Shown: one piece after another, positions 1-64,000 of the stretch | How positions within the stretch are numbered: the stretch's first letter is position 1 | How the letters are laid out: every line of letters starts with the position of its first letter | Origin: Pseudonocardiaceae bacterium | GTDB taxonomy: Bacteria; Actinomycetota; Actinomycetes; Mycobacteriales; Pseudonocardiaceae | Direction: 5' to 3' | NCBI GenBank assembly: GCA_009377865.1 | Contig: WHTH01000015.1 | Location: 1-64,000, forward strand | Length of the DNA: 64,000 bases | The notes under the pieces: model-generated | Databases searched by the model: none | What the model was told of the DNA's origin: nothing | What the model saw: the letters and a program-made list of their open reading frames with translations, nothing else | Translations under genes and position numbers: made by a program

Positions 1-66
1 ATCACCGTGCTGCGCGGCGCGATCACCGGCCAACCCTGGATGCCAGCACTACTCGCACCCACCTGA
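1..66 (+). CDS. C-terminal tail of an unidentified gene cut by the window edge
   Basis: Frame 1 is open from the first base and ends at a TGA at 64-66, giving a 21-residue tail ending in PALLAPT. It is too short to assign to a family. It could equally be a chance open stretch, because the next recognisable gene only begins at 237. No terminator hairpin was seen after it. Confidence 0.3.
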   Translation: MTVLRGAITGQPWMPALLAPT

Positions 67-236
67 CCCTCGGGACCTACCGGAAGCCCACCGCCGACCG
101 GCGACAACGTCATGCGCTGATCAGGGGCTGAATGTTTACGAACGGGCACTTTCGGCGGCGTCCCGGCCGTGGCTAAATGGCGGGCAAGCGAAGCACCGCG
201 GCGTGGGTCTGATAATGCGGAAATCCGGGGAGGCGA

Positions 237-2930
237 ATGGACGCGCAGTACGAGGCCTTCTGCTTCGTCGACCCGGATTTCTACGACGTGCCCGGCGGCC
301 ACAACATCGCCGACAGCGGCTGTTTCGACATCGTCGGCAAGCCGACGCCCGGTGGCTGGACGAGAAATCAGCTCGGAATCTGGCTGGTGCTGCGACCGGA
401 AGGTGTCACGCTGCCCGAGCAAGGCTGGAAGGTGCACGTCGCGGCGTGCCCGGGCAACGCCGCGGAGGTGCTGGACCGGGTCTGGGCCTACTGCGTCGGC
501 AACCTCGTCGCATTCAAGTACCTGTGGAGCCCTACCGTCCTCACGACGGCGCCCAGGAACCACTCCTCAGCCGCAACTCGAAGTACGCCGGGCGGGAAGC
601 CAGCGGCAAGTTCGTCACCATCTACCCCCGCAACGAGCGGGAATTGCAACAGATCTGCGATGAACTCGGCGCCGAGCTGAGCGGCCAGGCCGGGCACTAT
701 GTGCTCAGCGACCTGCGGTGGGGGAGTGGTCCACTGTACGTCCGCTACGGCGGTTTCACCGACCGGCTCTGCGCTACCCCCACCGGGGAACTGGTGCCTG
801 CGATCGCCCGGCCCGACGGGACGTTGGAACCGGATGCCCGACGACCGGTCTTCGCTCCACCGGAGTGGGTCGAACTCCCGGATTTTCTGCGCCCGCACCT
901 CACCGCGCGCACCGGTCCGTCCCCCCGCGCGATGCCCTACCGGATCGTCCGCGCGCTGCACTTCTCCAACGGTGGCGGGGTGTACCTGGCGCACGGTCCC
1001 GGCACGGCGGAAAACGACGACCCCGCCGTGGTGTTGAAGGAAGCCAGACCGCATGCGGGGCTGGACCGCCACGCGGTCGACGCCGTCACGCGCCTCGCCC
1101 GCGAGGCGAATCTGCTGGGCCGGCTCGCAGGTATCGACGGGGTGCCGCAGCTGCTGAGCCGCTTCACGGTCTGGGAGCATCACTTCATCGCCATGGAGCA
1201 CGTCGAGGGACGGCCGTTGGGGCAGTGGATGGCCCGGCATTACCCGCTGAGCCGGTCCGGCGACGACCCAAGCAGGCTCGCGGACTACACCCGGCGCGCG
1301 CTCACGCTGCTGCACCGGCTCGAGCTACTGCTCGAGCGGATCCATGAACGCGGCGTAGTCCACGGCGACCTGCACCCGCGCAACATCCTCGTCGATGAGG
1401 ACGAGCAGGTGTCACTGGTGGACTTCGAGCTCGCCTGGGATGTCGAGCGGCCGGTGGCTCCGGGGCCTCGGCGCTCCCGGCTTCACCGCTCCGGCTGATC
1501 GAACCGGCCGGCAGGTCGACCGTTACGGCCTCGCCGCGTTGCGACTGTTCCTGTTCCTACCGCTCAACGCGATCCTCGCGATGGAGCCGGCCAAGGCGGC
1601 CCAGTATCTCGCTGCCATCGAACACCGCTTTCCGCTGCCTGCGGGGTATACCGACGCGGTGCGTCGCGAGCTGAGCAGCGCCGGTGACGGAGCTGCTGCA
1701 ACGCCACCCCAGCACGACACGGCCAGCCCCGGACCGCCTGGCGGCGCGCTTGTGGCCCGGATCGGTACGGACTGGGCCGGTGCCCGCGACTCGCTCGTCG
1801 AGGCCGTGCTGCTCAGCGCAACCCCAGCCCGCGTTGACCGGCTGTTCCCCGGCGACGTCGCGCAATTCGCGTCCGGTGCAACGAACCTGGCGCACGGGGC
1901 GGCCGGGGTGCTGCACGTGCTGGACGCGGTGGGAGCCGGACGGTTCGCCGACCACGAGCAGTGGCTGCTCGGAGCCGTCACCAGCAGCCCACCCCGCCGG
2001 CCAGGCCTCTACGACGGATCGGCCGGGGTGGCCTGGCTGCTGCAGCGGTTCGGCCACCACGAGGTGGCCACCGCCGAGCTGGACCGGCTACTCGACTCAT
2101 TGCCCCGGGTGCACGACACAAGCCTGTTCGGAGGGCTGGCCGGCATCGGGACCGCGCTGCTGGAGCTGGCCGCGCTACGCGGACAACCGCAGCTGGCCGA
2201 GGCGGCGGCGACAGTGGGCATGCGGGTTGCCGCCACGCTGGACGTCAAGGCCCGCGAGAACACAGCGGCGACGCGGACCCGGGCAGGGTTGCTGCGCGGA
2301 TGGTCCGGACCGGCGATGCTGTTCCTGGAGCTGCATCAGCACACCGGCGACGCGAGGTGGGCCGAGCGCGCCGAGCAGGCGGTTGTCCGCGACCTCAACG
2401 GCTGCGTGACGACGCCTGATGCGACGTTGCAAGTCAGCGATGGTGATCTGCGAACCCTGCCGTACCTGGATGTGGGTAGCGCCGGCATCGCCCTCGCGCT
2501 GGCCCGGCTCGCCACGGTGCGGCCCCATGCCGTTGCCGTTGCCGTCGCGTCGTTGCCTGCGCTGCTGCGGGCATGCGAGGCGGAGTTCGTCGTGCAGCCG
2601 GGGCTGTTCGCGGGCCGGGCCGGGCTGGTCGCCGCGCTGGCCGCCGTGCGCCGCATCGCCACCGGACCGGCAGCTGACCCGGAGCAGCGAATAACGCGTG
2701 CACTTGACCGGCACCTGGACCGGTTCGACTGGCACGCGCTGCGTTACCGGGGGCAGCTGGCGTTTCCCGGCAACCAGTTGCTGCGGCTGTCGATGGACCT
2801 GGCGACCGGCAGCGCCGGCGTGCTGCTCGCCGCGTCCACCGCCCTCGACGACCACCTGCCCATACCGCTGCTGCCCGGGGTGCTGCCGCACCCGGCGCGG
2901 GCCGCCGACCCGATGGCGGCGGTCCCCTGA
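237..2930 (+). pseudogene. lanKC: Class III lanthipeptide synthetase LanKC (RamC/AmfT-like), two compensating frameshifts
   Basis: LanKC enzymes phosphorylate Ser/Thr of a precursor peptide, eliminate phosphate and cyclise Cys onto the dehydro residues. Joined across frames, about 898 codons show a lyase-like N-terminus (to about residue 200, with NSKYAGREASGKF and FVTIYP), a kinase region (catalytic loop HGDLHPRN near residue 375, DFE near 395) and a LanC-like cyclase domain (about 520-890) with no obvious zinc-ligand set, as in class III enzymes. The frame changes near 530-560, where the sequence also looks longer than expected, and changes back near 1465 in a run reading cggggcctcgg. The two shifts cancel, so the C-terminus returns to the original frame. 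The start ATG at 237 follows GGGGAGG. Precursor and transporter genes follow in ram/amf order. Either the enzyme is dead or the indels are sequencing errors. Confidence 0.85.
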
Positions 2931-2988
2931 ACGTCCGGTGCCCTATCACCGGCCGGTGCAACGAGTCTCCCGACGAGAGAGGTGTCCG

Positions 2989-3099
2989 ATGTCCGAAGTA
3001 CTGGAGTTGCAGGCAATGGAGACGATCGACGCGGCGCCGTCGCACGGCCGCGACTGCGACGGCGACGACCAGAGCGGTCTGAGCCTGCTGCTCTGCTGA
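2989..3099 (+). CDS. Class III lanthipeptide (SapB-like) precursor peptide, 36 aa
   Basis: This small gene encodes a 36-residue peptide: a leader containing VLELQAMET, which matches the conserved ILQ-type recognition helix of class III leaders, and a core ending SGLSLLLC at the stop codon. Ser29, Ser32 and Cys36 make one S-x2-S-x3-C motif, the pattern used for a labionin or lanthionine ring. SapB has two such rings, the first reading SRASLLLC; here translation stops directly after the first ring. An additional Cys23 lies in the leader/core junction. A GAGAGG ribosome site lies about 7 nt upstream. It sits between the LanKC gene and two ABC transporters, as ramS/amfS does. Confidence 0.85.
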   Translation: MSEVLELQAMETIDAAPSHGRDCDGDDQSGLSLLLC

Positions 3100-3118
3100 G
3101 GTTCCGCCGCGTGAACAC

Positions 3119-3145
3119 GGCGGTGGCGCGCCAAGCGCCACCGCC
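3119..3145 (+). terminator. Hairpin between lanthipeptide precursor and transporter genes
   Basis: A perfect 11-bp inverted repeat (3119-3129 GGCGGTGGCGC, 3135-3145 GCGCCACCGCC) encloses a 5-nt loop, 19 nt after the precursor stop and about 36 nt before the transporter start. It has no U-tract. By analogy with other RiPP operons it may stabilise the precursor mRNA or attenuate transcription into the transporters; that role is inferred. Confidence 0.7.
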
Positions 3146-3181
3146 CGCACGTGGCACCGAGCGAGGCGGGAGGGCCGGCCG

Positions 3182-4917
3182 ATGACGTCGACACCGGCGC
3201 ACCGCCTGCTGCTGTCCAGCGCCACCCGCGCACCGGCGTGGCTCGTCACTGCGGTGGTCGCCGCGGCTTGCGGTGTGGTGGGTGCGCTGCTGCTCCCTGC
3301 GGCGTTGGCTGCTGCGGTGGACACCGCGATTGCTGCGGCCCGGCGACCGGAGGCCGGCCCGGGCGCGGCGGATCTCGTCCTCACCCGGGCGACGGTCTGG
3401 CTGCTCGCGCTCGCCCTCACCGTCGCCGTCGCCAACGCGCTCTCCGAGCTGGCGGCCGGATGTGCCGTGGCTACCGGCACGGCCTGGCTGCGCCACCGGC
3501 TAGCCCGTCACCAGTTGCAGCCGGTGCTGCCCGTCCGACGGGGCGACCCCGGTGACGCCGTCAGTCGACTGGTGGGCGATGCGGCGCAGGCCGGTGCGGC
3601 ACCCACCATCGTCATCTCGCTCACCTCAGCCGCGATCATGTCGGTCGGTGCGCTGATCTGGCTGGCGATGCTGGGATGGCAGCTCGCCGTGGCGTTCCTG
3701 GTGGGTGTCCCGGTGGCGGTGCTGCTGGCCCGCCGCTTCCTGCACCAGACGGCCGGGCACGCGTTGCACTACCAGCGAAGCGCCGGGCAGCTGTCGGGGC
3801 TGCTGACCGATGCCGCCGCGGGGCTTCGCACGATCGCCGCCTGCAACAGTGCCGATCGGGAGACTTCGCGGGTGCTCGCCCCGCTGCCGCAGCTGGCGAT
3901 GGCGGGGCGGGCGCTGTGGCGGTCGCAGTCCGGCCTCGCTTGGCGGGCGGGTCTGGTCATCCCGGCGGTCGAGCTCGGGGTGCTCGCCGCCGCCGGCGAT
4001 CGGCTGGCACGTGGCGAGCTCACCGTCGGACAGCTGCTGGCGGCCGCGGCATACGCGGCTCTCGGGCTGAGCTTCCTGCAGCAGGCCGGGCTGCTGATGC
4101 GACTGTCCAGCGCGGCGGCGTGTGCCCGGCGGCTGTGCGAGGCGATGAGCGACGCGCCGTGCGAGCCGGGGTGGCACCGGCTGTCGCCGGGTCCCGGGCG
4201 GCTGGAGTTGCGCGAGGTCAGCCTTTCCGCCGACGTAGCTGGTGGTGAACCCGTCGCGCTGCTGCGCGACGTGACACTGACGGTGCCCGCCGGTGCCACC
4301 GTCGCGGTGGTGGGGCTGTCGGGATCGGGCAAGTCGGCGCTGGCCGAGGTGGCAGGCGGGCTCCGGGTTCCCGATACCGGGGAGGTGCTGCTCGACGGCT
4401 GGTCACTGGCCGGGATCGACCCCGACGAGCTGATCGAGGCCGTCGGCTACGCGCCCGCCCGCCCCGCGCTGCACGGCGCCACCGTCGCTGGGTCGCTGTG
4501 CTACGGCGACCTCGTGACGTACTCCCAGATCACCGCTGCCGCTCGCACCGCCCAAGTGCACGAGCCGATCAGCCGGCTGCCGGAGGGTTACCGCACCCCG
4601 CTCGCGCAGCTGGCGGTGGCCGGTGGCGAGTTGCAACGTCTCGGGCTGGCGCGGGCGCTGCTGCACCGCCCCGCCTGCTGGTCCTCGACGATGCCACCTC
4701 CAGTCTGGACACCGTCACCGAAGCGCGGCTGGCCAGCACCGTGGCGACCGCGCTGCCCCGCACCACCCGGCTCATCGTCACCCACCGGCGCGCCACTGCC
4801 GCCCGTGCCGACCTGGTGGTGTGGCTGTGTGACGGCGCGGTAGCAGCGGCGGGCCCGCACCGAGCGTTGCTCGAGATGCCCGGCTACCGCGCCATGTTCG
4901 CCGTGGGTGCGACGTGA
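3182..4917 (+). pseudogene. Lanthipeptide ABC exporter 1 (RamA/AmfB-like), one frameshift
   Basis: A fused membrane-plus-ATPase half-transporter, about 578 codons. The first 300 residues are a six-helix exporter domain and the rest an ATP-binding domain. Walker A (GLSGSGKS, near residue 380) is present. The signature is degenerate (VAGGELQR in place of LSGGQ). The frame breaks near 4670 in a C-rich run: the protein continues one frame over with a good Walker B (LLVLDDATSSLD), H-loop (VTHRR) and a natural C-terminus ending at 4917. A single missing base explains it, so this may be a functional gene with a sequencing error. The stop overlaps the next transporter start by 4 bp (GTGA). By context it would export the processed lanthipeptide with its partner. 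Confidence 0.8.
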
Positions 4918-5968
4918 GTGGGTGGCGGCTGTACGTCATAGCGGTGCTCGCGCAGCGCCGCGGGCTGACAGTGCTGGCACTGTGCTCGCTGGCCGAGGCG
5001 GCCCCCGCCTTCCTCGGCCCGCGGCTACTCGGGCGGGCCATCGACGAGGGGTTCATGGCGGGCCGGTGGGCGGTGGGACTCGGCTGGTTGGCTGCCTTCG
5101 GAGCTGCCGCCCTGGTCGGCGCGGCCGGCGCCGGTGGCTGCTTCGCTGCGCTCGCGCACGTCGTCGAGCCGGTCCGTGACGCACTGGTCAGCGCGATGGT
5201 GGCCGGAGTACTGCACCGCGGTGCCGCCGATCCGGAGCGCGCCGGCTCACCCGCCGCGGCCGTCGCCGGAATCACCCGCCACGTCGAGATCGTCCGTGAC
5301 GTCACCGCTGGGTTGCTGGTGCAGGGGCGTTCGTTCGTCGTCGTCACACTGGCGGCGCTGGCCGGGATGGCGACCCTGGCGCCCGAGCTGGCGCTGCTTG
5401 TCGCCGCCCCGTTGCTGGCGACGCTGCTGCTGTTCGGACTGCTGCTGCGGTCGCTGGTGCGGCGGCAACGCAGCGTGGTGCTCGCTGACAAGGACATCGC
5501 AGTGACGGCCGAGCGGATGTGCCGCGGGCTGCGCCCAGCGGCGCCGGTAAGTCCACGCTCGCGAGCCTGCTGACGGGCGTGACGACGCCACAGCGGGGCA
5601 CGGTGACGCTGGGCGGAGTCACCGTCGGGCGGGTCCGCACCGGTACGCTGCCGCTGCTCGCGTTGATCCCGCAGCAGGCCTACGTGTTCACGGGCACGCT
5701 GCGGGAGAATCTGACCTACCTGCAGCCGGCCGCCACCGACGGCTAGCTGCACGTCGCCGCTGAGTCGCTGGGAGCCACGACGCTGCTCTGGGGACTCGAT
5801 GCCCCGGTGGGGGAGCTGTCTGCGGGGCAGCGGCAGCTCGTGGCGCTGATCCGGGTCTACCTTTCCGATGCCGAGGTCGTGGTGCTGGACGAGGCGACCT
5901 GCCACCTCGACGCTGCAGCACGGGGGGGGGGGGAGCGCGGTCGGGTGCGAACCCGGGTGGCGCGGTAA
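4914..5968 (+). pseudogene. Lanthipeptide ABC exporter 2 (RamB/AmfA-like), multiply broken
   Basis: Second half-transporter of the ram-like operon. About 200 residues of membrane domain read well from the GTG at 4914. Near 5515-5540 the sequence jumps in another frame straight to Walker A (PSGAGKST), so over 100 residues of the membrane-to-ATPase linker appear deleted. The ATPase part continues (IPQQAYVFTGTLREN) to an in-frame TAG at 5744-5746. It then reads on in the same frame with the signature LSAGQRQ and Walker B VVVLDEAT, and loses the H-loop region at a run of twelve G. An in-frame stop lies at 5966. Three separate lesions make this a convincing pseudogene even if some of the indels are errors. 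Confidence 0.85.
5922..5933. repeat. Twelve-base G homopolymer
   Basis: A run of 12 G lies inside the damaged ATPase domain of exporter 2, directly after Walker B. Such a tract is prone to polymerase slippage and to sequencing or assembly error, and the downstream homology is lost here. Confidence 0.95.
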
Positions 5969-5997
5969 CACTTTCAGGTGAAATTTGATACGTCAAT

Positions 5998-6195
5998 GTG
6001 GGCACTGACATGGCGGTGTTCGTGGTGCTGCTGGTGCTGCACGTGTCCGGCTGGGTCGTGCTGATCACGGTGACCGTGGTCGCTCTACGGCGGCGCCGGG
6101 CGCGGTCACGCGCTCGGACGCCCGCGGCTGCCGGGTGCCCCGACCACCCGCGCTCGCGTGGCGACACCGCCACAAGTGCCGTCAGCGGCCCGTGA
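5998..6195 (+). CDS. Possible small single-pass membrane protein
   Basis: A 65-codon frame starts with GTG at 5998, or ATG at 6010. It encodes one hydrophobic helix of about 24 residues (VFVVLLVLHVSGWVVLITVT) followed by an Arg-rich, positive-inside segment. No ribosome site stands out, and the last 25 residues look like low-complexity coding noise. It may be a real small membrane protein or a chance frame after the decayed transporter. Confidence 0.35.
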   Translation: MGTDMAVFVVLLVLHVSGWVVLITVTVVALRRRRARSRARTPAAAGCPDHPRSRGDTATSAVSGP

Positions 6196-6224
6196 GCCGG
6201 TGCGTGCCTTGTGACGCCGCACCA

Positions 6225-6923
6225 TCACAACTGTTCGCGGACACCTGCCTCGTGCTCGACGCCGGCGACCTGCTCGGCAGGCGTCCCCCGCAACGCCTCC
6301 CGTCCCATGCCGACACGGAGCACGGGCAGCACGGTCTTGCGCCGGACGTCCTCCAGCCCCAACGCAAGCGCGGCGTAGAGCGCGAGCGCCAGCAACGCGA
6401 GCCCCATGATGCCCGCCATGGCCTCCACCGCCGGGGCACCGCTGAGCTGGTGGATACCGGTGAGGATGAACCGCACCGAGGCGGTGAACAGCACGAGCGC
6501 TGGTACTACCTTGCCGAACGACGCGGCCAGCGCAGGGATCACCAGCGCGATCCCTGCGAAGATCAGCAGTACGCCGAGCGCCCCGCTGGTCGAGCCCGGC
6601 GGTGTCAGCAGCATGACCGCTCCCGCTGTGAGCCAGCTCGCCGCCAGCACCCCCATGCCGGTTGCCGCGACGATATCCCGGGCGAGGAATCCGAAGATCG
6701 ACGCGAGCAGCTGCAGCGGAAACCCGAAGAGCATCAGCGCGAGCGCGACGGCGGTGGATTCGCCCGGCCCGTACCAGCCGAGCTGCAGGCCGCTGAGCAC
6801 GAGCGTCGCTCCACCGAGCGCCAGGAAACCCAGTGCCAGCGGCGAGGTGATCGGCCGCAGCACGATCCGCGTCATCGACTCCGTTGTGGTCGCCGTCTCC
6901 GCGGCGACTCCGCGGTCCGCCAT
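6225..6923 (-). CDS. GPR1/FUN34/YaaH-like six-helix membrane protein
   Basis: A 232-residue protein with six predicted membrane helices. The opening TSPLALGFLALGGATLVLSGLQLGW and the pattern of small residues in the helices resemble the GPR1/FUN34/YaaH family, whose studied members move acetate, succinate or ammonium. The start at 6923 was chosen because GAAGGTGAT lies about 8 nt upstream and the frame upstream of it is not family-like. The C-terminal 30 residues are charged and cytosolic. Substrate is unknown. It stands alone, with no obvious operon partner. Confidence 0.65.
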   Translation of the reverse strand: MADRGVAAETATTTESMTRIVLRPITSPLALGFLALGGATLVLSGLQLGWYGPGESTAVALALMLFGFPLQLLASIFGFLARDIVAATGMGVLAASWLTAGAVMLLTPPGSTSGALGVLLIFAGIALVIPALAASFGKVVPALVLFTASVRFILTGIHQLSGAPAVEAMAGIMGLALLALALYAALALGLEDVRRKTVLPVLRVGMGREALRGTPAEQVAGVEHEAGVREQL

Positions 6924-7020
6924 GGGTCGATCACCTTCGCTTCCAGGTGTCACTGTATGCGATCGCTCGGCGGACTGCGGCCGGCGCCGAGGATCATCGA
7001 CGCGGTCGCTGCGGCGTCGT

Positions 7021-7359
7021 CTACAGGGAAAGTGCGTTGCGCAGGGCCTGATCCACGCGCCGCATGGTGGGCGGCCGAAGGGCGCCGCGATCACGAGTGA
7101 TCTCGTCGTGGAATACGGCCACGATGTCGTCGCACAACACGCGTCCGGTGAACGGCGCATCGGCCGATTCGAGTTCGACGATGCTGTCAAGGGCCGGTTT
7201 CGGGCTCGTGGTGATCCGGACTGCCAGAAAACTGGTCAGCTTGCGGTTGCGCTGGTTGTTCGAGATCACGAGGTAGTACTTCTCGGGGAGATCTTCGAGT
7301 AGTGCTCCGTAGACGCGGCCTCGAACGATCGGCGAGCTTCTGGCGGGCGAGTTGGTCAC
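7021..7359 (-). CDS. MazF/PemK-type mRNA interferase toxin
   Basis: A 112-residue protein with the family's N-terminal strand pattern: IVRGRVYGALL, then KYYLVISNNQRN and FLAVRITTSPK, with SIVEL further on. Family members cut mRNA or tRNA when freed from their antitoxin. Length is typical. Its ATG overlaps the stop of the upstream antitoxin gene by 4 bp (ATGA), so the two are translationally coupled with the antitoxin first. Cleavage specificity cannot be read from sequence. Confidence 0.8.
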   Translation of the reverse strand: MTNSPARSSPIVRGRVYGALLEDLPEKYYLVISNNQRNRKLTSFLAVRITTSPKPALDSIVELESADAPFTGRVLCDDIVAVFHDEITRDRGALRPPTMRRVDQALRNALSL

Positions 7360-7655
7360 GTCTCATCGCGCCAGGCATCGAGTTGCCGGCGCCGAGTAGT
7401 GCGCACTTCCCGCTCGCCCTCCGCTGTCTGCTGGGCTGCCAGGGCCTCGTAGCCCGACTCCCGAGCATGTTCGCGGACGGCCTCGATGCCCACCGAGAGC
7501 AGAGCGTGGAGCAGCGCCGCTTTCGACGTGCCGACATCGGGGACGAGGTCATCGAGTGCGGTGCGTTCCAGAGTTCCCTGTTGCGTCAGGCGGTCCAGCA
7601 ACATGGCCTCAGTCGAGGTCACGGGCACGCTCTCGCGCCGTACAGGTGCAGACAT
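7356..7655 (-). CDS. Antitoxin partner of the MazF-like toxin
   Basis: A 99-residue helical protein, rich in Ala, Leu, Glu and Arg, directly before and overlapping the toxin gene. Its N-terminal half probably binds DNA (TSKAALLHALLSVGIEAVREHA) and its charged C-terminal half probably wraps the toxin, as in other MazEF-type pairs. The family was not identified from sequence alone; the assignment rests mainly on gene order and overlap. A -10-like hexamer lies only 7 nt before the ATG, which suggests a leaderless transcript. Confidence 0.7.
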   Translation of the reverse strand: MSAPVRRESVPVTSTEAMLLDRLTQQGTLERTALDDLVPDVGTSKAALLHALLSVGIEAVREHARESGYEALAAQQTAEGEREVRTTRRRQLDAWRDET

Positions 7656-7670
7656 GGCACAAATTATGCC
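7656..7670 (-). promoter_or_regulatory. Leaderless promoter and candidate operator of the toxin-antitoxin pair
   Basis: On the minus strand the 15 bases before the antitoxin ATG read GGCATAATTTGTGCC. CATAAT (7663-7668) fits a -10 box and would place the start of transcription at or next to the ATG. The same bases form an imperfect palindrome with GGCA...TGCC ends, a plausible autoregulatory operator. Confidence 0.45.
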
Positions 7671-7701
7671 TCAGACTTCCGCAGCGCGCTATGCAGCATT
7701 G

Positions 7702-8559
7702 TCAGTCGTCGCGGGAGCGTTCGAGGTCGTCGACTCGCTGTTGGGACTGCCTCGCCTGCCGGTCGGCGGCTTCGTGATTGCGGCGGGCGGCGGCGCGCTC
7801 GTCCGCGGCCTCGCCGGCGGCGTGCTCGGCAGCCGCCAGTTCGGCACGACGCTCGGTCACCGTCTGGTTGGCTGCGTCCTCGTTTCGCTCGGCTCGGCTG
7901 AGCGAATCCGCGGCGTCGCGCAGCGAAGCCTCGGCATCGGAAGCCGCTCGGCGCGCGGCGTCGAGGTCGCGCCGCAGCTGGTCGCGCTGCTTTTGGTCGC
8001 GCTGGCGGGTGCGAGGTTCACTGCCACGCTGCTGGACGCCAGGGTCACTGCCATGCTGCTGACTGCCGCCTCCGGAAGGCCAACCCCACTCATCGCTCGC
8101 GCCCGGCTGCAGGCCTGAGCTGAGCCGCCCGGCGGCCAGCACCCGGGCGGCATCGGGGTTGCCCAACGCTGCGGTGAAGGTGTCCTCTAACTCGCGGCTG
8201 ACGCTTTCGCTGACTTGACGGCCTGCCGACCGTCCGAGCTGGCGGGCCTGCCCCGCCAGCTCGGCCACCAGCTCGTGACGCTGCCCGGACAGCCGTCGCA
8301 ACGCGTCGCCGTCGAGTTCGGAGTGCGCGCGGCGCAGCGCCTCGCCGAGCTCGACCAGCCCGTTGATCTCGCCCGGTTGTTCGCGTGCGAGCAGGTTGGC
8401 CAGCCACGCCGCCGTCGACGGCTTACGCAGCCGACCGATCTCGGTAGCCAGCTCACGGTCGCCGTCGGCGCGTGCCTGGCGCGCCCGTTCGTCGCGGACC
8501 GCGATGAACTCATCGCGGGGCAGGGCATAGAGCTCATCGGTGACCGTGTCGAGGTCCAT
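7702..8559 (-). CDS. Conserved actinobacterial coiled-coil protein
   Basis: A 285-residue protein starting MDLDTVTDELYALPRDEF. The N-terminal third is a conserved domain seen in many actinobacteria (RKPSTAAWLANLLARE). The middle is a Ser/Gly/Gln-rich linker (about residues 155-185). The last 100 residues are a highly charged coiled coil rich in Ala, Arg, Asp and Glu. There is no signal peptide or membrane helix, so it is likely cytosolic. Function is unknown; the coiled coil suggests self-association or a scaffold role. Confidence 0.8.
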   Translation of the reverse strand: MDLDTVTDELYALPRDEFIAVRDERARQARADGDRELATEIGRLRKPSTAAWLANLLAREQPGEINGLVELGEALRRAHSELDGDALRRLSGQRHELVAELAGQARQLGRSAGRQVSESVSRELEDTFTAALGNPDAARVLAAGRLSSGLQPGASDEWGWPSGGGSQQHGSDPGVQQRGSEPRTRQRDQKQRDQLRRDLDAARRAASDAEASLRDAADSLSRAERNEDAANQTVTERRAELAAAEHAAGEAADERAAARRNHEAADRQARQSQQRVDDLERSRDD

Positions 8560-8616
8560 GCCCCCGGGAGTACCGCATCGAGTACGGGTACGCGAGCTTC
8601 ACCGCTGTCGGTTACT

Positions 8617-8736
8617 TCAGCCTCCGTCCAGCTCTTCGGCGTCTTGGTCGGTCGGTTGGGATTCCTCGGCGGCGGCCTCGTCTTGCGCTTGCTGGTCCAG
8701 ACCGTGAATGAGGGCGGCGTCCAGGGGGTCGGTCAT
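8617..8736 (-). CDS. Small acidic protein of unknown function, 39 aa
   Basis: A short frame beginning MTDPLDAALIHGLDQQ with an excellent ribosome site (GGAGG, 6-7 nt before the ATG). It encodes a 39-residue peptide rich in Asp and Glu, with no Cys and no membrane helix. It lies between the coiled-coil protein and a degraded regulator. The strong ribosome site and clean start argue that it is translated. Function is unknown. Confidence 0.45.
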   Translation of the reverse strand: MTDPLDAALIHGLDQQAQDEAAAEESQPTDQDAEELDGG

Positions 8737-8811
8737 CAAGTGCCTCCGGTCGACGAACTCCGGCGCACTGCCGGTTACCCGACGGTTACCCGAGCCCGTA
8801 GCGACCTCAAA

Positions 8812-9246
8812 CGCTCGCACGTCGAGGGCCTTGTCAGTGCCAGGACCGAGCGTCAGCAGCGGCTCTCCGACGATGACCCTCCGCTGCTGTGGGCGATCAT
8901 CAGTGAGGCCGTGATCCGGCGCATGGTCGATGGGCGCGACGTGATGCAGCGCCAGCTCAAGCAGCTTGCCACCGTCGCGGGTCGGCCGAACGTGACCATT
9001 CAAGTTATGCCCTTCGCCGCCGGCGCACACGCCGCGATGGGCTCCAGCTTCGTGCATCTGCGGCTGGCCGATCCGCCGGACGCCGAGACCGTCTATCTGG
9101 AGGATCTGACCAGCTCCGACTACCTGGACCGTCCGGCCCACGTGGCGAGCAATTACGAGGTGTTCGGCATGCTGACACAGACAGGCCCTGGACCCCGACA
9201 AGTCCGCCGCCATGATCGTCGAACAAGTGAGTGAGGATCTGCTATG
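8812..9246 (+). pseudogene. Remnant of an XRE regulator with DUF5753 C-terminal domain
   Basis: From about HVEGLVSARTERQQRL the plus strand reads as a DUF5753 domain, the C-terminal sensor region of many actinobacterial XRE-family regulators (NVTIQVMPFAAGAHAAMG, then SFVHLRL, YLEDLTSSDYLDRP). The N-terminal helix-turn-helix part is absent; upstream bases are unrelated. Near 9184 a frameshift occurs: the natural ending (LDPDKSAAMIVEQVSEDLL, stop at 9244-9246) is one frame away. Truncation plus frameshift makes it non-functional as a DNA-binding regulator. Its stop overlaps the next start (ATGA). Confidence 0.75.
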
Positions 9247-9723
9247 AGCACCTATACCCGTCGATGAGGACGGCGGCGTGTCGGGGCATTTCGAGTCGCT
9301 GACGCTGGCGTTCATGCGGCTACGGGCGCAACGCACCGACACCTGCCCATGGGAGGCCGACGGTCCTGGTTTGCCGAACACGACCCGGACCTCGTTGTCG
9401 TCGGAGCAGATCTACGACTTGATCGCCGCTCCGGGAGCGTTCGCCGTGGGCCTGCGGATGCCGAACTGCCACAAACTCGTCGACGAGGACAACCTGATCG
9501 TCCGGCTCCATGACCCGGGCAGCGGATCCTGGGCGCGGTGCGAGGTCACTGCCAGGGCGGCCTCGCCTACCCCATCCACGGCCGCATCACCGCCATTCTC
9601 GACGGCGACGCCCACCACACCTTCTGGACCGCCCGGCTACCCGACGGAGACCTGACTAGCGGCGAGGAACAACCCCTGACCATCAGCACCCTGGTCACTG
9701 CCTGGTCCACCACCGTGACCTAG
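9243..9723 (+). pseudogene. Unknown gene coupled to the DUF5753 remnant, two frameshifts
   Basis: An ATG at 9243 overlaps the upstream stop. The protein can be followed as MSTYT, then after a lost base near 9257 as VDEDGGVSGHFESLTLAFM through PNCHKLVDEDNLIVRLHD, and after another shift near 9538 as GHCQGGLAYPIHGRITAI to the TAG at 9721-9723. The total is about 160 residues. The C-terminal part looks like a conserved globular domain (DGDAHHTFWTARLPDG), but I do not recognise the family. Genes directly after DUF5753 regulators are often small partners, so it may belong to the same degraded module. Confidence 0.55.
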
Positions 9724-9740
9724 CTAGCCGCTGCTAGGCC

Positions 9741-10856
9741 TCAGTGACCCGGGTCGAACCGGAGCAGCGCCCCCACCCCGTCGACGAGGTCTGACCCGTT
9801 CGGCACCTCGAGCAGCCGGCCGCCGAGCGCCGCGCAGGCGCGCAGCAGCGCTGGCTCAGCGATCTCGTGCTCGGGTTCGGTGACCTCGAGCTGACGCAGC
9901 ACGTCCCGGTCGGTGGCCAGCTGCTCGGGTTCCGGTCCGATCCACACCTGCCCGTCGGCGGGCACGCCCTGCTCGACGAGCAGGGTCTCGATCGCGCCGG
10001 TGCGAGCGGCGTGCATCGTCGCGACCAGGCCCTGCGCCGAGTTGCGCTCCGGCAGACCGCTGTGGAAGCGCTCCATGACCTGCTCCGCGTGCTCGGCCTC
10101 GATCCGATCGCCGACCTCGTGAAGTTCTTCGATGAGCTGCTCGTCGATGACGCCGGAGTCACGGCCCCCGCTGCCGGTCTCGACCGTGAACTCGGCCCAG
10201 TGGTCGGGGAACTGGCTTCGAAGGGCCTGACGCCCCTGGACCTCCCCGGCCAGTACAAGCGCCTCCGGCCGGAACCGGCCCACGACCTCACCGAGGTAGT
10301 TGACGACGTCGTCGGCGTTGCGGTAGACGGCTTCCTCCGCCCGAGTGTGGGCAACACCCCCGCCCCGGGCCTTGTGCGGCGAGTGCTTCGATCCGCCGCG
10401 CACCTGCTCGCCCACGAGTTCGCGGGCACCGGTGTGGGCGGCGACGGTCAGCTGGTGAACCGTGGCGCCCTCCTGGTCGGCGAGGACGATCAGTTGCCGG
10501 GTGGCACGCGACCGGGCCCGGGCGTAGTCGCCGAGCTGGGGCAGCGGTCCCCAGTGTGCCCGGTCGCCGGTTCCGAGGGCGGCATCGACCGGCGCGGCGA
10601 AGAGCACCCCGGACGCGGCGGCGACCACGACGTGGCCGCTGCCTTGCTGCCAGCCTTCGCGGCCCTGGCCGGGAACCTCGCGCAACGGGGCGATCGTATC
10701 GGCATCCGCGCCCTGCGAGTCGAGCTGATCGAGCAGATCGCGCCACCGCAGGTCGATCTGGGCCGCGGCATCCTCGCTGGGCGAGCGTGCCTCCAGGTAC
10801 GCGGTGGCCATCGGTCCCTGGTGGGTCAGCACATCACGCAGCATGACGAGGTCCAT
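9741..10856 (-). CDS. Vms1/Ankzf1-like peptidyl-tRNA hydrolase (bacterial eRF1-like family, Rv2629 homologue)
   Basis: A 371-residue protein resembling mycobacterial Rv2629, a member of the bacterial eRF1/Vms1-like family proposed to release peptides from stalled ribosomes. The N-terminal half carries the family's domain (VVVAAASGVLFAAPV, RQLIVLADQEGATVHQL). The second half carries helix-rich segments and the region GRFRPEALVLAGEVQGRQAL, followed by a C-terminal domain ending VPNGSDLVDGVGALLRF. The start at 10856 is chosen because GGAAGGA lies 8 nt upstream. Rv2629 belongs to the hypoxia/dormancy response in M. tuberculosis; a stress role here fits the neighbouring DUF2267, CsbD and SpoIIE genes. 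Confidence 0.75.
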   Translation of the reverse strand: MDLVMLRDVLTHQGPMATAYLEARSPSEDAAAQIDLRWRDLLDQLDSQGADADTIAPLREVPGQGREGWQQGSGHVVVAAASGVLFAAPVDAALGTGDRAHWGPLPQLGDYARARSRATRQLIVLADQEGATVHQLTVAAHTGARELVGEQVRGGSKHSPHKARGGGVAHTRAEEAVYRNADDVVNYLGEVVGRFRPEALVLAGEVQGRQALRSQFPDHWAEFTVETGSGGRDSGVIDEQLIEELHEVGDRIEAEHAEQVMERFHSGLPERNSAQGLVATMHAARTGAIETLLVEQGVPADGQVWIGPEPEQLATDRDVLRQLEVTEPEHEIAEPALLRACAALGGRLLEVPNGSDLVDGVGALLRFDPGH

Positions 10857-10915
10857 CGAGCATTCCTTCCGGTTCTGCTGCCGGCGCGGCAGCCTACTGA
10901 CAAGAGCAGCCGCGT

Positions 10916-11386
10916 TCAGCCCCGGATCAGCCGGGCGAGCGGCTTGGGTAGCTGGTCTGCGGTGTCGCCCAGCTCGGTCGGCGCCCATTCACGGATCGTC
11001 GACAGCACGATTCCCGTCAGGCGTTCCGCACTGGCCCTGTCGGGAAGTCCTGCGCGGTCCTGGATCCGGTCGAGGAAGTCGTCGGCGTCGAATGACTGGG
11101 CGGGTGCCGGGTTCGTGGGCAGCTCGGGACGGACCGCGACCGGCAGGCTTGCTGTCAGGTCGGCGGCCTGACCCTGGCTGATCCGTTGCACCAGCACGGA
11201 CAGCACGACCTGGTTCAGCTGCAACGCCTTCTCGAGGTCGGACAGGCCGGTCCGGTCCCTGATCCGGCCGAGCAGGAGTTCCGCATCTCCCCCGACCCCG
11301 ATCACCGAGGGCACCAGCTGCTGATACTCGCGGGGCAGCGTGTCCATCAGCTGCTGCAGCGTGTCGATCATCTGTCCGTATTGCAT
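10916..11386 (-). CDS. DUF2267 protein with two repeats
   Basis: A 156-residue, mostly helical protein with two related halves, each with a LL.RI.DR.GL..... segment followed by a helix and a closing LP motif (SLPVAVRPELP, then QLPKPLARLI). This is the DUF2267 pattern. No membrane segment or signal. DUF2267 proteins are common in actinobacterial stress islands but have no known biochemical function. Two further DUF2267-like frames lie within 1.5 kb. Confidence 0.75.
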   Translation of the reverse strand: MQYGQMIDTLQQLMDTLPREYQQLVPSVIGVGGDAELLLGRIRDRTGLSDLEKALQLNQVVLSVLVQRISQGQAADLTASLPVAVRPELPTNPAPAQSFDADDFLDRIQDRAGLPDRASAERLTGIVLSTIREWAPTELGDTADQLPKPLARLIRG

Positions 11387-11710
11387 CGAGATCTGGATCC
11401 TCTCTACCCGCTTGCGGGCTACGTCAAACGTGTAGTGGCGGCTCGGTGGTCGCGGCTGGTCATTGCTGAACCTGGGCAGTCCATCCCTCAGCCGTGGCCG
11501 TCCAGGATCGAGACATGGGCGGCCTGACCGGAGTGCAGGGCGCGGAACTGCGCAGTGTGGTCTCTACGATCCATCGTCGTCCGGCCGCTGGGCGCACTAC
11601 ACATCGGATCCTGCGCGACGGGGACTCCAGGCCAGCGGACGTTTGAGCCGACCCCGTCCCGGGAAGCCGGTGGATGACGCCCGCACGTCGCGGCTACAGC
11701 GCCGCGGTGG
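11387..11710. other. Divergent intergenic region without a convincing gene
   Basis: This 324-bp stretch separates divergently read DUF2267 genes. Frames in it are shadows with implausible composition. A short perfect palindrome (CCCGC-TT-GCGGG, 11407-11418) lies just upstream of the minus-strand gene. Promoters for both directions should lie here, but no clear -10/-35 pair could be named. Confidence 0.5.
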
Positions 11711-11950
11711 GTGAATGGGAAGGAGATGGATGAGCCGCTGAGCAGCCACACCGGACCGGCCGACTCCTTCGACGTGGACGAGTTCTTCCGGCGCGTCGCT
11801 GATCGGGAGGGCCGGGGCTGCGGCCCCGTGCAGGCCCGTGAGCCCGCACAGGCTGTCATCGGGACGATGGCGAGCTTCGTCTCCGAGGGAGAGCTGGACG
11901 GCGTCCGCTCACAACTGCCTGCTGGCTACGAAATTCTACTGCAGGCCTGA
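11711..11950 (+). CDS. Small DUF2267-like protein
   Basis: A 79-residue frame resembling a single DUF2267 repeat: FDVDEFFRRVADREG, a helix with AQAVIGTMASFVSEGELDGV, and the closing RSQLPAGYEILLQA. The start is uncertain: GTG at 11711, or ATG at 11726, which has a purine-rich GGGAAGGAG touching it and is too close to be an ideal ribosome site. It lies 42 bp before the csbD gene and is probably co-transcribed with it. Confidence 0.6.
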   Translation: MNGKEMDEPLSSHTGPADSFDVDEFFRRVADREGRGCGPVQAREPAQAVIGTMASFVSEGELDGVRSQLPAGYEILLQA

Positions 11951-11992
11951 CGCCGGCGCTGCCGGCACAACCAGTAACTGGAGGACACGACG

Positions 11993-12169
11993 ATGAGTGA
12001 AGAGAACAAGGCAGAGAACAAGGCCGAGGAGCTCAAGGGCCAGGCCAAGGAGAAGGCCGGTGAGGTCACCGGAAACGAGCAGTGGCAGGCCGAGGGTAAG
12101 GCTGAGCAGACCAAGAGCGGCCTCAAGCAGGCCGGCGAGAAGCTCAAGGACGCCTTCAAGAGCAAGTAG
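11993..12169 (+). CDS. CsbD family stress-response protein, 58 aa
   Basis: A 58-residue, Lys/Glu-rich hydrophilic protein with the family core ELKGQAKEKAGEVTGNEQWQ and a second KSGLKQAGEKLKDAF segment. CsbD-family proteins are small, abundant general-stress proteins (SigB-controlled in Bacillus) of unknown activity. The start is well supported by GGAGG 8 nt upstream. A strong hairpin follows 19 nt after the stop, so the gene probably ends a transcript. Confidence 0.9.
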   Translation: MSEENKAENKAEELKGQAKEKAGEVTGNEQWQAEGKAEQTKSGLKQAGEKLKDAFKSK

Positions 12170-12187
12170 GCCTTGCCTGTGAGCCGG

Positions 12188-12220
12188 GTGCCCCCGTCGA
12201 AACCGTTTCGGCGGGGGCAC
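12188..12220 (+). terminator. Transcription terminator after csbD
   Basis: The stem GTGCCCCCGTCGAAA / TTTCGGCGGGGGCAC pairs over 15 bp with one G-U pair around a 3-nt loop (CCG at 12203-12205). There is no U-tract, as is usual for high-GC actinobacteria. Confidence 0.8.
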
Positions 12221-12252
12221 TGTCAGGTGTGTCGTGATGAAGGGGCAATACG

Positions 12253-12535
12253 ATGACCTATCCCGCCGGTGGCGGAGCGACGATGGAAGCTTTCCTCGCT
12301 CAGGTACGTGAGACGACCGCGGTTGCCACCGAGGCCGGAGGCAAGCGCGTCGTCCGCGCACGGGAAGGATGCGTTCCTCGACGCGATCACGGGACAGATC
12401 GACACCGTATCGCTGGAGACAGCCGAGCAGCAGGTCCGCGGGGTGCTGCATGTCGTGAAGGCCTGGGTGTCCGACAGCGACCTCGATGCAGCACTGGCGC
12501 AGCTTCCACCCGACATGGTCGACCTCTTCAGCTGA
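12253..12535 (+). pseudogene. DUF2267-like gene with one frameshift
   Basis: The frame beginning with ATG at 12253 (AAGGGG upstream) reads MEAFLAQVRETTAVATEA, the usual start of a DUF2267 protein. It then loses sense near 12345, where a second frame continues with HGKDAFLDAITGQIDTVSL and a normal C-terminus ending AQLPPDMVDLFS at 12535. About 94 codons in all. A one-base indel restores a single-repeat DUF2267 protein, so this is either a recent pseudogene or a sequencing error. Confidence 0.65.
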
Positions 12536-12560
12536 CCACAGCCGTAGCGACCACGGGTCC

Positions 12561-13781
12561 TCACTGCTGGGGGATCATCTTGTCATCGGCGTCCCGCGCC
12601 CAGTCGAGCATCAGCAGGGTGGCATCGTCCTGCAACTGCTCGCCCTGGTACGCCAGCACCGCGTGGGACAGCCGGCGCAGCGATTCGGGGGCGGGCAGTC
12701 CGTCGGCCGCGTTGCGCTCCGCCAGATCGATGAGCCGGTCGGTGCCGAAGGTGTTCCCGGCGTGGTCGCGAGCCTCGATGATCCCGTCGGTGTAGAGCAG
12801 CAGCCGATCACCCGGCTCAAGCTGCTCGTGCCCGACACCGACGTCGGGGCCGTGTACGCCCAGCGGTACCCGCGGGCCGTGCTGCAGTGATCTGACCGAC
12901 TTGTTCGACCGCAGCAGCAGCGGCGGCGGATGTCCTGCGATGAGGTAGCTCAGCTGACCGGTGCGGACGTCGAGACGGGCCAGCACGGCCGTCACGAAGC
13001 GGTTACCGGGCCCCTCGATCATGAGGGCTTCGTCCGCGACGCGGGCCAGTGACGCCAGGTCGTGATCGCCGTGGCGCCGTCCGTTGCGGATCGCGGCCAG
13101 CGCCACCGCGGTGGTGATCCCCGCCTGCAGGTCGTGCCCGACCGCGTCGAACACCGCGAAGAAGGCGACGCCGTCGTCAACGGCATAGTCGAAGCCGTCG
13201 CCCCCGATCCGGTGGAACGGTTCCAGCACGGCGCTGATCACCAACTGGTCAGTGGCGAAGGTCAGCGGCGGCAGCAGCTTCCAGAGCAGCTCGGCCTCAA
13301 CCGACAACGGCCTGGAGCGCTGGACGACGTGCAGCATGTCGCTGTAGGCGAACTTGGTCATCGTGATGTGCCCCACCAGGCCGCAGAGCAGCCAGCACCG
13401 TCGCCGTAGCGCGGGGTCCTGGGGGTCGGCGCCGGCAGGCAACCTCAGCTGCACCACCCCGAGACGTTCGGTGGCGTCCAGCAGCGGCACCCACAGCACG
13501 TGCCCCCCGCGAGGGTCGGCGGCCACCACCATCTCGACGAGCTGGTATGCGCGGCCGGCGAGCGTGCCGTCCACAGTGAACTCATCGACGCACTCCGATC
13601 GTACCGGTGCCAGCACCCGCTGCGCGAGATCGACCAGATACATCTCAGCCGTCATCCCCACCCGACCGAAAGCCTGGCACAGCATGCCGGGCAGGTCGTC
13701 CCCGGTTGCGGTATGGGACAGGTCCATGATGTCTGCAAACGCCTGCCACCAGCGTGAGAGCCCGTCGTCCATGACGACCAT
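12561..13781 (-). CDS. SpoIIE-type PP2C serine phosphatase with N-terminal sensor domain
   Basis: A 406-residue protein. The N-terminal 170 residues look like a GAF-type sensor (VDLAQRVLAPVRSE, HVLWVPLLDATERLGVVQLRL). From about 190 on it is a SpoIIE/RsbU phosphatase with IGGDGFDYAV, DAVGHDLQAGITTAVAL, YLIAGHPPPLLL and DDATLLMLDW, including the metal-binding Asp residues of the GGDGFD, DAVGHD and DDAT motifs. Family members dephosphorylate anti-sigma-factor antagonists to switch on stress sigma factors. Neighbouring CsbD and DUF2267 genes fit a general-stress setting. No partner anti-sigma or antagonist gene is visible nearby. Confidence 0.9.
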   Translation of the reverse strand: MVVMDDGLSRWWQAFADIMDLSHTATGDDLPGMLCQAFGRVGMTAEMYLVDLAQRVLAPVRSECVDEFTVDGTLAGRAYQLVEMVVAADPRGGHVLWVPLLDATERLGVVQLRLPAGADPQDPALRRRCWLLCGLVGHITMTKFAYSDMLHVVQRSRPLSVEAELLWKLLPPLTFATDQLVISAVLEPFHRIGGDGFDYAVDDGVAFFAVFDAVGHDLQAGITTAVALAAIRNGRRHGDHDLASLARVADEALMIEGPGNRFVTAVLARLDVRTGQLSYLIAGHPPPLLLRSNKSVRSLQHGPRVPLGVHGPDVGVGHEQLEPGDRLLLYTDGIIEARDHAGNTFGTDRLIDLAERNAADGLPAPESLRRLSHAVLAYQGEQLQDDATLLMLDWARDADDKMIPQQ

Positions 13782-14033
13782 GGAACACCACGGCCCGCAG
13801 TCGTTGTGGTAGCCGTCCCTCCCCAGCGCAGCGAGGCCCCTTGTGGGGGATGCAGGCCGAACCCGGTCATGTGGGTCACACGGTCGAACCGCACCGGACG
13901 CCGCATCGAAACCTCCATTGAGCGAAGCGCGGTGATTTCTGACAAGCTGTCGCGCAACCGGTGTCCGATGTGGTCGTGTTGCCCGGTCCGATTCGGTGGG
14001 GTCGGGACATCCGAGAAGTGAGGAGCGTCACGA

Positions 14034-14747
14034 ATGCCCCCGCCGTACGAGCGTGCTGCTGTCTGCGACACGGCACTGCTGGTGGCAGCCAAGGCGCCGG
14101 AGCCGAGTCGTGCCAAGACCCGCCTCACACCTCCCGCGACGGCCGGACAGGCGGCCGACATCGCGGCCGCGAGCCTGCTCGACACGCTCCGGGCGGCGGG
14201 GTCGGTCGCGGGGGCCGTCCCGGTGGTGGCCCTGACCGGAACGCTGGCAACGGCCCGCAGGCGCGAGGAGCTGCTGGTCGAGCTGCGCAACATGACGGTT
14301 GTGCAGCAGCGCGGCGATGGCCTGGCGGAACGGCTCGTTGCCGCGCACGCCGACACCGGCGCTGCGCTGCCGGGTAGGCCGGTGCTGCAGATCGGGATGG
14401 ATACCCCACAGGTCACCGGCGATCTGCTGGCCGGCTGCGCGCAACGGCTGCACGGTCGCAGCGCTCCCGACGCGCTGCTGGGCCCGGCCGGCGACGGTGG
14501 ATGGTGGGCGTTGGGGTTGCGTGATCCTCGCCACGCCGCGTTGCTCCGGTCAGTGCCGATGTCGAGTCCCGACACCGGTGAGCTCAGCGCGCGAGCGCTG
14601 CGGTCAGCCGGGCTGCGCGTCGAGCTGCTCTGCGAACTGTCCGATGTCGACACCATGGCCGACGCAGTCCAGGTCGCGCAGCAGCTGCCCGGCTCCGAGT
14701 TCGCAGCCGCGGTGGCCGCGGTGGCGAGCCCGTCGGTGGCGCTGTGA
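14034..14747 (+). CDS. DUF2064 family glycosyltransferase-like protein
   Basis: A 237-residue protein of the DUF2064/TIGR04282 type, which has a nucleotidyl/glycosyltransferase-A fold. Features are KAPEPSRAKTRL near the N-terminus (nucleotide-binding loop), QIGMDTPQVT (the DxD-like metal site, usually GSDxP) and the LGPAGDGGWWALGL loop. The ATG at 14034 follows GAGGAG with 9-nt spacing. The stop overlaps the next start (GTGA), so it is coupled to the methyltransferase. The substrate is unknown; the pair lies divergent to an epimerase and upstream of a sugar dehydrogenase. Confidence 0.8.
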   Translation: MPPPYERAAVCDTALLVAAKAPEPSRAKTRLTPPATAGQAADIAAASLLDTLRAAGSVAGAVPVVALTGTLATARRREELLVELRNMTVVQQRGDGLAERLVAAHADTGAALPGRPVLQIGMDTPQVTGDLLAGCAQRLHGRSAPDALLGPAGDGGWWALGLRDPRHAALLRSVPMSSPDTGELSARALRSAGLRVELLCELSDVDTMADAVQVAQQLPGSEFAAAVAAVASPSVAL

Positions 14748-15382
14748 CTTCCGAAGACCTGCTTGCAGGGTCGAGTGTCGGCACTGCCTTCGACGACGCG
14801 TTGGCCACGCAGCGCTGTTGGTTGCGGCTCGACGACGGGGAGCACTACGAGCTACCGGTGTGGCGGTGGCATGCCGAGCCCGACGAGATCGACGAGCTGA
14901 TGCTGCAGCGTTGCTGGGGGCCCACCCTCGACGTGGGATGCGGCCCCGGCCGGCTGACGGGCGCGCTGCGGGAACGGGGCACCGTGGCGCTGGGAATCGA
15001 CACCTCCCCGCGGGCGGTGTCACTGACGTCGCGTCGCGGCGGGATCGCGCTGCACCAGAGCGTCTTCGACCGCGTCCCCGGTGAGGGAGCCTGGCAGCAC
15101 GTGCTGCTCGCCGACGGCAACCTCGGCATCGGGGGTGACCCGCCGGCCCTGCTGGGGCGGGTGGCGCAGTTGCTCGGCCCCGGCGGCACGGCGATCGTGG
15201 AGGCCGACCCACCCGGGAGCGGGCTGCGCTGCGTCCGTGCGCGCATCGGCTCCGGGCAGCCGTTTCCCTGGTCGCTCGTCGGCGCGGACGCCGTCGGGAC
15301 GGTGGCGTCGACCGCCGGGTTCCGGGTCGGCTGGCAAGCCAGTAGCGAAGACCGGTGGTTCGCCGAGCTCACCCGGCGCTGA
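14744..15382 (+). CDS. Class I SAM-dependent methyltransferase
   Basis: A 212-residue protein with the SAM-binding motif LDVGCGPGRLTGAL near residue 63, an acidic motif II (LGIDTSPRAV), and the later strands VLLADGNLGIGG and GGTAIVEADPPG. It overlaps the DUF2064 gene by 4 bp, so both are made from one message. The acceptor cannot be predicted; small-molecule or glycoconjugate methylation is plausible from the neighbouring sugar genes. Confidence 0.85.
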   Translation: MTSEDLLAGSSVGTAFDDALATQRCWLRLDDGEHYELPVWRWHAEPDEIDELMLQRCWGPTLDVGCGPGRLTGALRERGTVALGIDTSPRAVSLTSRRGGIALHQSVFDRVPGEGAWQHVLLADGNLGIGGDPPALLGRVAQLLGPGGTAIVEADPPGSGLRCVRARIGSGQPFPWSLVGADAVGTVASTAGFRVGWQASSEDRWFAELTRR

Positions 15383-15422
15383 GAGCGGCCCGTCAACCAC
15401 CCAGGTGTCAACCCACCCAGGT

Positions 15423-16469
15423 TCAATCACGCAGCGGCGCGGTGGCGAACTCGGCCATCCCCTCGTCGAAACCGATCAGTGCGCGGAAGCCGAGTTCGTC
15501 GCGGGCCAGCTTGGGGGAGGCGACCACGTGGCGGACGTCGCCGAGCCGGAACTGCCCGGTCACCACGGGGTCGGGGCCGTGGGCGATGCCGGCGAGCGTG
15601 CCTGCCATGTCCCCGATCGTGTGCGGCTGCCCGGAGCAGACGTTGTAGGCCTCGAAGCCGCTGCCGTCACGCGCGAGCGCGGCCACGTTGGCGGCGGCCA
15701 CATCACGGACGTGCACGAAGTCGCGCCGCTGCGCGCCGTCCTCGAACACCCGCGGCGCTTCGCCGCGCGCCAGTGCCGAGCGGAAGATCGAAGCGACGCC
15801 CGCGTACGGCGTGTCGCGCGGCATCCGTGGCCCGTAGACGTTGTGGTAGCGCAGCGCCACGGCGAGGCCGCCGGTGTCGCGGGCCCACGCGGCCGCGAGG
15901 TGCTCCTGGGCCAGCTTGGTGGCCGCGTAGGTGTTGCGGGGATCCGTCGGCGTGTCCTCCGGCACGGTGCCGGGCTCGAGCAGCCCGTCGCAGTGGGGAC
16001 AGCGGGGGTCGAAGATCCCACCGCGCAGGTCGTCCGGTGAGCGGGGCCTGGAACGCACGACCCCGTGGCGGGCGCAGCTGTAGCGCCCCTCGCCGTAGAC
16101 GACCATCGAGCTGGCCAGCACCAGCCGTCCGACGTCCGCCCGCGCCATCGCCGCCAGCAGCGCGGCGGCACCCAGGTCGTTGTGCGACACGTAGTCGGGC
16201 ATGTCCGAGACACCGACGCCCAGCCCGACCATGGCGGCCTGGTGACACACCGCGTCCACCCCGCGCAGCGCGCGGTCGAGCATATCCGGGTCGCGCACGT
16301 CGCCGACCAGCAGCTCGTGGTCGTCCAAGTACCCGGGCCGGGCGGCACCGTCGCCGTGCGCGGCGGCCAGCAAGCTGTCGAGTAACCGCACCTCGTGCCC
16401 GCTGCGGGCGAGCAGGTCGGCGGCGTGGGACCCGATGAACCCGGCCCCGCCGGTCACCAGGACGCGCAT
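15423..16469 (-). CDS. NAD-dependent epimerase/dehydratase with Cys-His insert
   Basis: A 348-residue extended short-chain dehydrogenase. The NAD-binding GGAGFIGSH (residues 7-15), catalytic Ser near 120 and YAATK (Tyr181, Lys185) place it with nucleotide-sugar epimerases such as UDP-glucose 4-epimerase and dTDP-glucose dehydratase relatives. An insert between the Ser and Tyr motifs carries C132-x2-H135 and C157-x2-C160, a pattern that could bind zinc and is not part of the usual family core. It ends convergently with the methyltransferase gene, 40 bp apart. The sugar substrate is not predictable. Confidence 0.85.
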   Translation of the reverse strand: MRVLVTGGAGFIGSHAADLLARSGHEVRLLDSLLAAAHGDGAARPGYLDDHELLVGDVRDPDMLDRALRGVDAVCHQAAMVGLGVGVSDMPDYVSHNDLGAAALLAAMARADVGRLVLASSMVVYGEGRYSCARHGVVRSRPRSPDDLRGGIFDPRCPHCDGLLEPGTVPEDTPTDPRNTYAATKLAQEHLAAAWARDTGGLAVALRYHNVYGPRMPRDTPYAGVASIFRSALARGEAPRVFEDGAQRRDFVHVRDVAAANVAALARDGSGFEAYNVCSGQPHTIGDMAGTLAGIAHGPDPVVTGQFRLGDVRHVVASPKLARDELGFRALIGFDEGMAEFATAPLRD

Positions 16470-16575
16470 AGCTGGGTCCTCCCGGTCGTCGACGTGACCG
16501 CCGGATGCTACGCGCTGCGCAACGGACCCCGAACCGAGACGCTGGGGTCATGAGGTCAACAGCTCGGCGAGGCGT

Positions 16576-17688
16576 GTGATGATGAGGCCGATGTGGACGC
16601 GACCGAGGGGCCCGTTCGCGGCTGTGCTGGTGCTCGCCCTCGCGGCCGGATGCGGTGGTGAGCAGCCCGAACCGGAGCCCGGACCGCAGCCCGAACCCCC
16701 ACCGGATGTTGCGGCGCCACTGCTCGCCGGAGATGTCGCAGGTGGGCTGACCGTGCCGTGGGGGCTGGACTTCCTGCCCGGTGGCGACGCGCTGGTCACC
16801 GAACGGGACAGCACCAGGATCCTCCGGGTCACGCCCGAGGGCCGGGTTACCCCGGTCGGGCAGGTGCCCGGCGCCCGGGCGCCCGACCTGGGCGGGGAGG
16901 GGGGCCTGCTCGGCCTGGCGGTGTCTCCCCGGTTCGCTGACGACCGCCTCGTCTACGTCTACTACTCGGCGGCGAACGAGAACCGCATCGTCCGGTTTCG
17001 CTACGAGGCCGGCAGGTTGGGGCCGCCCGATCCGGTCGTGACCGGTATCCCGAGCGCTACGTTCCACGATGGCGGGCGGATCGTGTTCGGGCCGGACGGC
17101 ATGCTCTACGCGGGAACCGGTGACGCCTTGCAGGAGCAACTCGCGCAGGACAGGGGCTCGCTGGCGGGCAAGATCCTGCGGATGACGCCCGAGGGCGAGC
17201 CCGCGCCGGGCAATCCGTTCCCCGCCTCGCTGGTCTACAGCTACGGGCACCGCAATGTGCAGGGGCTCGCCTTCGACTCGAAGGATCGGTTGTGGGGCGC
17301 CGAGCACGGCGAGGACAGCTGGGACGAGCTCAACCTCATCCGGCCCGGCAGCAACTACGGCTGGCCTCAGGTGGAGGGCCGTGGTGGCGGCGGCAGGTTC
17401 GTCCAGCCGGTCGCGCAGTGGCGGCCCGACGAGGCGTCCCCCAGCGGTATCGCGATCGTCGACGACGTGGTGTACATGGCGGCGCTGCGGGGCGAGCGGC
17501 TCTGGCAGATCCCGATCCGGGGTGACACCGCCGGGGATCCGATCGAGTACTTCACCGATGAGCTGGGCCGGCTGCGTACCGTGCGACCGGCGCCCGACGG
17601 CTCGCTGTGGCTGATGACCAGCAACCGGGACGGGCGTGGCGAACCAGTTTCCGGCGACGACCGAATCGTTCGGGTGGAGCTGAATTGA
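16576..17688 (+). CDS. Lipoprotein sugar dehydrogenase (PQQ-type glucose/sorbosone dehydrogenase fold)
   Basis: A 370-residue lipoprotein: signal peptide with lipobox LAAGC (Cys near residue 25), a Pro/Glu-rich linker, then a six-bladed GSDH beta-propeller. Typical blades are PWGLDFLPGGDALVTERD, GLLGLAVSPRF and YVYYSAANENRIVRF; FHDGGRIVFGPDGMLY carries the likely catalytic His. KIYSYGHRNVQGLAF-type sequence is present (SYGHRNVQGLAFD). It is anchored outside the membrane and probably oxidises a sugar, with PQQ if that cofactor is available. Two GTG/ATG starts precede it; 16576 is the longest. Confidence 0.85.
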   Translation: MMMRPMWTRPRGPFAAVLVLALAAGCGGEQPEPEPGPQPEPPPDVAAPLLAGDVAGGLTVPWGLDFLPGGDALVTERDSTRILRVTPEGRVTPVGQVPGARAPDLGGEGGLLGLAVSPRFADDRLVYVYYSAANENRIVRFRYEAGRLGPPDPVVTGIPSATFHDGGRIVFGPDGMLYAGTGDALQEQLAQDRGSLAGKILRMTPEGEPAPGNPFPASLVYSYGHRNVQGLAFDSKDRLWGAEHGEDSWDELNLIRPGSNYGWPQVEGRGGGGRFVQPVAQWRPDEASPSGIAIVDDVVYMAALRGERLWQIPIRGDTAGDPIEYFTDELGRLRTVRPAPDGSLWLMTSNRDGRGEPVSGDDRIVRVELN

Positions 17689-17715
17689 CGAGACCACCCG
17701 CTGGATTGGCGATAG

Positions 17716-18481
17716 ATGCAACCACGGATCACCCGACGTCGGGCCCTCGCGGCCGGAGGCACGCTGGCGCTGCTGGCGTCCGGATGCGGGGTCGAGCGCT
17801 TCGACCCGGCAGCCCGCGAGCCGGACCCGCAGCTGCCTCCCGCCGCCGAGACCGCGAACTCACCGGAACTGACACGCCCGCCCAGCGGTGAGGTGTTTCC
17901 GGTCGGGCGGATCGCCGAGGGTGTGGTCGCCGATCCGCGAACGGGGCTGGTCGCGGTCGGATTGCGCGATCCCTTCCGGCTCGCGCTGGTCGACGGTGCC
18001 AGCGGCGAGGTGCGCCGGGAGGTGTCACTTCCGGGGCACCTGCGCCACCTGCATGGTCGACGTCCGGAAGAACTCGTTGACCGTCTACGACGTCCCCCGC
18101 CGGCAGCGTCTCGCCGAGATGCCGGCCGGCGATGGGACGACCCATGTCATCGCCGGCAGCCGGGGAAGGCTGCTGGTGGCCGATACCGAGGGCGACGCGA
18201 TCACCATCTTCGGACTTGATCCCGAACCGCGCATGCTCGACCGGCTCTCGCTGCCCGGCAGCCCCTACGGCATCAGCTACGACGATGCCCGGGACCGGCT
18301 GTGGGTGACGCTGACCGCGACGAACGAGGTGGTCGCCATCGACTTCTCCGGCGCAGCACCGCGGGTGGCGATCAGGTTACCCACCATCCGCCAGCCCAAC
18401 ACGGTCGCCGTCAACAGCGCGACCGGCCGGATCTTCGTCGCCAGCCCCAACGAGGGCGCCCTCCAGCTCATCGATCCCTGA
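17716..18481 (+). pseudogene. YncE-like beta-propeller lipoprotein with frameshift/deletion
   Basis: The N-terminus has a twin-arginine-like lipoprotein signal (TRRRALAAGGTLALLASGC), then the first blade (PVGRIAEGVVADPRTGLVAV). After LPGHLRHL near 18045 the frame breaks. The rest (VDVRKNSLTVYDVPRRQRLAEM through a good C-terminus ending at 18481) is two frames away. Homologous propellers would have a further strand pair between these segments, so some tens of bases are probably lost as well. It directly follows the sugar dehydrogenase (28-bp gap) and may have been part of the same periplasmic function. Confidence 0.75.
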
Positions 18482-18482
18482 G

Positions 18483-19853
18483 TCACCAGGTCGTCAGCAG
18501 CAGGTGGTTGATCACCAGCGCGAGCACCGCCTGGAACGCCAGCCAGAACCGCACACCACGGTGGGGCAGCAGTGCGCAGGCCGCCACCAGCCAGACGGAG
18601 AAGGGTAGCCAGATCCGCTCGACTTCGGCCTTGCTCAGCCCGGACAGGTCGGCGGCCACGATCGCCAGTGCGGCCGCGGCGGCGAGCAGCGCCAGCGGCC
18701 TCGGCGAGCGCAGGGGTGCGGCGCCGAGCCGCCGCAGACCGGCCACGGTGGCCGGTCCGACCGCCAGCGCCAGGCAGGCCAGGTTCGCCCAGACCCAGTA
18801 TCCGTACGGCCGCCGCAGGCCGTACTCGCCGGGCTGGTAATAGCGGATCTGGACCAGTTCGTAGCCCTCGAACCACCAGAATCCGAGAGCGGTGAAGGTG
18901 GCGACGACGGCACCGGCCCCGATCGTGGCCACCACGAAGGGACCCAGCCGACGCGTCACGAGCAGCACTGCCAGCGGCAGCAGTCCTGCCAGCGCCAGCC
19001 CGTAGGACAGGTACAGGCTGAAACCGAGCAGCACACCACCGCACAGCGCAGCGACGTACCCGGACAGTCCCGAGCGGCCGGCACCCACCGCCAGCAGCGC
19101 CACCCCCCAGGCCAGCACACCCATGAAGAGCCCGTCGGCAGACACTCCTACCCAGATCGCGCCGGGAAACAGCACGGCGAAGGGCAGCGCGGTTCTGGCT
19201 ATGTACTCCCCGCCCTCCCCGTCTGCCGCCCGCAGCGCGACGGCCACCGCCACGGCGGCCGACGCGCCGACCAGGATGCACGCCATCCCGGCGGGCCCAC
19301 CGCCGGGCAGGCCCAGCCGGTCGAGGGTGACGAACGTCAGCAGCGCACCGGGCGGGTGACCCGCGACGTGGGTGGGCCAGGTGTCAGGTTGGTAGGAGAG
19401 GATGCCTCCGGCGAACGTGTCGATCAAACGGGGGATGTCGGTGACCCGGCCGACCGCGCTGAGGTACTCGGTGGGTGTGGTCAGCCGGGACACGATGCCT
19501 CGGTCCCAGCCGTCGATCAGTGCGAGGCTCAGCGTCCAGGCCACCGAGGCCAGGTATCCGGCGGCGAGCAGCGGGCGCCAGCGCAGCCGGGCGGCGAGCT
19601 CGGGGCCGCGCAGCACCACCGCCGCCGCGACCATGACTGCGAGCACACTGCCCGGTCCGACGTGCGGCAGCCATCTCGCCTGCAGCGGCGGCACCCTGGC
19701 GAGCACATCGACCCCGCGCGCCTTGAGCCAGCCGCCGATGACCGCGGCGAGCGCCACCAGTGCCACCGCCACGATGGCCGCTGCACCGTCGCGGGCCGAC
19801 GGCAGCCAGCCATGACGCGAGGGAGATTCGGACTCGGGTAGCAATCCGGTCAC
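18483..19853 (-). CDS. Polytopic membrane protein, probable GT-C type glycosyltransferase
   Basis: A 456-residue protein with about ten to twelve membrane helices and a short cytosolic N-terminus. The loop between early helices holds DTWPTHVAGHPPGALL and the segment SYQPD, resembling the first extracytoplasmic loop of GT-C enzymes in mycobacteria and relatives that use polyprenyl-phosphate sugars. It ends 1 bp from the convergent beta-propeller gene. The donor sugar and acceptor are unknown; a mycobacterial methylthioxylose transferase-like function is one possibility but not established here. Confidence 0.75.
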   Translation of the reverse strand: MTGLLPESESPSRHGWLPSARDGAAAIVAVALVALAAVIGGWLKARGVDVLARVPPLQARWLPHVGPGSVLAVMVAAAVVLRGPELAARLRWRPLLAAGYLASVAWTLSLALIDGWDRGIVSRLTTPTEYLSAVGRVTDIPRLIDTFAGGILSYQPDTWPTHVAGHPPGALLTFVTLDRLGLPGGGPAGMACILVGASAAVAVAVALRAADGEGGEYIARTALPFAVLFPGAIWVGVSADGLFMGVLAWGVALLAVGAGRSGLSGYVAALCGGVLLGFSLYLSYGLALAGLLPLAVLLVTRRLGPFVVATIGAGAVVATFTALGFWWFEGYELVQIRYYQPGEYGLRRPYGYWVWANLACLALAVGPATVAGLRRLGAAPLRSPRPLALLAAAAALAIVAADLSGLSKAEVERIWLPFSVWLVAACALLPHRGVRFWLAFQAVLALVINHLLLTTW

Positions 19854-19862
19854 GATCGGACG

Positions 19863-20153
19863 CTACTTGACTCCTGCGGGGTCCTTTGGTGAGGGGCTCT
19901 CCGGCTGGGGCACACCGCCGCCACCGCCGCCGCCACCACCGTCCGCGTCCTCGATCCAGACGGTGACCGCGTCGCCGGCGGGGATCCGGTTGCCCGGTTC
20001 TGGCCGTTGGGCGACGACCGTCCCGGTCAGCGTGGGTGGGGTATCAGGATCGGGGTCGACGGCGACGACGCGGGCTGCCATCGCAACTTCGTGGGCCTGG
20101 GCGGCACCGAGCCCGACCAGGGCGGGCACGAGTACCAAGTCGGGTGTTTTCAT
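19863..20153 (-). CDS. Small protein with a single PASTA domain
   Basis: A 96-residue protein starting MKTPDLVLVPALVGLGAAQ. The pattern V.VP.LVGL...A.....A, then AQRPEPGNRIPAGDAVTVWI, is a PASTA domain, known from penicillin-binding proteins and PknB where it binds peptidoglycan fragments. A Gly/Pro-rich tail with nine consecutive Gly follows. There is no signal peptide or membrane helix, so how it would reach the cell wall is unclear. The start is chosen at the ATG before the domain; no strong ribosome site is visible. Confidence 0.65.
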   Translation of the reverse strand: MKTPDLVLVPALVGLGAAQAHEVAMAARVVAVDPDPDTPPTLTGTVVAQRPEPGNRIPAGDAVTVWIEDADGGGGGGGGGVPQPESPSPKDPAGVK

Positions 20154-20239
20154 ACGGCGACGGTAGATCGGAACCCGGCCGCCCGGAGGATCGCCACCTT
20201 CATGTACCCCGACACGTACCGATAACGGGGTCACGGTCG

Positions 20240-20281
20240 TGCCCTTCGTCCCGATATCTACCGATAGCGGGGTGAAGGGCA
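20240..20281 (-). terminator. Long hairpin after the GH65 gene
   Basis: An inverted repeat of about 19 pairs (TGCCCTTCGTCCCG... / ...GCGGGGTGAAGGGCA) with two G-U pairs and one mismatch surrounds a TACC loop. It lies 17 bp downstream of the GH65 stop on the minus strand. A partial copy of the right arm (TACCGATAaCGGGGT) stands at 20217-20231. The arm TGAAGGGCA resembles the hairpin at 47301, so both may belong to a dispersed repeat family. Confidence 0.7.
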
Positions 20282-20297
20282 GTGCGGCTGGGCCTGG

Positions 20298-22640
20298 TCA
20301 ACCGGGGGAGCGACGGGCGGGAGCGCGGCCGGGTGGTTGGTGGGGTGCGTCGGAGGACGGAGCCGGGGGGATCGGACGGGTGACCGGCTCGTCGGGCGTC
20401 ACCGTGATCGCCTCACCGTGGTGTGTGGTGTGCAGCGGTCCGCCGTCGAGCATCCGGTAGGTGGCTTGCTGCTGAGTGACCTCGACGGCGAGGTGGCTAC
20501 CGCGGTAGCACATCCGGAACATGATCCGCGGCACTGCGCCGGGCAGCCGGGGCGCGAAGGTCAGCTGCCCGTCGTGGTCGCGCATACCGCCGAAACCGGC
20601 GACGGTGACGATCCAGGAGCCGGCCAGCGAGGCGATGTGCAACCCGTTGCGCACGTTGTGGTGCAGATCGTGCAGGTCGGTCAGGGCACCTTCGGCGAAG
20701 TAGTCGTAGGCGAGCTGCAGGTGGCCCACCTCGGCCGCGAGCACAGCCTGCGGGCACGCCGACAGCGACGAGTCACGGACCGTCCGCGCCTCGTAGTAGG
20801 CGAAGTTGCGGGCCTTCTGGTCAGGGGTGAACGCATCACCACGCAGGTGCATGGCCAGCACCAGGTCAGCCTGCTTGACGACCTGCTTGCGGTACAGGTC
20901 GAAATAGGGGTAGTTCAGCAACAGCGGGTAGTGCTCGGGCGCGCAGCCGCCGAAATCCCATTCCGCGTGCCGGGTGAAGCTGGCGTCCTGCGGATGCACG
21001 CCGAAGGTCTCGTCGTATGGCAGTTGCATCATCTCGGCCGCGGCGAGCCAGCTCGCGGTCTCCTCGGGGCCAACGCCGAGGTCCGACGCGACGTCCGGGC
21101 AGCGCTGGCAGGCTGCGGCAGCCTCCCGCAGGTTCCGCTGCGCCATCAGGTTCGTGTAGACGTTGTTGTCGGCCACGGCGCTGTACTCGTCGGGGCCCGT
21201 CACACCGTCGATCCGGAACCCGTCGTGCGGGTCGTGGTGCCCCAGCGACGCCCACAGCCGGGCTGTCTCGATGAGCAGCTCGGCCCCGCAGGCTCGCTCG
21301 AAGTCGGTGTCGCCGGTGGCGTCGAGGTAGCGCGCGACCGCGTCGGCGATGTCCGCGCCGATGTGGAACGCCGCGGTACCCGCCGGCCAGTAGCCCGAGG
21401 TCTCCTCGCCGTTGATCGAGCGCCACGGGAACGCCGCCCCGCGCTGGTCGAGCTCGACGGCACGGTCCCGCGCCATGTCCAGTGTGGAGTGCCGCCACCG
21501 CAGCGCGTCGCGCGCGGCCTCGGGGACGGTGTAGGTGAGCAGCGGCAGCACGAACGTCTCGGTGTCCCAGAACGCGTGCCCGTCGTAGCCGGGTCCGGTC
21601 AGCCCCTTGGCGGGGATGGCGCGGCTCTCCCCCCGCGCGCCTGCCTGCAGCACGTGGAACAGCGCGAATCGGACCGCCTGCTGCAGCTCGGCATCACCGT
21701 CGATCTCGACATCGGCGCTGCGCCAGAACTCGTCGAGGAACTCTCGCTGCTCGGCCAGCAGCCCCTGCCAGCCGGTCTGCAGCGCCCCGGCCAGCGCGGC
21801 CTCGACCTGGGCGCGCAGCGCGGGGCCGGAGCGCCGGCTCGACCAGCCGTAGCCGAGGAACTTCGTCAGCGCGAGTCGCCGCCCTCGCGGGACATCGGCC
21901 GCGGCGGTGAGCCGGGCCAGATCGCCGTCGGCGTTGATGTCGGTGCGCAGTGTCGGCACGTCATCGAGCACGTGATCCATCCCGGCCGCCATCCGCAGCC
22001 CGGAGCGGGTTGTGTGGTGCACCAGCACGGCGCGGTAGTTCTGGCTGGTGGCGAATTCGGGCTGCAGCGGGCAGCGCAGCGCAGCCGCCAGCCGCGGGTC
22101 ACCGGTCCCGGGATCGATCGGCTCGTTGGCCAGCAGGTCGGACTGCAGCACCAGCTGCACGTCGTCGTCGAGCGGGGTGACCTCGTAGTGGATCGCAGCG
22201 ACCGCGCGCTGGGTGAACGAGATCAGTCGCTCGCTGGTGATCAGCACCCGCCGCCCGGTGGGGCCGACCCATACGGTACGGCGACGCAGCGTGCCGGTGC
22301 GGAAATCGAGCACCCACTCATGCTCCGGCGTCGTGCCGTAGCGAAGATCCAGCGGCTCGTCACCGACCAGCAGCCGGATGATCTTGCCGTCGGTCACGTT
22401 CACGACGGTCTGCCCGGACTCGGGGAAGCCGTACCCACCCTCGGCGTAGGGCAGTGTCCGATTCTCGTAGAAGCCGTTGAGGTAGGTGCCGGGCAGCCCG
22501 CGAGGCTCGCCCTCCTCCAGCGACCCGCGCATCCCGATGTGTCCGTTGGACAGCGCGAACGTCGACTCGGTCCGCTGCAGCGCGTCGAGGTCGAGGCCCT
22601 CCCAGCGCAGCTGCCACGGCGCGATCTCGTAACCACTCAT
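20298..22640 (-). CDS. Glycoside hydrolase family 65 disaccharide phosphorylase
   Basis: A 780-residue protein covering the whole GH65 fold: N-terminal beta-sandwich, helical (alpha/alpha)6 barrel and C-terminal sheet. Family marks include ESTFALSNGHIGMRG near residue 25, HAFWDTE at 355-361, and GPDEYS at 482-487 with Glu485 as the general acid. Family members split maltose, trehalose or kojibiose with phosphate to give beta-glucose 1-phosphate and glucose. The upstream HAD gene is a beta-phosphoglucomutase relative, which would convert that product to glucose 6-phosphate; together they form an energy-saving route for disaccharide use. Which disaccharide is used cannot be told. The start lies in a 38-bp tandem duplication. 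Confidence 0.9.
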   Translation of the reverse strand: MSGYEIAPWQLRWEGLDLDALQRTESTFALSNGHIGMRGSLEEGEPRGLPGTYLNGFYENRTLPYAEGGYGFPESGQTVVNVTDGKIIRLLVGDEPLDLRYGTTPEHEWVLDFRTGTLRRRTVWVGPTGRRVLITSERLISFTQRAVAAIHYEVTPLDDDVQLVLQSDLLANEPIDPGTGDPRLAAALRCPLQPEFATSQNYRAVLVHHTTRSGLRMAAGMDHVLDDVPTLRTDINADGDLARLTAAADVPRGRRLALTKFLGYGWSSRRSGPALRAQVEAALAGALQTGWQGLLAEQREFLDEFWRSADVEIDGDAELQQAVRFALFHVLQAGARGESRAIPAKGLTGPGYDGHAFWDTETFVLPLLTYTVPEAARDALRWRHSTLDMARDRAVELDQRGAAFPWRSINGEETSGYWPAGTAAFHIGADIADAVARYLDATGDTDFERACGAELLIETARLWASLGHHDPHDGFRIDGVTGPDEYSAVADNNVYTNLMAQRNLREAAAACQRCPDVASDLGVGPEETASWLAAAEMMQLPYDETFGVHPQDASFTRHAEWDFGGCAPEHYPLLLNYPYFDLYRKQVVKQADLVLAMHLRGDAFTPDQKARNFAYYEARTVRDSSLSACPQAVLAAEVGHLQLAYDYFAEGALTDLHDLHHNVRNGLHIASLAGSWIVTVAGFGGMRDHDGQLTFAPRLPGAVPRIMFRMCYRGSHLAVEVTQQQATYRMLDGGPLHTTHHGEAITVTPDEPVTRPIPPAPSSDAPHQPPGRAPARRSPG

Positions 22641-22713
22641 TCGTCGCCTCCAGCGGAGCGGAGTGCTTCGGCGGTCATTCGCCGCCTCCAGCGGAGCGGA
22701 GTGCTTCGGCGGT
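22638..22713. repeat. 38-bp tandem duplication of a ribosome site and start codon
   Basis: 22638-22675 and 22676-22713 are the same 38 bases with one T/C difference. Read on the minus strand each copy carries GGAGG and an ATG. The downstream copy is the GH65 start. The upstream copy starts a 13-codon frame (MTAEALRSAGGDE) whose TGA overlaps the GH65 ATG. The duplication begins at the stop codon of the HAD gene. Confidence 0.95.
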
Positions 22714-23435
22714 CACAGCAGCTCCGCCAGGTCGGTCACCACGATGTCGGCGCCGTAGTCGCGCAGCGCCTCCGCCTGCCCCACCCGGTCGACGCCGACC
22801 ACGTACCCGAAGCCGCCGGCGCGACCCGCAGCCACGCCGGCCAGGGCATCCTCGAAGACCGCTGCGGCGGCCGGTTCGACGCCCAGCGCGCGTGCCCCGG
22901 CGAGGAATGAGTCCGGTGCCGGTTTGCCGGCCAGCCCTTCCCGCACGATCACCGCCCCGTCGATGCGGACCTGCACGAACCGGGACAGGTCGGTCGCGTC
23001 GAGCACCGCCGCGGCGTTGGCCGAGGAGGTGACCACCGCCATCCCCGGACCGGCCGCGGCCGCTGCTTCCAGGTACCGCAGCGAGCCGGGGTAGGGCGAC
23101 ACCCCCTCGGCCGCGATGATCTCGGTCAGCAGGTCGTTCTTGCGGTTGCCCAGGCCGTGCACGGTGTCCGCGTGGGCGGGGTCGTCGGGCTCGCCCTCGG
23201 GCAACGTGATGTGCCGGGAGCCGAGAAATTCGCGGACGCCGTCGTAACGAGGCCGGCCGTCGACGTGTGCGATGTAGTCGCGATCGGTGAACTCCGCGAA
23301 GTGATCGCCCTCGCGGGCGCGCAGGAAGTTGTCGAAGGTGCGTTTCCACGCCGCGCGGTGCAGTGGTGTGGTGCTGGTGAGCACCCCGTCCAGATCGAAC
23401 AGGCAGGCCGTGATGCCGTCCGGTAGTCCGAGCAT
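22713..23435 (-). CDS. HAD family beta-phosphoglucomutase-like protein
   Basis: A 240-residue HAD protein. Motif I FDLDGVLTST (nucleophile Asp and the second Asp two residues on), motif II Thr/Ser in VVTSSANA, motif III Lys in GKPAPDSF and motif IV FEDALAGVAAG are all present. The cap contains HRAAWKRTFDNFL, as in beta-phosphoglucomutases. It is followed by a GH65 phosphorylase 72 bp downstream, so its likely role is beta-glucose 1-phosphate to glucose 6-phosphate. The start at 23435 gives MLGLPDGITACLFDLDG; a start three codons earlier is possible. Confidence 0.85.
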   Translation of the reverse strand: MLGLPDGITACLFDLDGVLTSTTPLHRAAWKRTFDNFLRAREGDHFAEFTDRDYIAHVDGRPRYDGVREFLGSRHITLPEGEPDDPAHADTVHGLGNRKNDLLTEIIAAEGVSPYPGSLRYLEAAAAAGPGMAVVTSSANAAAVLDATDLSRFVQVRIDGAVIVREGLAGKPAPDSFLAGARALGVEPAAAAVFEDALAGVAAGRAGGFGYVVGVDRVGQAEALRDYGADIVVTDLAELL

Positions 23436-24440
23436 GGGCGCAGACGGTACCGCCGGGTCGGGGCGGTATGCCTGACGAGCGCCCGCGCACCGCGGTCCAC
23501 CGTGGCTACCGGCCCATCGGATCGCGGCCGGCCCCGTCGCTGTATGCACTGCGGAGCGGATCCGCGAATCGGAAGCCGCCGCCGGCCAGAGCGAGCAGAA
23601 ATCCGCCGGAGCGCAACCCGCCCTGGAAGCCCTGCGCGCGGCCGTAGGCCTCGTCGGGCACCGGCCAGCAGCGGCAGCACGATCAGCGCCGGCACGATCA
23701 GTGCCGTACCGGCGCCGGCGGCCCGAGCACGAGCAGGGAAGCGGCGCTGCGACGAGCTCAGCCCCCCGCCGTCCTCGCGACGGTCGTTGCCTGCCCGCTG
23801 ATCGCCCGCGGCCGAATCGCACTTGCGCCCGGCTCACCGCGGCAGGCTATTGCCTACCGGCGGGTGGAGACGAACCGGCAGCCGCATTGATGCGAACACG
23901 GCGAGCGGCGCTGCGCCGCCGGGCATGTCGAGGGTGGCCTGTAATCGAACGAGGCGCTCGTCGACGCGAGTGTTCATAACTGCCTGTTACCAGACCGTGC
24001 GCCGGTAACCTGCGGGTGTTCGTGTACGTTCACAATCAGTCGTAGCGAGTCGAGGTGGTCGCGCAGCGTGACCTCGGACGGCGCCTCCACCCAGTCGTCG
24101 GGCTGCTCTCACACACTCACAGCCACACGCTCACTCGTGGTCGCCGGTGAGCCGATCCGGACACCGCGTGACGATCACCCGACGGGCCTTCTCCGGTGGG
24201 GAAAACCGTTCTTTGGCCGTAGCCGCCGCTCCGGCTGCACCGCGCACTCCTGGCCTCTTGACCGGCGGCGGCGCCCTATCGGACGCCGGGACCGATGAAA
24301 TCCTCGTGCCCGGGAGCTACTCCTGAGCCTCTTGACACCTAAGACGCAGCAGTGTCCACTACCTGTTGTGAGTCGGGCCACACCTATGCGTGGTCAGCCG
24401 GGTCCCACGGGGCCGCAACCGGAGTCGAAGGGGACAGGCG
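23436..24440. other. Gene-poor 1-kb region with degraded fragments
   Basis: No intact gene is convincing here. Two stretches on the minus strand read like protein fragments: 23518-23715 (see separate entry), and about 24020-24110, where DDWVEAPSEVTLRDHLDSLRL appears without a start or domain context. The remaining frames are Arg/Pro/Ala-rich shadows. A promoter for the plus-strand gene at 24441 should lie near the right end. Confidence 0.5.
23518..23715 (-). pseudogene. Possible remnant of a membrane transporter gene
   Basis: On the minus strand LIVPALIVLPLLAGA is followed, after a frameshift, by PDEAYGRAQGFQGGLRSGGF and about 30 further residues to a TAG. The composition and the EAYGRAQGF-like sequence suggest the end of a multi-helix transporter (perhaps MFS), but there is no start and too little sequence for a firm assignment. 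Confidence 0.3.
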
Positions 24441-24830
24441 ATGGCAATCGAGTCGACCGGGCACAGCCAGGGCAACCCCCGCTTGTACGAGCTGGTCGAG
24501 CACACTCCGAAGACCGGGCAGAGCCCGACCATCTGGGCTTGGCCGGAAGTCATCGACTTCTTCAGAGTCGCGGGACAGCCGGTCCCGGGCCCATGGCCGC
24601 CGCACCAGACGCCCAGGCCGGAGCCGGAGGAGGAGAGCCTCCCCACCGCGGTGCCCGACCCCCAGAGCGCCGCCGAGCATCGCCCCACGAACCAGCGCCC
24701 GGCAAGCCAGGACACGACAAGCCAGGGCGCGGCCGACGAGGGCGCGCATGCGACGCCGATGAACAGTCCCCGCCACTACCTCGACGAGCAGCCGGCAGGC
24801 AGTCAGCACAAGGGCTACCTCGACAAGTAG
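24441..24830 (+). CDS. Hypothetical Pro/Gln-rich protein
   Basis: A 129-residue frame starting MAIESTGHSQGNPRLYELVE with GGGGA 5 nt upstream. The first 55 residues look globular (TPKTGQSPTIWAWPEVIDFF). The rest is disordered and rich in Pro, Gln, Ser and Ala, ending in HYLDEQPAGSQHKGYLDK. There is no signal or membrane segment. It lies 120 bp before coxM and could be co-transcribed with the CO dehydrogenase genes, but I do not recognise the family. Confidence 0.55.
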   Translation: MAIESTGHSQGNPRLYELVEHTPKTGQSPTIWAWPEVIDFFRVAGQPVPGPWPPHQTPRPEPEEESLPTAVPDPQSAAEHRPTNQRPASQDTTSQGAADEGAHATPMNSPRHYLDEQPAGSQHKGYLDK

Positions 24831-24950
24831 CCCTTTCCCGGGAACAGCCACGATTGCAGGCTGCCAGTCAATGGCTCACTGGTGGAGTCGTGACTGCAGC
24901 GTTTCTGCTCCCTCGTCGAGGCACAAGTTTGAAGAACTAGGAGGATTTGA

Positions 24951-25817
24951 ATGTACCCGTCTCGTTTCCGCTACGAGGCCCCACGCTCGCTCGACGAAGC
25001 GCTCGACTTTTTGCGGGTTTACGGTGACGAGGCGAAGGTGCTCGCGGGAGGCCAGAGCCTCATTCCACTGATCAAGCTGCGCTTTGCCTCGATCGAACTT
25101 GTCGTCGACATCAACAACATCCCCGGCTTGGATTACCACCGCCAGGAGTCGGACGGCTCGCTGAGCTTCGGCGCGCTGTGCCGTCACGTCGACCTGGAGC
25201 ACTCCGAGCTGCTCCGGAGAAGCCAGCCCACCATGGCCGCCGCGGCGCCGCTGATCGCCGATCCCATCGTCCGTAACCGAGGGACGTTGGTCGGCTCGCT
25301 GTGCCACGCGGACCCGCAGGGCGACTGGGCATCGGTGATGATGGCGCTGGGTGGTGAGATCATCGCGGCCGGACCCGGGGGCAGGCGCACCATCCCCGTG
25401 TCGGACTTCATCATGGGGCCGTTTCAGAACGCGCTGCGACCGGGAGAGATCGCGGTGGAGGCGCGGGTCCCGGCGCCGAAGGGCGCGGTGTCGGGTAACT
25501 ACCTCAAGCTCGAACGCAGGGTGGGCGACTTCGCCACCGTGGGAGTCGCAGTGGCGCTCGAGACGTCCGGTTCGACGGTGAGTCGCGCCGGCATCGCGCT
25601 GACCGGCGTCGGGCCGTCGAACATCCAGGCGACGGCGGCCGAGCAGGCGCTGGTCGGCAGCGCCCTGAACGCGAACTCGATCCAGCAGGCAGGCCGGCTG
25701 GCGGCGGAGGCCGCCCAACCCAAGACCGACCACCGTGGTAGCGCGGAGTACAAGCGCCACGTGGTCGAGACGTTCGTCACGCGTGCGTTGGGTAGCCGCG
25801 GGGCCGTAGCGGCCTGA
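24951..25817 (+). CDS. coxM: Aerobic CO dehydrogenase, FAD-binding medium subunit
   Basis: A 288-residue flavoprotein subunit of the molybdenum CO dehydrogenase (CO + H2O to CO2, electrons passed through FAD to the respiratory chain). The first domain has [15 protein letters not shown] (about residues 30-44) for FAD diphosphate binding, the second [18 protein letters not shown] (about 106-123). The C-terminal domain ends in VETFVTRAL. Length is normal. AGGAGG lies 7 nt before the ATG. It is the first gene of the M-S-L order found in all aerobic CODH operons, 47 bp before coxS. Confidence 0.92.
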
Positions 25818-25864
25818 TTGCGGACCAGCATCGTCCAAGCAATGGCGACGTCAAGGAGGGCTAC

Positions 25865-26356
25865 GTGGAAGAGCGGCGGGTAACTGTCGAAGTCAACGGT
25901 GATACCAAGACCGCCGAGGTCGAGCCTCGGCTGCTCCTCGCCCATTTCCTCCGGGAAGCACTGGGGCTGACCGGTACGCACATCGGTTGCGACACGACGA
26001 ACTGCGGCGCGTGCACCGTGCTCTTCGATGGTAAGCCCATCAAGTCCTGCACGATGTTCGCCGTCCAGGCCGACGGCCATGAGGTCACCACGGTCGAGGG
26101 TCTGAGCATGGCGAGCGAGCTCCATCCCGTACAGGAGGGGTTCAAGGAAGAGCACGGGTTGCAGTGTGGCTTCTGCACGTCCGGGATGATGATGACTGCC
26201 ACGGCGCTCCTCGAGGAGAACCCGAATCCGACGGAGGAGGACGTGCGCTGGGCGCTGTCCGGCAACCTCTGTCGCTGCACCGGGTACCAGAACATCGTGA
26301 AGTCGGTGCTGTGGGCCGCGGAGAAGATGCGCTCCGAAGGCGTCGTCAGGCGCTGA
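25865..26356 (+). CDS. coxS: Aerobic CO dehydrogenase, [2Fe-2S] small subunit
   Basis: A 163-residue iron-sulfur subunit that relays electrons from the molybdenum site to FAD. The N-terminal plant-ferredoxin domain has [17 protein letters not shown] and a following SC; the C-terminal helical domain has QCGFCTSGM and [11 protein letters not shown], so all eight cluster cysteines are visible. The GTG start at 25865 follows AAGGAGG. It is 41 bp before coxL. Confidence 0.95.
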
Positions 26357-26397
26357 CGGCGAGAGCTGACGACAGCTGATGATAAGGGAGAAACGAG

Positions 26398-28782
26398 ATG
26401 GCGCAGGCGCTTGACGAGATCAAGATCGGCGGATTGGGCTCGAGCCGCAAGCGGGTCGAGGACGACCGCTTCCTCCGAGGCGTGGGCAACTACACCGATG
26501 ACTTCAAGCTGACCGGCATGCTGCACATGGAGATCCTCCGCAGCCCTGTCGCCCACGCGCGGATCAAGTCGATCAACACGGCCAAGGCGTGGCAGATCCC
26601 CGGTGTGCATCTCGTGCTCACCGGTGAGATGGCCGCCCAGCACAACCTTGCGTGGATGCCGACGCTGTCCTACGACACGCAGCCGGTGCTCGCGACCGAC
26701 AAGGTGCGCTACCAGGGCCAGGAGATCGCCTGTGTGGTCGCCGACGACCCATACATCGCCAAGGACGGCTGCGAGGCCATCGAGGTCGAGTACGAGCCGC
26801 TGCCCGCGATCGTCAGTCCGCAGCAGGCCGTTGCGGCGGACGCGCCGTTGATCCGCGACGACAAGGAAGGGCAGAACGACAACATCTGCTACCGCTGGGA
26901 GGTCGGTGACAGAGAAGGTACCGAGCGAGCCTTCGCCCAGGCGGACATGGTCTCGTCGCTGTCGCTGCACTACCCGAGGTCGCACCCGTCGCCGATCGAG
27001 TGCTGCGGGTCCATCGCGGACTACAACCCCGCGACGACGAAGCTGACCGTGTACATGACCACCCAGGCGCCGCACATCATCCGGACGGCGGTGGCGCTCG
27101 TGGCCGAGCTGCCCGAGCACATGATCCGGATCATCTCGCCGGACATCGGTGGCGGGTTCGGTAACAAGGTTCCGGTCTACCCGGGATACGTGGCGTCGAT
27201 CCTGTGCTCGATCCTGCTCGCGCGACCGGTCAAGTGGATCGAGGACAAGTCCGGCAACCTCATCTCCACCCATTACGCGCGCGACATGTACATCCGGGGT
27301 GAGCTCGCCCTCCGCAAGGACGGTAAGATCCTCGCCACGCGCATCCACGCCGACACCGACAACGGTTCCTCCTTCTCCGACGCCCAGCCCAGCAAGTTCA
27401 AGATCGGGCTGTTCCACTCCGCGTTCGGTTGCTACGACATTCCGTACGGCTACCAGACGGCCCAGGGCCACTACACCAACAAGGCGCCGGGGGGTGTGGC
27501 GTACCGGTGCTCGTTCCGCATCACCGAGGCGATGTTCTTCCAGGAACGGATGATCCATGCTGCTGCCGACGACCTCGGCATGGACCAGGCTCAATTCCGC
27601 CGGGTCAACCTCGTCAAGGACGACCAGTTCCCGTATCGCACCCCCTTCGGCTTCCTGCTCGACTCGGGGCAGTACGAGAAGTGTCTGGACGTCGGGCTCG
27701 ACGCTATCGGCTACGACGAATTCCTCCGCGAGAAGGAGCAGGCCCGGTCCCGGGGCCGGCGGCTCGGCATCGGCATCTCCACGATGAGCGAGCCACTCGG
27801 AGCGGGCAACAGCCGCGAGTACGACATCCTGGGCATCAAGATGTTCGACGCCGCGGAGCTGCGGGTACACCCGAGCGGCAAGGCCATCCTGAAGATCGGG
27901 GCGAAGACCCAGGGACAGGGTCACGAGACGACGTTCGCGCAGATCGTCACCCACGAGCTCGGGATCCCGGCCGCCGACATCCTCGTCGAGCACGGAGACA
28001 CCGACCACACGCCGTTCGGCATGGGGACCTACGCCTCCCGCAGCACGCCGGTCGCAGGAGCCGCCACGGCCATGGTCTCACGCAAGATCCGCGCGAAGGC
28101 CAGGAAGCTTGCGGCGCACCTTCTCGAGGTGTCGGAGGAGGACGTCGAGTGGGAGCTGGGTCGCTTCTACGTGCGGGGCGCTCATGACCGCGGTGTGACC
28201 ATCCAGGACTGCTCGATGGCCGCCTACACCAACATGCCCGACGGCCTCGAGCCAGGGCTGGAGAACAACGCCTACTACGACCCCCCGAACCTCACGTGGC
28301 CGTTCGCGGCCTACATCGTGACGGTCGAGGTCGACCCGGAGACGGGTGTGTGGGACGTGCTCCGAATGGTGGCCGTCGATGACTGTGGTGTCCGCATCAA
28401 CCCCATGATCGTCGAAGGTCAGATCATGGGCGGGATGACCGAGGCCTATGCCATGGCAAACATGCAGTTCATGACCTACGACGCCGAAGGTAACTGCGTC
28501 GGGTCGAACTACATGGACTACCTGTTGCCGACCGCATGGGAGACACCCGGCTTCGAGCTGCACGAGGTCGTGACTGCGTCGCCACATCACCCCATCGGCG
28601 CCAAGGGCGTCGGAGAGTGCGCCTGCGTCGGCGGGCCGGCCGCATTCGTCAACGCCGTGCTGAATGCCATCGACGACACCGGGGTGCGCAACATCGACAT
28701 GCCGTTGCTGCCTGACCGGGTGTGGGAGGCCATCCAATACAAGCACGACATCTCTGGTGCACCTCCGGTCAAGACCGGCTGA
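26398..28782 (+). CDS. coxL: Aerobic CO dehydrogenase, molybdenum large subunit, form I
   Basis: A 794-residue catalytic subunit. The loop AYRCSFR lies at residues 368-374, with Cys371 as the expected ligand of the Cu-S-Mo centre; this motif distinguishes true (form I) CO dehydrogenases from form II and from other molybdenum hydroxylases. The molybdenum-contacting glutamate is in GVGECACVGG (Glu740). GGGFGNK and the QGQGHETTFAQI cofactor loop are also present. Length matches the family and no frameshift is seen. Together with coxM and coxS this predicts that the organism can oxidise CO, possibly at trace levels. Confidence 0.95.
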   Translation: MAQALDEIKIGGLGSSRKRVEDDRFLRGVGNYTDDFKLTGMLHMEILRSPVAHARIKSINTAKAWQIPGVHLVLTGEMAAQHNLAWMPTLSYDTQPVLATDKVRYQGQEIACVVADDPYIAKDGCEAIEVEYEPLPAIVSPQQAVAADAPLIRDDKEGQNDNICYRWEVGDREGTERAFAQADMVSSLSLHYPRSHPSPIECCGSIADYNPATTKLTVYMTTQAPHIIRTAVALVAELPEHMIRIISPDIGGGFGNKVPVYPGYVASILCSILLARPVKWIEDKSGNLISTHYARDMYIRGELALRKDGKILATRIHADTDNGSSFSDAQPSKFKIGLFHSAFGCYDIPYGYQTAQGHYTNKAPGGVAYRCSFRITEAMFFQERMIHAAADDLGMDQAQFRRVNLVKDDQFPYRTPFGFLLDSGQYEKCLDVGLDAIGYDEFLREKEQARSRGRRLGIGISTMSEPLGAGNSREYDILGIKMFDAAELRVHPSGKAILKIGAKTQGQGHETTFAQIVTHELGIPAADILVEHGDTDHTPFGMGTYASRSTPVAGAATAMVSRKIRAKARKLAAHLLEVSEEDVEWELGRFYVRGAHDRGVTIQDCSMAAYTNMPDGLEPGLENNAYYDPPNLTWPFAAYIVTVEVDPETGVWDVLRMVAVDDCGVRINPMIVEGQIMGGMTEAYAMANMQFMTYDAEGNCVGSNYMDYLLPTAWETPGFELHEVVTASPHHPIGAKGVGECACVGGPAAFVNAVLNAIDDTGVRNIDMPLLPDRVWEAIQYKHDISGAPPVKTG

Positions 28783-28797
28783 AGACGGATCAGTCCG

Positions 28798-29790
28798 ATG
28801 ACCATGGATGGGTGGGATGTCCTCGAACACGCTCGCGAGCTGTCGCAGCGTGGCGAGGCCTTCGCGCTGGCGACCGTCGTGTGGCGGCGTGGCCCGTCCT
28901 CGGCTAAGCAGGGCTGCCGAGCCATCGTCACCCCTGCGGGTGCGGTGTACGGCTGGATCGGCGGCGCCTGCGCGGAGCCCACTGTCGTCCGTGAGGCGCG
29001 GCACGCCCTGGCCGAGGGCGTGCCGCGCCTTGTGTTCCTCGGGACACCCGACGAAGTCGCGTCGGTGTCTCGCGACGGGATGACATCGGTACCGATGTCG
29101 TGCCAGAGTGAGGGAGCACTGGAGGTCTACATCGAACCTGCGGAACCCAGCCCTCATCTCGTTGTCGTGGGACGCTCGCCGATGGCCGAGACCCTCGTTG
29201 TGCTGGCGCAGGGCATCGGATGGCGCACCGTGCTGGTGGATCTTGACGGGTCGTCACGAGAGGACCATCCCAGCGCCGCCGCGGTCGTCAACGGTCTCGA
29301 TCTCGAAGCGGCGGGTGTGCACCAGCGGTCACTCGTCGTGGTGGCCACACAGGGTCACCATGACGAGGAGGCCGTGGAATGGGCGCTGGCGGCGGGACCG
29401 GCTTACGTGGGTCTCGTGGGCTCCCGCAAGCGCGGCGCCTCGGTGCTCGACTTCGTGCGGGAGCGGGGCATCTCCGGTGAGGCTCTCGAGCGCGTGCACC
29501 TACCGGCCGGGCTCGACCTGGGGAAGATCTCGCACCGGGAGATCGCCGTCGCGATCCTCGCGGAGCTCGTGCAGCTGCGGGCCGCCGGCGCGCTGGCCGA
29601 CGGGATGTCGGCGGAGATCCCCGAGGTAGCGGAGGCGACGGATCCTGTCTGCGGCATGACGGTGGAGATCCGTACCGCTCGCCATACCACCGATCATGAG
29701 GGTCTCACCTACTACTTCTGCTGTCCTGGATGCCGCAAGTTGTTCGAGGACGACCCTGCCGCCTATACCGCGTCCGGGGTGAGGTCATGA
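28798..29790 (+). CDS. XdhC/CoxF-type molybdenum cofactor maturation protein fused to a YHS domain
   Basis: A 330-residue protein beginning 15 bp after coxL. Residues 1-260 are an XdhC/CoxF protein: N-terminal ATVVWRRGPSSAKQGCRAIVT and GWIGGACAEPTVV, then a Rossmann part with LVVVGRSPMAETLVVLA and YVGLVGSRKRGASVLDF. Residues about 282-325 form a YHS domain (DPVCGMTVEI, YYFCCPGCRKLFEDDPAAY), known to bind metals. XdhC-type proteins bind and sulfurate molybdenum cofactor; in CODH the YHS part might help handle copper or sulfur for the Cu-S-Mo centre, which is inference. Confidence 0.88.
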   Translation: MTMDGWDVLEHARELSQRGEAFALATVVWRRGPSSAKQGCRAIVTPAGAVYGWIGGACAEPTVVREARHALAEGVPRLVFLGTPDEVASVSRDGMTSVPMSCQSEGALEVYIEPAEPSPHLVVVGRSPMAETLVVLAQGIGWRTVLVDLDGSSREDHPSAAAVVNGLDLEAAGVHQRSLVVVATQGHHDEEAVEWALAAGPAYVGLVGSRKRGASVLDFVRERGISGEALERVHLPAGLDLGKISHREIAVAILAELVQLRAAGALADGMSAEIPEVAEATDPVCGMTVEIRTARHTTDHEGLTYYFCCPGCRKLFEDDPAAYTASGVRS

Positions 29791-29833
29791 ACCGCACCAG
29801 CGGATACTGTCAGCTGCTGAGGAGTGTGAAGCG

Positions 29834-30406
29834 TTGCTGATCGAGAACGACATCGAGGTCGCCGCCCCGGTGGACCAGGTGTGGAACTACATGCTCGACG
29901 TTCCACGTATGGCGCCCTGTATCCCAGGGGCCGAGATCACGGAGAATCTCGGCGGCGATAAGTACAAAGGCAAGGTCACCACAAAGATGGGGCCGGTGAC
30001 GCTGCGCTTCCTGGGCGACGCGGAGATAGTGGAGCAGGACCAGAGCGGCAAACGGATCGTGATGAAGGCGGCCGGGTCCGAGGAGAAGGGCAAGGGCCAG
30101 GCCAACATGACCATGACCACGACGCTGAAGTCCTCGGGCACCGGTACCAAGATCAACGTCACGCAGGATCTCGACCTATCGGGCGCCGCCGCCCAGTACG
30201 GCAGAGGCATGATCGAGGACGTCACGAGCACCCTGATGAAGAGCTTCGCGGGCTGTATCCAGGAGGACGTCGGCAGGGCGAGCCGGGGCGAGGCCCGCGC
30301 GGATGGCAGTACCGCAAAACCGATGAGCGGTTTCAGCATCGGCATGCAGTCGATGATGACGGCTCTCAAGCGGTTCTTCCGCCGGCTGTTCGGGGGCGGC
30401 GCGTGA
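29834..30406 (+). CDS. coxG: CoxG, SRPBCC-fold CO dehydrogenase accessory protein
   Basis: A 190-residue protein. The first 150 residues are a START/SRPBCC-fold domain typical of CoxG (IEVAAPVDQVWNYMLDVPRMA, PCIPGAEITE, DLDLSGAAAQYGRGMI). The tail is positively charged (LKRFFRRLFGG), suited to contact membrane lipid. CoxG proteins help bring CODH to the membrane and its quinone acceptor. The start TTG at 29834 is chosen because GAGGAG lies 9 nt upstream and the N-terminus then matches the family. Confidence 0.85.
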   Translation: MLIENDIEVAAPVDQVWNYMLDVPRMAPCIPGAEITENLGGDKYKGKVTTKMGPVTLRFLGDAEIVEQDQSGKRIVMKAAGSEEKGKGQANMTMTTTLKSSGTGTKINVTQDLDLSGAAAQYGRGMIEDVTSTLMKSFAGCIQEDVGRASRGEARADGSTAKPMSGFSIGMQSMMTALKRFFRRLFGGGA

Positions 30407-30440
30407 GGAAGGTCCCGGTAGACCTGACAGCGAGAGGAGA

Positions 30441-30707
30441 GTGCAGAACATGCTGCTGTGGTGGATAGGCAATGCCATCATGCTCTTCGTGGTGTTACCC
30501 GTGGTTCTGGTGTTGTTGAACCGTATACTCGCACCGGTAGAGCGAATCAAGAAGACGACGGACGAAATCTTGGCGCACGGCGCCGTCCTGACCGGCCATC
30601 TCGACAACGTGCCGGAACTGCTGGCCAAGACCGACGAGACCGTGCATGAAGTCGCCGTCGGTGCGACGCGCTACGTGAAGCGTGTCGGAGCCCTACTGGA
30701 TGGTTGA
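30441..30707 (+). CDS. Small single-pass membrane protein of the cox operon (1 of 5)
   Basis: An 88-residue protein: one N-terminal membrane helix (IGNAIMLFVVLPVVLVLLNR) and a cytosolic amphipathic helical segment (PVERIKKTTDEILAHGAVL, ending TRYVKRVGALLDG). The start is GTG at 30441 or ATG at 30450, with GAGAGGAG upstream. It follows coxG by 34 bp. The topology (one helix then a long cytosolic helix) recurs in four further genes downstream. Function is unknown; anchoring or electron transfer for CODH is suggested by context only. Confidence 0.75.
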   Translation: MQNMLLWWIGNAIMLFVVLPVVLVLLNRILAPVERIKKTTDEILAHGAVLTGHLDNVPELLAKTDETVHEVAVGATRYVKRVGALLDG

Positions 30708-30749
30708 TATGGGTCGACCTGATCACACGACCGATGAAAGGAGGAGATC

Positions 30750-30977
30750 ATGCCCCCAGCCGCATGGGCGACACTGCTGATCTCGGCACTGATCATTGCT
30801 GTCACCGGTTTGGCCCTGCTACGGGTGATCCTCATGCTGCAGCACGTCAGCTTCACCCTCGGCACGGTTATCGTGGGTGTCCGCGCGATCGCCCATCAGA
30901 CCCGGGCCGTACCACCGGCCATCGAGTCGGTGAACGCGAACCTCGCCCCGGTGAGGTCCGCGGCGGAACAGGTGTAG
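30750..30977 (+). CDS. Small single-pass membrane protein of the cox operon (2 of 5)
   Basis: A 75-residue protein with one membrane helix (WATLLISALIIAVTGLALLR) then an amphipathic segment (HQTRAVPPAIESVNANLAPV). AAGGAGG lies 7 nt before the ATG, a very strong ribosome site. The C-terminus ends abruptly in RSAAEQV and could be shortened. It has the same topology as the other small proteins in this operon. Confidence 0.75.
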   Translation: MPPAAWATLLISALIIAVTGLALLRVILMLQHVSFTLGTVIVGVRAIAHQTRAVPPAIESVNANLAPVRSAAEQV

Positions 30978-31044
30978 AAACGCCACGTGCAAGTGGCAGC
31001 GATGTGCCCGATGGGCGGGTCGACCGTGGAAGGGAGCCGCAGGA

Positions 31045-31220
31045 TGCAGCGGTTTTATTGAAGGGGCGACGCAGGAGCCGAGTGCGACGCGGAGTTCACT
31101 GCCACCAGCAGGGAGGATCTGATGCGTCAGATTCGTCAGCACGTGGTGGAGGATCACGGGGTCGAGAATCCTAGCCAGACGGTTCTCGACTTCATTGCGT
31201 CGACCACGCGAGAAGACTGA
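31045..31220 (+). pseudogene. Broken DUF1059 copy
   Basis: The ATG at 31045 begins MQRFY, then meets a TGA at 31060. A missing base near 31078 shifts the frame, after which QCDAEFTATSREDLMRQIRQH and VLDFIASTTRED read clearly to a TGA at 31218. It is a sibling of the intact DUF1059 gene 150 bp downstream (shared CD..., then DLMR.I.QHV..., then T.L...AST). Both a stop and an indel are needed to explain it. Confidence 0.7.
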
Positions 31221-31367
31221 GGATCCGCTCGGCTCGGTGAGCCGAGACCAACGCAACAGTAGAACAGGTTTGACCAGCCGGTTCCCGCACCGATCGGTGC
31301 GCGACCGGAGCCGAGAACGAGGGTCGGGAGTGCCGTCCATCGTCGGCGCACGGACAGGAGAGCGGAC

Positions 31368-31553
31368 ATGCAGGAGTTTCGTTGCGACAGTCCAGTGTGT
31401 GACAGCCACTTGACCGCATCGGACAAGAACGATCTGATGCGCAAGATCGAGCAGCACGTCAAGGATGTACACAAGGTCGAAAAGCCGACCCAGACGATTC
31501 TGAGCTACCTCGCCTCCACGGTGACCGAGGGATCGGGCGCGACGCGGCGATGA
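31368..31553 (+). CDS. DUF1059 small protein, 61 aa
   Basis: A 61-residue protein with the DUF1059 pattern: MQEFRCDSPVCDSHLTAS with two cysteines, then DLMRKIEQHVKDVHKVEKP, where His residues may complete a metal site. The ATG follows CAGGAGAG. Family members are predicted small metal-binding proteins of unknown role. A broken paralogue lies just upstream. Confidence 0.8.
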   Translation: MQEFRCDSPVCDSHLTASDKNDLMRKIEQHVKDVHKVEKPTQTILSYLASTVTEGSGATRR

Positions 31554-31599
31554 TGAAGCCGCAACGACAAGTAGCTACTGACGAGAGGAGGGCTGCTGG

Positions 31600-31881
31600 A
31601 TGACAATTCTTGCGCAGTCTGCGGCCGCGGAGCCGGACTTCTTCGGCTGGAACCTGGGGTTCGTCATCGGCATCGTGGTCGTGATGGTGGTGGTGGCTCT
31701 GGTCGCTCCGATCCTGGGGCTAGCAGGGCGAATCGGCAAGCAGGCGCCCATGATCAACGAGGCCCTGCAGCGCGCGCAACGTGACACCGCTGCGCTGGCG
31801 GAGCTTCGCACGACGATCGACCACGCGACAGTGATCATCGGAGGATTGCAACGGGGCCGCTCGCGGCTCGGAGGAGGTTAA
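31600..31881 (+). CDS. Small single-pass membrane protein of the cox operon (3 of 5)
   Basis: A 93-residue protein with a hydrophobic helix (FVIGIVVVMVVVALVAPIL) after a 20-residue N-terminal part, then a charged helical tail (PMINEALQRAQRDTAALAELR). GAGAGGAGGG lies upstream of the ATG. It is 2 bp from the next small gene, so the two are almost certainly co-translated. Function unknown. Confidence 0.75.
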   Translation: MTILAQSAAAEPDFFGWNLGFVIGIVVVMVVVALVAPILGLAGRIGKQAPMINEALQRAQRDTAALAELRTTIDHATVIIGGLQRGRSRLGGG

Positions 31882-31883
31882 TC

Positions 31884-32174
31884 ATGCCGCCGCAGGAAAT
31901 CACCTATTGGTGGGTGGTTCTGGGTTTCGGCTTCGTCGTCGTTCTTGTGGTCATCCTGCTGTTGAGCCTACTGGTGTCGCTGGTCAAGGTCATTGACCGC
32001 GGCGTGGTGGAGGTCCGCGACACGCTGCGCGCTGTCAAGGCGAACACGGCGAACACGGTCCTCATCCCGCAGACAGCTGACGGGGTCGATGCTGTGCTTG
32101 CCGAGGGCTTGCAGCACCACCTGTTCTTGGGTCGGGTGCTGTCTGGTGCCGGAACCCCGATCGGGAAGGAGTAG
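31884..32174 (+). CDS. Small single-pass membrane protein of the cox operon (4 of 5)
   Basis: A 96-residue protein with one long membrane helix (VVLGFGFVVVLVVILLLSLL) and a cytosolic tail with VKVIDRGVVEVRDTLRAVK, then LQHHLFLGRVLSGAG. The ATG follows GGAGG with 6-nt spacing. It is 2 bp before the fifth small gene. Function unknown. Confidence 0.78.
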   Translation: MPPQEITYWWVVLGFGFVVVLVVILLLSLLVSLVKVIDRGVVEVRDTLRAVKANTANTVLIPQTADGVDAVLAEGLQHHLFLGRVLSGAGTPIGKE

Positions 32175-32176
32175 AG

Positions 32177-32542
32177 GTGTCGTTACTCGTCGTGCTGACG
32201 GTCGCCCTCATCACGCTGCTCATCGCAGTGCTGGCGATCTACCTCTTCTGGGTCGGGGTGCTGCTCAAGCGCGTTGCGGACAATCTCGATGACTGTTGCG
32301 AGAGCGTCCAGACCATCGAGGGTCATGCGGAGCTGATCATCCCCGGGATCGAGCACATCAACCGGAGCGGTGGGATCGTGGCTGGCGCGCTGCCGCTGCT
32401 GTACGGCCATGCCGAGCGGATCCAAGCCAAGCTCGCGCCCGCACCACAGGCGCCGGCGAACGGCGGCTCCGCGGCTCGGGCGTCCAGCCGTCGGCGGTCG
32501 CGGCTGGCAGAGGCAGTGGGATTCGAGCCCCCTAACCAGTAG
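32177..32542 (+). CDS. Small single-pass membrane protein of the cox operon (5 of 5)
   Basis: A 121-residue protein, GTG start at 32177 after AAGGAG. One membrane helix (VVLTVALITLLIAVLAIYLF) is followed by a helical segment (KRVADNLDDCCESVQTIEGH) with a Cys-Cys pair and an Arg-rich, probably disordered tail. It is the last gene of the plus-strand cox run and is followed by a long hairpin. Function unknown. Confidence 0.75.
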   Translation: MSLLVVLTVALITLLIAVLAIYLFWVGVLLKRVADNLDDCCESVQTIEGHAELIIPGIEHINRSGGIVAGALPLLYGHAERIQAKLAPAPQAPANGGSAARASSRRRSRLAEAVGFEPPNQ

Positions 32543-32608
32543 TCCCATGGCCGGGGAGGCGATGCGTGATGGGCAGGTACGGGCGCTCCTCCTCCGCTTT
32601 TCCGGACG

Positions 32609-32649
32609 GCTGCTGTAGCGGCTGCTGCCGCAGCAACCGCTACAGCGGC
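32609..32649. terminator. Bidirectional terminator between the convergent cox gene runs
   Basis: TGTAGCGG (32614-32621) pairs with CCGCTACA (32637-32644). Inside, TGCTG/CAGCA pair around a CCG loop; outside, the stem extends about five more pairs. The hairpin overlaps the stop codon of the minus-strand gene at 32640 and lies 67 bp after the last plus-strand small gene. Confidence 0.8.
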
Positions 32650-33080
32650 TGCTCGTCGGGTCCCCGAGGGGCGAGCGATGTCGTGTCCGCCGACGAGTAG
32701 TCGCCGATCCACTCGTCCTTCCACGCCTTGTCGTATTTCTCCTCATTGCAGTGTGGGTCGTAGATCGCCATCAGCTCCTGGGCGATCATCTCCCGATGCC
32801 CCTGCGTACCACCCGGAACCTCGAAGGTGCAGATATAGACCTTCCACTTCGAGCCGGCGCGCTGCAGCCAGCAATGAGCCCGCGGATGTTTGAAGGGGAA
32901 CCCCTCGGTGGTGAGGTCCTCGGAGTGCCCGACGTAGATGACCGCGTAGTTCTCGGGCTTGGTCTCAGGTTCGGGTTTGTAGACAATGACGAAGACCGCC
33001 GGCTTGCTCGGTGGCGTCCAACCGCCGAGGACCATTGGCCCGTCGAACGAGTAGCCTGCCAGCGTTCCGAGACGGATCAT
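32640..33080 (-). CDS. Conserved protein, possible GIY-YIG-like fold
   Basis: A 146-residue protein, last gene of the minus-strand cox accessory run. VFVIVYKP, YAVIYVGHSEDL, a Trp/Arg-rich middle, HREMIAQELMAIYDPHCNEEK and KDEWIGDY follow the order of a GIY-YIG-type domain (two strands, basic helix, Glu helix, closing PxCN), but the classical GIY/YIG tyrosines are only partly kept. It could be a nuclease-like or non-catalytic protein. Its role beside coxD/coxE is unknown. Confidence 0.7.
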   Translation of the reverse strand: MIRLGTLAGYSFDGPMVLGGWTPPSKPAVFVIVYKPEPETKPENYAVIYVGHSEDLTTEGFPFKHPRAHCWLQRAGSKWKVYICTFEVPGGTQGHREMIAQELMAIYDPHCNEEKYDKAWKDEWIGDYSSADTTSLAPRGPDEQPL

Positions 33081-33162
33081 GTCCAGCCACCAGCCTTCAT
33101 CGGTGTCGATTGTCCATTATTCCTGAGGCACTGATCGAGTTCGCCGACCCGGAGGGGGTCAG

Positions 33163-33438
33163 TCAGTCGTCCTCGTCCTCGCTGATGGCCTCGGTCCGGA
33201 CGATCGGGAAGACCGGAAGGCCCGCCTTCGCGACGGCTTGGGCGAACTCCTCCTTGCCCTTGGCGATCGCCTCGTCTCGGGAGTCTGCGAACACCACGAC
33301 CTGCGCCCCATAGCGGTTCGTGCCGATTCCGGTGGCGATACCGCCACAAGGGGCGACCGCGTCGGCGAGCTCTAGCACCTCGTCGTGTTCCATCTCGCGA
33401 TCCCCGGCGGTCTCGATCCCGACACTCCATCTGATCAT
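33163..33438 (-). CDS. Hypothetical small acidic protein in the coxDE run
   Basis: A 91-residue protein, start MIRWSVGIETAGDREMEHDE, with a compact alpha/beta core (GIATGIGTNRYGAQVVVFADS, then DEAIAKGKEEFAQAVAKAG) and an acidic C-terminus. There is no signal or membrane segment. It lies 15 bp after coxE, so it is likely co-transcribed. I do not recognise the family. Confidence 0.7.
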   Translation of the reverse strand: MIRWSVGIETAGDREMEHDEVLELADAVAPCGGIATGIGTNRYGAQVVVFADSRDEAIAKGKEEFAQAVAKAGLPVFPIVRTEAISEDEDD

Positions 33439-33453
33439 TGCGGTTCATGCCTC

Positions 33454-34599
33454 CTAGCCGAGCTTGGGGAGCAGCTCGGCGAGTTCTTCCAGACTGCTGA
33501 GGTCGTGGCCGGACAGCAGGACGTCAATGTGAGGGTAGGCCACCTTCATGCCCAGCGTCTGCGGCTGGTAGTCCGAGTTGTCGCCTTTATGGGGATTCAT
33601 CCATACGATGTTGTGGCACAGCCGGGACAGCCGATCCATCGCGGTGGCGAGAACTTCCGGATCGCCTCGGTCGAGTCCGTCGGAGCAGATCACGACGATC
33701 CCGCCGCGGCTCATGCCCCTGCGCCCCCAGTTGTGCACGAACGCGTCGATCGAGTCGCCGATGCGGGTTCCCCCCTCCCAGTCGACCACGAGCTTCGCGG
33801 CCTGTTTCAGGGCGGCGTCCGGGCTTCGCGTCTGCAGTGTCTTGGTGATGTGGGTGAGGCGGGTGCCGAAGCAGAACACCTCGACCTTCTGGGACGCGCG
33901 CTGGGACGCGCGCTTGGCCGAGTACGCGAACTGCAGCAGACCTCGGGAGTAGTCGGCCATCGACCCCGAGATGTCGAGGATGAGGATCAGTGGGCGCAGC
34001 TTCACCCGCCGCTGCCGCCAGTACAGGTCGATCATCTCGCCATGCGTGCGCAGCGACTCGCGGATCGTCCGGCGAAGGTCGGGTTTGCGTCCCTTGCCCG
34101 CCGCCTTCGTGCGACGCGTGCGGCGCTTGGGAGGAGCCAGCCGGATACGTTTCATGATGCGCCGCAGCGCCTCGAGCTCCTCGGTGGTGACGCCGGCGAA
34201 GGACTTGTGCTTGAGGCTCTCGACGTTCGACGCCATCAGCCCGAGGTGGGCCTCCTCATCCTCGCGCTCCTCGTCGGAGGGCTCCGTGGCGGGAATCTCG
34301 AACGCCGCCTCAGCTTCGGCAGTGGCCTGCGCCCTGAACTGCAGCAGCTCGTTGACGGGGCTGTCCGACGCCAGGAAGAACGCCCGGAAGACCTCGTCGT
34401 AGACGCGAATGTCGTCGCGGCGACTGACGAGGCACGTCCGTCCGCCCCAGTACAGGTCCACCAGGTCGGTCGGATCCAGCGGGGTCATCGCCTCGCAGTA
34501 CGTCAGGATGTCGCCCGAGCCGATCGCGAGTCCCTCCGCACGAAGCGCGCGGCCGAAATTTGCGAGCACCGACACAAACGCACTGTTACCGCTCGACAT
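33454..34599 (-). CDS. coxE: CoxE, VWA-domain CO dehydrogenase maturation protein
   Basis: A 381-residue protein. The N-terminal half is the helical CoxE-type region with an acidic insert (EPSDEEREDEEAH) and a basic patch (PPKRRTRRTK). The C-terminal half is a von Willebrand A domain with the MIDAS motif DISGSM (Asp209, Ser211, Ser213), a threonine site (WEGGTRIGDS) and ICSDGLDRG. CoxE works with the AAA+ protein CoxD in assembling the Cu-S-Mo centre of CODH. It follows coxD by 27 bp on the same strand. Confidence 0.9.
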   Translation of the reverse strand: MSSGNSAFVSVLANFGRALRAEGLAIGSGDILTYCEAMTPLDPTDLVDLYWGGRTCLVSRRDDIRVYDEVFRAFFLASDSPVNELLQFRAQATAEAEAAFEIPATEPSDEEREDEEAHLGLMASNVESLKHKSFAGVTTEELEALRRIMKRIRLAPPKRRTRRTKAAGKGRKPDLRRTIRESLRTHGEMIDLYWRQRRVKLRPLILILDISGSMADYSRGLLQFAYSAKRASQRASQKVEVFCFGTRLTHITKTLQTRSPDAALKQAAKLVVDWEGGTRIGDSIDAFVHNWGRRGMSRGGIVVICSDGLDRGDPEVLATAMDRLSRLCHNIVWMNPHKGDNSDYQPQTLGMKVAYPHIDVLLSGHDLSSLEELAELLPKLG

Positions 34600-34626
34600 C
34601 GGTGCTAGCCGGATTCACGAGTCGTT

Positions 34627-35502
34627 TCAGGCATGGGACGTGATCTCCTTGAGATTGCCCCGCACCGTGTCCATGTCGTCACGCTCTTTCACGACCGAGC
34701 CGAGAGTCGTCTCGGCGACGTCGGCGTTGAGGCCGGTCTCGCCGAGGAAGTCCAGCGTGCGGGCCCAGTCCAGCGTCTCCGACACACCGGGCGGCTTCTC
34801 GAGGTCCATCTCACGGAGCCGGGTGACTGCTGCAACCACCTTGCGTGCGAGCGCCTCGGACACCCCGGGCGCCCGGACGGTCACGATCTCGACCTCCCGG
34901 TCGGGCGCCGGGTAGTCGATCCAGTGGTACATGCAGCGCCGCTTCAGCGCGTCATGCAACTCGCGAGTGCGGTTGGAGGTCAGTATCACCAGCGGTGGGC
35001 GTTGTGCCTGGACCGTTCCCACCTCGGGGATGCTGATCTGGAAGTCGGACAGCACCTCGAGCAGGAACGCCTCGAACTCGTCGTCAGAGCGGTCGACCTC
35101 GTCGATCAGCAGGACGGCCTGGTCACCCGCCCGGATGGCCCGCAGCAGCGGACGCTCCAGCAGAAACTTCGGACCGAACAGCTTGTCGACGGTCCCCTCG
35201 TCGCTGACGTCATGCTCGGACAAGGCCCGGATGTGCAGCAGCTGGCGTGCGTAGTCCCACTCGTAGAGGGCCTGGTTCGTGTCGATGCCCTCGTAGCACT
35301 GCAGCCGGATCAGCTCGCGGTCGAACACCGAGGCCAGCACCTTGGCGATCTCGGTCTTGCCGACGCCGACCTCCCCTTCGAGGAGGAGGGGCCGTTGCAG
35401 GGACATCGCCACGAACACCGCCGTGGCAAGTCCCCGGTCTGCCAGGTAGTCGCCCTGCCGTAATGTCTGCGTCAGCTCCTCGACAGTGCTCGGATAGTCC
35501 AC
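34627..35502 (-). CDS. coxD: CoxD, MoxR-family AAA+ ATPase
   Basis: A 291-residue AAA+ protein: Walker A GEVGVGKT (residues 43-50), Walker B LLIDEVD (131-137), sensor 1 LTSNRTRELHDALKRR and a C-terminal helical lid. CoxD acts as a chaperone-like ATPase in forming the bimetallic CODH active site, with CoxE as VWA partner. Gene order coxD-coxE is conserved, though here they run against coxMSL rather than after it. Confidence 0.9.
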   Translation of the reverse strand: MDYPSTVEELTQTLRQGDYLADRGLATAVFVAMSLQRPLLLEGEVGVGKTEIAKVLASVFDRELIRLQCYEGIDTNQALYEWDYARQLLHIRALSEHDVSDEGTVDKLFGPKFLLERPLLRAIRAGDQAVLLIDEVDRSDDEFEAFLLEVLSDFQISIPEVGTVQAQRPPLVILTSNRTRELHDALKRRCMYHWIDYPAPDREVEIVTVRAPGVSEALARKVVAAVTRLREMDLEKPPGVSETLDWARTLDFLGETGLNADVAETTLGSVVKERDDMDTVRGNLKEITSHA

Positions 35503-35554
35503 GGGGCGATCTCCTCATCCGCCTGACGCCGGCATTGACGTGCGTGCTGGTTGG

Positions 35555-35887
35555 CTACTGCTTCGGCTCCGACTTGAAGACGAGATCCCGCACGGTGCGC
35601 GCGTCGGAATCGAGCTTGCCCTCGCGCTCGAGCTGGCTCTTCCAGGCGGAGCGCACGTTGTTGCCCACCGAGTGACTGTCGTTCGTCGGTGTCTCGTCAT
35701 CGTCGGCCAGGCCGTCGAAGCCGACATTCGACATGCTCTTGCAGGTCTTCGTGTTGCCGCATGACTCGTCGATGTCCGCGCTGGTCTGCTCCCGCGCGTC
35801 CCAGACGCCGCGCAGCACCGAGAGCGCCTGCTTGCCGTCGTCGGGCAGCTCGTCTGTCGTCTTAGCGTTGTCGTGCTGCTGGCTCAT
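35555..35887 (-). CDS. Hypothetical acidic protein
   Basis: A 110-residue hydrophilic protein, start MSQQHDNAKTTDELPDDGKQ with GAGAGG 9 nt upstream. It contains CGNTKTCKSMSNVGFDGL (two cysteines) and the C-terminal segment SDARTVRDLVFKSEPKQ. There is no membrane segment and probably little fixed structure. It sits between sodA and coxD on the same strand. Family unknown. Confidence 0.65.
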   Translation of the reverse strand: MSQQHDNAKTTDELPDDGKQALSVLRGVWDAREQTSADIDESCGNTKTCKSMSNVGFDGLADDDETPTNDSHSVGNNVRSAWKSQLEREGKLDSDARTVRDLVFKSEPKQ

Positions 35888-35939
35888 ACTTGAACACCTC
35901 TCATGACCTTCCGTCGGCGAATGCCTGTGGACCGCACGG

Positions 35940-36566
35940 CTACAAGCGCGCGGCCACTTCGAACCGACGATCGACTTCATCCCAGTTCACGATGTCCCAG
36001 AATGCCTCGACATAGTCGCGGCGGGCTGCCTCGTACTTGAGGTAATAGGCGTGCTCCCACAGATCGAGTCCGAGGACCGGGATCTCTTCGGCGGTCAGTG
36101 GCGAGTCCTCATTCGGCAGTGCGTAGGCGACCAGTCGGTTGCGGGCTCGTACCAGCCAGGCCCACCCACTCCCGATGTGATTGACCGCAATGCCGGCGAA
36201 TCGCGCCCGGAAGGTCGCGAACGAACCGAAGTCTTGGTCGATGGCCGTGGCGATCGAACCGGCAGGCTCGCCGCCGCCGTTGCCACTCAAGATCGTCCAG
36301 AACAGGCTGTGATTAGCATGCCCACCACCGAAATTGCGCACCGCGGTGCGGGACTCCTCGGGGATCTTCGGCAGGTTCCAGAGCAGGTCTTCGATCGGCT
36401 GCTCACCGGCCGCCCGCAGTTCTTCGTTGGCCTCCAGTGTCGCGTTCAGCCGGTCGACGTAGCTGCGATGATGCTGCGAGTGGTGGAGCTCCGTGGTCCG
36501 CGCATCGATATGAGGTTCGAGCGCGCCATAGCCGTACGGCAGGTCGGGAAGGCTGTAAGCGCTCAT
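35940..36566 (-). CDS. sodA: Superoxide dismutase, Mn/Fe type
   Basis: A 208-residue iron/manganese superoxide dismutase. Expected metal ligands are His28, His86 (in GGHANHSLFW), Asp168 and His172 (in DLWEHAYYL). There is no signal peptide, so it acts in the cytosol, removing superoxide. Length and motifs are normal. Metal preference is uncertain from sequence alone. It leads the minus-strand run into the cox accessory genes; protection of CO-oxidising cells or their metal centres is a guess. Confidence 0.93.
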   Translation of the reverse strand: MSAYSLPDLPYGYGALEPHIDARTTELHHSQHHRSYVDRLNATLEANEELRAAGEQPIEDLLWNLPKIPEESRTAVRNFGGGHANHSLFWTILSGNGGGEPAGSIATAIDQDFGSFATFRARFAGIAVNHIGSGWAWLVRARNRLVAYALPNEDSPLTAEEIPVLGLDLWEHAYYLKYEAARRDYVEAFWDIVNWDEVDRRFEVAARL

Positions 36567-36836
36567 GTGCCTTTCCTGCGGGTCGGGACTCTAGTCGTCT
36601 GGGACCGTGTGGTCTGGACTGTGGGCCGCCTGGACTTGTGAGCCATGCTACACGGCAGTGCCGTGCGGGCAACCGCGCCTTGCGTACGTTGGGGTCGGAG
36701 ATGGCGGGTTGCTGTCCTCGTAGCTGCCGGTATTGCGTACCACATTTGGTCACGTAGCGTGGGTTGGAAGCCCCCATATGGGTGGTGAAACGCCTTCGTA
36801 ACGGCGTCAGCTGCTGACCGGTCGTCGAGACCTGAC

Positions 36837-38075
36837 GGCTCTCCTGACGTTTCTGTGGGTGGTGATCATGCTGGTGCTCGGCCTGGTAGGGGTTGGCAGA
36901 GGCCGCCGCGGGTGAGGTCGGCCATGGCCATGAGGGATTCGGGGCTCAGTCCGTAGGAGCGGCGGGTGAGCAGGCGCAGGTGGGTGTTGGTGGCCTCGGA
37001 GCGGGCGTTGGACAGGCCGTGGTCGACGGCGTTGAGGATCAGCTCCACGTCTTGATCGTCTTGGCGAGCTTGACGAACGCCGGGAGACGACAGCGCTGTG
37101 CCCAGGCCAGCCAGCCGATGAGCAGCCGCGCGGCGGCCCGGTCGCGGGCCTGGAAGACCGCCCGGAGCTGCCCCTTGAGCAGGTAGGCGCGGTAGAGCGG
37201 CCCGTTGGTGGCCTGGATACCGGCCAGCGTGCTGCGCTGGTCGACCGACAGCGAGTTTTTCAACAGTGCCCAGCGGGTGCCCTTGATGGTGGCGGCCTGC
37301 TCGGCGCGCCCGCCGCGGCGCAGCTCGGCGGCCAGCCCGCGGCGGACGGCGTCGAGGGCCTTGGTCGCCCACCCCACGACGTGGAACGGATCCAGGCACA
37401 GCACCGCACGCGGGGCCTGTTCGGCGACGACGGTGTGGATGAACTCCGCTCCGTCGGCGGAGACGTGGGTGAGCAGCGTGGCGCGCTCGGCGCCGAGGTC
37501 GTCGAAGAACCGGCCCAGGGTCTGCTTGGTGCGGTCGCGCCCGGCCCACACCAGCCGGCCGGTGTCGTGGCAGGTCACGACCAGCAGGTACCGCTGCCCC
37601 TTCTTGTAGCTGATCTCGTCGATCCCGATCCGGCGCAGCCCCGCCAGCCGGTCGGTCGCGCCGGCCCGCTCGGTGACCACACGGGTCACGATGCCCGACA
37701 CCGAGCGCCACGCGATGCGCAGCAGCACGGCCACCACCGACAGCGTGGCATGGCAGACCAACCAGGCGGCGGTGTCCTCGAACGCGGTGGTGAACCGCGC
37801 TCCCGGCCGCGCCACGGGACGGCGGCGACTACCACCCCGTGGGTCGGGCACGACACCCGCCGGGTGCTGGCCTGCAGGAACACCTGGGTCGTGCCCAGAT
37901 CCACCGACTCGATCACCGTGTGCTCGACCCCGAGCAGCCGCCGCCATACCCTCGTTGTGCGCACGCCGTCCCCGTCCTGATCGTTCCCAGCTGTGGTAAG
38001 CCCGGAACTCTAGACAGGGCACGGCGTGCGCCCTTACCGATCATGAACTGGACCCACAGGAACGTCAGTAGCGCC
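36837..38075 (-). mobile_element. ISL3-family insertion sequence with exact 8-bp target duplication
   Basis: The element is 1239 bp. Its ends are 24-bp imperfect inverted repeats: 36837-36860 (GGCTCTCCTGACGTTTCTGT and four more bases) and 38052-38075, whose complement reads GGCGCTACTGACGTTCCTGT plus GGGT, with three or four mismatches. The flanks carry the identical octamer GACCTGAC (36829-36836 and 38076-38083). One transposase gene fills the inside. The clean target duplication shows a single insertion event without later rearrangement. Confidence 0.92.
36866..37964 (-). pseudogene. ISL3-family transposase, two frameshifts and an N-terminal deletion
   Basis: The product is read in three frames: GTG at 37964 with VWRRLLGVEHTVIESVDLG, then from about 37812 the DDE core (IGIDEISYKKGQRYLLVVT, VLCLDPFHVVGWATKALDAV), then from about 37045 HGLSNARSEATNTHLRLL to a natural end. 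Each shift needs one missing base. In addition VIESV joins directly to DLGTTQVFL; related transposases have some 45 residues there with the paired-Cys zinc motif, so an in-frame deletion has probably removed the DNA-binding zinc finger. The element is unlikely to move by itself. Confidence 0.85.
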
Positions 38076-38137
38076 GACCTGACGCAGTAGGGTAAGGCGA
38101 GGTGTGTGGTGCGCGGCTGTGTGGCGATGATCGGGGG

Positions 38138-39004
38138 GTGAACCCGCTACGGTTCGGCGCCCGCGCACTGCCGCGCGAGCGGGCAGCAGTGATGGCGATC
38201 GTGAACCGGACGCCGGACTCGTTCTATGACCGCGGCGCGACGTTCTCGGACCAGGACGCGCTCGCTGCGGTGGACCGCGCGGTCGCCGAGGGCGCCGACA
38301 TCGTCGATATCGGCGGGATGAAGGCGGGGCCCGGCGACGCGGTCGATGTGGCCGAGGAGATCGACCGCGTCGTGCCGCTGATCGCGGCGGCCAGGCGACA
38401 CCACCCGGACCTGCTGATCAGCGTCGACACCTGGCGCCACGAGGTCGGGCGGCAGTCGCTCGACGCCGGCGCGGACATCCTCAACGACACCTGGGCCGGG
38501 GCCGATCCGCAGCTGGCCGGGGTGGCAGCGCAGTACCGCTGCGGCATCGTCTGTTCGCACACCGGCGGTGCGACGCCGCGCACCCGGCCCCACCGGGTGC
38601 GCTACCCGGATGTGGTGCGCGACGTCGTCGACGACCTGACCGCCCAGGCGCAGCGTCTGGTCGCGCTCGGCGTCCCCGAGGAGGGCATCCTGATCGACCC
38701 CACGCACGACTTCGGTAAGAACACTTGGCACGGGCTCGAGCTGTTGCGCCGGCTCGACGAGCTGGTCGCCACCGGGTGGCCGGTGCTGATGGCACTGTCC
38801 AACAAGGAGTTCATCGGCGAGACCCTCGACGTCGGGCTCGACGAGCGGGTCGACGGGACGCTCGCGGCCACCGCCGTCGCCGCGTGGACCGGTGCGCGGG
38901 TGTTCCGCGCGCACGAAGTGCTCCGGACCCGACGCGTGCTCGAAATGGTCGCCGCCGTCGCGGGCACCATGCCACCGGCTCGCGCGGTGCGGGGGTTGGC
39001 GTGA
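38138..39004 (+). CDS. folP2: Dihydropteroate synthase homologue FolP2
   Basis: A 288-residue TIM-barrel protein of the dihydropteroate synthase family: MAIVNRTPDSFYDRG, ADIVDIGGMKAGPG, LISVDTWRHEV and ILNDTWAGAD in order, with DPTHDFGKNTWH near the end. The second glycine-rich loop and the GGMKAGPG (not GGESTRPG) sequence mark it as the FolP2 type (Rv1207-like), which lacks proven folate activity in mycobacteria. GTG at 38138 is preferred to 38102 because homologues begin here. It overlaps gpgS, as in mycobacteria. Confidence 0.88.
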   Translation: MNPLRFGARALPRERAAVMAIVNRTPDSFYDRGATFSDQDALAAVDRAVAEGADIVDIGGMKAGPGDAVDVAEEIDRVVPLIAAARRHHPDLLISVDTWRHEVGRQSLDAGADILNDTWAGADPQLAGVAAQYRCGIVCSHTGGATPRTRPHRVRYPDVVRDVVDDLTAQAQRLVALGVPEEGILIDPTHDFGKNTWHGLELLRRLDELVATGWPVLMALSNKEFIGETLDVGLDERVDGTLAATAVAAWTGARVFRAHEVLRTRRVLEMVAAVAGTMPPARAVRGLA

Positions 39005-39948
39005 TGCTGCCGCAGACGCGCCGGTGGTTCGCGGCGGCGACCGTGCAGCAGCCGCGGTACAGCAACGAGGCCCTCGTCGCCGCCAAGCGCGGCCGGACCG
39101 TCAGCGTAGTGTTGCCTGCCCTCGACGAGGAGGACACCGTCGGTGCGGTCGTCACCGGGTTGCTCCCGCTGCACGGCGGGTTGATCGACGAGCTGGTGGT
39201 GATGGACTCCGGGTCGACCGACGGCACCGTCGAGGTGGCGCGGCAGGCCGGTGCCCGCGTGCTGCGACGAACCGACGTCCTCGGCGAGTTCGATCCCCGG
39301 CCGGGCAAGGGGGAGGTGCTGTGGCGCTCGCTGGCGGCCACGTCGGGTGACGTGCTCGTCTTCATCGACTCCGACCTGGTCGACTTCGATTCCTCGTTCG
39401 TGCCGTCGCTGCTCGGGCCGCTGCTGCTCGGTGCCCGGGCACCGGCGACGCAGCTGGTCAAGGGGTTCTACCGCCGCCCGCTGCGGCTGCAGCGCACCGA
39501 GGCGGACCAGGGCGGCGGACGGGTCACCGAACTGCTGGCGCGGCCGTTGCTGTCCGCACTGCGTCCCGAGCTCGCCGGGGTGGTGCAGCCGCTGGGTGGC
39601 GAGTACGCGGCGACCCGCGGCTTCCTCGAGTCGGTGCCGTTCGCCGCCGGGTACGGGGTCGAGATCGGGCTGCTGCTCGACGTTCACTCCCGGCACGGAC
39701 TCGACGGCCTTGCACAGGTCAATCTCGGTGTCCGCAAGCACCGGAACCGTTCGCTGCTCGACCTCGGCGTGATGGCGCGCCAGATTCTCGGCGCGGCGCT
39801 ACCCCGGTGTGGCGCCGGTGAGCAGCCGGGCCCGGACGGCATCACGCAGTTCGTGCAGTTCGGTGGGCACTGGATGCCCAGCGAGACCGACGTGCTGGTG
39901 GCCGATCGCCCGGCGATGCGCGACGTCCGCTCGGCCCGCTCCGCATGA
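39004..39948 (+). CDS. gpgS: Glucosyl-3-phosphoglycerate synthase
   Basis: A 314-residue GT81-family enzyme that transfers glucose from UDP-glucose to 3-phosphoglycerate, the first step of glucosylglycerate and methylglucose lipopolysaccharide synthesis. SVVLPALDEEDTVGAVV is the nucleotide loop, VFIDSDLVDF the DxD metal site, and GGEYAATRGFLESVPF and YGVEIGLLLDV the acceptor region. The ATG overlaps the folP2 stop (TGATG). The neighbours folP2, DivIVA-like and tag match the mycobacterial order. Confidence 0.9.
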   Translation: MLPQTRRWFAAATVQQPRYSNEALVAAKRGRTVSVVLPALDEEDTVGAVVTGLLPLHGGLIDELVVMDSGSTDGTVEVARQAGARVLRRTDVLGEFDPRPGKGEVLWRSLAATSGDVLVFIDSDLVDFDSSFVPSLLGPLLLGARAPATQLVKGFYRRPLRLQRTEADQGGGRVTELLARPLLSALRPELAGVVQPLGGEYAATRGFLESVPFAAGYGVEIGLLLDVHSRHGLDGLAQVNLGVRKHRNRSLLDLGVMARQILGAALPRCGAGEQPGPDGITQFVQFGGHWMPSETDVLVADRPAMRDVRSARSA

Positions 39949-39975
39949 GCACGACCAACGTGTCACGATCCGCGC

Positions 39976-40266
39976 ATGGGTACGGCGCTGTTCTATCTCA
40001 TCGTGATGGCGGTAGTGGCCGCCGTGGTGTTCCTTGGCGCTTCGCTGCTGTTCGGACGGGGTGAGGAGCTCGCCCCGTTACCGCCGGGAGCGACCCCGAC
40101 CTACCTTCCGCCGACGGCGCTGACCGGTGCCGACCTGCGCACCATCCGGTTCGCGCAGGTCGTACGCGGCTACCGGATGTCCGAGGTCGACTGGGCGCTG
40201 GAGCGGGCGGCAGGCGAGCTCGACAGCCTCCGTGCCCGGGTCGCCGAGCTGGAGGGCCGACGGTGA
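39976..40266 (+). CDS. Small membrane-anchored DivIVA-domain protein (Rv1209-like)
   Basis: A 96-residue protein: N-terminal membrane helix (FYLIVMAVVAAVVFLGASLLF), Pro-rich linker, then a short DivIVA-type helix region (FAQVVRGYRMSEVDWALER, ending DSLRARVAELEGRR). It corresponds in position and build to M. tuberculosis Rv1209. The stop overlaps the tag start by 4 bp. Role unknown. Confidence 0.8.
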   Translation: MGTALFYLIVMAVVAAVVFLGASLLFGRGEELAPLPPGATPTYLPPTALTGADLRTIRFAQVVRGYRMSEVDWALERAAGELDSLRARVAELEGRR

Positions 40267-40844
40267 CCGACGCCGGCGATGCCGTGCCCGGGCCGGACGG
40301 CCGCCCGCGATGCCCGTGGGGCGCCCAGCCGCCGGACTACCTCGAGTACCACGACACCGAGTGGGGCATCGTGCTCCACGGCGAGGCCGCCCTGTTCGAG
40401 CGGCTGAGCCTCGAGGCGTTCCAGTCCGGGCTTTCCTGGTTGACGATCCTGCGCAGGCGGGAAGGCTTCCGCAGCGTCTTCGTGGGCTTCGATCCGAAAC
40501 GGATCGCGGCCTTCTCCGCAGCCGACGTCGACCTGCTGCTGTCCGATACGGCGATCATCCGCAACCGGGCGAAGATCGAGGCGACCGTGCGCAACGCCCG
40601 CGCGGTGGTCGAGTTGCACGGCGAGCTCGACGGGCTGCTGTGGTCCTTCGCCCCGGACCCGACAGGACGGGAGATCCCGGCGAGACTGTCCGACGTGCCC
40701 GCGACCACCCCGGAGTCGACGGCCATGGCGCGCGAGCTCAAGCGCCGCGGCTTTCGCTTCGTGGGGCCGACCACCTGCTATGCGCTGATGCAGGCCGTCG
40801 GGATGGTCGACGACCACCTCGCCGGCTGCTGGCGTCGCTCGTGA
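40263..40844 (+). CDS. tag: DNA-3-methyladenine glycosylase I
   Basis: A 193-residue base-excision repair enzyme that removes 3-methyladenine. RCPWGAQPPDYLEYHDTEWG carries the first zinc Cys and conserved Trp/Glu; LFERLSLEAFQSGLSWLTIL is the conserved helix; FVGPTTCYALMQAVGMVDDH is the C-terminal signature with Cys and His for zinc. Length is normal. It overlaps the DivIVA-like gene by 4 bp (GTGA). Confidence 0.93.
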   Translation: MTDAGDAVPGPDGRPRCPWGAQPPDYLEYHDTEWGIVLHGEAALFERLSLEAFQSGLSWLTILRRREGFRSVFVGFDPKRIAAFSAADVDLLLSDTAIIRNRAKIEATVRNARAVVELHGELDGLLWSFAPDPTGREIPARLSDVPATTPESTAMARELKRRGFRFVGPTTCYALMQAVGMVDDHLAGCWRRS

Positions 40845-40885
40845 GCGGCGTACGAGTCATAGCTCGCATCACCGCTCACAGGCCG

Positions 40886-41686
40886 TCAGCGCCCGGTGAA
40901 CCGCGGATCGCGCTTGGCAAGGAAGGCTGCGACGCCCTCGCGGTGGTCGGCGGTGGCCGCCGCCTCGGCCTGGGTCCCCGCCTCCACCGACAGCGCCTCG
41001 GGCAGGTCGGCCGTCGCCGCCGCGGCCATCGCTTCCTTGATCTTGGCGTAGGCGGCGGTCGGGCCGGCGGCCAGCCGCCCGGCCAGCTGTTGCGCGACAC
41101 CCAGCGCCTGCTCGTCGGCGATGACCTGGTTCACCAGGCCGACGGTGAGTGCGTGCTCGGCGCCCACCGGCTCGGCGAGCAGCAGCATCTCCATCGCCCG
41201 GCCATACCCGACGAGGCGCGGCAGCGTCCACGACGCCCCGGAGTCCACGCTGAGCCCTACCTTGGTGAAGGCCATCAAGAACTGCGCCGACGCGGCGGCC
41301 ACCCGCAAGTCACACGCGCAGGCCAGCGACGCTCCCGCTCCCGCCGCCATCCCGTTGACCGCGGCGACAGTGGGTTTGGGCAGGCCGGCCAGCGCGGAGA
41401 TCAGCGGGTTGTAGTGTTCGGAGACGGTGCTCAGCGGCTCCGGATCCCCGGCGTCGAGCAACGCCGCGTGCTCGCGCAGGTCCTGGCCCGCGCAGAACGC
41501 CCGGCCACTGCCGGTGAGCACGACCGCGCGCACCGACTCGTCCCCGGCGGTGCGCTGCACCTCGGCCAGCAGCGCGTGCTTGAGCTCGAGAGTGAGCGAG
41601 TTGAACGTGTCCGGCCGGTTCATGGTCAACGTCCGAACACCGCCGGCGTCCTCGACGGTTAGGACGGTGCTGTCGCTGTCGGGCAT
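40886..41686 (-). CDS. Enoyl-CoA hydratase/isomerase family protein
   Basis: A 266-residue crotonase-fold protein: GSGRAFCAGQDL (first oxyanion-hole strand), AAVNGMAAGAGASLACACDL (second, with helix dipole), and a C-terminal KRDPRFTGR. The QDLREH region matches PaaG/Ech-type hydratases in phenylacetate or fatty acid degradation, but the substrate is not fixed. The start at 41686 is chosen for GGAGGTGG 8 nt upstream. It reads against tag with a 41-bp convergent gap. Confidence 0.88.
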   Translation of the reverse strand: MPDSDSTVLTVEDAGGVRTLTMNRPDTFNSLTLELKHALLAEVQRTAGDESVRAVVLTGSGRAFCAGQDLREHAALLDAGDPEPLSTVSEHYNPLISALAGLPKPTVAAVNGMAAGAGASLACACDLRVAAASAQFLMAFTKVGLSVDSGASWTLPRLVGYGRAMEMLLLAEPVGAEHALTVGLVNQVIADEQALGVAQQLAGRLAAGPTAAYAKIKEAMAAAATADLPEALSVEAGTQAEAAATADHREGVAAFLAKRDPRFTGR

Positions 41687-41777
41687 CGGCTGCCACCTCC
41701 GGGGTAGATGAGTTCGGGCTGACGTGCGGGCACGGGCGCTGCCGGCTCGACCATCCTCCCGGCAGCAGCCGGAAGGG

Positions 41778-41862
41778 CAACCCCCGGATGTCGCAATCGC
41801 GGGGGTTGTGTCCTTATCGCGCGACACGAGATCACGGTTGGTTTCCGGCCTGCCGCGCGATA
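41778..41862. promoter_or_regulatory. Two inverted repeats in a divergent intergenic region
   Basis: CAACCCCC/GGGGGTTG (41778-41785, 41801-41808) form an 8-bp stem with a 15-nt loop. TATCGCGCG/CGCGCGATA (41815-41823, 41854-41862) form a second, widely spaced 9-bp inverted repeat. They lie between the divergent enoyl-CoA hydratase and DUF3117 genes and could be a hairpin and an operator; no regulator is identified. Confidence 0.4.
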
Positions 41863-41946
41863 GGGGAGAATGCACTGCGTCACCGGTGTGTCGCCGGTCA
41901 GACGAACAGCCACCGGCGGTGACGATTCCATGGGAGGAGCACAGTT

Positions 41947-42114
41947 ATGGCGGCCATGAAGCCCCGGACCGGCGACGGTCCCCTCGAGGTGACCAAGGAG
42001 GGACGGGGCATCGTGATGCGCGTCCCCCTCGAGGGTGGTGGGCGCCTCGTCGTCGAGATGACGCCGGACGAGGCAGGTGACCTGAGCGAGGCACTGCAGG
42101 CTGCTGTGAAGTGA
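41947..42114 (+). CDS. DUF3117 small protein (Rv1211-like), 55 aa
   Basis: A 55-residue protein, MAAMKPRTGDGPLEVTKEGR then IVMRVPLEGGGRLVVEMTP, the highly conserved DUF3117 sequence of actinobacteria. GGAGGAG lies 8 nt before the ATG. Position after tag matches M. tuberculosis Rv1211. Function unknown; small size and strong conservation suggest a basic cellular role. Confidence 0.93.
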   Translation: MAAMKPRTGDGPLEVTKEGRGIVMRVPLEGGGRLVVEMTPDEAGDLSEALQAAVK

Positions 42115-42223
42115 GAGTTCCACGTGCCGAGCAACCTTACGACGAGGTGAACGCCGGCGGAACCGGCTTCGCCGCGCGTACCCTCGTCGCGCTCGCCTGC
42201 TCGCTGACCGGATACTCTCACCC

Positions 42224-43222
42224 GTGATGTCCACCTCAGCCGCACCAGCCCGTCCCGAGGCCGACGGGAGAGTGGTCGTCACCGGCGGTACCGGTTTCGT
42301 GGGCCGCGCGGTCGTGTCGGCCTTCCGCGCGCGTGGCCACGACGTGACGGTGGTCGACCGACAGAGCCATCCCGACCCGGCGGTCCGCAGCGTGGTCGGT
42401 GAACTGACCGACCCGGATACCCTCGACACCGGGCTCGACGGGGGCGACGTGGCCGGTGTGATCCACCTGGCCGCGATCACATCGGTGCTGCGTTCGATGG
42501 AGCAACCGGCGCAGACCTACCAGGCCAATGTGGTGGTGACCCAGGAGCTGCTGGAGGGCTGCCGGTGCCGCGGCATCGACTGCGTCGTGATGGCGTCGAC
42601 CAACGCAGTCGTCGGCAACGTGGGGCACCGGCGGGTCGACGAGACGGTGCCGCTGGCTCCGCTGACGCCCTACGGCGCGACCAAGGCAGCGTGCGAGATG
42701 CTGCTGTCGGGGTACGCGGGCGCCTACGGCATGGCCACCTGTGCGTTGCGCTTCACCAACATCTACGGCCCCGGCATGGAGCACAAGGACAGCCTCGTGC
42801 CCCGGATGATGCGCGCGGCGCTGTCCGGCGACACGATCTCGATCTACGGTGACGGGCTCCAGCAGCGCGACCTGGTCCACGTCGACGATGTCGTGACCGC
42901 GGTGCTGGCGGCATGGCAGCGTCGCTTCACCGGCACGGCGATCATCGGCGCCGGCGAGTCGGTGACCGTGCTCGAGCTGATCGAGGCGGCGCGCATCGTG
43001 ACGGGGTGCGCGCTGCCCGTCGAGCACGTGCCGCCCAAGCCCGGCGAGATGCCCGCAGTGATCGTCGACACCAGCCACGCCCGGGAGCAGCTCGGCTACC
43101 GGCCCGCTGTCTCGATGCTCGACGGCCTCACGACGGTCTGGAGGGACTTCACCCAGCACCACCAACGGCATGAGCGGCAGCACGGTGACACCGCCCGGCC
43201 GGCCCCGGAGCCCACGCGGTGA
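42224..43222 (+). CDS. NAD-dependent nucleotide-sugar epimerase/dehydratase
   Basis: A 332-residue extended SDR enzyme: VVVTGGTGFVGRAVV (NAD-binding), VIHLAAITS, Ser near 121 in MASTNAVVG, YGATK (Tyr and Lys), and the substrate region RFTNIYGPGMEHKDSLVPRM. It resembles UDP-glucose 4-epimerases. The stop overlaps the next gene by 4 bp, so it is coupled to the large glycosyltransferase and probably supplies its sugar donor. Confidence 0.88.
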   Translation: MMSTSAAPARPEADGRVVVTGGTGFVGRAVVSAFRARGHDVTVVDRQSHPDPAVRSVVGELTDPDTLDTGLDGGDVAGVIHLAAITSVLRSMEQPAQTYQANVVVTQELLEGCRCRGIDCVVMASTNAVVGNVGHRRVDETVPLAPLTPYGATKAACEMLLSGYAGAYGMATCALRFTNIYGPGMEHKDSLVPRMMRAALSGDTISIYGDGLQQRDLVHVDDVVTAVLAAWQRRFTGTAIIGAGESVTVLELIEAARIVTGCALPVEHVPPKPGEMPAVIVDTSHAREQLGYRPAVSMLDGLTTVWRDFTQHHQRHERQHGDTARPAPEPTR

Positions 43223-45537
43223 CCCGAGTGCTCGACGCGCCTGCAGCCGAGAGCACCGCGCTGCGGCCGTCGCGGGCGCTTCGGTGGTCCCGCGGGGTGC
43301 GCCGGCACTGGATCGTCGCGCTGCTGCTGCTGGCGGGTACCGCGCTGCGCGTGCTCAGCATGCTGGCCTACCAGCCTGCGATCCTCTACATCGACTCCTT
43401 CCGCTACCTGAACAACCTCGACGCCCTGTCGCCCAGCGGGCTCAACCCGATCGGCTACGAGCTCATCCTGACTCCGCTGCTCGCGGTGGGTGACCTGCGC
43501 CTCGTGACGATCGCGCAGCATCTCGTCGGCCTCGGGATGGCCGTCGCGATCTACGCCCTGCTGCTGCGCCACGGGGCGCGGCGCTGGCTGGCCGCGCTGG
43601 CCACCGCACCGGTGCTACTCGACGCCTACCAGCTGCAGATCGAGCAGAACATCATGTCCGACGTCTGGTTCCAGGCGTTGCTGGTGGGCACCGTGTGGGT
43701 GCTGACCTGGCGCGGGCAGCCCACGCCGCAGCACGCTGCGGCCGCCGGGGTGCTGCTCGGGCTCGCGGTGATCGTGCGGATGGTCGGCGTCGCCCTGCTA
43801 GCGCCGGCGGTGGCCTACCTGATCGTCGCCGGGTCACGGTGGGTGAGCAAGGCGGGCTGGCGCCGGATCGGGCTGCGGGCGACCGCGCTGACCGCCGGAT
43901 TCGTCGTCGTCGTGGGCTCCTACGCGGGCTACAACCGCGCCGCCACCGGGGAATGGGGTCTGACCGGTGCGGGCAGCCCGGTGGTCTACGGCCGGGCCGC
44001 GGTGATCGCGGACTGCAGCCAGCTCCCCGCCGGCACCTGGGAACGGACCGTCTGTCCGGTAGAACCACGGGACCAGCGAGAGGGCGTGGACTGGTACACC
44101 CACCACCCGGACTCGCCGCGCAAGTCCGTGCAGCTGCCTGCCGGCGAGTCGATGGGCCAGATCCAGAGCAGCTTCGCCTGGCAGGTGTTCGGCAACCAGC
44201 CGGTCGATCTCGCGACCGCCATCACCGTGGACTTCCTCAAGGGCTTCCGCCCGATGCGCATCGACGCGCCCGACGACGTCGCGGTCGACCGCTGGCATTT
44301 CCAGAACAGCTACCCCTTCTACCTGTCCGACGAGGAGCGCGCCAACAAGGTTGCCGCACGTTACAGCGACGAGCCGTTGTCGGTGTCGCAGCCGGAGGCC
44401 GGCTTGCTGCGCAGCTATCAGCTGTCGATCGGCTACACGCCCGGGCCACTGCTCGGGCTGGCGCTGCTTGCGGGGATCGCGGGCGGGCTCGGGCTCGGCT
44501 CGGCACGCCGCTCCGGGATCCGCGCGGCCAGCCTGCTGACATCCGGGATCGGCTTCACGGTGCTTGCCACCGCGGCGGGCTTCGAGTTCTCGTGGCGCTA
44601 CCAGCTGCCCAGCCTGGTGTTGCTGCCGATGGCCGGGGTGCTGGGCGTGACCGCGTTCACCGGACCGCTGCGCCGGCCAGGCCCCCGGTTGAAGGTGCGG
44701 CCACCGCTGGACGCCTACCCCGATGAGGTCGACACCGCCTCGATCCGCGTCTTCGCCGCTGACGAGGGCAACGTGCGGTTCGCACCTGTCGTGGTCGTGA
44801 TCGCCGCCTACAACGAGGAGGAGGGGATCGGTGCCGTACTCGACACGATCCCCTCATCGTGCTGCGGGTTGCCGGTCGACACCCTCGTGGTGGTCGACGG
44901 CTGCTCCGACGACACTGCCCGAGTGGCCCGCGAACACGGGGCACGGGTGTGCGAGGCGGTCATCAACCGCGGGCAGGGGGCCGCACTGCGGCTGGGATAC
45001 GCGCTGGCGGGCGAGGGCGGTGCCCGCTACATCGTCACCACCGATGCCGACGGGCAGTACGACACCGACGAGCTGCCGCTGTTGCTGCGGCCGTTGATCA
45101 ACGACGAGACGGACTTCGTGACGGGGTCGCGGCGGATGGGCCGCTACGAGACCCGCGACCCGGTTCGTCATGTCGGCGTGCACGTGTTCGCCGGGCTGGC
45201 GAGTCTGCTCACCCGTCGCAAGCTCACCGACACGTCGTTCGGCTTCCGGTCGATGAAGGCCGAGGTTGCGGGTCAGGTCACGCTGTTGCAGGCGCAGTAC
45301 CAGGCCTCGGAGCTGCTGATCGGGGTCATCTCCAACGGGTTCCGGGTGCTCGAGCAGCCGATGACGATGCTGGCGCGCGCCGCGGGGGAGACCAAGAAGG
45401 GCAACAACCTCGTCTACGGCATGCGCTACGCCCGCGTGATGGTGGGGACCTGGTGGCGGGAACGCTCCTCGCACCGGGAGGCGGCGTCCTCCGAGCCGAA
45501 CACCAGCCGGTCGAGCAGCGCGAACTTCAGCGCGTAG
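43219..45537 (+). CDS. Fusion of a GT-C-like membrane domain and a GT2 glycosyltransferase
   Basis: A 772-residue protein, GTG start in a 4-bp overlap with the epimerase gene. Residues about 30-490 are a multi-helix membrane part with the early loop ILYIDSFRYLNN (acidic, GT-C-like), and NIMSDVWFQALLV. Residues about 520-745 are a soluble GT2 domain: VVVIAAYNEEEGIGAVLDTI, VVVDGCSDDTA, and TTDADGQYD near 608 (DxD), as in dolichol-phosphate mannose synthases. Such a protein could both charge a lipid carrier and use it for transfer across the membrane. The last 112 bp overlap the convergent gtrA-like gene, so the final Ser-rich residues may be imposed by that overlap. Confidence 0.85.
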   Translation: MTRVLDAPAAESTALRPSRALRWSRGVRRHWIVALLLLAGTALRVLSMLAYQPAILYIDSFRYLNNLDALSPSGLNPIGYELILTPLLAVGDLRLVTIAQHLVGLGMAVAIYALLLRHGARRWLAALATAPVLLDAYQLQIEQNIMSDVWFQALLVGTVWVLTWRGQPTPQHAAAAGVLLGLAVIVRMVGVALLAPAVAYLIVAGSRWVSKAGWRRIGLRATALTAGFVVVVGSYAGYNRAATGEWGLTGAGSPVVYGRAAVIADCSQLPAGTWERTVCPVEPRDQREGVDWYTHHPDSPRKSVQLPAGESMGQIQSSFAWQVFGNQPVDLATAITVDFLKGFRPMRIDAPDDVAVDRWHFQNSYPFYLSDEERANKVAARYSDEPLSVSQPEAGLLRSYQLSIGYTPGPLLGLALLAGIAGGLGLGSARRSGIRAASLLTSGIGFTVLATAAGFEFSWRYQLPSLVLLPMAGVLGVTAFTGPLRRPGPRLKVRPPLDAYPDEVDTASIRVFAADEGNVRFAPVVVVIAAYNEEEGIGAVLDTIPSSCCGLPVDTLVVVDGCSDDTARVAREHGARVCEAVINRGQGAALRLGYALAGEGGARYIVTTDADGQYDTDELPLLLRPLINDETDFVTGSRRMGRYETRDPVRHVGVHVFAGLASLLTRRKLTDTSFGFRSMKAEVAGQVTLLQAQYQASELLIGVISNGFRVLEQPMTMLARAAGETKKGNNLVYGMRYARVMVGTWWRERSSHREAASSEPNTSRSSSANFSA

Positions 45538-45917
45538 AGCAGCGCGTAGGAGCCGGCGAAGGTGACGGCGAGCAGCGCGGTACGCGCCCCGTGATGCTGC
45601 AGCGCGGGAGCGAGCAGCCGGTCGACCCCGGTCGTGAATGCGGTGGCGAGCAGCCCGTTGAGGGCGATCACCCCGACGTAGGGCAGCAGTTCGCCCCGCA
45701 ACGCTATCCGGCCGGAGCGCCGCCAGGTCCAGGACCGCTGCAGCAGGAAGTTCGGCACGGCCCCTGCGAGGAACGCAACCCCTGCCGAGATCGCGGCCGA
45801 GGACCCGAGGGCACCGTAGAGCAGCAGGAAGGTCAGTTGGCTGCAGCCGAACGCCACGGCCGAGCCCGCAGCGAACCGGGGAAACAGCCGTAACAGGCGA
45901 GGAAGCGTTCGCGCCAC
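45426..45917 (-). CDS. GtrA family membrane protein
   Basis: A 163-residue protein with four membrane helices typical of GtrA, which is thought to flip polyprenyl-phosphate sugars: FAAGSAVAFGCSQLTFLLLY, VAFLAGAVPNFLLQRSWTW (the conserved NFxxxRxWxF motif), VGVIALNGLLATAF and SYALLYALKFALLDRLVF. GTG at 45917 is the most likely start. It is convergent with, and overlaps by 112 bp, the GT2-bearing glycosyltransferase; the pairing of a GT2 with GtrA is common. Confidence 0.85.
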   Translation of the reverse strand: MARTLPRLLRLFPRFAAGSAVAFGCSQLTFLLLYGALGSSAAISAGVAFLAGAVPNFLLQRSWTWRRSGRIALRGELLPYVGVIALNGLLATAFTTGVDRLLAPALQHHGARTALLAVTFAGSYALLYALKFALLDRLVFGSEDAASRCEERSRHQVPTITRA

Positions 45918-46126
45918 GTCACCATAGTGGCAGACCTGTCGTGGCCGGTGCGGTGCAGCCACCCGTGTCGAGTGGTGCCCGAGGTGCGGATCTGATAGGT
46001 ACTGGTGCACACTTCAATGTCCGGTTCCACCGGTGGACGCCCCTCCGGCGTGGGGTCGGCGCTGACGTGCCGTACGTTCCCTTCCACCCATATGGACCCA
46101 AACGATGACGGCTGGAGGAAGCGAAG

Positions 46127-47287
46127 GTGCGGATTCTCGTTCTCGGTGGTGACGGTTACCTCGGGTGGCCGACCGCCCTGCACCTGTCCGACCGGGGCCA
46201 CGATGTCGCCGTGCTGGACAACTTCGCCCGGCGCTCCTACGACGACGAGATGGGCGTGCGCAGCCTGGTGCCCATCGAACCGCTGCAGCGCCGAGCGCAG
46301 GTATGGCACGAGGTGTCCGGCAAGCGCATCGACGTCCTGGTCGGTGACCTGTGCGACGCCGACTTCACCACGGATGCGTTGCGCCGCTTCCGGCCCGACG
46401 CTGTGGTGCACTATGCCGAGCAGCGGGCGGCCCCGTACTCGATGATCGACCGCAAGCACGCGGTCTACACGCAGTACAACAACGTCGTCGGCACGATGAA
46501 CGTGATGTTCGCGATCGCCGAGCTCGACCGCGACATCCACCTCGTCAAGCTCGGCACGATGGGCGAGTACGGCACGCCCAACATCGACATCGAGGAGGGG
46601 TGGCTCGAGGTCGAGCACAATGGCCGCAAGGACCGGATGCTGTACCCGAAGAAGCCAGGCTCCTTCTACCACCTGTCGAAGGTGCACGACAGCCACAACA
46701 TCGAGTTCGGTTGCCGGATCTGGGGACTGCGCGCCACCGACCTCAACCAGGGTGTGGTGTACGGCCAGCAGACCGACCAGACCGCCCGTGACGCTCGGTT
46801 GGCAACCCGTTTCGACTACGATGCGATCTTCGGCACGGTGCTCAACCGGTTCGTCATCCAGGCGGTGCTGGGCCACCCGCTGACCGTGTACGGCACCGGC
46901 GGTCAGACCCGCGGGCTCATCGACATCCGCGACACCGTGGAGTGCATCCGGCTCGCCTGCGAGAACCCTGCGGATTCGGGCGAGTTCCGGGTGTTCAACC
47001 AGATGACTGAATCGATGTCGGTCGCCGACATCGCCAAGACCGTCGCGGCGAGCTTTCCGGACGGTGTCGATATCGAGTACCTCGACAACCCGCGAGTGGA
47101 GCAGGCCGAGCACTACTACAACGTCGTGCACACCGGGCTGGTCGAGCTGGGCTTGGCGCCACACCTGCTGTCGGACACCCTCATCGAGTCGCTGCTGGGC
47201 GTCGCCGAGGCGCACAAGGACCGGGTGGACCTCGCCGCGATGCGCCCCACCGTCAACTGGCGCTCCACCGCGAGCCCGCTGCGCTGA
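46127..47287 (+). CDS. sqdB: UDP-sulfoquinovose synthase
   Basis: A 386-residue SDR enzyme that joins sulfite to UDP-glucose to make UDP-sulfoquinovose, the donor of the sulfolipid headgroup. MRILVLGGDGYLGWPTALHL is the diagnostic N-terminus of the SQD1/SqdB family. VVHYAEQRAAPYSMID, KLGTMGEYGTPNIDI (active Thr) and SFYHLSKVHDS (Tyr, Lys) follow, then GQQTDQTARD. GGAGGAAG lies upstream of the GTG start. It sits with an epimerase, a GT fusion and GtrA, which could build and export a sulfoquinovosyl glycolipid or glycan. No separate sqdX/sqdD-type glycosyltransferase is identified next to it. Confidence 0.88.
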   Translation: MRILVLGGDGYLGWPTALHLSDRGHDVAVLDNFARRSYDDEMGVRSLVPIEPLQRRAQVWHEVSGKRIDVLVGDLCDADFTTDALRRFRPDAVVHYAEQRAAPYSMIDRKHAVYTQYNNVVGTMNVMFAIAELDRDIHLVKLGTMGEYGTPNIDIEEGWLEVEHNGRKDRMLYPKKPGSFYHLSKVHDSHNIEFGCRIWGLRATDLNQGVVYGQQTDQTARDARLATRFDYDAIFGTVLNRFVIQAVLGHPLTVYGTGGQTRGLIDIRDTVECIRLACENPADSGEFRVFNQMTESMSVADIAKTVAASFPDGVDIEYLDNPRVEQAEHYYNVVHTGLVELGLAPHLLSDTLIESLLGVAEAHKDRVDLAAMRPTVNWRSTASPLR

Positions 47288-47300
47288 GCGGTATTGCTTG

Positions 47301-47351
47301 CCGTGAAGGGCACCTTGACTGCGTCCGACGCTGTGAAGGTGCCCTTCACGG
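47301..47351. terminator. Bidirectional hairpin between sqdB and glgA
   Basis: A perfect 16-bp inverted repeat (CCGTGAAGGGCACCTT at 47301-47316 and its complement at 47336-47351) encloses 19 bases that contain a smaller GCGT-CCG-ACGC hairpin. It lies 14 bp after the sqdB stop and 19 bp after the convergent glgA stop, so it can end both transcripts. Similar TGAAGGGCACCTT palindromes are known as frequent repeats in related genomes. Confidence 0.85.
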
Positions 47352-47369
47352 CGGCTGGGCCTGCATCGG

Positions 47370-48524
47370 TCACGGCAGCAGCGAGCGGTAGACCTCGACG
47401 GTGCGTTCGGCGACGGTGGCCCACGAGAACTCCTCGACGGCGCGCCACCGCCCGGCACGCCCCATGGCCGCCGCGCGCTGCGGATCGGCCAGCAATTCGT
47501 TGACGCCGGCCGCCAGCCCGTCGGCGAACGCCTGCGGGTCGTGCTCGTCGAACGGCACCAGCAGCCCTGTCACCGGATCGTCGACGACCTCGGAGATGCC
47601 CCCGACGTCGGAAGCCACCACTGGCGTGCCGCAGGCCATCGCCTCGAGATTGACGATGCCCAACGGCTCGTAGACCGAGGGACAGGCGAAGACCGTGGCA
47701 GCCGACAGCACTTGGCGCACCGTCTCGACCGGCAGCATCTGCTGCACCCAGAACACCCCGGGCCGCGCGGCGGAGAGCTCGTCGACCGCCCGGCGGGTCT
47801 CGGCCGCGATCTCAGGGGTGTCCGGCGCCCCGGCGCACAACAGCAGCTGCGCGGCCGGATCCATGGCGTGCGCCGCCACCAGCAGGTGCTCGATGCCCTT
47901 CTGCCGGGTGATCCGCCCGACGAAGGCCACGATGGGGCGGGCCGGATCCACCCCGAGGCGTTCCAGTTCGCTCGTCTGCTCCACCGGGTGGTAGAGCGCC
48001 GGGTCGATGCCGTTGCGCACCACGTGCACCCGTTCGGGGCGCAGCGACGGGTAGCAGTCCAGCACGTCGGCTCGCATCCCCTCGCTCACCGCGATCACCG
48101 CGTCGGCGTGCTCGTAGGAGGTGCGCTCCACCCAGGAGGACACCCGGTAGCCCCCGCCGAGCTGCTCGGCCTTCCACGGTCGTCGCGGCTCTAGCGAGTG
48201 TGCGGTGAGCACGTGCGGGATCCCGTGCAGCGTCCGCGCCAGATGGCCCGCGAGGTTGGCATACCAGGTGTGGGAGTGGACCAGCGTCGCGCCGTGCACC
48301 GCGTCAGCCATCGCGAGGTTCACCGACAGCGTCTGCAGTGCGGCGTTGGCCTCCTCGAGACCCGGGGCGCTGGGGTAGCCGCGAGCGTCTTCGCGTTGCC
48401 CACCGAAGCAGTGCACGTCGACGTCGACCAGGCGCCGCAGCTGCGGCACCAGGGAGCCGACGTGTACGCCGGCGCCACCGTAGACCTCCGGTGGGTATTC
48501 ACGGGTGAACACTCCGATGCGCAC
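47370..48524 (-). CDS. glgA: Glycogen synthase / alpha-maltose-1-phosphate synthase, actinobacterial type
   Basis: A 384-residue GT-B enzyme of the Rv1212c type (also called GlgM). RIGVFTREYPPEVYGGAGVHV has the conserved ligand loop; the middle holds VHSHTWYANLAG; the C-terminal half has IVAFVGRITRQKGIEHLL and CPSVYEPLGIVNLEAMACGTPV with the catalytic E-x7-E. The mycobacterial enzyme uses ADP-glucose and glucose 1-phosphate to make maltose 1-phosphate for alpha-glucan; the same is likely here. It is divergent from glgC, as in mycobacteria. Confidence 0.92.
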   Translation of the reverse strand: MRIGVFTREYPPEVYGGAGVHVGSLVPQLRRLVDVDVHCFGGQREDARGYPSAPGLEEANAALQTLSVNLAMADAVHGATLVHSHTWYANLAGHLARTLHGIPHVLTAHSLEPRRPWKAEQLGGGYRVSSWVERTSYEHADAVIAVSEGMRADVLDCYPSLRPERVHVVRNGIDPALYHPVEQTSELERLGVDPARPIVAFVGRITRQKGIEHLLVAAHAMDPAAQLLLCAGAPDTPEIAAETRRAVDELSAARPGVFWVQQMLPVETVRQVLSAATVFACPSVYEPLGIVNLEAMACGTPVVASDVGGISEVVDDPVTGLLVPFDEHDPQAFADGLAAGVNELLADPQRAAAMGRAGRWRAVEEFSWATVAERTVEVYRSLLP

Positions 48525-48638
48525 GACGAACCACGTTAGGCGGTCGCGTTGACAGCCGGTGGGCCCGGCGCGGGTGAACAGCGAGTGACGAGCGACCACT
48601 TGTGTCCGGACCGAGTCGGCGCGCTAGGGTGGGGCATC

Positions 48639-49856
48639 GTGAAAGGCGAGCCCAGCGTGCTCGGCATCGTTCTCGCAGGCGGTGAGGGCAAGCGGCTGTG
48701 GCCACTGACGGCGGATCGCGCCAAACCCGCGGTGCCGTTCGGCGGGAACTACCGGCTGGTGGACTTCGTGCTGTCCAATCTGGCCAACGCTGGCTACCTG
48801 CGCATCTGCGTGCTGACCCAGTACAAGTCGCACTCCCTGGACCGCCATATCTCGACGACATGGCGGTTGTCGTCGATGTTCGGGCAGTACATCACCCCGG
48901 TACCCGCCCAGCAGCGACTCGGCCCGCGCTGGTTCACCGGCAGCGCGGACGCGATCTATCAGTCGCTGAACCTGGTCTACGACGAGCGCCCGGACCACAT
49001 CGTCGTGTTCGGCGCCGATCACGTGTACCGGATGGACCCCTCGCAGATGGTCGAGCACCACATCGCCACCGGGGCGGGGGTCACGGTGGCGGGGATCCGG
49101 GTACCACGGGAGCAAGCCAGATCCTTCGGCTGCATCGACTCCGACGCATCGGGGCGAATCACCCGCTTCCTGGAGAAGCCCATCGACCCGCCGGGGACCC
49201 CGGACGACCCCGGGGTCAGCTTCGCATCGATGGGCAACTACGCCTGCAGCACTGACGTGCTGCTCGATGCACTGCGCGCCGATGCGACCGACCACGACTC
49301 GGATCACGACATGGGCGCCGACGTCATCCCGATGCTGGTCGACGCCGGTGATGCCGCGGTCTACGACTTCGCCGACAACGTCGTGCCCGGTGCTACCGAC
49401 CGCGACCGCGGTTACTGGCGCGACGTGGGCACCCTCGACGCCTACTACGACGCGCACGCCGACCTCATCTCGGTTCACCCCGTGTTCAACCTCTACAACC
49501 AGTCCTGGCCGATCCGGACCGCGACGCCGCAGCTGCCTCCGGCGAAGTTCATCGAAGGTGGCATCGCGCAGGAGTCGGTGATCGGCTCCGGCTCGATCGT
49601 ATCGGCCGCGCAGGTGTCCCACTCGGTGCTGTCCTCGGAGGTCGTGGTCGAGTCCGGTGCGCACGTGGAGGGCAGCGTGCTGCTGCCGGGCGTGCGCATC
49701 GGCAAGGGTGCCGTGGTGCGGCGGGCGATCCTGGACAAGAACGTGGTGGTGCCCGATGGCGGGCAGATCGGGGTGGATGCCGACGCAGACCGCGAGCGTT
49801 ACACCGTCAGCGGCGGCGGGATCGTGGTCCTCGGTAAGGGCGCCCGTGCCGAGTGA
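48639..49856 (+). CDS. glgC: Glucose-1-phosphate adenylyltransferase
   Basis: A 405-residue ADP-glucose pyrophosphorylase: [18 protein letters not shown] (nucleotide loop), [30 protein letters not shown] (metal/substrate), and a C-terminal left-handed beta-helix with repeated hexapeptides. It makes ADP-glucose for GlgA. The GTG at 48639 is chosen over upstream starts because homologues begin [15 protein letters not shown] -10-like TAGGGT lies 8 nt before the GTG and no ribosome site is visible, so it may be leaderless. Confidence 0.92.
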
Positions 49857-49874
49857 GCCGACACGGCTATGGCG

Positions 49875-50528
49875 CTACACCGACGATTTGGCGGCGACGA
49901 GCAACCCGTCGCCGATCGGGAGCAGCACCGGAAGGAGGTGCTCGTCATCGCGGGCCATCGAGGCGACCTCGCGCAGCGCCGTGGTGACTGGGTCGCGCTG
50001 CGCCGGGTCTGCCACCCGGCCGCCCCACAGCACGTTGTCGAAGGCGATCACCCCACCGGGGCGGAGCAACTGCACGCCGGCCTCGAGATATCGGGGATAC
50101 TCCGGCTTGGCGGCATCGACGAACACCAGGTCGTAGCCGCCGTCGGTCAGCCGGGGCAGCACCTCGAGCGCCTGGCCCATGATCAGCCGGAACCGGGACG
50201 CGGTGAACCCGGCGTCGAGGAAGGTCTGCCGCGCCGCCCGCTGGTGCTCGGGCTCCACGTCGATCGAGGTGAGCACCCCGTCGGCGGCCATCCCCCGCAG
50301 CAGCCACAGCCCGCTGGTGCCCGCGCCGGTTCCGACCTCGACGACCGACCGGGCGGACAGCGCGCCGGCGAGGAACCGAAGCGCGGCGCCACCGCCAGGT
50401 GCGATCGGCGTGCACCCGAGCTGGTGGCCGCGCTCGCTCGCCGTTGCGAGCACCTCATCCTCGGCGAGGTAGCCCTCCACGTAGTCACGCACGGCGTCCA
50501 CACCGTGCCCGGCCCCGGTCGACGTCAC
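49875..50528 (-). CDS. O-methyltransferase (Rv1220c-like)
   Basis: A 217-residue SAM-dependent O-methyltransferase of the catechol-OMT/caffeoyl-CoA type: ARSVVEVGTGAGTSGLWLL (SAM loop), LTSIDVEPEHQRAA, YDLVFVDAAKPEYPRYLE (catalytic Asp region) and GGVIAFDNVLWGG (metal-binding Asp-Asn). It is convergent with glgC (18-bp gap) and divergent from sigE, as in M. tuberculosis. Substrate unknown. Confidence 0.9.
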   Translation of the reverse strand: MTSTGAGHGVDAVRDYVEGYLAEDEVLATASERGHQLGCTPIAPGGGAALRFLAGALSARSVVEVGTGAGTSGLWLLRGMAADGVLTSIDVEPEHQRAARQTFLDAGFTASRFRLIMGQALEVLPRLTDGGYDLVFVDAAKPEYPRYLEAGVQLLRPGGVIAFDNVLWGGRVADPAQRDPVTTALREVASMARDDEHLLPVLLPIGDGLLVAAKSSV

Positions 50529-50678
50529 GCTTCGCAGCGTAGCGCCGCGCGGTCGCCCGCCCGGCGGACGCCGCGCCGTCAGGGAGTTCTCAGGATGTTC
50601 TCAGCGCTTCCCCATTACCGTGTCGCCGTGCTGCGGGCACCATAGGTTGTGACCCAGTTGTCGTGACACCCGGTGCGG

Positions 50679-50704
50679 GGAACAGCGTGGACCGCGTCGG
50701 CGTT
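50679..50704 (+). promoter_or_regulatory. Candidate autoregulated ECF promoter of sigE
   Basis: GGAAC (50679-50683) is followed after exactly 17 bases by CGTT (50701-50704), the pattern recognised by SigE/SigR-type ECF sigma factors. It lies about 60 bp before the sigE ATG. SigE of mycobacteria transcribes its own operon from such a site, so this is a likely autoregulatory promoter. Confidence 0.6.
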
Positions 50705-50762
50705 GTGTCCGTCGAGTGCGGGCGCCGAGCCGCCCACCGATCCGGAGGTGCAGACACACCCG

Positions 50763-51359
50763 ATGACCAGCCAGCCGAGTCCGACCGGGATCGCCGGCCA
50801 GGAGCGCGACGCCACCCCCGTCGCCGGCGAGGGGTGGACGCCACCCACCTGGGACCAGGTGGTACGCGAGCACGCCGACCGGGTGTACCGGCTGGCTTAC
50901 CGACTGTCGGGCAACCCGCACGACGCCGAGGACCTCACGCAGGAAACCTTCATCAGGGTCTTCCGCAACCTCGCGTCCTACCGGCCGGGGACCTTCGAGG
51001 GCTGGTTGCACCGCATCACCACGAACCTGTTCCTCGACATGGTGCGGCGCCGCTCCCGACTGCGGATGGAGGGACTCCCCGACGACACCGACCGGCTGCC
51101 CGGCGGCGGGCCGAGTCCCGAACAGGTCTACTCCGACACCCACCTCGATCCTCATCTGCAGACCGCGTTGGACGAGCTTGCCCCCGAATTCCGCGCAGCC
51201 GTCGTACTGTGTGATGTGGAGGGCCTGTCCTACGAGGAGATCGGTGCCACGTTGAGTGTCAAACTTGGCACCGTGCGCAGCCGGATACATCGAGGCAGGC
51301 AGGCGCTCAAGGCGGCGCTGGAACGGCGCCGCGAAGTCGCCGAAGAGGAGACGGGATGA
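50763..51359 (+). CDS. sigE: ECF sigma factor SigE
   Basis: A 198-residue ECF sigma factor. Region 2 reads [21 protein letters not shown] then [10 protein letters not shown], with the region 2.4 helix near [18 protein letters not shown]; region 4 has [20 protein letters not shown] and [20 protein letters not shown]. In mycobacteria SigE governs cell-envelope stress. Three or more starts are possible; ATG at 50763 was chosen, but GGAGG at 50745 is far away (about 13 nt), and translation could begin at an upstream GTG. It overlaps the anti-sigma gene by 4 bp. Confidence 0.9.
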
Positions 51360-52081
51360 CCGACCTGCGTGGCCGCACCTTCTCCGCGCTGGTCGCAGGC
51401 CTCAACGCAGAACAGCACCTCGCCGTCGACGCCGTGGTGGCGTTCGTGGACGGTGAGCTGGAACCCGGCGCCCGGGATCGTGCCGTCGCTCACGTCGGCA
51501 GCTGTCCGGGCTGCGCCGCGGAGGTGGCTGCGCAACGGCAGGCCCGTACCGCCGTGCGCTCGGCCGGCGAGCCCGCTATACCGACCGGCCTGCTCGCGGC
51601 GCTGCGCTCGATTCCCGATACGGCGGATCTGCCGACGGCCCCCGACGGTCTCGCGGTCACCGGTGACGGCACCATCGTGCTGGCCCGGCAGCAGCCCGCC
51701 GGATCCGGAGCCACCATCCCGCTGGGATCGGCCCCACCGTTGGGTAGCACCATCCGGCTAGGCAGGGGCACCCGGCTGGCCACCGGCCGCGGCCCCGACG
51801 CGCGGCGTGGCACCGTCGTGTCAGGCCTGGTACTCGGAGCACTGATCATGGTCACACCGGGCGGCACCCCGGTGTCCGAAGGTCCGCGACCGCAGCCGCC
51901 ACCTCCTGTCATCCCCGTCGTGGCGCCGGGTTCGCAGGCTCCGGCGGCGTCCCCCGAATCCTCCCCCGAATCCTCCCCCGAATCCTCCCCCGAATCCTCC
52001 ACAGCACCCGAGCCGCTACCCCGGACCGACCTCGTACTGCGGCCGGTAGCGGTCGTGCCGCAGGATCGCGCCGTGCGGTGA
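51356..52081 (+). CDS. rseA: Anti-sigma factor RseA-like, zinc-containing
   Basis: A 241-residue protein. Near residues 40-56 [13 protein letters not shown] carries the His-x3-Cys-x2-Cys zinc motif of ZAS anti-sigma factors, which hold the sigma factor until released by redox or proteolysis. A short hydrophobic segment ([16 protein letters not shown], about 157-172) could be a membrane anchor. The C-terminal tail is Pro/Ser-rich, with a fourfold PESS repeat. The start overlaps the sigE stop. Confidence 0.85.
51951..51998 (+). repeat. Four tandem 12-bp units in rseA
   Basis: CCCCCGAATCCT occurs four times without change and encodes PESS repeats in the flexible extracytoplasmic tail. Unit number can vary by slippage without breaking the frame. 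Confidence 0.95.
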
Positions 52082-52177
52082 TCGTCGGCGCTACGCCGAC
52101 TTCACCGCCGGCCGGTCACGCTGACCTGCAGTACGGATGCCCGGCGCAGGCGTCCCAGCACGCGATTCCCGGAGACG

Positions 52178-53710
52178 ATGATCCCACCCGACGACCACGA
52201 GCAGAACCGGTCGCATGACGGCGATGCCACCTCGTCGCCGCCCCGAGTGGAGCCGCGCTCGCTGCAGCAGCCGGAAGTCGATGCCGAGTCGGCCCGGGTG
52301 TTCGGCAGACCGGCCGGTGTGGCCGGCTCGTTCGCCGCCTCCGGACAGCGTTCGACCAGCGCCGCGATCGGTTCGGCGCCACCCCCACCGGCCGCGCTGG
52401 TCTCGGCGTTCGGCCCTCCGGTCGGCTCGACGGAGCGGCTGCAGCGGCCGCCTGCCGAGAGCGGGAACCCTGCCGACGGCACGTCCGGGGCGGCGTTCTG
52501 GGGCCAGCACGATGGTCGCAGTCCCTGGCGCGACCCGGGCTCGGGCGCGGTGCTGGGGGCACCGGCACTGCACGAGCCCGAGCCCGAAGCCCGACAACCC
52601 GTCGAGGGTGCGCGGCTGAGCCTGCGCGAGGTGATCTTCGGCCGGCGGCTGGGCCCGGCATCGTTGGCGGTGTGCGGCGCCGTCGTGCTGCTGATCGGTG
52701 CGGTGGGTGGTCTGATGGGGCGCATCACCGCCGAGGGCGGCAGTCCGCTGACCGATCCGGATGCGACGCTGACCCAGCTCGAGCCCGCCGTCGAACGCCC
52801 CGCCGGATCGGTGGCAGCGGTCGCCGACCGGGTGTTGCCGTCGGTGGTGTCGATCGAGATCCGCACCGGCGACCAGGGCGGCTTCGGGTCCGGGGTGGTC
52901 ATCGACGGCGATGGCTACGTGCTGACCAACAACCATGTCATCTCCGGCGCTGCGGGCAACCCCGATGCCGATCTCGAGACGGTCTTCGCGGACGGCACCC
53001 GGGTGCCCGCCAACCTCGTCGGTCGAGACCCGAAGACCGATCTCGCGGTGCTCAAGGTGGATGTCGCCAATCCCACCGTCGCGCGGCTGGGTCGTTCCGA
53101 CAGCTTGCAGGCCGGGGACGGTGTGATCGCCGTCGGCTCGCCGCTCGGGCTGGCCAGCACGGTGACGACCGGGATCGTCAGTGCAGTCGACCGGCCGGTG
53201 CGGCTCGAAGGCGAGGGATCCGACACCAACGCCGTTATCGACGCCATCCAGACCGACGCCGCGATCAACCCCGGCAACTCTGGCGGGGCGCTGGTCGACT
53301 CCTCGGGTGCTGTGGTTGGTATCAACACCGCCATCCGCACCCTCGGCGGGGGCGAGGGCGGCTCGATCGGGCTCGGGTTCGCCATCCCGATCGACGACGC
53401 TCGCGCGATCGGTCAGGAGCTGATCAGGTCCGGCCAGATCAGTCACCCCGACCTCGGGGTCAACGCCGCGTCCGTGACCGATGGCGCCTCGGACGGGGCC
53501 CGAGTGCAGAACGTGCAGCAAGGCAGCGCGGCGGCCACGGCGGGGATCGTCGAGGGCGACGTCATCGTGCGGGTCGGCGACCGTGCCGTGGCCACCGCGG
53601 ACGAACTCGAGGTCGCCGTCCGGGAAAACGACATCGGTGCGCGGGTGCCGATCGCGCTGGTCCGTGATGGTCGCCCGCTCACTGTGACCGCGACCTTGGC
53701 CTCGGATTGA
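52178..53710 (+). CDS. htrA: HtrA-family serine protease
   Basis: A 510-residue DegP/HtrA protease, homologue of Rv1223. Residues 1-150 are a disordered cytosolic Pro/Gly-rich part, 160-181 a membrane helix (LAVCGAVVLLIGAVGGLMG), 210-410 the trypsin-like domain with His253 (TNNHVI), Asp288 (KTDLAVL) and Ser368 (GNSGGAL), and 415-510 a PDZ domain. It acts outside the membrane on misfolded proteins. Its place after sigE-rseA fits the envelope-stress operon. Confidence 0.93.
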   Translation: MIPPDDHEQNRSHDGDATSSPPRVEPRSLQQPEVDAESARVFGRPAGVAGSFAASGQRSTSAAIGSAPPPPAALVSAFGPPVGSTERLQRPPAESGNPADGTSGAAFWGQHDGRSPWRDPGSGAVLGAPALHEPEPEARQPVEGARLSLREVIFGRRLGPASLAVCGAVVLLIGAVGGLMGRITAEGGSPLTDPDATLTQLEPAVERPAGSVAAVADRVLPSVVSIEIRTGDQGGFGSGVVIDGDGYVLTNNHVISGAAGNPDADLETVFADGTRVPANLVGRDPKTDLAVLKVDVANPTVARLGRSDSLQAGDGVIAVGSPLGLASTVTTGIVSAVDRPVRLEGEGSDTNAVIDAIQTDAAINPGNSGGALVDSSGAVVGINTAIRTLGGGEGGSIGLGFAIPIDDARAIGQELIRSGQISHPDLGVNAASVTDGASDGARVQNVQQGSAAATAGIVEGDVIVRVGDRAVATADELEVAVRENDIGARVPIALVRDGRPLTVTATLASD

Positions 53711-53827
53711 CCATCCAGCCGGCCCTTTCCCCGTAACCGGCGTGCCGAGCAGCTACGCTGAGGTTCGAATACGCTGAGGTTCGAATACCGGGGGCAGGCG
53801 GCAACGCGAGCGGCGGAGGTGCGCCGG

Positions 53828-54217
53828 ATGTTCGGCAACATCGGCTGGAGCGAGTTCCTCATCCTCGTCGTGGCCGGGCTGTTCATCTTCGGCCCGGAAC
53901 GGCTGCCCACCGCGGCCGCGTGGCTCGGGCGCACCGTGCGGCAGGTCCGGGAGTACGCGACCGGGGCGCGCGAGCAGCTGCGCTCGGAGCTGGGCCCGGA
54001 GTTCGACGAGTTACGCAAGCCGCTCGATGATCTGCGCGGGATCCGGAACTTCAACCCCCGCCGGATGGCCACCCGGCAGCTGTTCGAGGACCTCGACGAC
54101 GAGCCCGACTACAAGCCCAAGCCCAACGGCTACGCGACGCCGCCGGGCCGCGGCACCCCGATCCCCAAGCCGCTGCAGCCCGGTGAGCGCGCCCCGTTCG
54201 ACCCCGACGCCACCTGA
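53828..54217 (+). CDS. tatB: Sec-independent translocase subunit TatB
   Basis: A 129-residue protein. [20 protein letters not shown] followed by FGPERLP is the TatA/B membrane helix, hinge and amphipathic start, with the Glu typical of TatB. A long charged helix and a Pro-rich tail follow. It works with TatC (not in this window) to move folded proteins across the membrane. The ATG at 53828 has GGAGG 8 nt upstream and the expected N-terminus. Its position after htrA is conserved in mycobacteria. Confidence 0.9.
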
Positions 54218-54283
54218 CCGCCGGAGGTCAAGCCGCCCAGGCAGGGATGAGTCAGGACATGGATGACCTAGGGCAGGGATGAG

Positions 54284-55429
54284 TCAGCGGCCGGCCGGGG
54301 TCACCGAGAGCAGCTTTCCGGCCAGCCCGCGGGAGCGGGTGGCGAGCCGGTCGGCGACCCGCCGCAGCACCTGGGATGCTGGTGCGTCCGGCTCGGCGAG
54401 CACCAGCGGAATGCCGGCGTCGCCGGATTCCCGTAGCCGTGGGTCGAGCGGGACCTGGCCGAGCAGCGGCACCTCACTGCCCACCGTGCGGGTCAGTGAC
54501 TCGGCGACCACCTGACCACCGCCGGAGCCGAAGACATCCATCTTGCGGCCGTCCGGCAGCTCCATCCAGGACATGTTCTCCACCACGCCGACGAGCTTCT
54601 GGTGGGTCTGCATCGCGACCGCGCCGGCCCGCTCGGCCACCTCGGAGGCCGCCTGCTGCGGGGTGGTGACCACCAGCAGTTCGGCGTTGGGCATCAGTTG
54701 CGCCACCGAGATCGCGATGTCGCCGGTGCCGGGCGGCAGGTCGAGCAGCAACACGTCCAGGTCGCCCCAGAACACGTCGGACAGGAACTGCTGCAACGCG
54801 CGGTGCAGCATCGGCCCGCGCCACACCACCGGGTCGTTGCCGGGCTTGAACATCCCGATCGAGATGACCTTCACGCCGTGCGCCTGCGGCGGCATGATCA
54901 TTTTCTCGACCTGAGTCGGCCGATCGACGGTCCCCAGCATGCTGGGGACGGAGTGCCCGTAGATGTCGGCGTCGACCACGCCGACCGACAGCCCGCGCTC
55001 GGCCATCGCCGCGGCGAGGTTGACGGTCACCGATGACTTGCCGACCCCGCCCTTGCCGGATGCCACGGCGTAGACCCTGGTCAATGAGCCCGGCTCGGCG
55101 AACGGGATGCGGGGCTCCTCGGAGTCACCGCGCAGCGAGCGGCGCAGTTCGGTGCGCTGCTCGTCACTCATCACGTCCAGTTCGACGCGCACGCCGGCGA
55201 CGCCCGGCACCGCGGTGACGGCCTCGGTCACCCGGGTGGTGATGGTGTCCTTCATCGGGCACCCGGCGACCGTCAGCCACACCGCGATGTCGACCACACC
55301 GCCATCACCGACGGTCACGTCCTTGACCATGCCGAGTTCGGTGATCGGCTTGTGGATCTCGGGATCCTCGACTCCGGACAGCGCGGAGCGGATCGCGTCG
55401 ACCGACGGGGCGGCCTCGGTGGAGATCAC
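54284..55429 (-). CDS. mrp: Mrp/ApbC-type iron-sulfur carrier ATPase
   Basis: A 381-residue protein. Residues 1-90 are a DUF59/MIP18 domain (VEDPEIHKPITELGMVKDV); then a deviant Walker A SGKGGVGKSSV near residue 123, switch motifs DADIYGHSVP and LLLDLPPGTGD. Family members assemble and hand over Fe-S clusters; CODH small-subunit clusters could be among clients, but this gene belongs to the conserved backbone (Rv1229c). It is convergent with tatB. The CxxC pair often seen at the C-terminal side is not evident here. Confidence 0.9.
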   Translation of the reverse strand: MISTEAAPSVDAIRSALSGVEDPEIHKPITELGMVKDVTVGDGGVVDIAVWLTVAGCPMKDTITTRVTEAVTAVPGVAGVRVELDVMSDEQRTELRRSLRGDSEEPRIPFAEPGSLTRVYAVASGKGGVGKSSVTVNLAAAMAERGLSVGVVDADIYGHSVPSMLGTVDRPTQVEKMIMPPQAHGVKVISIGMFKPGNDPVVWRGPMLHRALQQFLSDVFWGDLDVLLLDLPPGTGDIAISVAQLMPNAELLVVTTPQQAASEVAERAGAVAMQTHQKLVGVVENMSWMELPDGRKMDVFGSGGGQVVAESLTRTVGSEVPLLGQVPLDPRLRESGDAGIPLVLAEPDAPASQVLRRVADRLATRSRGLAGKLLSVTPAGR

Positions 55430-55518
55430 GGGTTCCTAGCACCGACCTTCCTGCGTACTCGAGTGCGTCACTCCCCATCGTAGGCGTCGACCTGGTCTCG
55501 AGCCTGCGTACCAGGACG

Positions 55519-56058
55519 TCAGCCCCTCCCGGGCCGCCGGGGCGGGGTGCGCCGGTCGGTCGCCGGACGGTGTGGTTGCGCCGCGTCCAGCTCTGGGCCC
55601 CGCTGCTCGGCCAGCCGGGACAGCTCTGAGCGCAGGAAGTCACGGGTGACGACCTCGCCGACCGACAGCCGCAGCGCGGCCAGCTCGCGTGCGAGGTACT
55701 CGGTGTCGGCCTTGGTCCGCTCGGCGCGGGCGCGGTCCTCCTCCAGCGCGACGCGGTCACGGTCGTCCTGCCGGTTCTGTGCCAGCAGGATCAGCGGAGC
55801 CGCGTAGGCCGCCTGGGTGGAGAAGGCCAGGTTGAGCAGGATGAACGGGTAGGGATCCCACCGCAGGTACATCACCAGTACGAGGTTGAGCGTGATCCAC
55901 ACCGCCACGAGCACCGTCTGCACCGCGAGGAAGCGGCCGGTGCCGAGGAAGCGGGCGATTCGCTCCGAGAGCCTGGCGAAGGTGTCGGGGTCGACCCGCG
56001 GCGCGAGCCGTCGCGGTCCGCGGGGCTGGTCCAGCCGGCGCGCGCGCAGCTCAGCCAC
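55519..56058 (-). CDS. DUF1003 membrane protein
   Basis: A 179-residue protein with two membrane helices typical of DUF1003 (FLAVQTVLVAVWITLNLVLV and PFILLNLAFSTQAAYAAPLI), then a long charged coiled coil. Position corresponds to M. tuberculosis Rv1231c. It overlaps the end of the MgtE-like gene by 8 bp. Function unknown. Confidence 0.88.
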   Translation of the reverse strand: MAELRARRLDQPRGPRRLAPRVDPDTFARLSERIARFLGTGRFLAVQTVLVAVWITLNLVLVMYLRWDPYPFILLNLAFSTQAAYAAPLILLAQNRQDDRDRVALEEDRARAERTKADTEYLARELAALRLSVGEVVTRDFLRSELSRLAEQRGPELDAAQPHRPATDRRTPPRRPGRG

Positions 56059-57340
56059 GGGGCACCGGCTTCAGCCAGTCGGGGCCGGTCAGGTCCGCGC
56101 TGCCGCGCTGCCGCCAGTCGTCGGGCAGCGCCGCGTCCAGCACGTCGTCAACGCTCACCGCCCCGACGAGATGGTCCTCCGAGTCGACGATCGGCGCGCA
56201 CACCAGGTCGTAGGCGGCGAAATAACGGGTGACCTCGGTGAGCGTGGCGTCCGGGGCCAGCCGGGCCAGCTCGACGTCCAGGATGCCCGCCACCAGCTCG
56301 GACGGTGGCTCGCGCAGCAACCGTTGCAGGTGCGCGCACCCGAGATAACGGCCGGTGGGGGTCGATGTGGGCGGGCGGCAGGCGAACACCATGCTCGCCA
56401 GCGCCGGGGTGAGGTCGGGGTTGCGGACCCGTGCCAGCGCCTCGGCAACGGTGGCATCCGGGGCGAGCACCACCGGTTCGGGCGTCATCAGGCCGCCCGC
56501 GGTGTCGGCCGAGTAGGTCAGCAGGCGGCGCACCGGGGCCGACTCCTCGGGGGCCATCAGTCCCAGCAGCCGCTCCTGGTCGGGTTGCGGCAGCTCGCCC
56601 AGCAGGTCCGCCGCGTCGTCGGGGTTCATCGCCTCGAGCACATCGGCGGCCCGCTCCTCGTCCAGGTGGCCGAGCAACTCGGCCTGCTCGTCCTCGGACA
56701 GCTCCTCGAGGACGTCGGCCAGCCGATCGTCGTCGAACGCATCGGCCACCTCCTGGCGGCGCTTGGGCGGCAGCTCCCGCATCGCGTTGGCCACCTCGAC
56801 GGCCCGCATGCCCTCGAACACCGCGAGCAGCTGCTCGGCGCCCTGCCCGCCCGCGGACATCTCGGCCAGCGTGAGCCCGGTCACCTCGTCCCAGCCCAGC
56901 ACCTGCACCGGGCCGCGGCGGCCGAGCCGCCCGGTGCGCTGCCGCACCGCGAGCTTGCCGATCACCCAGTCGCGGGTCCGGATCTGCTCGACCCCCGCGT
57001 CGACCACCACCCCGGTGCCACCGGCCGCCATCCCCACCCGGGCGTCGAGGATCTCGCCGATCACCAGCGCCTCGTTCGGGCGCTGCGAGAAACGCCGCAG
57101 GCTCACCGTGCCGGTGGCCAGCGCCACCGCCCCGGGATCGATGGAGGTGATCCGCAGCATGGGGACGAAGATGCGCTGCCGGATCGCGAGCTCGACGACG
57201 AGGCCCAGCACCCGGGGTGGCTGCGTCCCGATCCGCAGCGCAGCCACCAGGTCCCGGACCTTGCCGATCTGCTCGCCGTCCGGGCCGAACACCGGCATGC
57301 CCGCCATGCGGGCCGCGAAGACCCTCGTCGCCGTGGCCAC
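56051..57340 (-). CDS. MgtE-N/CBS domain protein without the channel domain (Rv1232c-like)
   Basis: A 429-residue protein. The N-terminus (VFGPDGEQIGKVRDLVAALR) looks like a PRC-barrel; residues about 190-290 form the MgtE N-terminal helical domain (FEGMRAVEVANAMRELPPKR, VLEAMNPDDAADLLGELP); two CBS motifs follow (TPEPVVLAPDATVAEALARV and LARLAPDATLTEVTRYFAAY). The five-helix magnesium channel of true MgtE is absent. It may sense magnesium or nucleotides and act through the overlapping DUF1003 membrane protein. Confidence 0.85.
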   Translation of the reverse strand: MATATRVFAARMAGMPVFGPDGEQIGKVRDLVAALRIGTQPPRVLGLVVELAIRQRIFVPMLRITSIDPGAVALATGTVSLRRFSQRPNEALVIGEILDARVGMAAGGTGVVVDAGVEQIRTRDWVIGKLAVRQRTGRLGRRGPVQVLGWDEVTGLTLAEMSAGGQGAEQLLAVFEGMRAVEVANAMRELPPKRRQEVADAFDDDRLADVLEELSEDEQAELLGHLDEERAADVLEAMNPDDAADLLGELPQPDQERLLGLMAPEESAPVRRLLTYSADTAGGLMTPEPVVLAPDATVAEALARVRNPDLTPALASMVFACRPPTSTPTGRYLGCAHLQRLLREPPSELVAGILDVELARLAPDATLTEVTRYFAAYDLVCAPIVDSEDHLVGAVSVDDVLDAALPDDWRQRGSADLTGPDWLKPVPRG

Positions 57341-57518
57341 CCGCTCAGGTTAACGGTGCACTTCGCGCCTGGGAGTGGCAATGCGGAGACGCGGTTTGCC
57401 GCCGACCAGCAGGGCCACTCACGAGGTGGTTGTGACGCCGCCTACATCGTGGTGCCTCCGGTGCGGGGACCGTGCCACGATCGGGAATTCGACCTGTCGC
57501 TATGAGGAGGTCGCCACG

Positions 57519-58493
57519 ATGAGCGAGGCCATCAGCGCGCGCCGGCTGCGTCCCCGCCGTTCGTGTCTGGCGGTGCCGGGCTCGAACCCGAAGATGATCG
57601 ACAAGGCCAAGGGCCTGCCGGCGGACCAGGTGTTCCTGGACCTCGAGGACGCCTGCGCGCCGCTCGCCAAGCCCGGCGCGCGCAAGACGATCGTGGCTGC
57701 GCTCAACGCCGGTGGCTGGGGTGACAAGACCCGCGTGGTGCGGGTCAACGACCTGAGCACCGAGTGGACCTACCGTGACGTCGTCGAGGTCGTCGAAGGT
57801 GCCGGTGCTGACCTGGACTGCATCATGCTGCCCAAGGTGCAGCGCGCCGATCAGGTCGCCTGGCTGGACATGACGCTGACGCAGATCGAGAAGACGATGG
57901 GCTACCTGGTGGGGCGCATCGGCATCGAGGCGCAGATCGAGGCCGCCAAGGGCCTCATCGAGGTCGACGCCATCGCCGCCGCCTCGCCGCGGATGGAGAC
58001 GATCGTCTTCGGCCCGGCCGACTTCATGGCCTCGATCAACATGAAGACGCTGGTGGTGGGGGAGCAGCCGCCGGGCTACGACACCGGCGACGCCTACCAC
58101 TACATCCTGATGCGCATCCTGATGGCCGCGCGCGCCAACGACCTGCAGGCCATCGACGGGCCGTACCTGCAGATCAAGGACGTCGACGGGTTCCGCCGTA
58201 TCGCGGATCGATCGGCCGCCCTGGGCTACGACGGCAAGTGGGTGCTGCACCCCGGCCAGATCGACGCCGCGAACCAGACGTACTCACCATCGCAGGATGA
58301 CTACGACCACGCCGAGAACATCATCGACGCCTACCAGTGGTACACCTCCGAGGCTGGCGGTAGGCGCGGTGCGGCGATGCTCGGTGACGAGATGATCGAC
58401 GAGGCGTCCCGCAAGATGGCCCGGGTCGTCGTGGGCAAGGGTCGCGCCGCGGGCCTGGTGCGCACCGACAAGTGGACCCCGCCCGAGGACTGA
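57519..58493 (+). CDS. CitE-like CoA-ester lyase (HpcH/HpaI aldolase family)
   Basis: A 324-residue TIM-barrel lyase. LAVPGSNPKMIDKA at the N-terminus, VFLDLEDACAPLAKPGAR with the metal/substrate Glu and Asp, RVNDLSTEWTYRDV, IMLPKVQRADQV and GIEAQIEAAKGLIEVD are family marks. Relatives cleave malyl-CoA, citramalyl-CoA or similar esters, so central carbon or C5-dicarboxylate metabolism is likely. The ATG at 57519 follows GAGGAGG with 8-nt spacing. It stands alone. Confidence 0.88.
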   Translation: MSEAISARRLRPRRSCLAVPGSNPKMIDKAKGLPADQVFLDLEDACAPLAKPGARKTIVAALNAGGWGDKTRVVRVNDLSTEWTYRDVVEVVEGAGADLDCIMLPKVQRADQVAWLDMTLTQIEKTMGYLVGRIGIEAQIEAAKGLIEVDAIAAASPRMETIVFGPADFMASINMKTLVVGEQPPGYDTGDAYHYILMRILMAARANDLQAIDGPYLQIKDVDGFRRIADRSAALGYDGKWVLHPGQIDAANQTYSPSQDDYDHAENIIDAYQWYTSEAGGRRGAAMLGDEMIDEASRKMARVVVGKGRAAGLVRTDKWTPPED

Positions 58494-58498
58494 CCCCG

Positions 58499-58965
58499 AT
58501 ACCACCTCGACAACGATCAGCCGGGCTCGGCGGCGGCGATGCCCTGGCGGCAGCCACGTTCCAGCGCGCGCTGCCGGCGCAGCCGCTCCAGCAGCCGCAG
58601 CGGTGCGGGGTCGAGCCCGGGCTGGCCGTCGCGCTCGGTGACGGCCAGCAGGTCGCCGCCGGTGCGCCAGCAGGTGAACGTGCGTATCGCCGCCGACGAG
58701 TCGATCCGGTGCGCTGCCCGAGCTCGGCTTCGCCTGCGGGCTGGGCACGTTGTCACTGCTGGAAGGCGACGTCGTGGCGGGTGCCGGCGCTCGTTGCGCC
58801 CGGTCGATGGTTACCTTCCGGTGCTGCGCACGCCACCGTCACCCGATCCCGCGCTGCTCGACGCCTACGAACTGACCGACTCCGAGCGAGCCGAATGGTG
58901 GTGCGACCGGCTCGCCCGCGTGCGCGCAGAACTCGACCACGGCGGGTTTGGACAGGCATAGTGGA
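58499..58965 (+). pseudogene. Broken remnant of o-succinylbenzoate synthase (menC)
   Basis: The plus strand reads VRIAADESIR (enolase-superfamily motif) at 58680, then in another frame ALPELGFACGLGTLSLLEGD, then, after another shift, PVDGYLPVLRTPPSPDPALL and a natural C-terminus. These are the order and spacing of an actinobacterial MenC C-terminus, with internal loss after ADESIR. Overlapping it on the minus strand (58517-58700) is a coherent piece, TGGDLLAVTERDGQPGLDPA then PLRLLERLRRQRALERG, that may be the end of another gene. The region looks like a rearrangement scar. Confidence 0.6.
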
Positions 58966-59060
58966 AGTGGCCCGCCGTGCGGGCTGCTGCGGCACCCGCT
59001 TCCGACTCACTCAGCAGTTGTCCCTCCCTGGTGACGCCCGGCCCGCGTACGCTCCGGCGC

Positions 59061-59345
59061 ATGAACCCACCCGTTCCCGGCGTTCCGGACCCGCTCATGC
59101 CCGGAACCAGCCGGTTCCTGCTCATGCCGAGCGGTGGCCGGGTCATGCCCAGTTCAGCGCCGCCGTCGGGCCAGGCCACGCGCCCATTTGGCCTCCGCTA
59201 TGCAGTCCGCCCCGTCGAGTGCGGAAAGCACAGCAAACGGCCGACGAACAAGACCCGCACCGAGCAGACACAGATCACTGACGATGGCCGGGTCGTCGGG
59301 GTCAAGCCGGACACGGTTCACTACGTTGAGATGGACGAGGAGTGA
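59061..59345 (+). CDS. Graspetide precursor peptide (ATP-grasp-modified RiPP), 94 aa
   Basis: A 94-residue peptide directly before and overlapping an ATP-grasp maturase gene. RPFGLRYAVRP at residues 41-51 is the leader motif of actinobacterial ATP-grasp target peptides. The presumed core (about 60-94) holds Thr62, 65, 67, 70, 73 and 85 and Asp74, Asp75, Asp84, Glu90, Asp92, Glu93 and Glu94, suitable for ester or amide cross-links. The start at 59061 is uncertain; in-frame ATGs at 59097, 59124 and 59145 would shorten only the leader. The stop overlaps the next gene (GTGA). Confidence 0.8.
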   Translation: MNPPVPGVPDPLMPGTSRFLLMPSGGRVMPSSAPPSGQATRPFGLRYAVRPVECGKHSKRPTNKTRTEQTQITDDGRVVGVKPDTVHYVEMDEE

Positions 59346-60313
59346 GCGAAGCTGAGGCTGGCGTCGTGCTGGTGATCGCGCAGGCCGAGGATGCCACGGC
59401 TGATCTGGTCGTGGATGCGCTGCGCGCCCGGGGTGCCGAGGTGGCCCGCATCGACACGGCCGACTTCCCGCGCCGGCTCTCCCTCGCCGCCGCGCCGGAC
59501 CGCATCGACGTGCCTGGCTACCTGTGCACCGAACATCATCTGATCGATCTGGCGGTCGTGCGCAGCGTGTACCGTCGCAGTCCCGCCCGCTTCGCGTTCC
59601 CCGACGGCATGTCGGGCCCGGAGGAACGGTTCGCCACGGTGGAGTCGGTTTACGGGCTGGGCGGTGTCCTCGCCGCGCAGCCGTGGCGATGGATCGACCA
59701 TCCGAGCGCTGTCGCCGACGCGTCCTACAAGCCAAGGCAGCTCCAGGTCGCCGCCCAGCGCGGGTTGACGGTCCCGCGGTCGCTCGTGACGAACATTGGC
59801 GCCCGGGTCCGCGCGTTTGCCGCCGAGGTCGGCGGCACCATCGTATACAAATCGCTCGGCACCGGCGTCGTCGCCGAGCAGGACGATCTGCGGCTCGTCT
59901 ACACCTCTCGCCTGACCGCATGCGAGCTCGACGACCCCGCGATCGCGCTGAGCTGTCACCTGTTCCAGGAGTGGGTGCCGAAGGCGTTCGACGTGCGGCT
60001 CACAGTCGTCGGCGAGCGGTGCTTCGCGGTCGCGATCCGCACCGAGCACCCGGATGCGGTGATCGATTGGCGCCACAGGTACGACGCGCTGCGATACGAG
60101 GTGATCGACACCCCGGCCGCGGTGCGTTCCGGCGTCCTCGCCTTCCTGCACGCCTTCGGTCTCACCTTCGGTGCTTTCGACTTCTCGGTCACACCCGACG
60201 GTTCATGGTGGTTCCTGGAGTGCAACCCGGCCGGGCAGTGGGGGTGGATCGCTGAGGAGACCGGGCTCCCGATCGCGGATGCGATCGCCGACGAGCTGGT
60301 GCATGAGGCATGA
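59342..60313 (+). CDS. ATP-grasp ribosomal peptide maturase (graspetide ligase)
   Basis: A 323-residue ATP-grasp ligase. VVLVIAQAEDATADLVVDAL opens the N-terminal domain; IDHPSAVADASYKPRQLQVA, KSLGTGVVAEQDD and FQEWVPKAFDVRLTVVGERC form the ATP-grasp core; FDFSVTPDGSWWFLECNPAG has the metal-binding Glu and Asn. Such enzymes phosphorylate acidic side chains of the precursor and join them to Thr, Ser or Lys. It overlaps the precursor gene and the methyltransferase gene by 4 bp each. Confidence 0.9.
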   Translation: MSEAEAGVVLVIAQAEDATADLVVDALRARGAEVARIDTADFPRRLSLAAAPDRIDVPGYLCTEHHLIDLAVVRSVYRRSPARFAFPDGMSGPEERFATVESVYGLGGVLAAQPWRWIDHPSAVADASYKPRQLQVAAQRGLTVPRSLVTNIGARVRAFAAEVGGTIVYKSLGTGVVAEQDDLRLVYTSRLTACELDDPAIALSCHLFQEWVPKAFDVRLTVVGERCFAVAIRTEHPDAVIDWRHRYDALRYEVIDTPAAVRSGVLAFLHAFGLTFGAFDFSVTPDGSWWFLECNPAGQWGWIAEETGLPIADAIADELVHEA

Positions 60314-61485
60314 CCATGCCGTCGACGTCTGCCCTCGAACTGGCCGATGCGCTCGTCACCGGTGGAGCGGTGCGCAGCACGTGGCTGCGGCGGGCGTTCG
60401 AGGAGATCCCGCGGCACGTGTTCGTGCCGCGGTTTTTCCGGTCCGAGGCGGGCTGCGAGGTGCTCATCGACGGTGACTCGGCCGAACAGCACGACGAATG
60501 GCTGCGGGGCGTCTACACGGATGAGGCGCTCACGGTGCAGCTCACGTCGACACACGACGAGACCATCGCCGTGGGTCGTCCCACGAGTTCCAGCTCCGCG
60601 CCCACCGTGATGGCCGGGATGTTGGAGGCGCTCGACCTTGAGCCCGGGCATCGCGTACTGGAGATCGGCACCGGCACAGGCTACAACGCCGCGCTTCTCA
60701 GCCACCGGGTCGGCGCAGCGAACGTTGTGACCATCGAGCTCGATCGAGGTCTCGCCGGTGCCGCTTCGCGGGCGTTGGCCGAGATCGGCCTCCATCCATC
60801 GGTACAGGTCGGCGACGGGAATGTGGGCGTGCCGGAGTCGGCGCCGTTCGACCGGATCATCGCCACCGCGTCAGTAGACCACGTGCCACCCGCCTGGATC
60901 ACCCAGCTCGCCCCCGGTGGCGCGATCGTCGCTGACCTACGGGGCAGCCTGTCGGGCTCGCTGGTCTGGCTGATCGCCGCCGCCGCCGACGTTGCCGAGG
61001 GCCGGTTCCTCGACCTGCCCGGAGCCTTCATGCCGATGCGGACCCGGCTCGACAGCCCCCTTCGTGACGGGGAGACCTGGCATCAGGTACTCGACCAGCG
61101 CAACCCGCAGCGGGCTACGACGCCCGTCAACGCCGCACCGGCGGCCGACTGCCCGTCACTGCGGTTCCTGCTGCAACTGCACCTGGCCGGGCGCCGCGTG
61201 CGCGGGTTTCTCCGTTCGCCTGGCAACACCGAATTGTCCGGCCACGCTACTGACGCCAGCTGGTTCACCGTGGGACTGCGCGCCGATGACGACGGCCTGT
61301 TCCCGGTGGCACAGGGCGGGCTCGGGCGGCTGTGGGACACGGTGGAGGCATGCTGGGCGCTGTGGCACCGCCTGGGCCAGCCAGGCATCGAGCGTTTCGG
61401 CGTCACTGCACCGGATGTCGCCGACCTGCAGTACGTGTGGCTCGATCACCCCGACTCGGGATATCGCTGGCCGCTACCCTTGTAA
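60310..61485 (+). CDS. PIMT-type peptide methyltransferase of the graspetide cluster
   Basis: A 391-residue protein related to protein-L-isoaspartate O-methyltransferase, with an unusual C-terminal extension of about 170 residues. FEEIPRHVFVPRFF and YTDEALTVQL precede TMSAPTVMA-type sequence (SSSAPTVMAGMLEALDLEPG) and the SAM motif VLEIGTGTGYNAALLS near residue 117. In related graspetide clusters this enzyme methylates an Asp of the cyclised peptide and drives aspartimide formation. It overlaps the ligase gene by 4 bp (ATGA). Confidence 0.88.
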   Translation: MTMPSTSALELADALVTGGAVRSTWLRRAFEEIPRHVFVPRFFRSEAGCEVLIDGDSAEQHDEWLRGVYTDEALTVQLTSTHDETIAVGRPTSSSSAPTVMAGMLEALDLEPGHRVLEIGTGTGYNAALLSHRVGAANVVTIELDRGLAGAASRALAEIGLHPSVQVGDGNVGVPESAPFDRIIATASVDHVPPAWITQLAPGGAIVADLRGSLSGSLVWLIAAAADVAEGRFLDLPGAFMPMRTRLDSPLRDGETWHQVLDQRNPQRATTPVNAAPAADCPSLRFLLQLHLAGRRVRGFLRSPGNTELSGHATDASWFTVGLRADDDGLFPVAQGGLGRLWDTVEACWALWHRLGQPGIERFGVTAPDVADLQYVWLDHPDSGYRWPLPL

Positions 61486-61573
61486 GTCCCGGTGTGCCCG
61501 AGCCGGATGGGGCCGCGGCCCTGGCGCTAGGTCGTTACGCTGGGTGGGAGACCACAAGCACCGAGCGAGAGCG

Positions 61574-62809
61574 GTGAGCAACGTGGATGCCGAGGACAGC
61601 CGCAGCATCGGCCGTCGGCTGCGCGAGATCCGCGCTTGGCGGGGTATGACGCAGAAGGCCGTCGCCGAGCTGGCCGGATTCACTGAGGGCTACCTGTCCC
61701 GGATTGAACACGGTCAGTGCCCCGTGGAGCGCCGATCGACACTGGAGGCATTCGCCGCAGCATTGCGTGTGGCGCCGTCCGAGTTAGCTGAGCAGGCGTT
61801 CCCTCCGGCGGCCGCCGACCCGGTGACGGGCGAGGCGCAGGCCACGGTGACCGCGCTTGAGGTGGCGCTGTCTGACCTCGACCTCGGCGCACCCCTCGAT
61901 GAGACGGCCCGCCCGTGGCCGGCCGTTGCCGCCGACATGGACAGGCTCAACACGGAGCTGCGACCCGCGACGGATTACGCGGCACAGGGGCTGGTGTTGC
62001 CCGGCCTGCTCCGAGAGCTGCACACGCTCTACGTCATTGACCGGGAGCACCGGCCCGACGTGCTACGCGCGCTGATCGACTGCTACCACGCGGCAGGGAT
62101 CATGCTGAAGAACCTCGGGGTGCGCGGGCTGCCGGCGCTGGCCGCCATCCACGCCCGCCGGGTCGCCGAGGAGCTGGAAGACCCGGCGTGGTTCGGGCTG
62201 GTCGCGTGGCTGCGAGCATCGACCATCGGCAGCGCTGGCCGTCCCCGGATGCTCGACCTGTCCGTGCAGGGCGCCGACGCGCTGGCCGCACACCTGGACG
62301 ATTCGCGGTGTCGCCAGATGTACGGGGCGCTGCACCTCAACGCGGCGCTCGCGTCAGCGGCGATGCGCCGGCCCGCGGACGCCGCGGCTCACCTCGGCGA
62401 GGCGTCCGGGATCGCAGATGCACTCCCGGAAGGTCCTAATAGGCACGGGTTCGGCAGCCTGTACTTCGGGCCGGACAACGTCGGGATCTGGCGCGTATCA
62501 ATCGAGGTCGAGCTCGGCGACCCGGGCCGCGCCCGCGAGCTGGCCCGTGGCGTTCACCCGTCGGAGGTGCCGTCCGCGGCGCGTCAGGGCATGTTCTGGG
62601 CTGATCTGGGTCGTGGCCTGGCAACCCAGCGCGGTACTCGTGATGACGCCGTGGCCGCGCTGTTGCGCGCTGAGAAGATCGCGCCTCAGCGCATCCGCCC
62701 AAACCCGTTCGTCCGCGAGACCGTCACCGACCTCATGCAACGAGCGCGGCGTGACGCCGGGGGCCGGGAGCTGCGCGGCATGGCCCACTGGATGGGTATA
62801 GCTGGCTGA
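61574..62809 (+). CDS. XRE-family regulator with a helical repeat domain
   Basis: A 411-residue protein. Residues 12-68 form the helix-turn-helix (IGRRLREIRAWRGMTQKAVA, LAGFTEGYLSRIEHGQ). The remaining 330 residues are all-helical and TPR-like (AALHLNAALASAAMRRPADA, VEVELGDPGRARELARGVHP), as in peptide-sensing regulators. The start GTG at 61574 is favoured; a GTG at 61583 is possible. It lies 88 bp after the graspetide methyltransferase and may control that cluster. Confidence 0.85.
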   Translation: MSNVDAEDSRSIGRRLREIRAWRGMTQKAVAELAGFTEGYLSRIEHGQCPVERRSTLEAFAAALRVAPSELAEQAFPPAAADPVTGEAQATVTALEVALSDLDLGAPLDETARPWPAVAADMDRLNTELRPATDYAAQGLVLPGLLRELHTLYVIDREHRPDVLRALIDCYHAAGIMLKNLGVRGLPALAAIHARRVAEELEDPAWFGLVAWLRASTIGSAGRPRMLDLSVQGADALAAHLDDSRCRQMYGALHLNAALASAAMRRPADAAAHLGEASGIADALPEGPNRHGFGSLYFGPDNVGIWRVSIEVELGDPGRARELARGVHPSEVPSAARQGMFWADLGRGLATQRGTRDDAVAALLRAEKIAPQRIRPNPFVRETVTDLMQRARRDAGGRELRGMAHWMGIAG

Positions 62810-62909
62810 CGGTCGGACTTGGCTGTGAGGCAAGCTCGCAGCGTCCGAACGGGTGACGGTTTACGAGCATGAAAGGTCACCCTCGACCGCGTTCATAGCG
62901 TCCCGCACC

Positions 62910-63047
62910 ATGATCGTTGATGTGGCGCTGTTGCTGGCAGCGGTGTTCGGTCCGGCGGCCGTTGCGCTGGTGTTTGCGCCCGTGCTGGCCCGTCCGACCA
63001 TGCGGCCGCCGCGCCCGGCCAGCAGGCACCGGGCGGGCACCCGGTGA
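62910..63047 (+). CDS. Small membrane protein, 45 aa
   Basis: A short gene beginning MIVDVALLLAAVFGPAAVAL, one hydrophobic helix, with a basic Arg/Pro-rich tail. A longer frame from 62853 is possible but less natural. Its stop overlaps the next start by 4 bp (GTGA), which supports translation. Function unknown. Confidence 0.5.
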   Translation: MIVDVALLLAAVFGPAAVALVFAPVLARPTMRPPRPASRHRAGTR

Positions 63048-63367
63048 TCGGGCAGACCTACCCGTCGACGCCGTATGTGCGGCGCCTGACGGCCGCCAAC
63101 GGGTGGCACGGGCAGCTGATCCGCGACCGCCACGGCCAGCCCGTGGCGGTCGTGACCGTGCGCATCGGCCCGACGTGGACGGATGCCGTGGCCATCGAGG
63201 GTGAGGACCGGGTGATCGCCATGCGCCACCGCACCAACGACGACGGGCTGATCCTGCCCACCGAGCTGCCCGGCACCTCGGGCGCGGTGTGGCAGCGCGA
63301 CGGCCGCGCCGAGGACGTGCTCGCAGAGCTCTGCGAGCTGCCGGATTCGTTCGGGGGCAGCCGGTGA
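63044..63367 (+). CDS. Hypothetical protein, 107 aa
   Basis: A 107-residue beta-rich protein (GQLIRDRHGQPVAVVTVRIG, then DAVAIEGEDRVIAMRH) with a helical end. There is no signal or membrane helix. It is coupled to both neighbours by 4-bp overlaps. I do not recognise the family; small coupled genes like this occur in actinobacterial mobile or accessory islands. Confidence 0.6.
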   Translation: MIGQTYPSTPYVRRLTAANGWHGQLIRDRHGQPVAVVTVRIGPTWTDAVAIEGEDRVIAMRHRTNDDGLILPTELPGTSGAVWQRDGRAEDVLAELCELPDSFGGSR

Positions 63368-63714
63368 ACCAGCTACAGACCGAGACGCGCGGCCGCTTCC
63401 GATGGCTCAAGACCGTCGAGTGCGACGACGACGCGGGCGTGACGTTCCGCACCGCCCGCGCGCAGCTTCCGACCGGGCTCTTCGTTGAGCGGGTCAACAC
63501 CTGCGAGGGCGACGGCACGGTCGCGGCGATGGTGTTCGTCACTGACCTCGCGGGCTGCGAGGTCACGCTGTCCACCGAGCAGTCCGCCGAGCTGCGCGCC
63601 GCGCTGGGCGAGCTGCCCGCTCCCGATCAATCCGATTCCGACCCGGTGCACTTCGGGTCGCCCCAATCGCCCGGCCAGGCGTGGAAACCTCAGAGGTCCG
63701 TCGCGGTCCCCTGA
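63364..63714 (+). CDS. Hypothetical protein, 116 aa
   Basis: A 116-residue protein, GTG start at 63364 overlapping the previous stop. It is mostly beta in the first 80 residues (RWLKTVECDDDAGVTFRTAR, then AAMVFVTDLAGCEVTLSTEQ), followed by a helix and a Pro-rich tail. No family recognised. It is the third gene of the coupled run behind the regulator. Confidence 0.6.
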   Translation: MNQLQTETRGRFRWLKTVECDDDAGVTFRTARAQLPTGLFVERVNTCEGDGTVAAMVFVTDLAGCEVTLSTEQSAELRAALGELPAPDQSDSDPVHFGSPQSPGQAWKPQRSVAVP

Positions 63715-63978
63715 ACGCCGGGCCGGTTGTGGGGCATGCATACGTTCCTCCGACCCTTCCGGCTCGGCGCCTTTCCCGGCGGGCCGCCGGTCGAGCCGTC
63801 CCCTTCGCGGGCTCCCGGTGGTCCGCCGGGCTCCACGTTGGGGGGCGGCCAGCCGGTCCCAACCGGTTTCCGACTGTCCAGCGTAGGGCGCCGGTGAGGG
63901 TCTTCACAGCACGGACCCGGCCGCAACCGCCATACTGGCGGGCAACCCGATACCGCCCGTGATGAAAGGGGCCCCGCC

Positions 63979-64000
63979 ATGGCCCGGCTCGCCCAGACCG
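63979..64000 (+). CDS. Start of a further gene cut by the window end
   Basis: An ATG at 63979 with GAAAGGGG about 8-9 nt upstream begins MARLAQT at the window edge. The good ribosome site suggests a real start; the product cannot be named. The 264 bp before it contain no convincing gene. Confidence 0.4.

Follow-up and report, generated by a model that had tools for sequence, protein, structure and literature searches.

The window, a 64-kb stretch of DNA, is the first part of the 67.3-kb contig C72 in a draft genome (G000) of 4.0 Mb and 121 contigs. Pfam scans and homology alignments resolve the locus at 237-5921 into the gene order LanKC, precursor, ABC, ABC, which is the order of SapB/AmfS loci (Table 1). 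An earlier note, made from the sequence alone, had proposed this order together with a ram/amf-type class III identity; both are borne out, the identity by a precursor score of 26.1 bits against NF033212 (SapB/AmfS, cut-off 25). Downstream of the precursor stop, a GC-rich hairpin folds at -48.9 kcal/mol (z -4.05; 1 of 200 shuffles equally low), with outer pairing extending to about 3106-3155, and is a possible attenuator. Near the broken locus, a PemK/MazF-like toxin gene (PF02452) lies on the minus strand at 7024-7655, and an ORF upstream of and overlapping it may encode the antitoxin. Farther along, at ~23760-35600, two 5.9-kb chunks with GC fractions of 0.665 and 0.642 rank 54 and 57 of 57 in tetranucleotide composition and are perhaps an acquired island.

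Table 1. Features of the ram-type locus (positions in the 64-kb window)
Feature	Coordinates	Strand	Evidence
LanKC, class III lanthionine synthetase, broken at ~540-567 and 1463	237..2930	+	RamC_N, kinase, LANC_like; frameshift-tolerant alignments
Precursor peptide, 36 aa	2989..3099	+	NF033212 match; alignment with relatives
GC-rich hairpin, candidate attenuator	3119..3145 (inner stem)	+	fold of 3095-3170
ABC exporter 1, one break near 4664-4667	3182..4917	+	ABC_membrane, ABC_tran; three relatives
ABC exporter 2, broken	4914..5921	+	ABC_tran pieces, partial ABC_membrane; alignment to relatives
Run of 12 G, end of exporter 2; candidate technical join	5922..5933	+	genome-wide run comparison

LanKC retains all of its domains in a disrupted gene. 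The RamC_N domain (PF25816) is split over two frames (327-563 and 557-913), both pieces scoring above cut-off, and a Pfam scan detects the kinase and LANC_like domains in the LanKC pieces; lyase, kinase and cyclase domains are all present, but in separate frames rather than in a single open protein. Against NF038151 (class III lanthionine synthetase, cut-off 575), the pieces score 101, 429 and 433 bits, none reaching the cut-off, while the three segments read through score 1003.7 bits. Frameshift-tolerant alignment places both frame breaks against each of three intact LanKC references, and the lesion near 540-565 amounts to 20-odd additional bases.

The same type of alignment locates the single break of exporter 1 in agreement with three relatives. 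Exporter 2, closest among three relatives to that of genome G020 (61% identity), is more heavily damaged: 141-148 residues are absent at 5531-5534, a smaller gap and a change of frame immediately precede this deletion, an in-frame TAG lies at 5744, and homology stops at 5920-5938 with the last part missing. Its ABC_membrane match is partial and below cut-off, and ABC_tran is found in pieces. The truncation coincides with the start of the 12-G run. The genome has just one further stretch of 12 G, in the 32-base tail of contig C102 (L194), which is all C and most likely technical. Searching the genome for the missing part of exporter 2 gave one match, on contig C115 (44% to the G020 query), which belongs to a second locus and was rejected. 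All the lesions that the earlier note had listed recur in these alignments: LanKC is frameshifted twice and exporter 1 once, and exporter 2 has a deletion, a stop and a truncation.

In contrast to its neighbors, the 111-bp precursor gene has its frame and start in order and encodes the leader motif VLELQAMET. The core carries one Sx2Sx3C motif, SGLSLLLC, and the stop directly follows Cys36, as first described. Ser18 and Cys23, which that description had passed over, lie upstream of the ring motif and could close another thioether, which makes the term 'single ring' uncertain here. The match to NF033212 covers model positions 3-31 of 42 and leaves positions 32-42 unmatched, with one Sx2Sx3C motif in place of two; the model tolerates a single ring, since L073, L139, L161, L072, L077 and L159 pass with one motif. 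Against NF038159 (lanthi_III_b), the precursor scores 27.3 bits, below the cut-off of 30, over positions 2-38 of 38. Between the Cys and exporter 1, none of the three frames contains a second S-x-x-S...C, which rules out a two-ring precursor cut by a stop or frameshift after the Cys. The contrast between intact precursor and broken enzymes is what chance predicts: with six lesions in the ~5.4 kb of LanKC and exporters, 0.12 lesions are expected in 111 bp and the escape probability is 0.88. Because so short a gene escapes the local lesion rate with ~88% probability, its intactness is no sign of selection.

Two alignments disagree on which ring was kept. NF033212 places SGLSLLLC at the first-ring position (within its 3-31 of 42 alignment), which is how the earlier note had read it. 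The relatives and NF038159 place the ring at the C-terminus, and the first-ring assignment is accordingly doubtful. The relatives whose endings are most like that of the window peptide (L160, L069, L144, L222 and L089) have, ahead of SxxSLLLC, a variable motif of the form S-H-x-S-(2 or 3)-C; the final motif of two-motif relatives reads SGLSLLLC, STLSLLLC or SHISLLLC. Since relatives end in SGLSLLLC-like motifs and Cys23 of the window aligns with their first-motif Cys, the retained motif most likely descends from the C-terminal one of an ancestor with two rings. Ser18-His19 falls off the first-motif S-H; the segment SHGRDC could nevertheless be a leftover of the lost first ring.

A one-ring core is not confined to this locus. 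A profile search finds RamC_N in 177 of 297 genomes of the bacterial family. Among 98 LanKC loci, hand-picked and mostly the best-scoring among the matches listed rather than a random sample, a precursor was called in 91; one of the seven loci with no call (L068) owes this to a contig end. To be called, a precursor needed a start resembling a leader and a Cys close to its end; some calls were assigned manually, many stretches are too short for both exporters, and a 20-base placeholder (L102) was dropped. Counted with one regular expression, 59 of the 91 precursors have at least two ring motifs, 27 exactly one and 5 none, leaving 32 without a second motif. A single Cys occurs in 17 of the 91, with Sx2Sx3C in 9 of them, Sx2Sx2C in 7 and no motif in 1; among multi-Cys precursors 11 have one motif and 4 none. 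In G101 (L073, SGLSLLLCG) and G153 (L072, SYASLLICP), a single-Cys precursor accompanies an open LanKC and two open exporters. The precursor of G015 (L161) ends exactly in SYLSLLLC beside an open LanKC, and the genes called over 14 kb there include no adjoining exporter pair. The G007 copy (L089), considered as a one-ring precursor ending in Cys, was rejected and counted as two-motif on account of an upstream SHNSGWC. Because one-motif precursors adjoin open LanKC genes, at two loci with both exporters open, the one-motif core is, as these neighborhoods indicate, a real and heritable design in the same bacterial family, which supports the substance of the single-ring proposal.

Several other architectures appeared in the survey. 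At L185 (G017), L190 (G085) and L098 (G002), LanKC accompanies a single-Cys precursor, and the genes that come next resemble AMP-ligase and ketosynthase by eye, possibly for an acylated class III product. L153, L154, L172, L220, L224 and L227 each offer several candidate precursors, which are very short, contain a single Cys and terminate in STVSxxC or SPISMGC. L215, from the single-contig genome G157, also has its LanKC in two frames, adjoining a six-Cys, His-rich precursor that ends WISVILGGGVCL; similar peptides are found at L150, L213 and L214.

The relationships of the window LanKC are distant. A tree built by a quick method from 80 rows, including 79 of the 98 surveyed loci, places it on a long branch, outside every starred set that spans half the rows or fewer. 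By tree path its nearest row belongs to G020, the owner of L160, which favors the C-terminal reading of the ring; the closest LanKC by cyclase, that of G151 (52%), speaks against it, as its precursor is of the ordinary two-ring type. On this tree the label 'one' requires 6 changes, at least 4 of them forced by starred branches; the label 'other' covers three-motif rows, uncalled rows and L165, whose two motifs were found later. No close orthologue was met among the family LanKCs compared, identity being at most 52-53% over most of the length. At this distance the ring loss is undatable. The single motif could itself be part of the decay, a two-ring ancestor having lost its first ring after the enzymes broke; the variable first and constant second motif of the relatives would fit such a course, as would SHGRDC if it is a leftover. 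Yet the family often pairs a one-motif precursor with an open LanKC gene, the Cys-terminal L161 among these cases, and the frame, start and leader of the window precursor are all in order, so this order of events appears somewhat unlikely.

The damage is local to this locus. A codon-frame scan raises 3 flags in the 6.0-kb locus (2 frame changes and 1 in-frame stop) against 16 in 383 kb of control (Poisson P 0.002), same-frame gaps being uncounted on both sides, control flags being taken straight from the scan, and the second LanKC break having passed as normal. Control sequence came from 58 kb elsewhere in the window, from the tail of C72 and from 19 further contigs, one stretch each. Real decay is the likely explanation, favored by the local density of lesions and by their kinds. 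The damage could alternatively be technical, thin coverage of a GC-rich locus at a contig end having produced frameshifts, a deletion and a G-run join in a cluster that is intact in the cell. The contig begins 237 bases before LanKC, the truncation falls on the 12-G run, the locus has a GC content of 72% against 69.7% and a tetranucleotide rank of 53 among 57 chunks of 5.9 kb (with two other window chunks more extreme), C102 in the same assembly ends in 32 C, and contig ends also cut a second ram locus in both G000 and its congener G001. Yet the lesions go beyond single-base slips, comprising 20-odd extra bases, the loss of 141-148 residues and an in-frame TAG, and the first 6 kb of the 19 other contigs carry 5 flags in total, at most one per contig. 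A technical origin is on this evidence unlikely. A literature search on decayed ram loci found nothing.

The genome also carries that second locus. At the right end of C115 (L195) lies a SapB-type exporter pair, of which exporter 2 is whole and exporter 1 runs off the contig end (60% and 73% identity to the G101 exporters). In the congener G001 this exporter arrangement recurs on C34 (L196), and a LanKC on C377 (L068) is cut by the contig start. C108 (L232) of G000 begins just upstream of where LanKC starts in G001, and C115 and C34 end 11 residues apart within exporter 1; gene order suggests that C377 and C34 are neighbors, as are C108 and C115, and assembly gaps seem to interrupt the locus in both genomes. 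As RamC_N occurs in G000 on C72 only, the second-locus LanKC presumably lies in such a gap. The sole RamC_N match in the 730-contig assembly of G001 belongs to this other locus, no orthologue of the window locus being found there, and its LanKC falls in another clade of the 80-row tree. Since the genome keeps a second ram-type locus shared with a congener, the window locus is, to judge from gene content, a divergent paralogue beside a better-preserved cluster.

Two readings give the window precursor a role in trans. One, which we consider improbable, takes the window as one member of an undescribed actinobacterial ram-type branch making a monocyclic SapB-like peptide, in which two-ring ancestors lost the first ring more than once and the window precursor, its own enzymes gone, is perhaps matured in trans by the second locus of the genus. 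The other, that the precursor is still used by the LanKC and exporters of the second locus, is very doubtful: that locus is present with exporter 2 whole and the window precursor is intact, but the second LanKC and precursor fall in an assembly gap, the congener LanKC is of another clade, and the intact 111-bp gene is expected by chance.

The reading we prefer, with somewhat better than even confidence, is a decayed SapB/AmfS-family class III lanthipeptide locus, a divergent paralogue whose single ring was inherited, most likely as the C-terminal one of an ancestor that had two. Loss of the first ring from that ancestor would have left behind Cys23 and perhaps Ser18. By analogy with characterized families, the leader of an intact version would dock on LanKC; in ThurKC, a LELQ-type leader motif is critical for binding (PMC10604976). 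LanKC would phosphorylate and dehydrate Ser29 and Ser32, a labionin or lanthionine would be closed with Cys36, and the peptide with its hydrophobic LLL ring would leave the cell through the paired ABC proteins to act as a surface-active morphogen. Such a role, which a hydrophobic ring would suit, is proposed for SapB (PMC13380574). As its reading frames stand, the window copy is predicted to be unable to make a full LanKC or either full exporter, and it probably makes nothing and is dead.

Comparison with other class III peptides sets the one-ring core in context. Lipolanthines, which contain avionin, have a C-terminal Cys, as does the window peptide, and their loci include a Cys decarboxylase and genes for an acyl chain. 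Neither kind of gene was detected in a Pfam scan of the LanKC pieces, the two exporters and the two right-hand neighbors, the left side being cut by the contig end. The window shares with SapB/AmfS the gene order, the leader motif, Sx2Sx3C and a passing family score, but differs in having one motif with nothing after the ring, and in its broken enzyme and exporters; according to the durhapeptin paper (PMC13380574), both SapB and AmfS contain two Lan units. Walker et al. give Sx2Sx3C as characteristic and SapB as the commonest precursor family (PMC7268733). The window peptide also runs to the end of the NF038159 model, at a score below its cut-off. Andalusicin and the ThurA1 product of Bacillus thuringiensis are class III peptides with one labionin ring, in andalusicin at the C-terminus, but they come from another phylum and have 11 dehydrated residues, N-methylation and antibacterial activity (PMC10604976, PMC11557216). 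The closest parallels are the one-motif precursors of the same family (L072, L073, L077, L161 and the L139 group), with a single Sx2Sx3C beside an open LanKC. Unlike the window peptide, these have no Cys besides the ring Cys, and L072, L073, L077 and the L139 group belong to another part of the LanKC tree and have one residue after the Cys, whereas L161, like the window, has none.

The window thus proves to be a broken member of a known family, and its one-ring core a real, repeated variant. No monocyclic SapB-type peptide from actinobacteria was found in a literature search whose coverage leaves out most subscription papers. One-ring members may already be annotated as SapB/AmfS without comment, since the NCBI annotation of that name covers more than 4,000 sequences according to the durhapeptin paper (PMC13380574). 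The window locus is mainly a fossil of locus loss, and the survey leads from it to intact one-ring loci. If one-ring ram-type peptides are made, they would offer a minimal morphogen for testing which part of SapB aerial growth requires, two amphiphilic rings or one.
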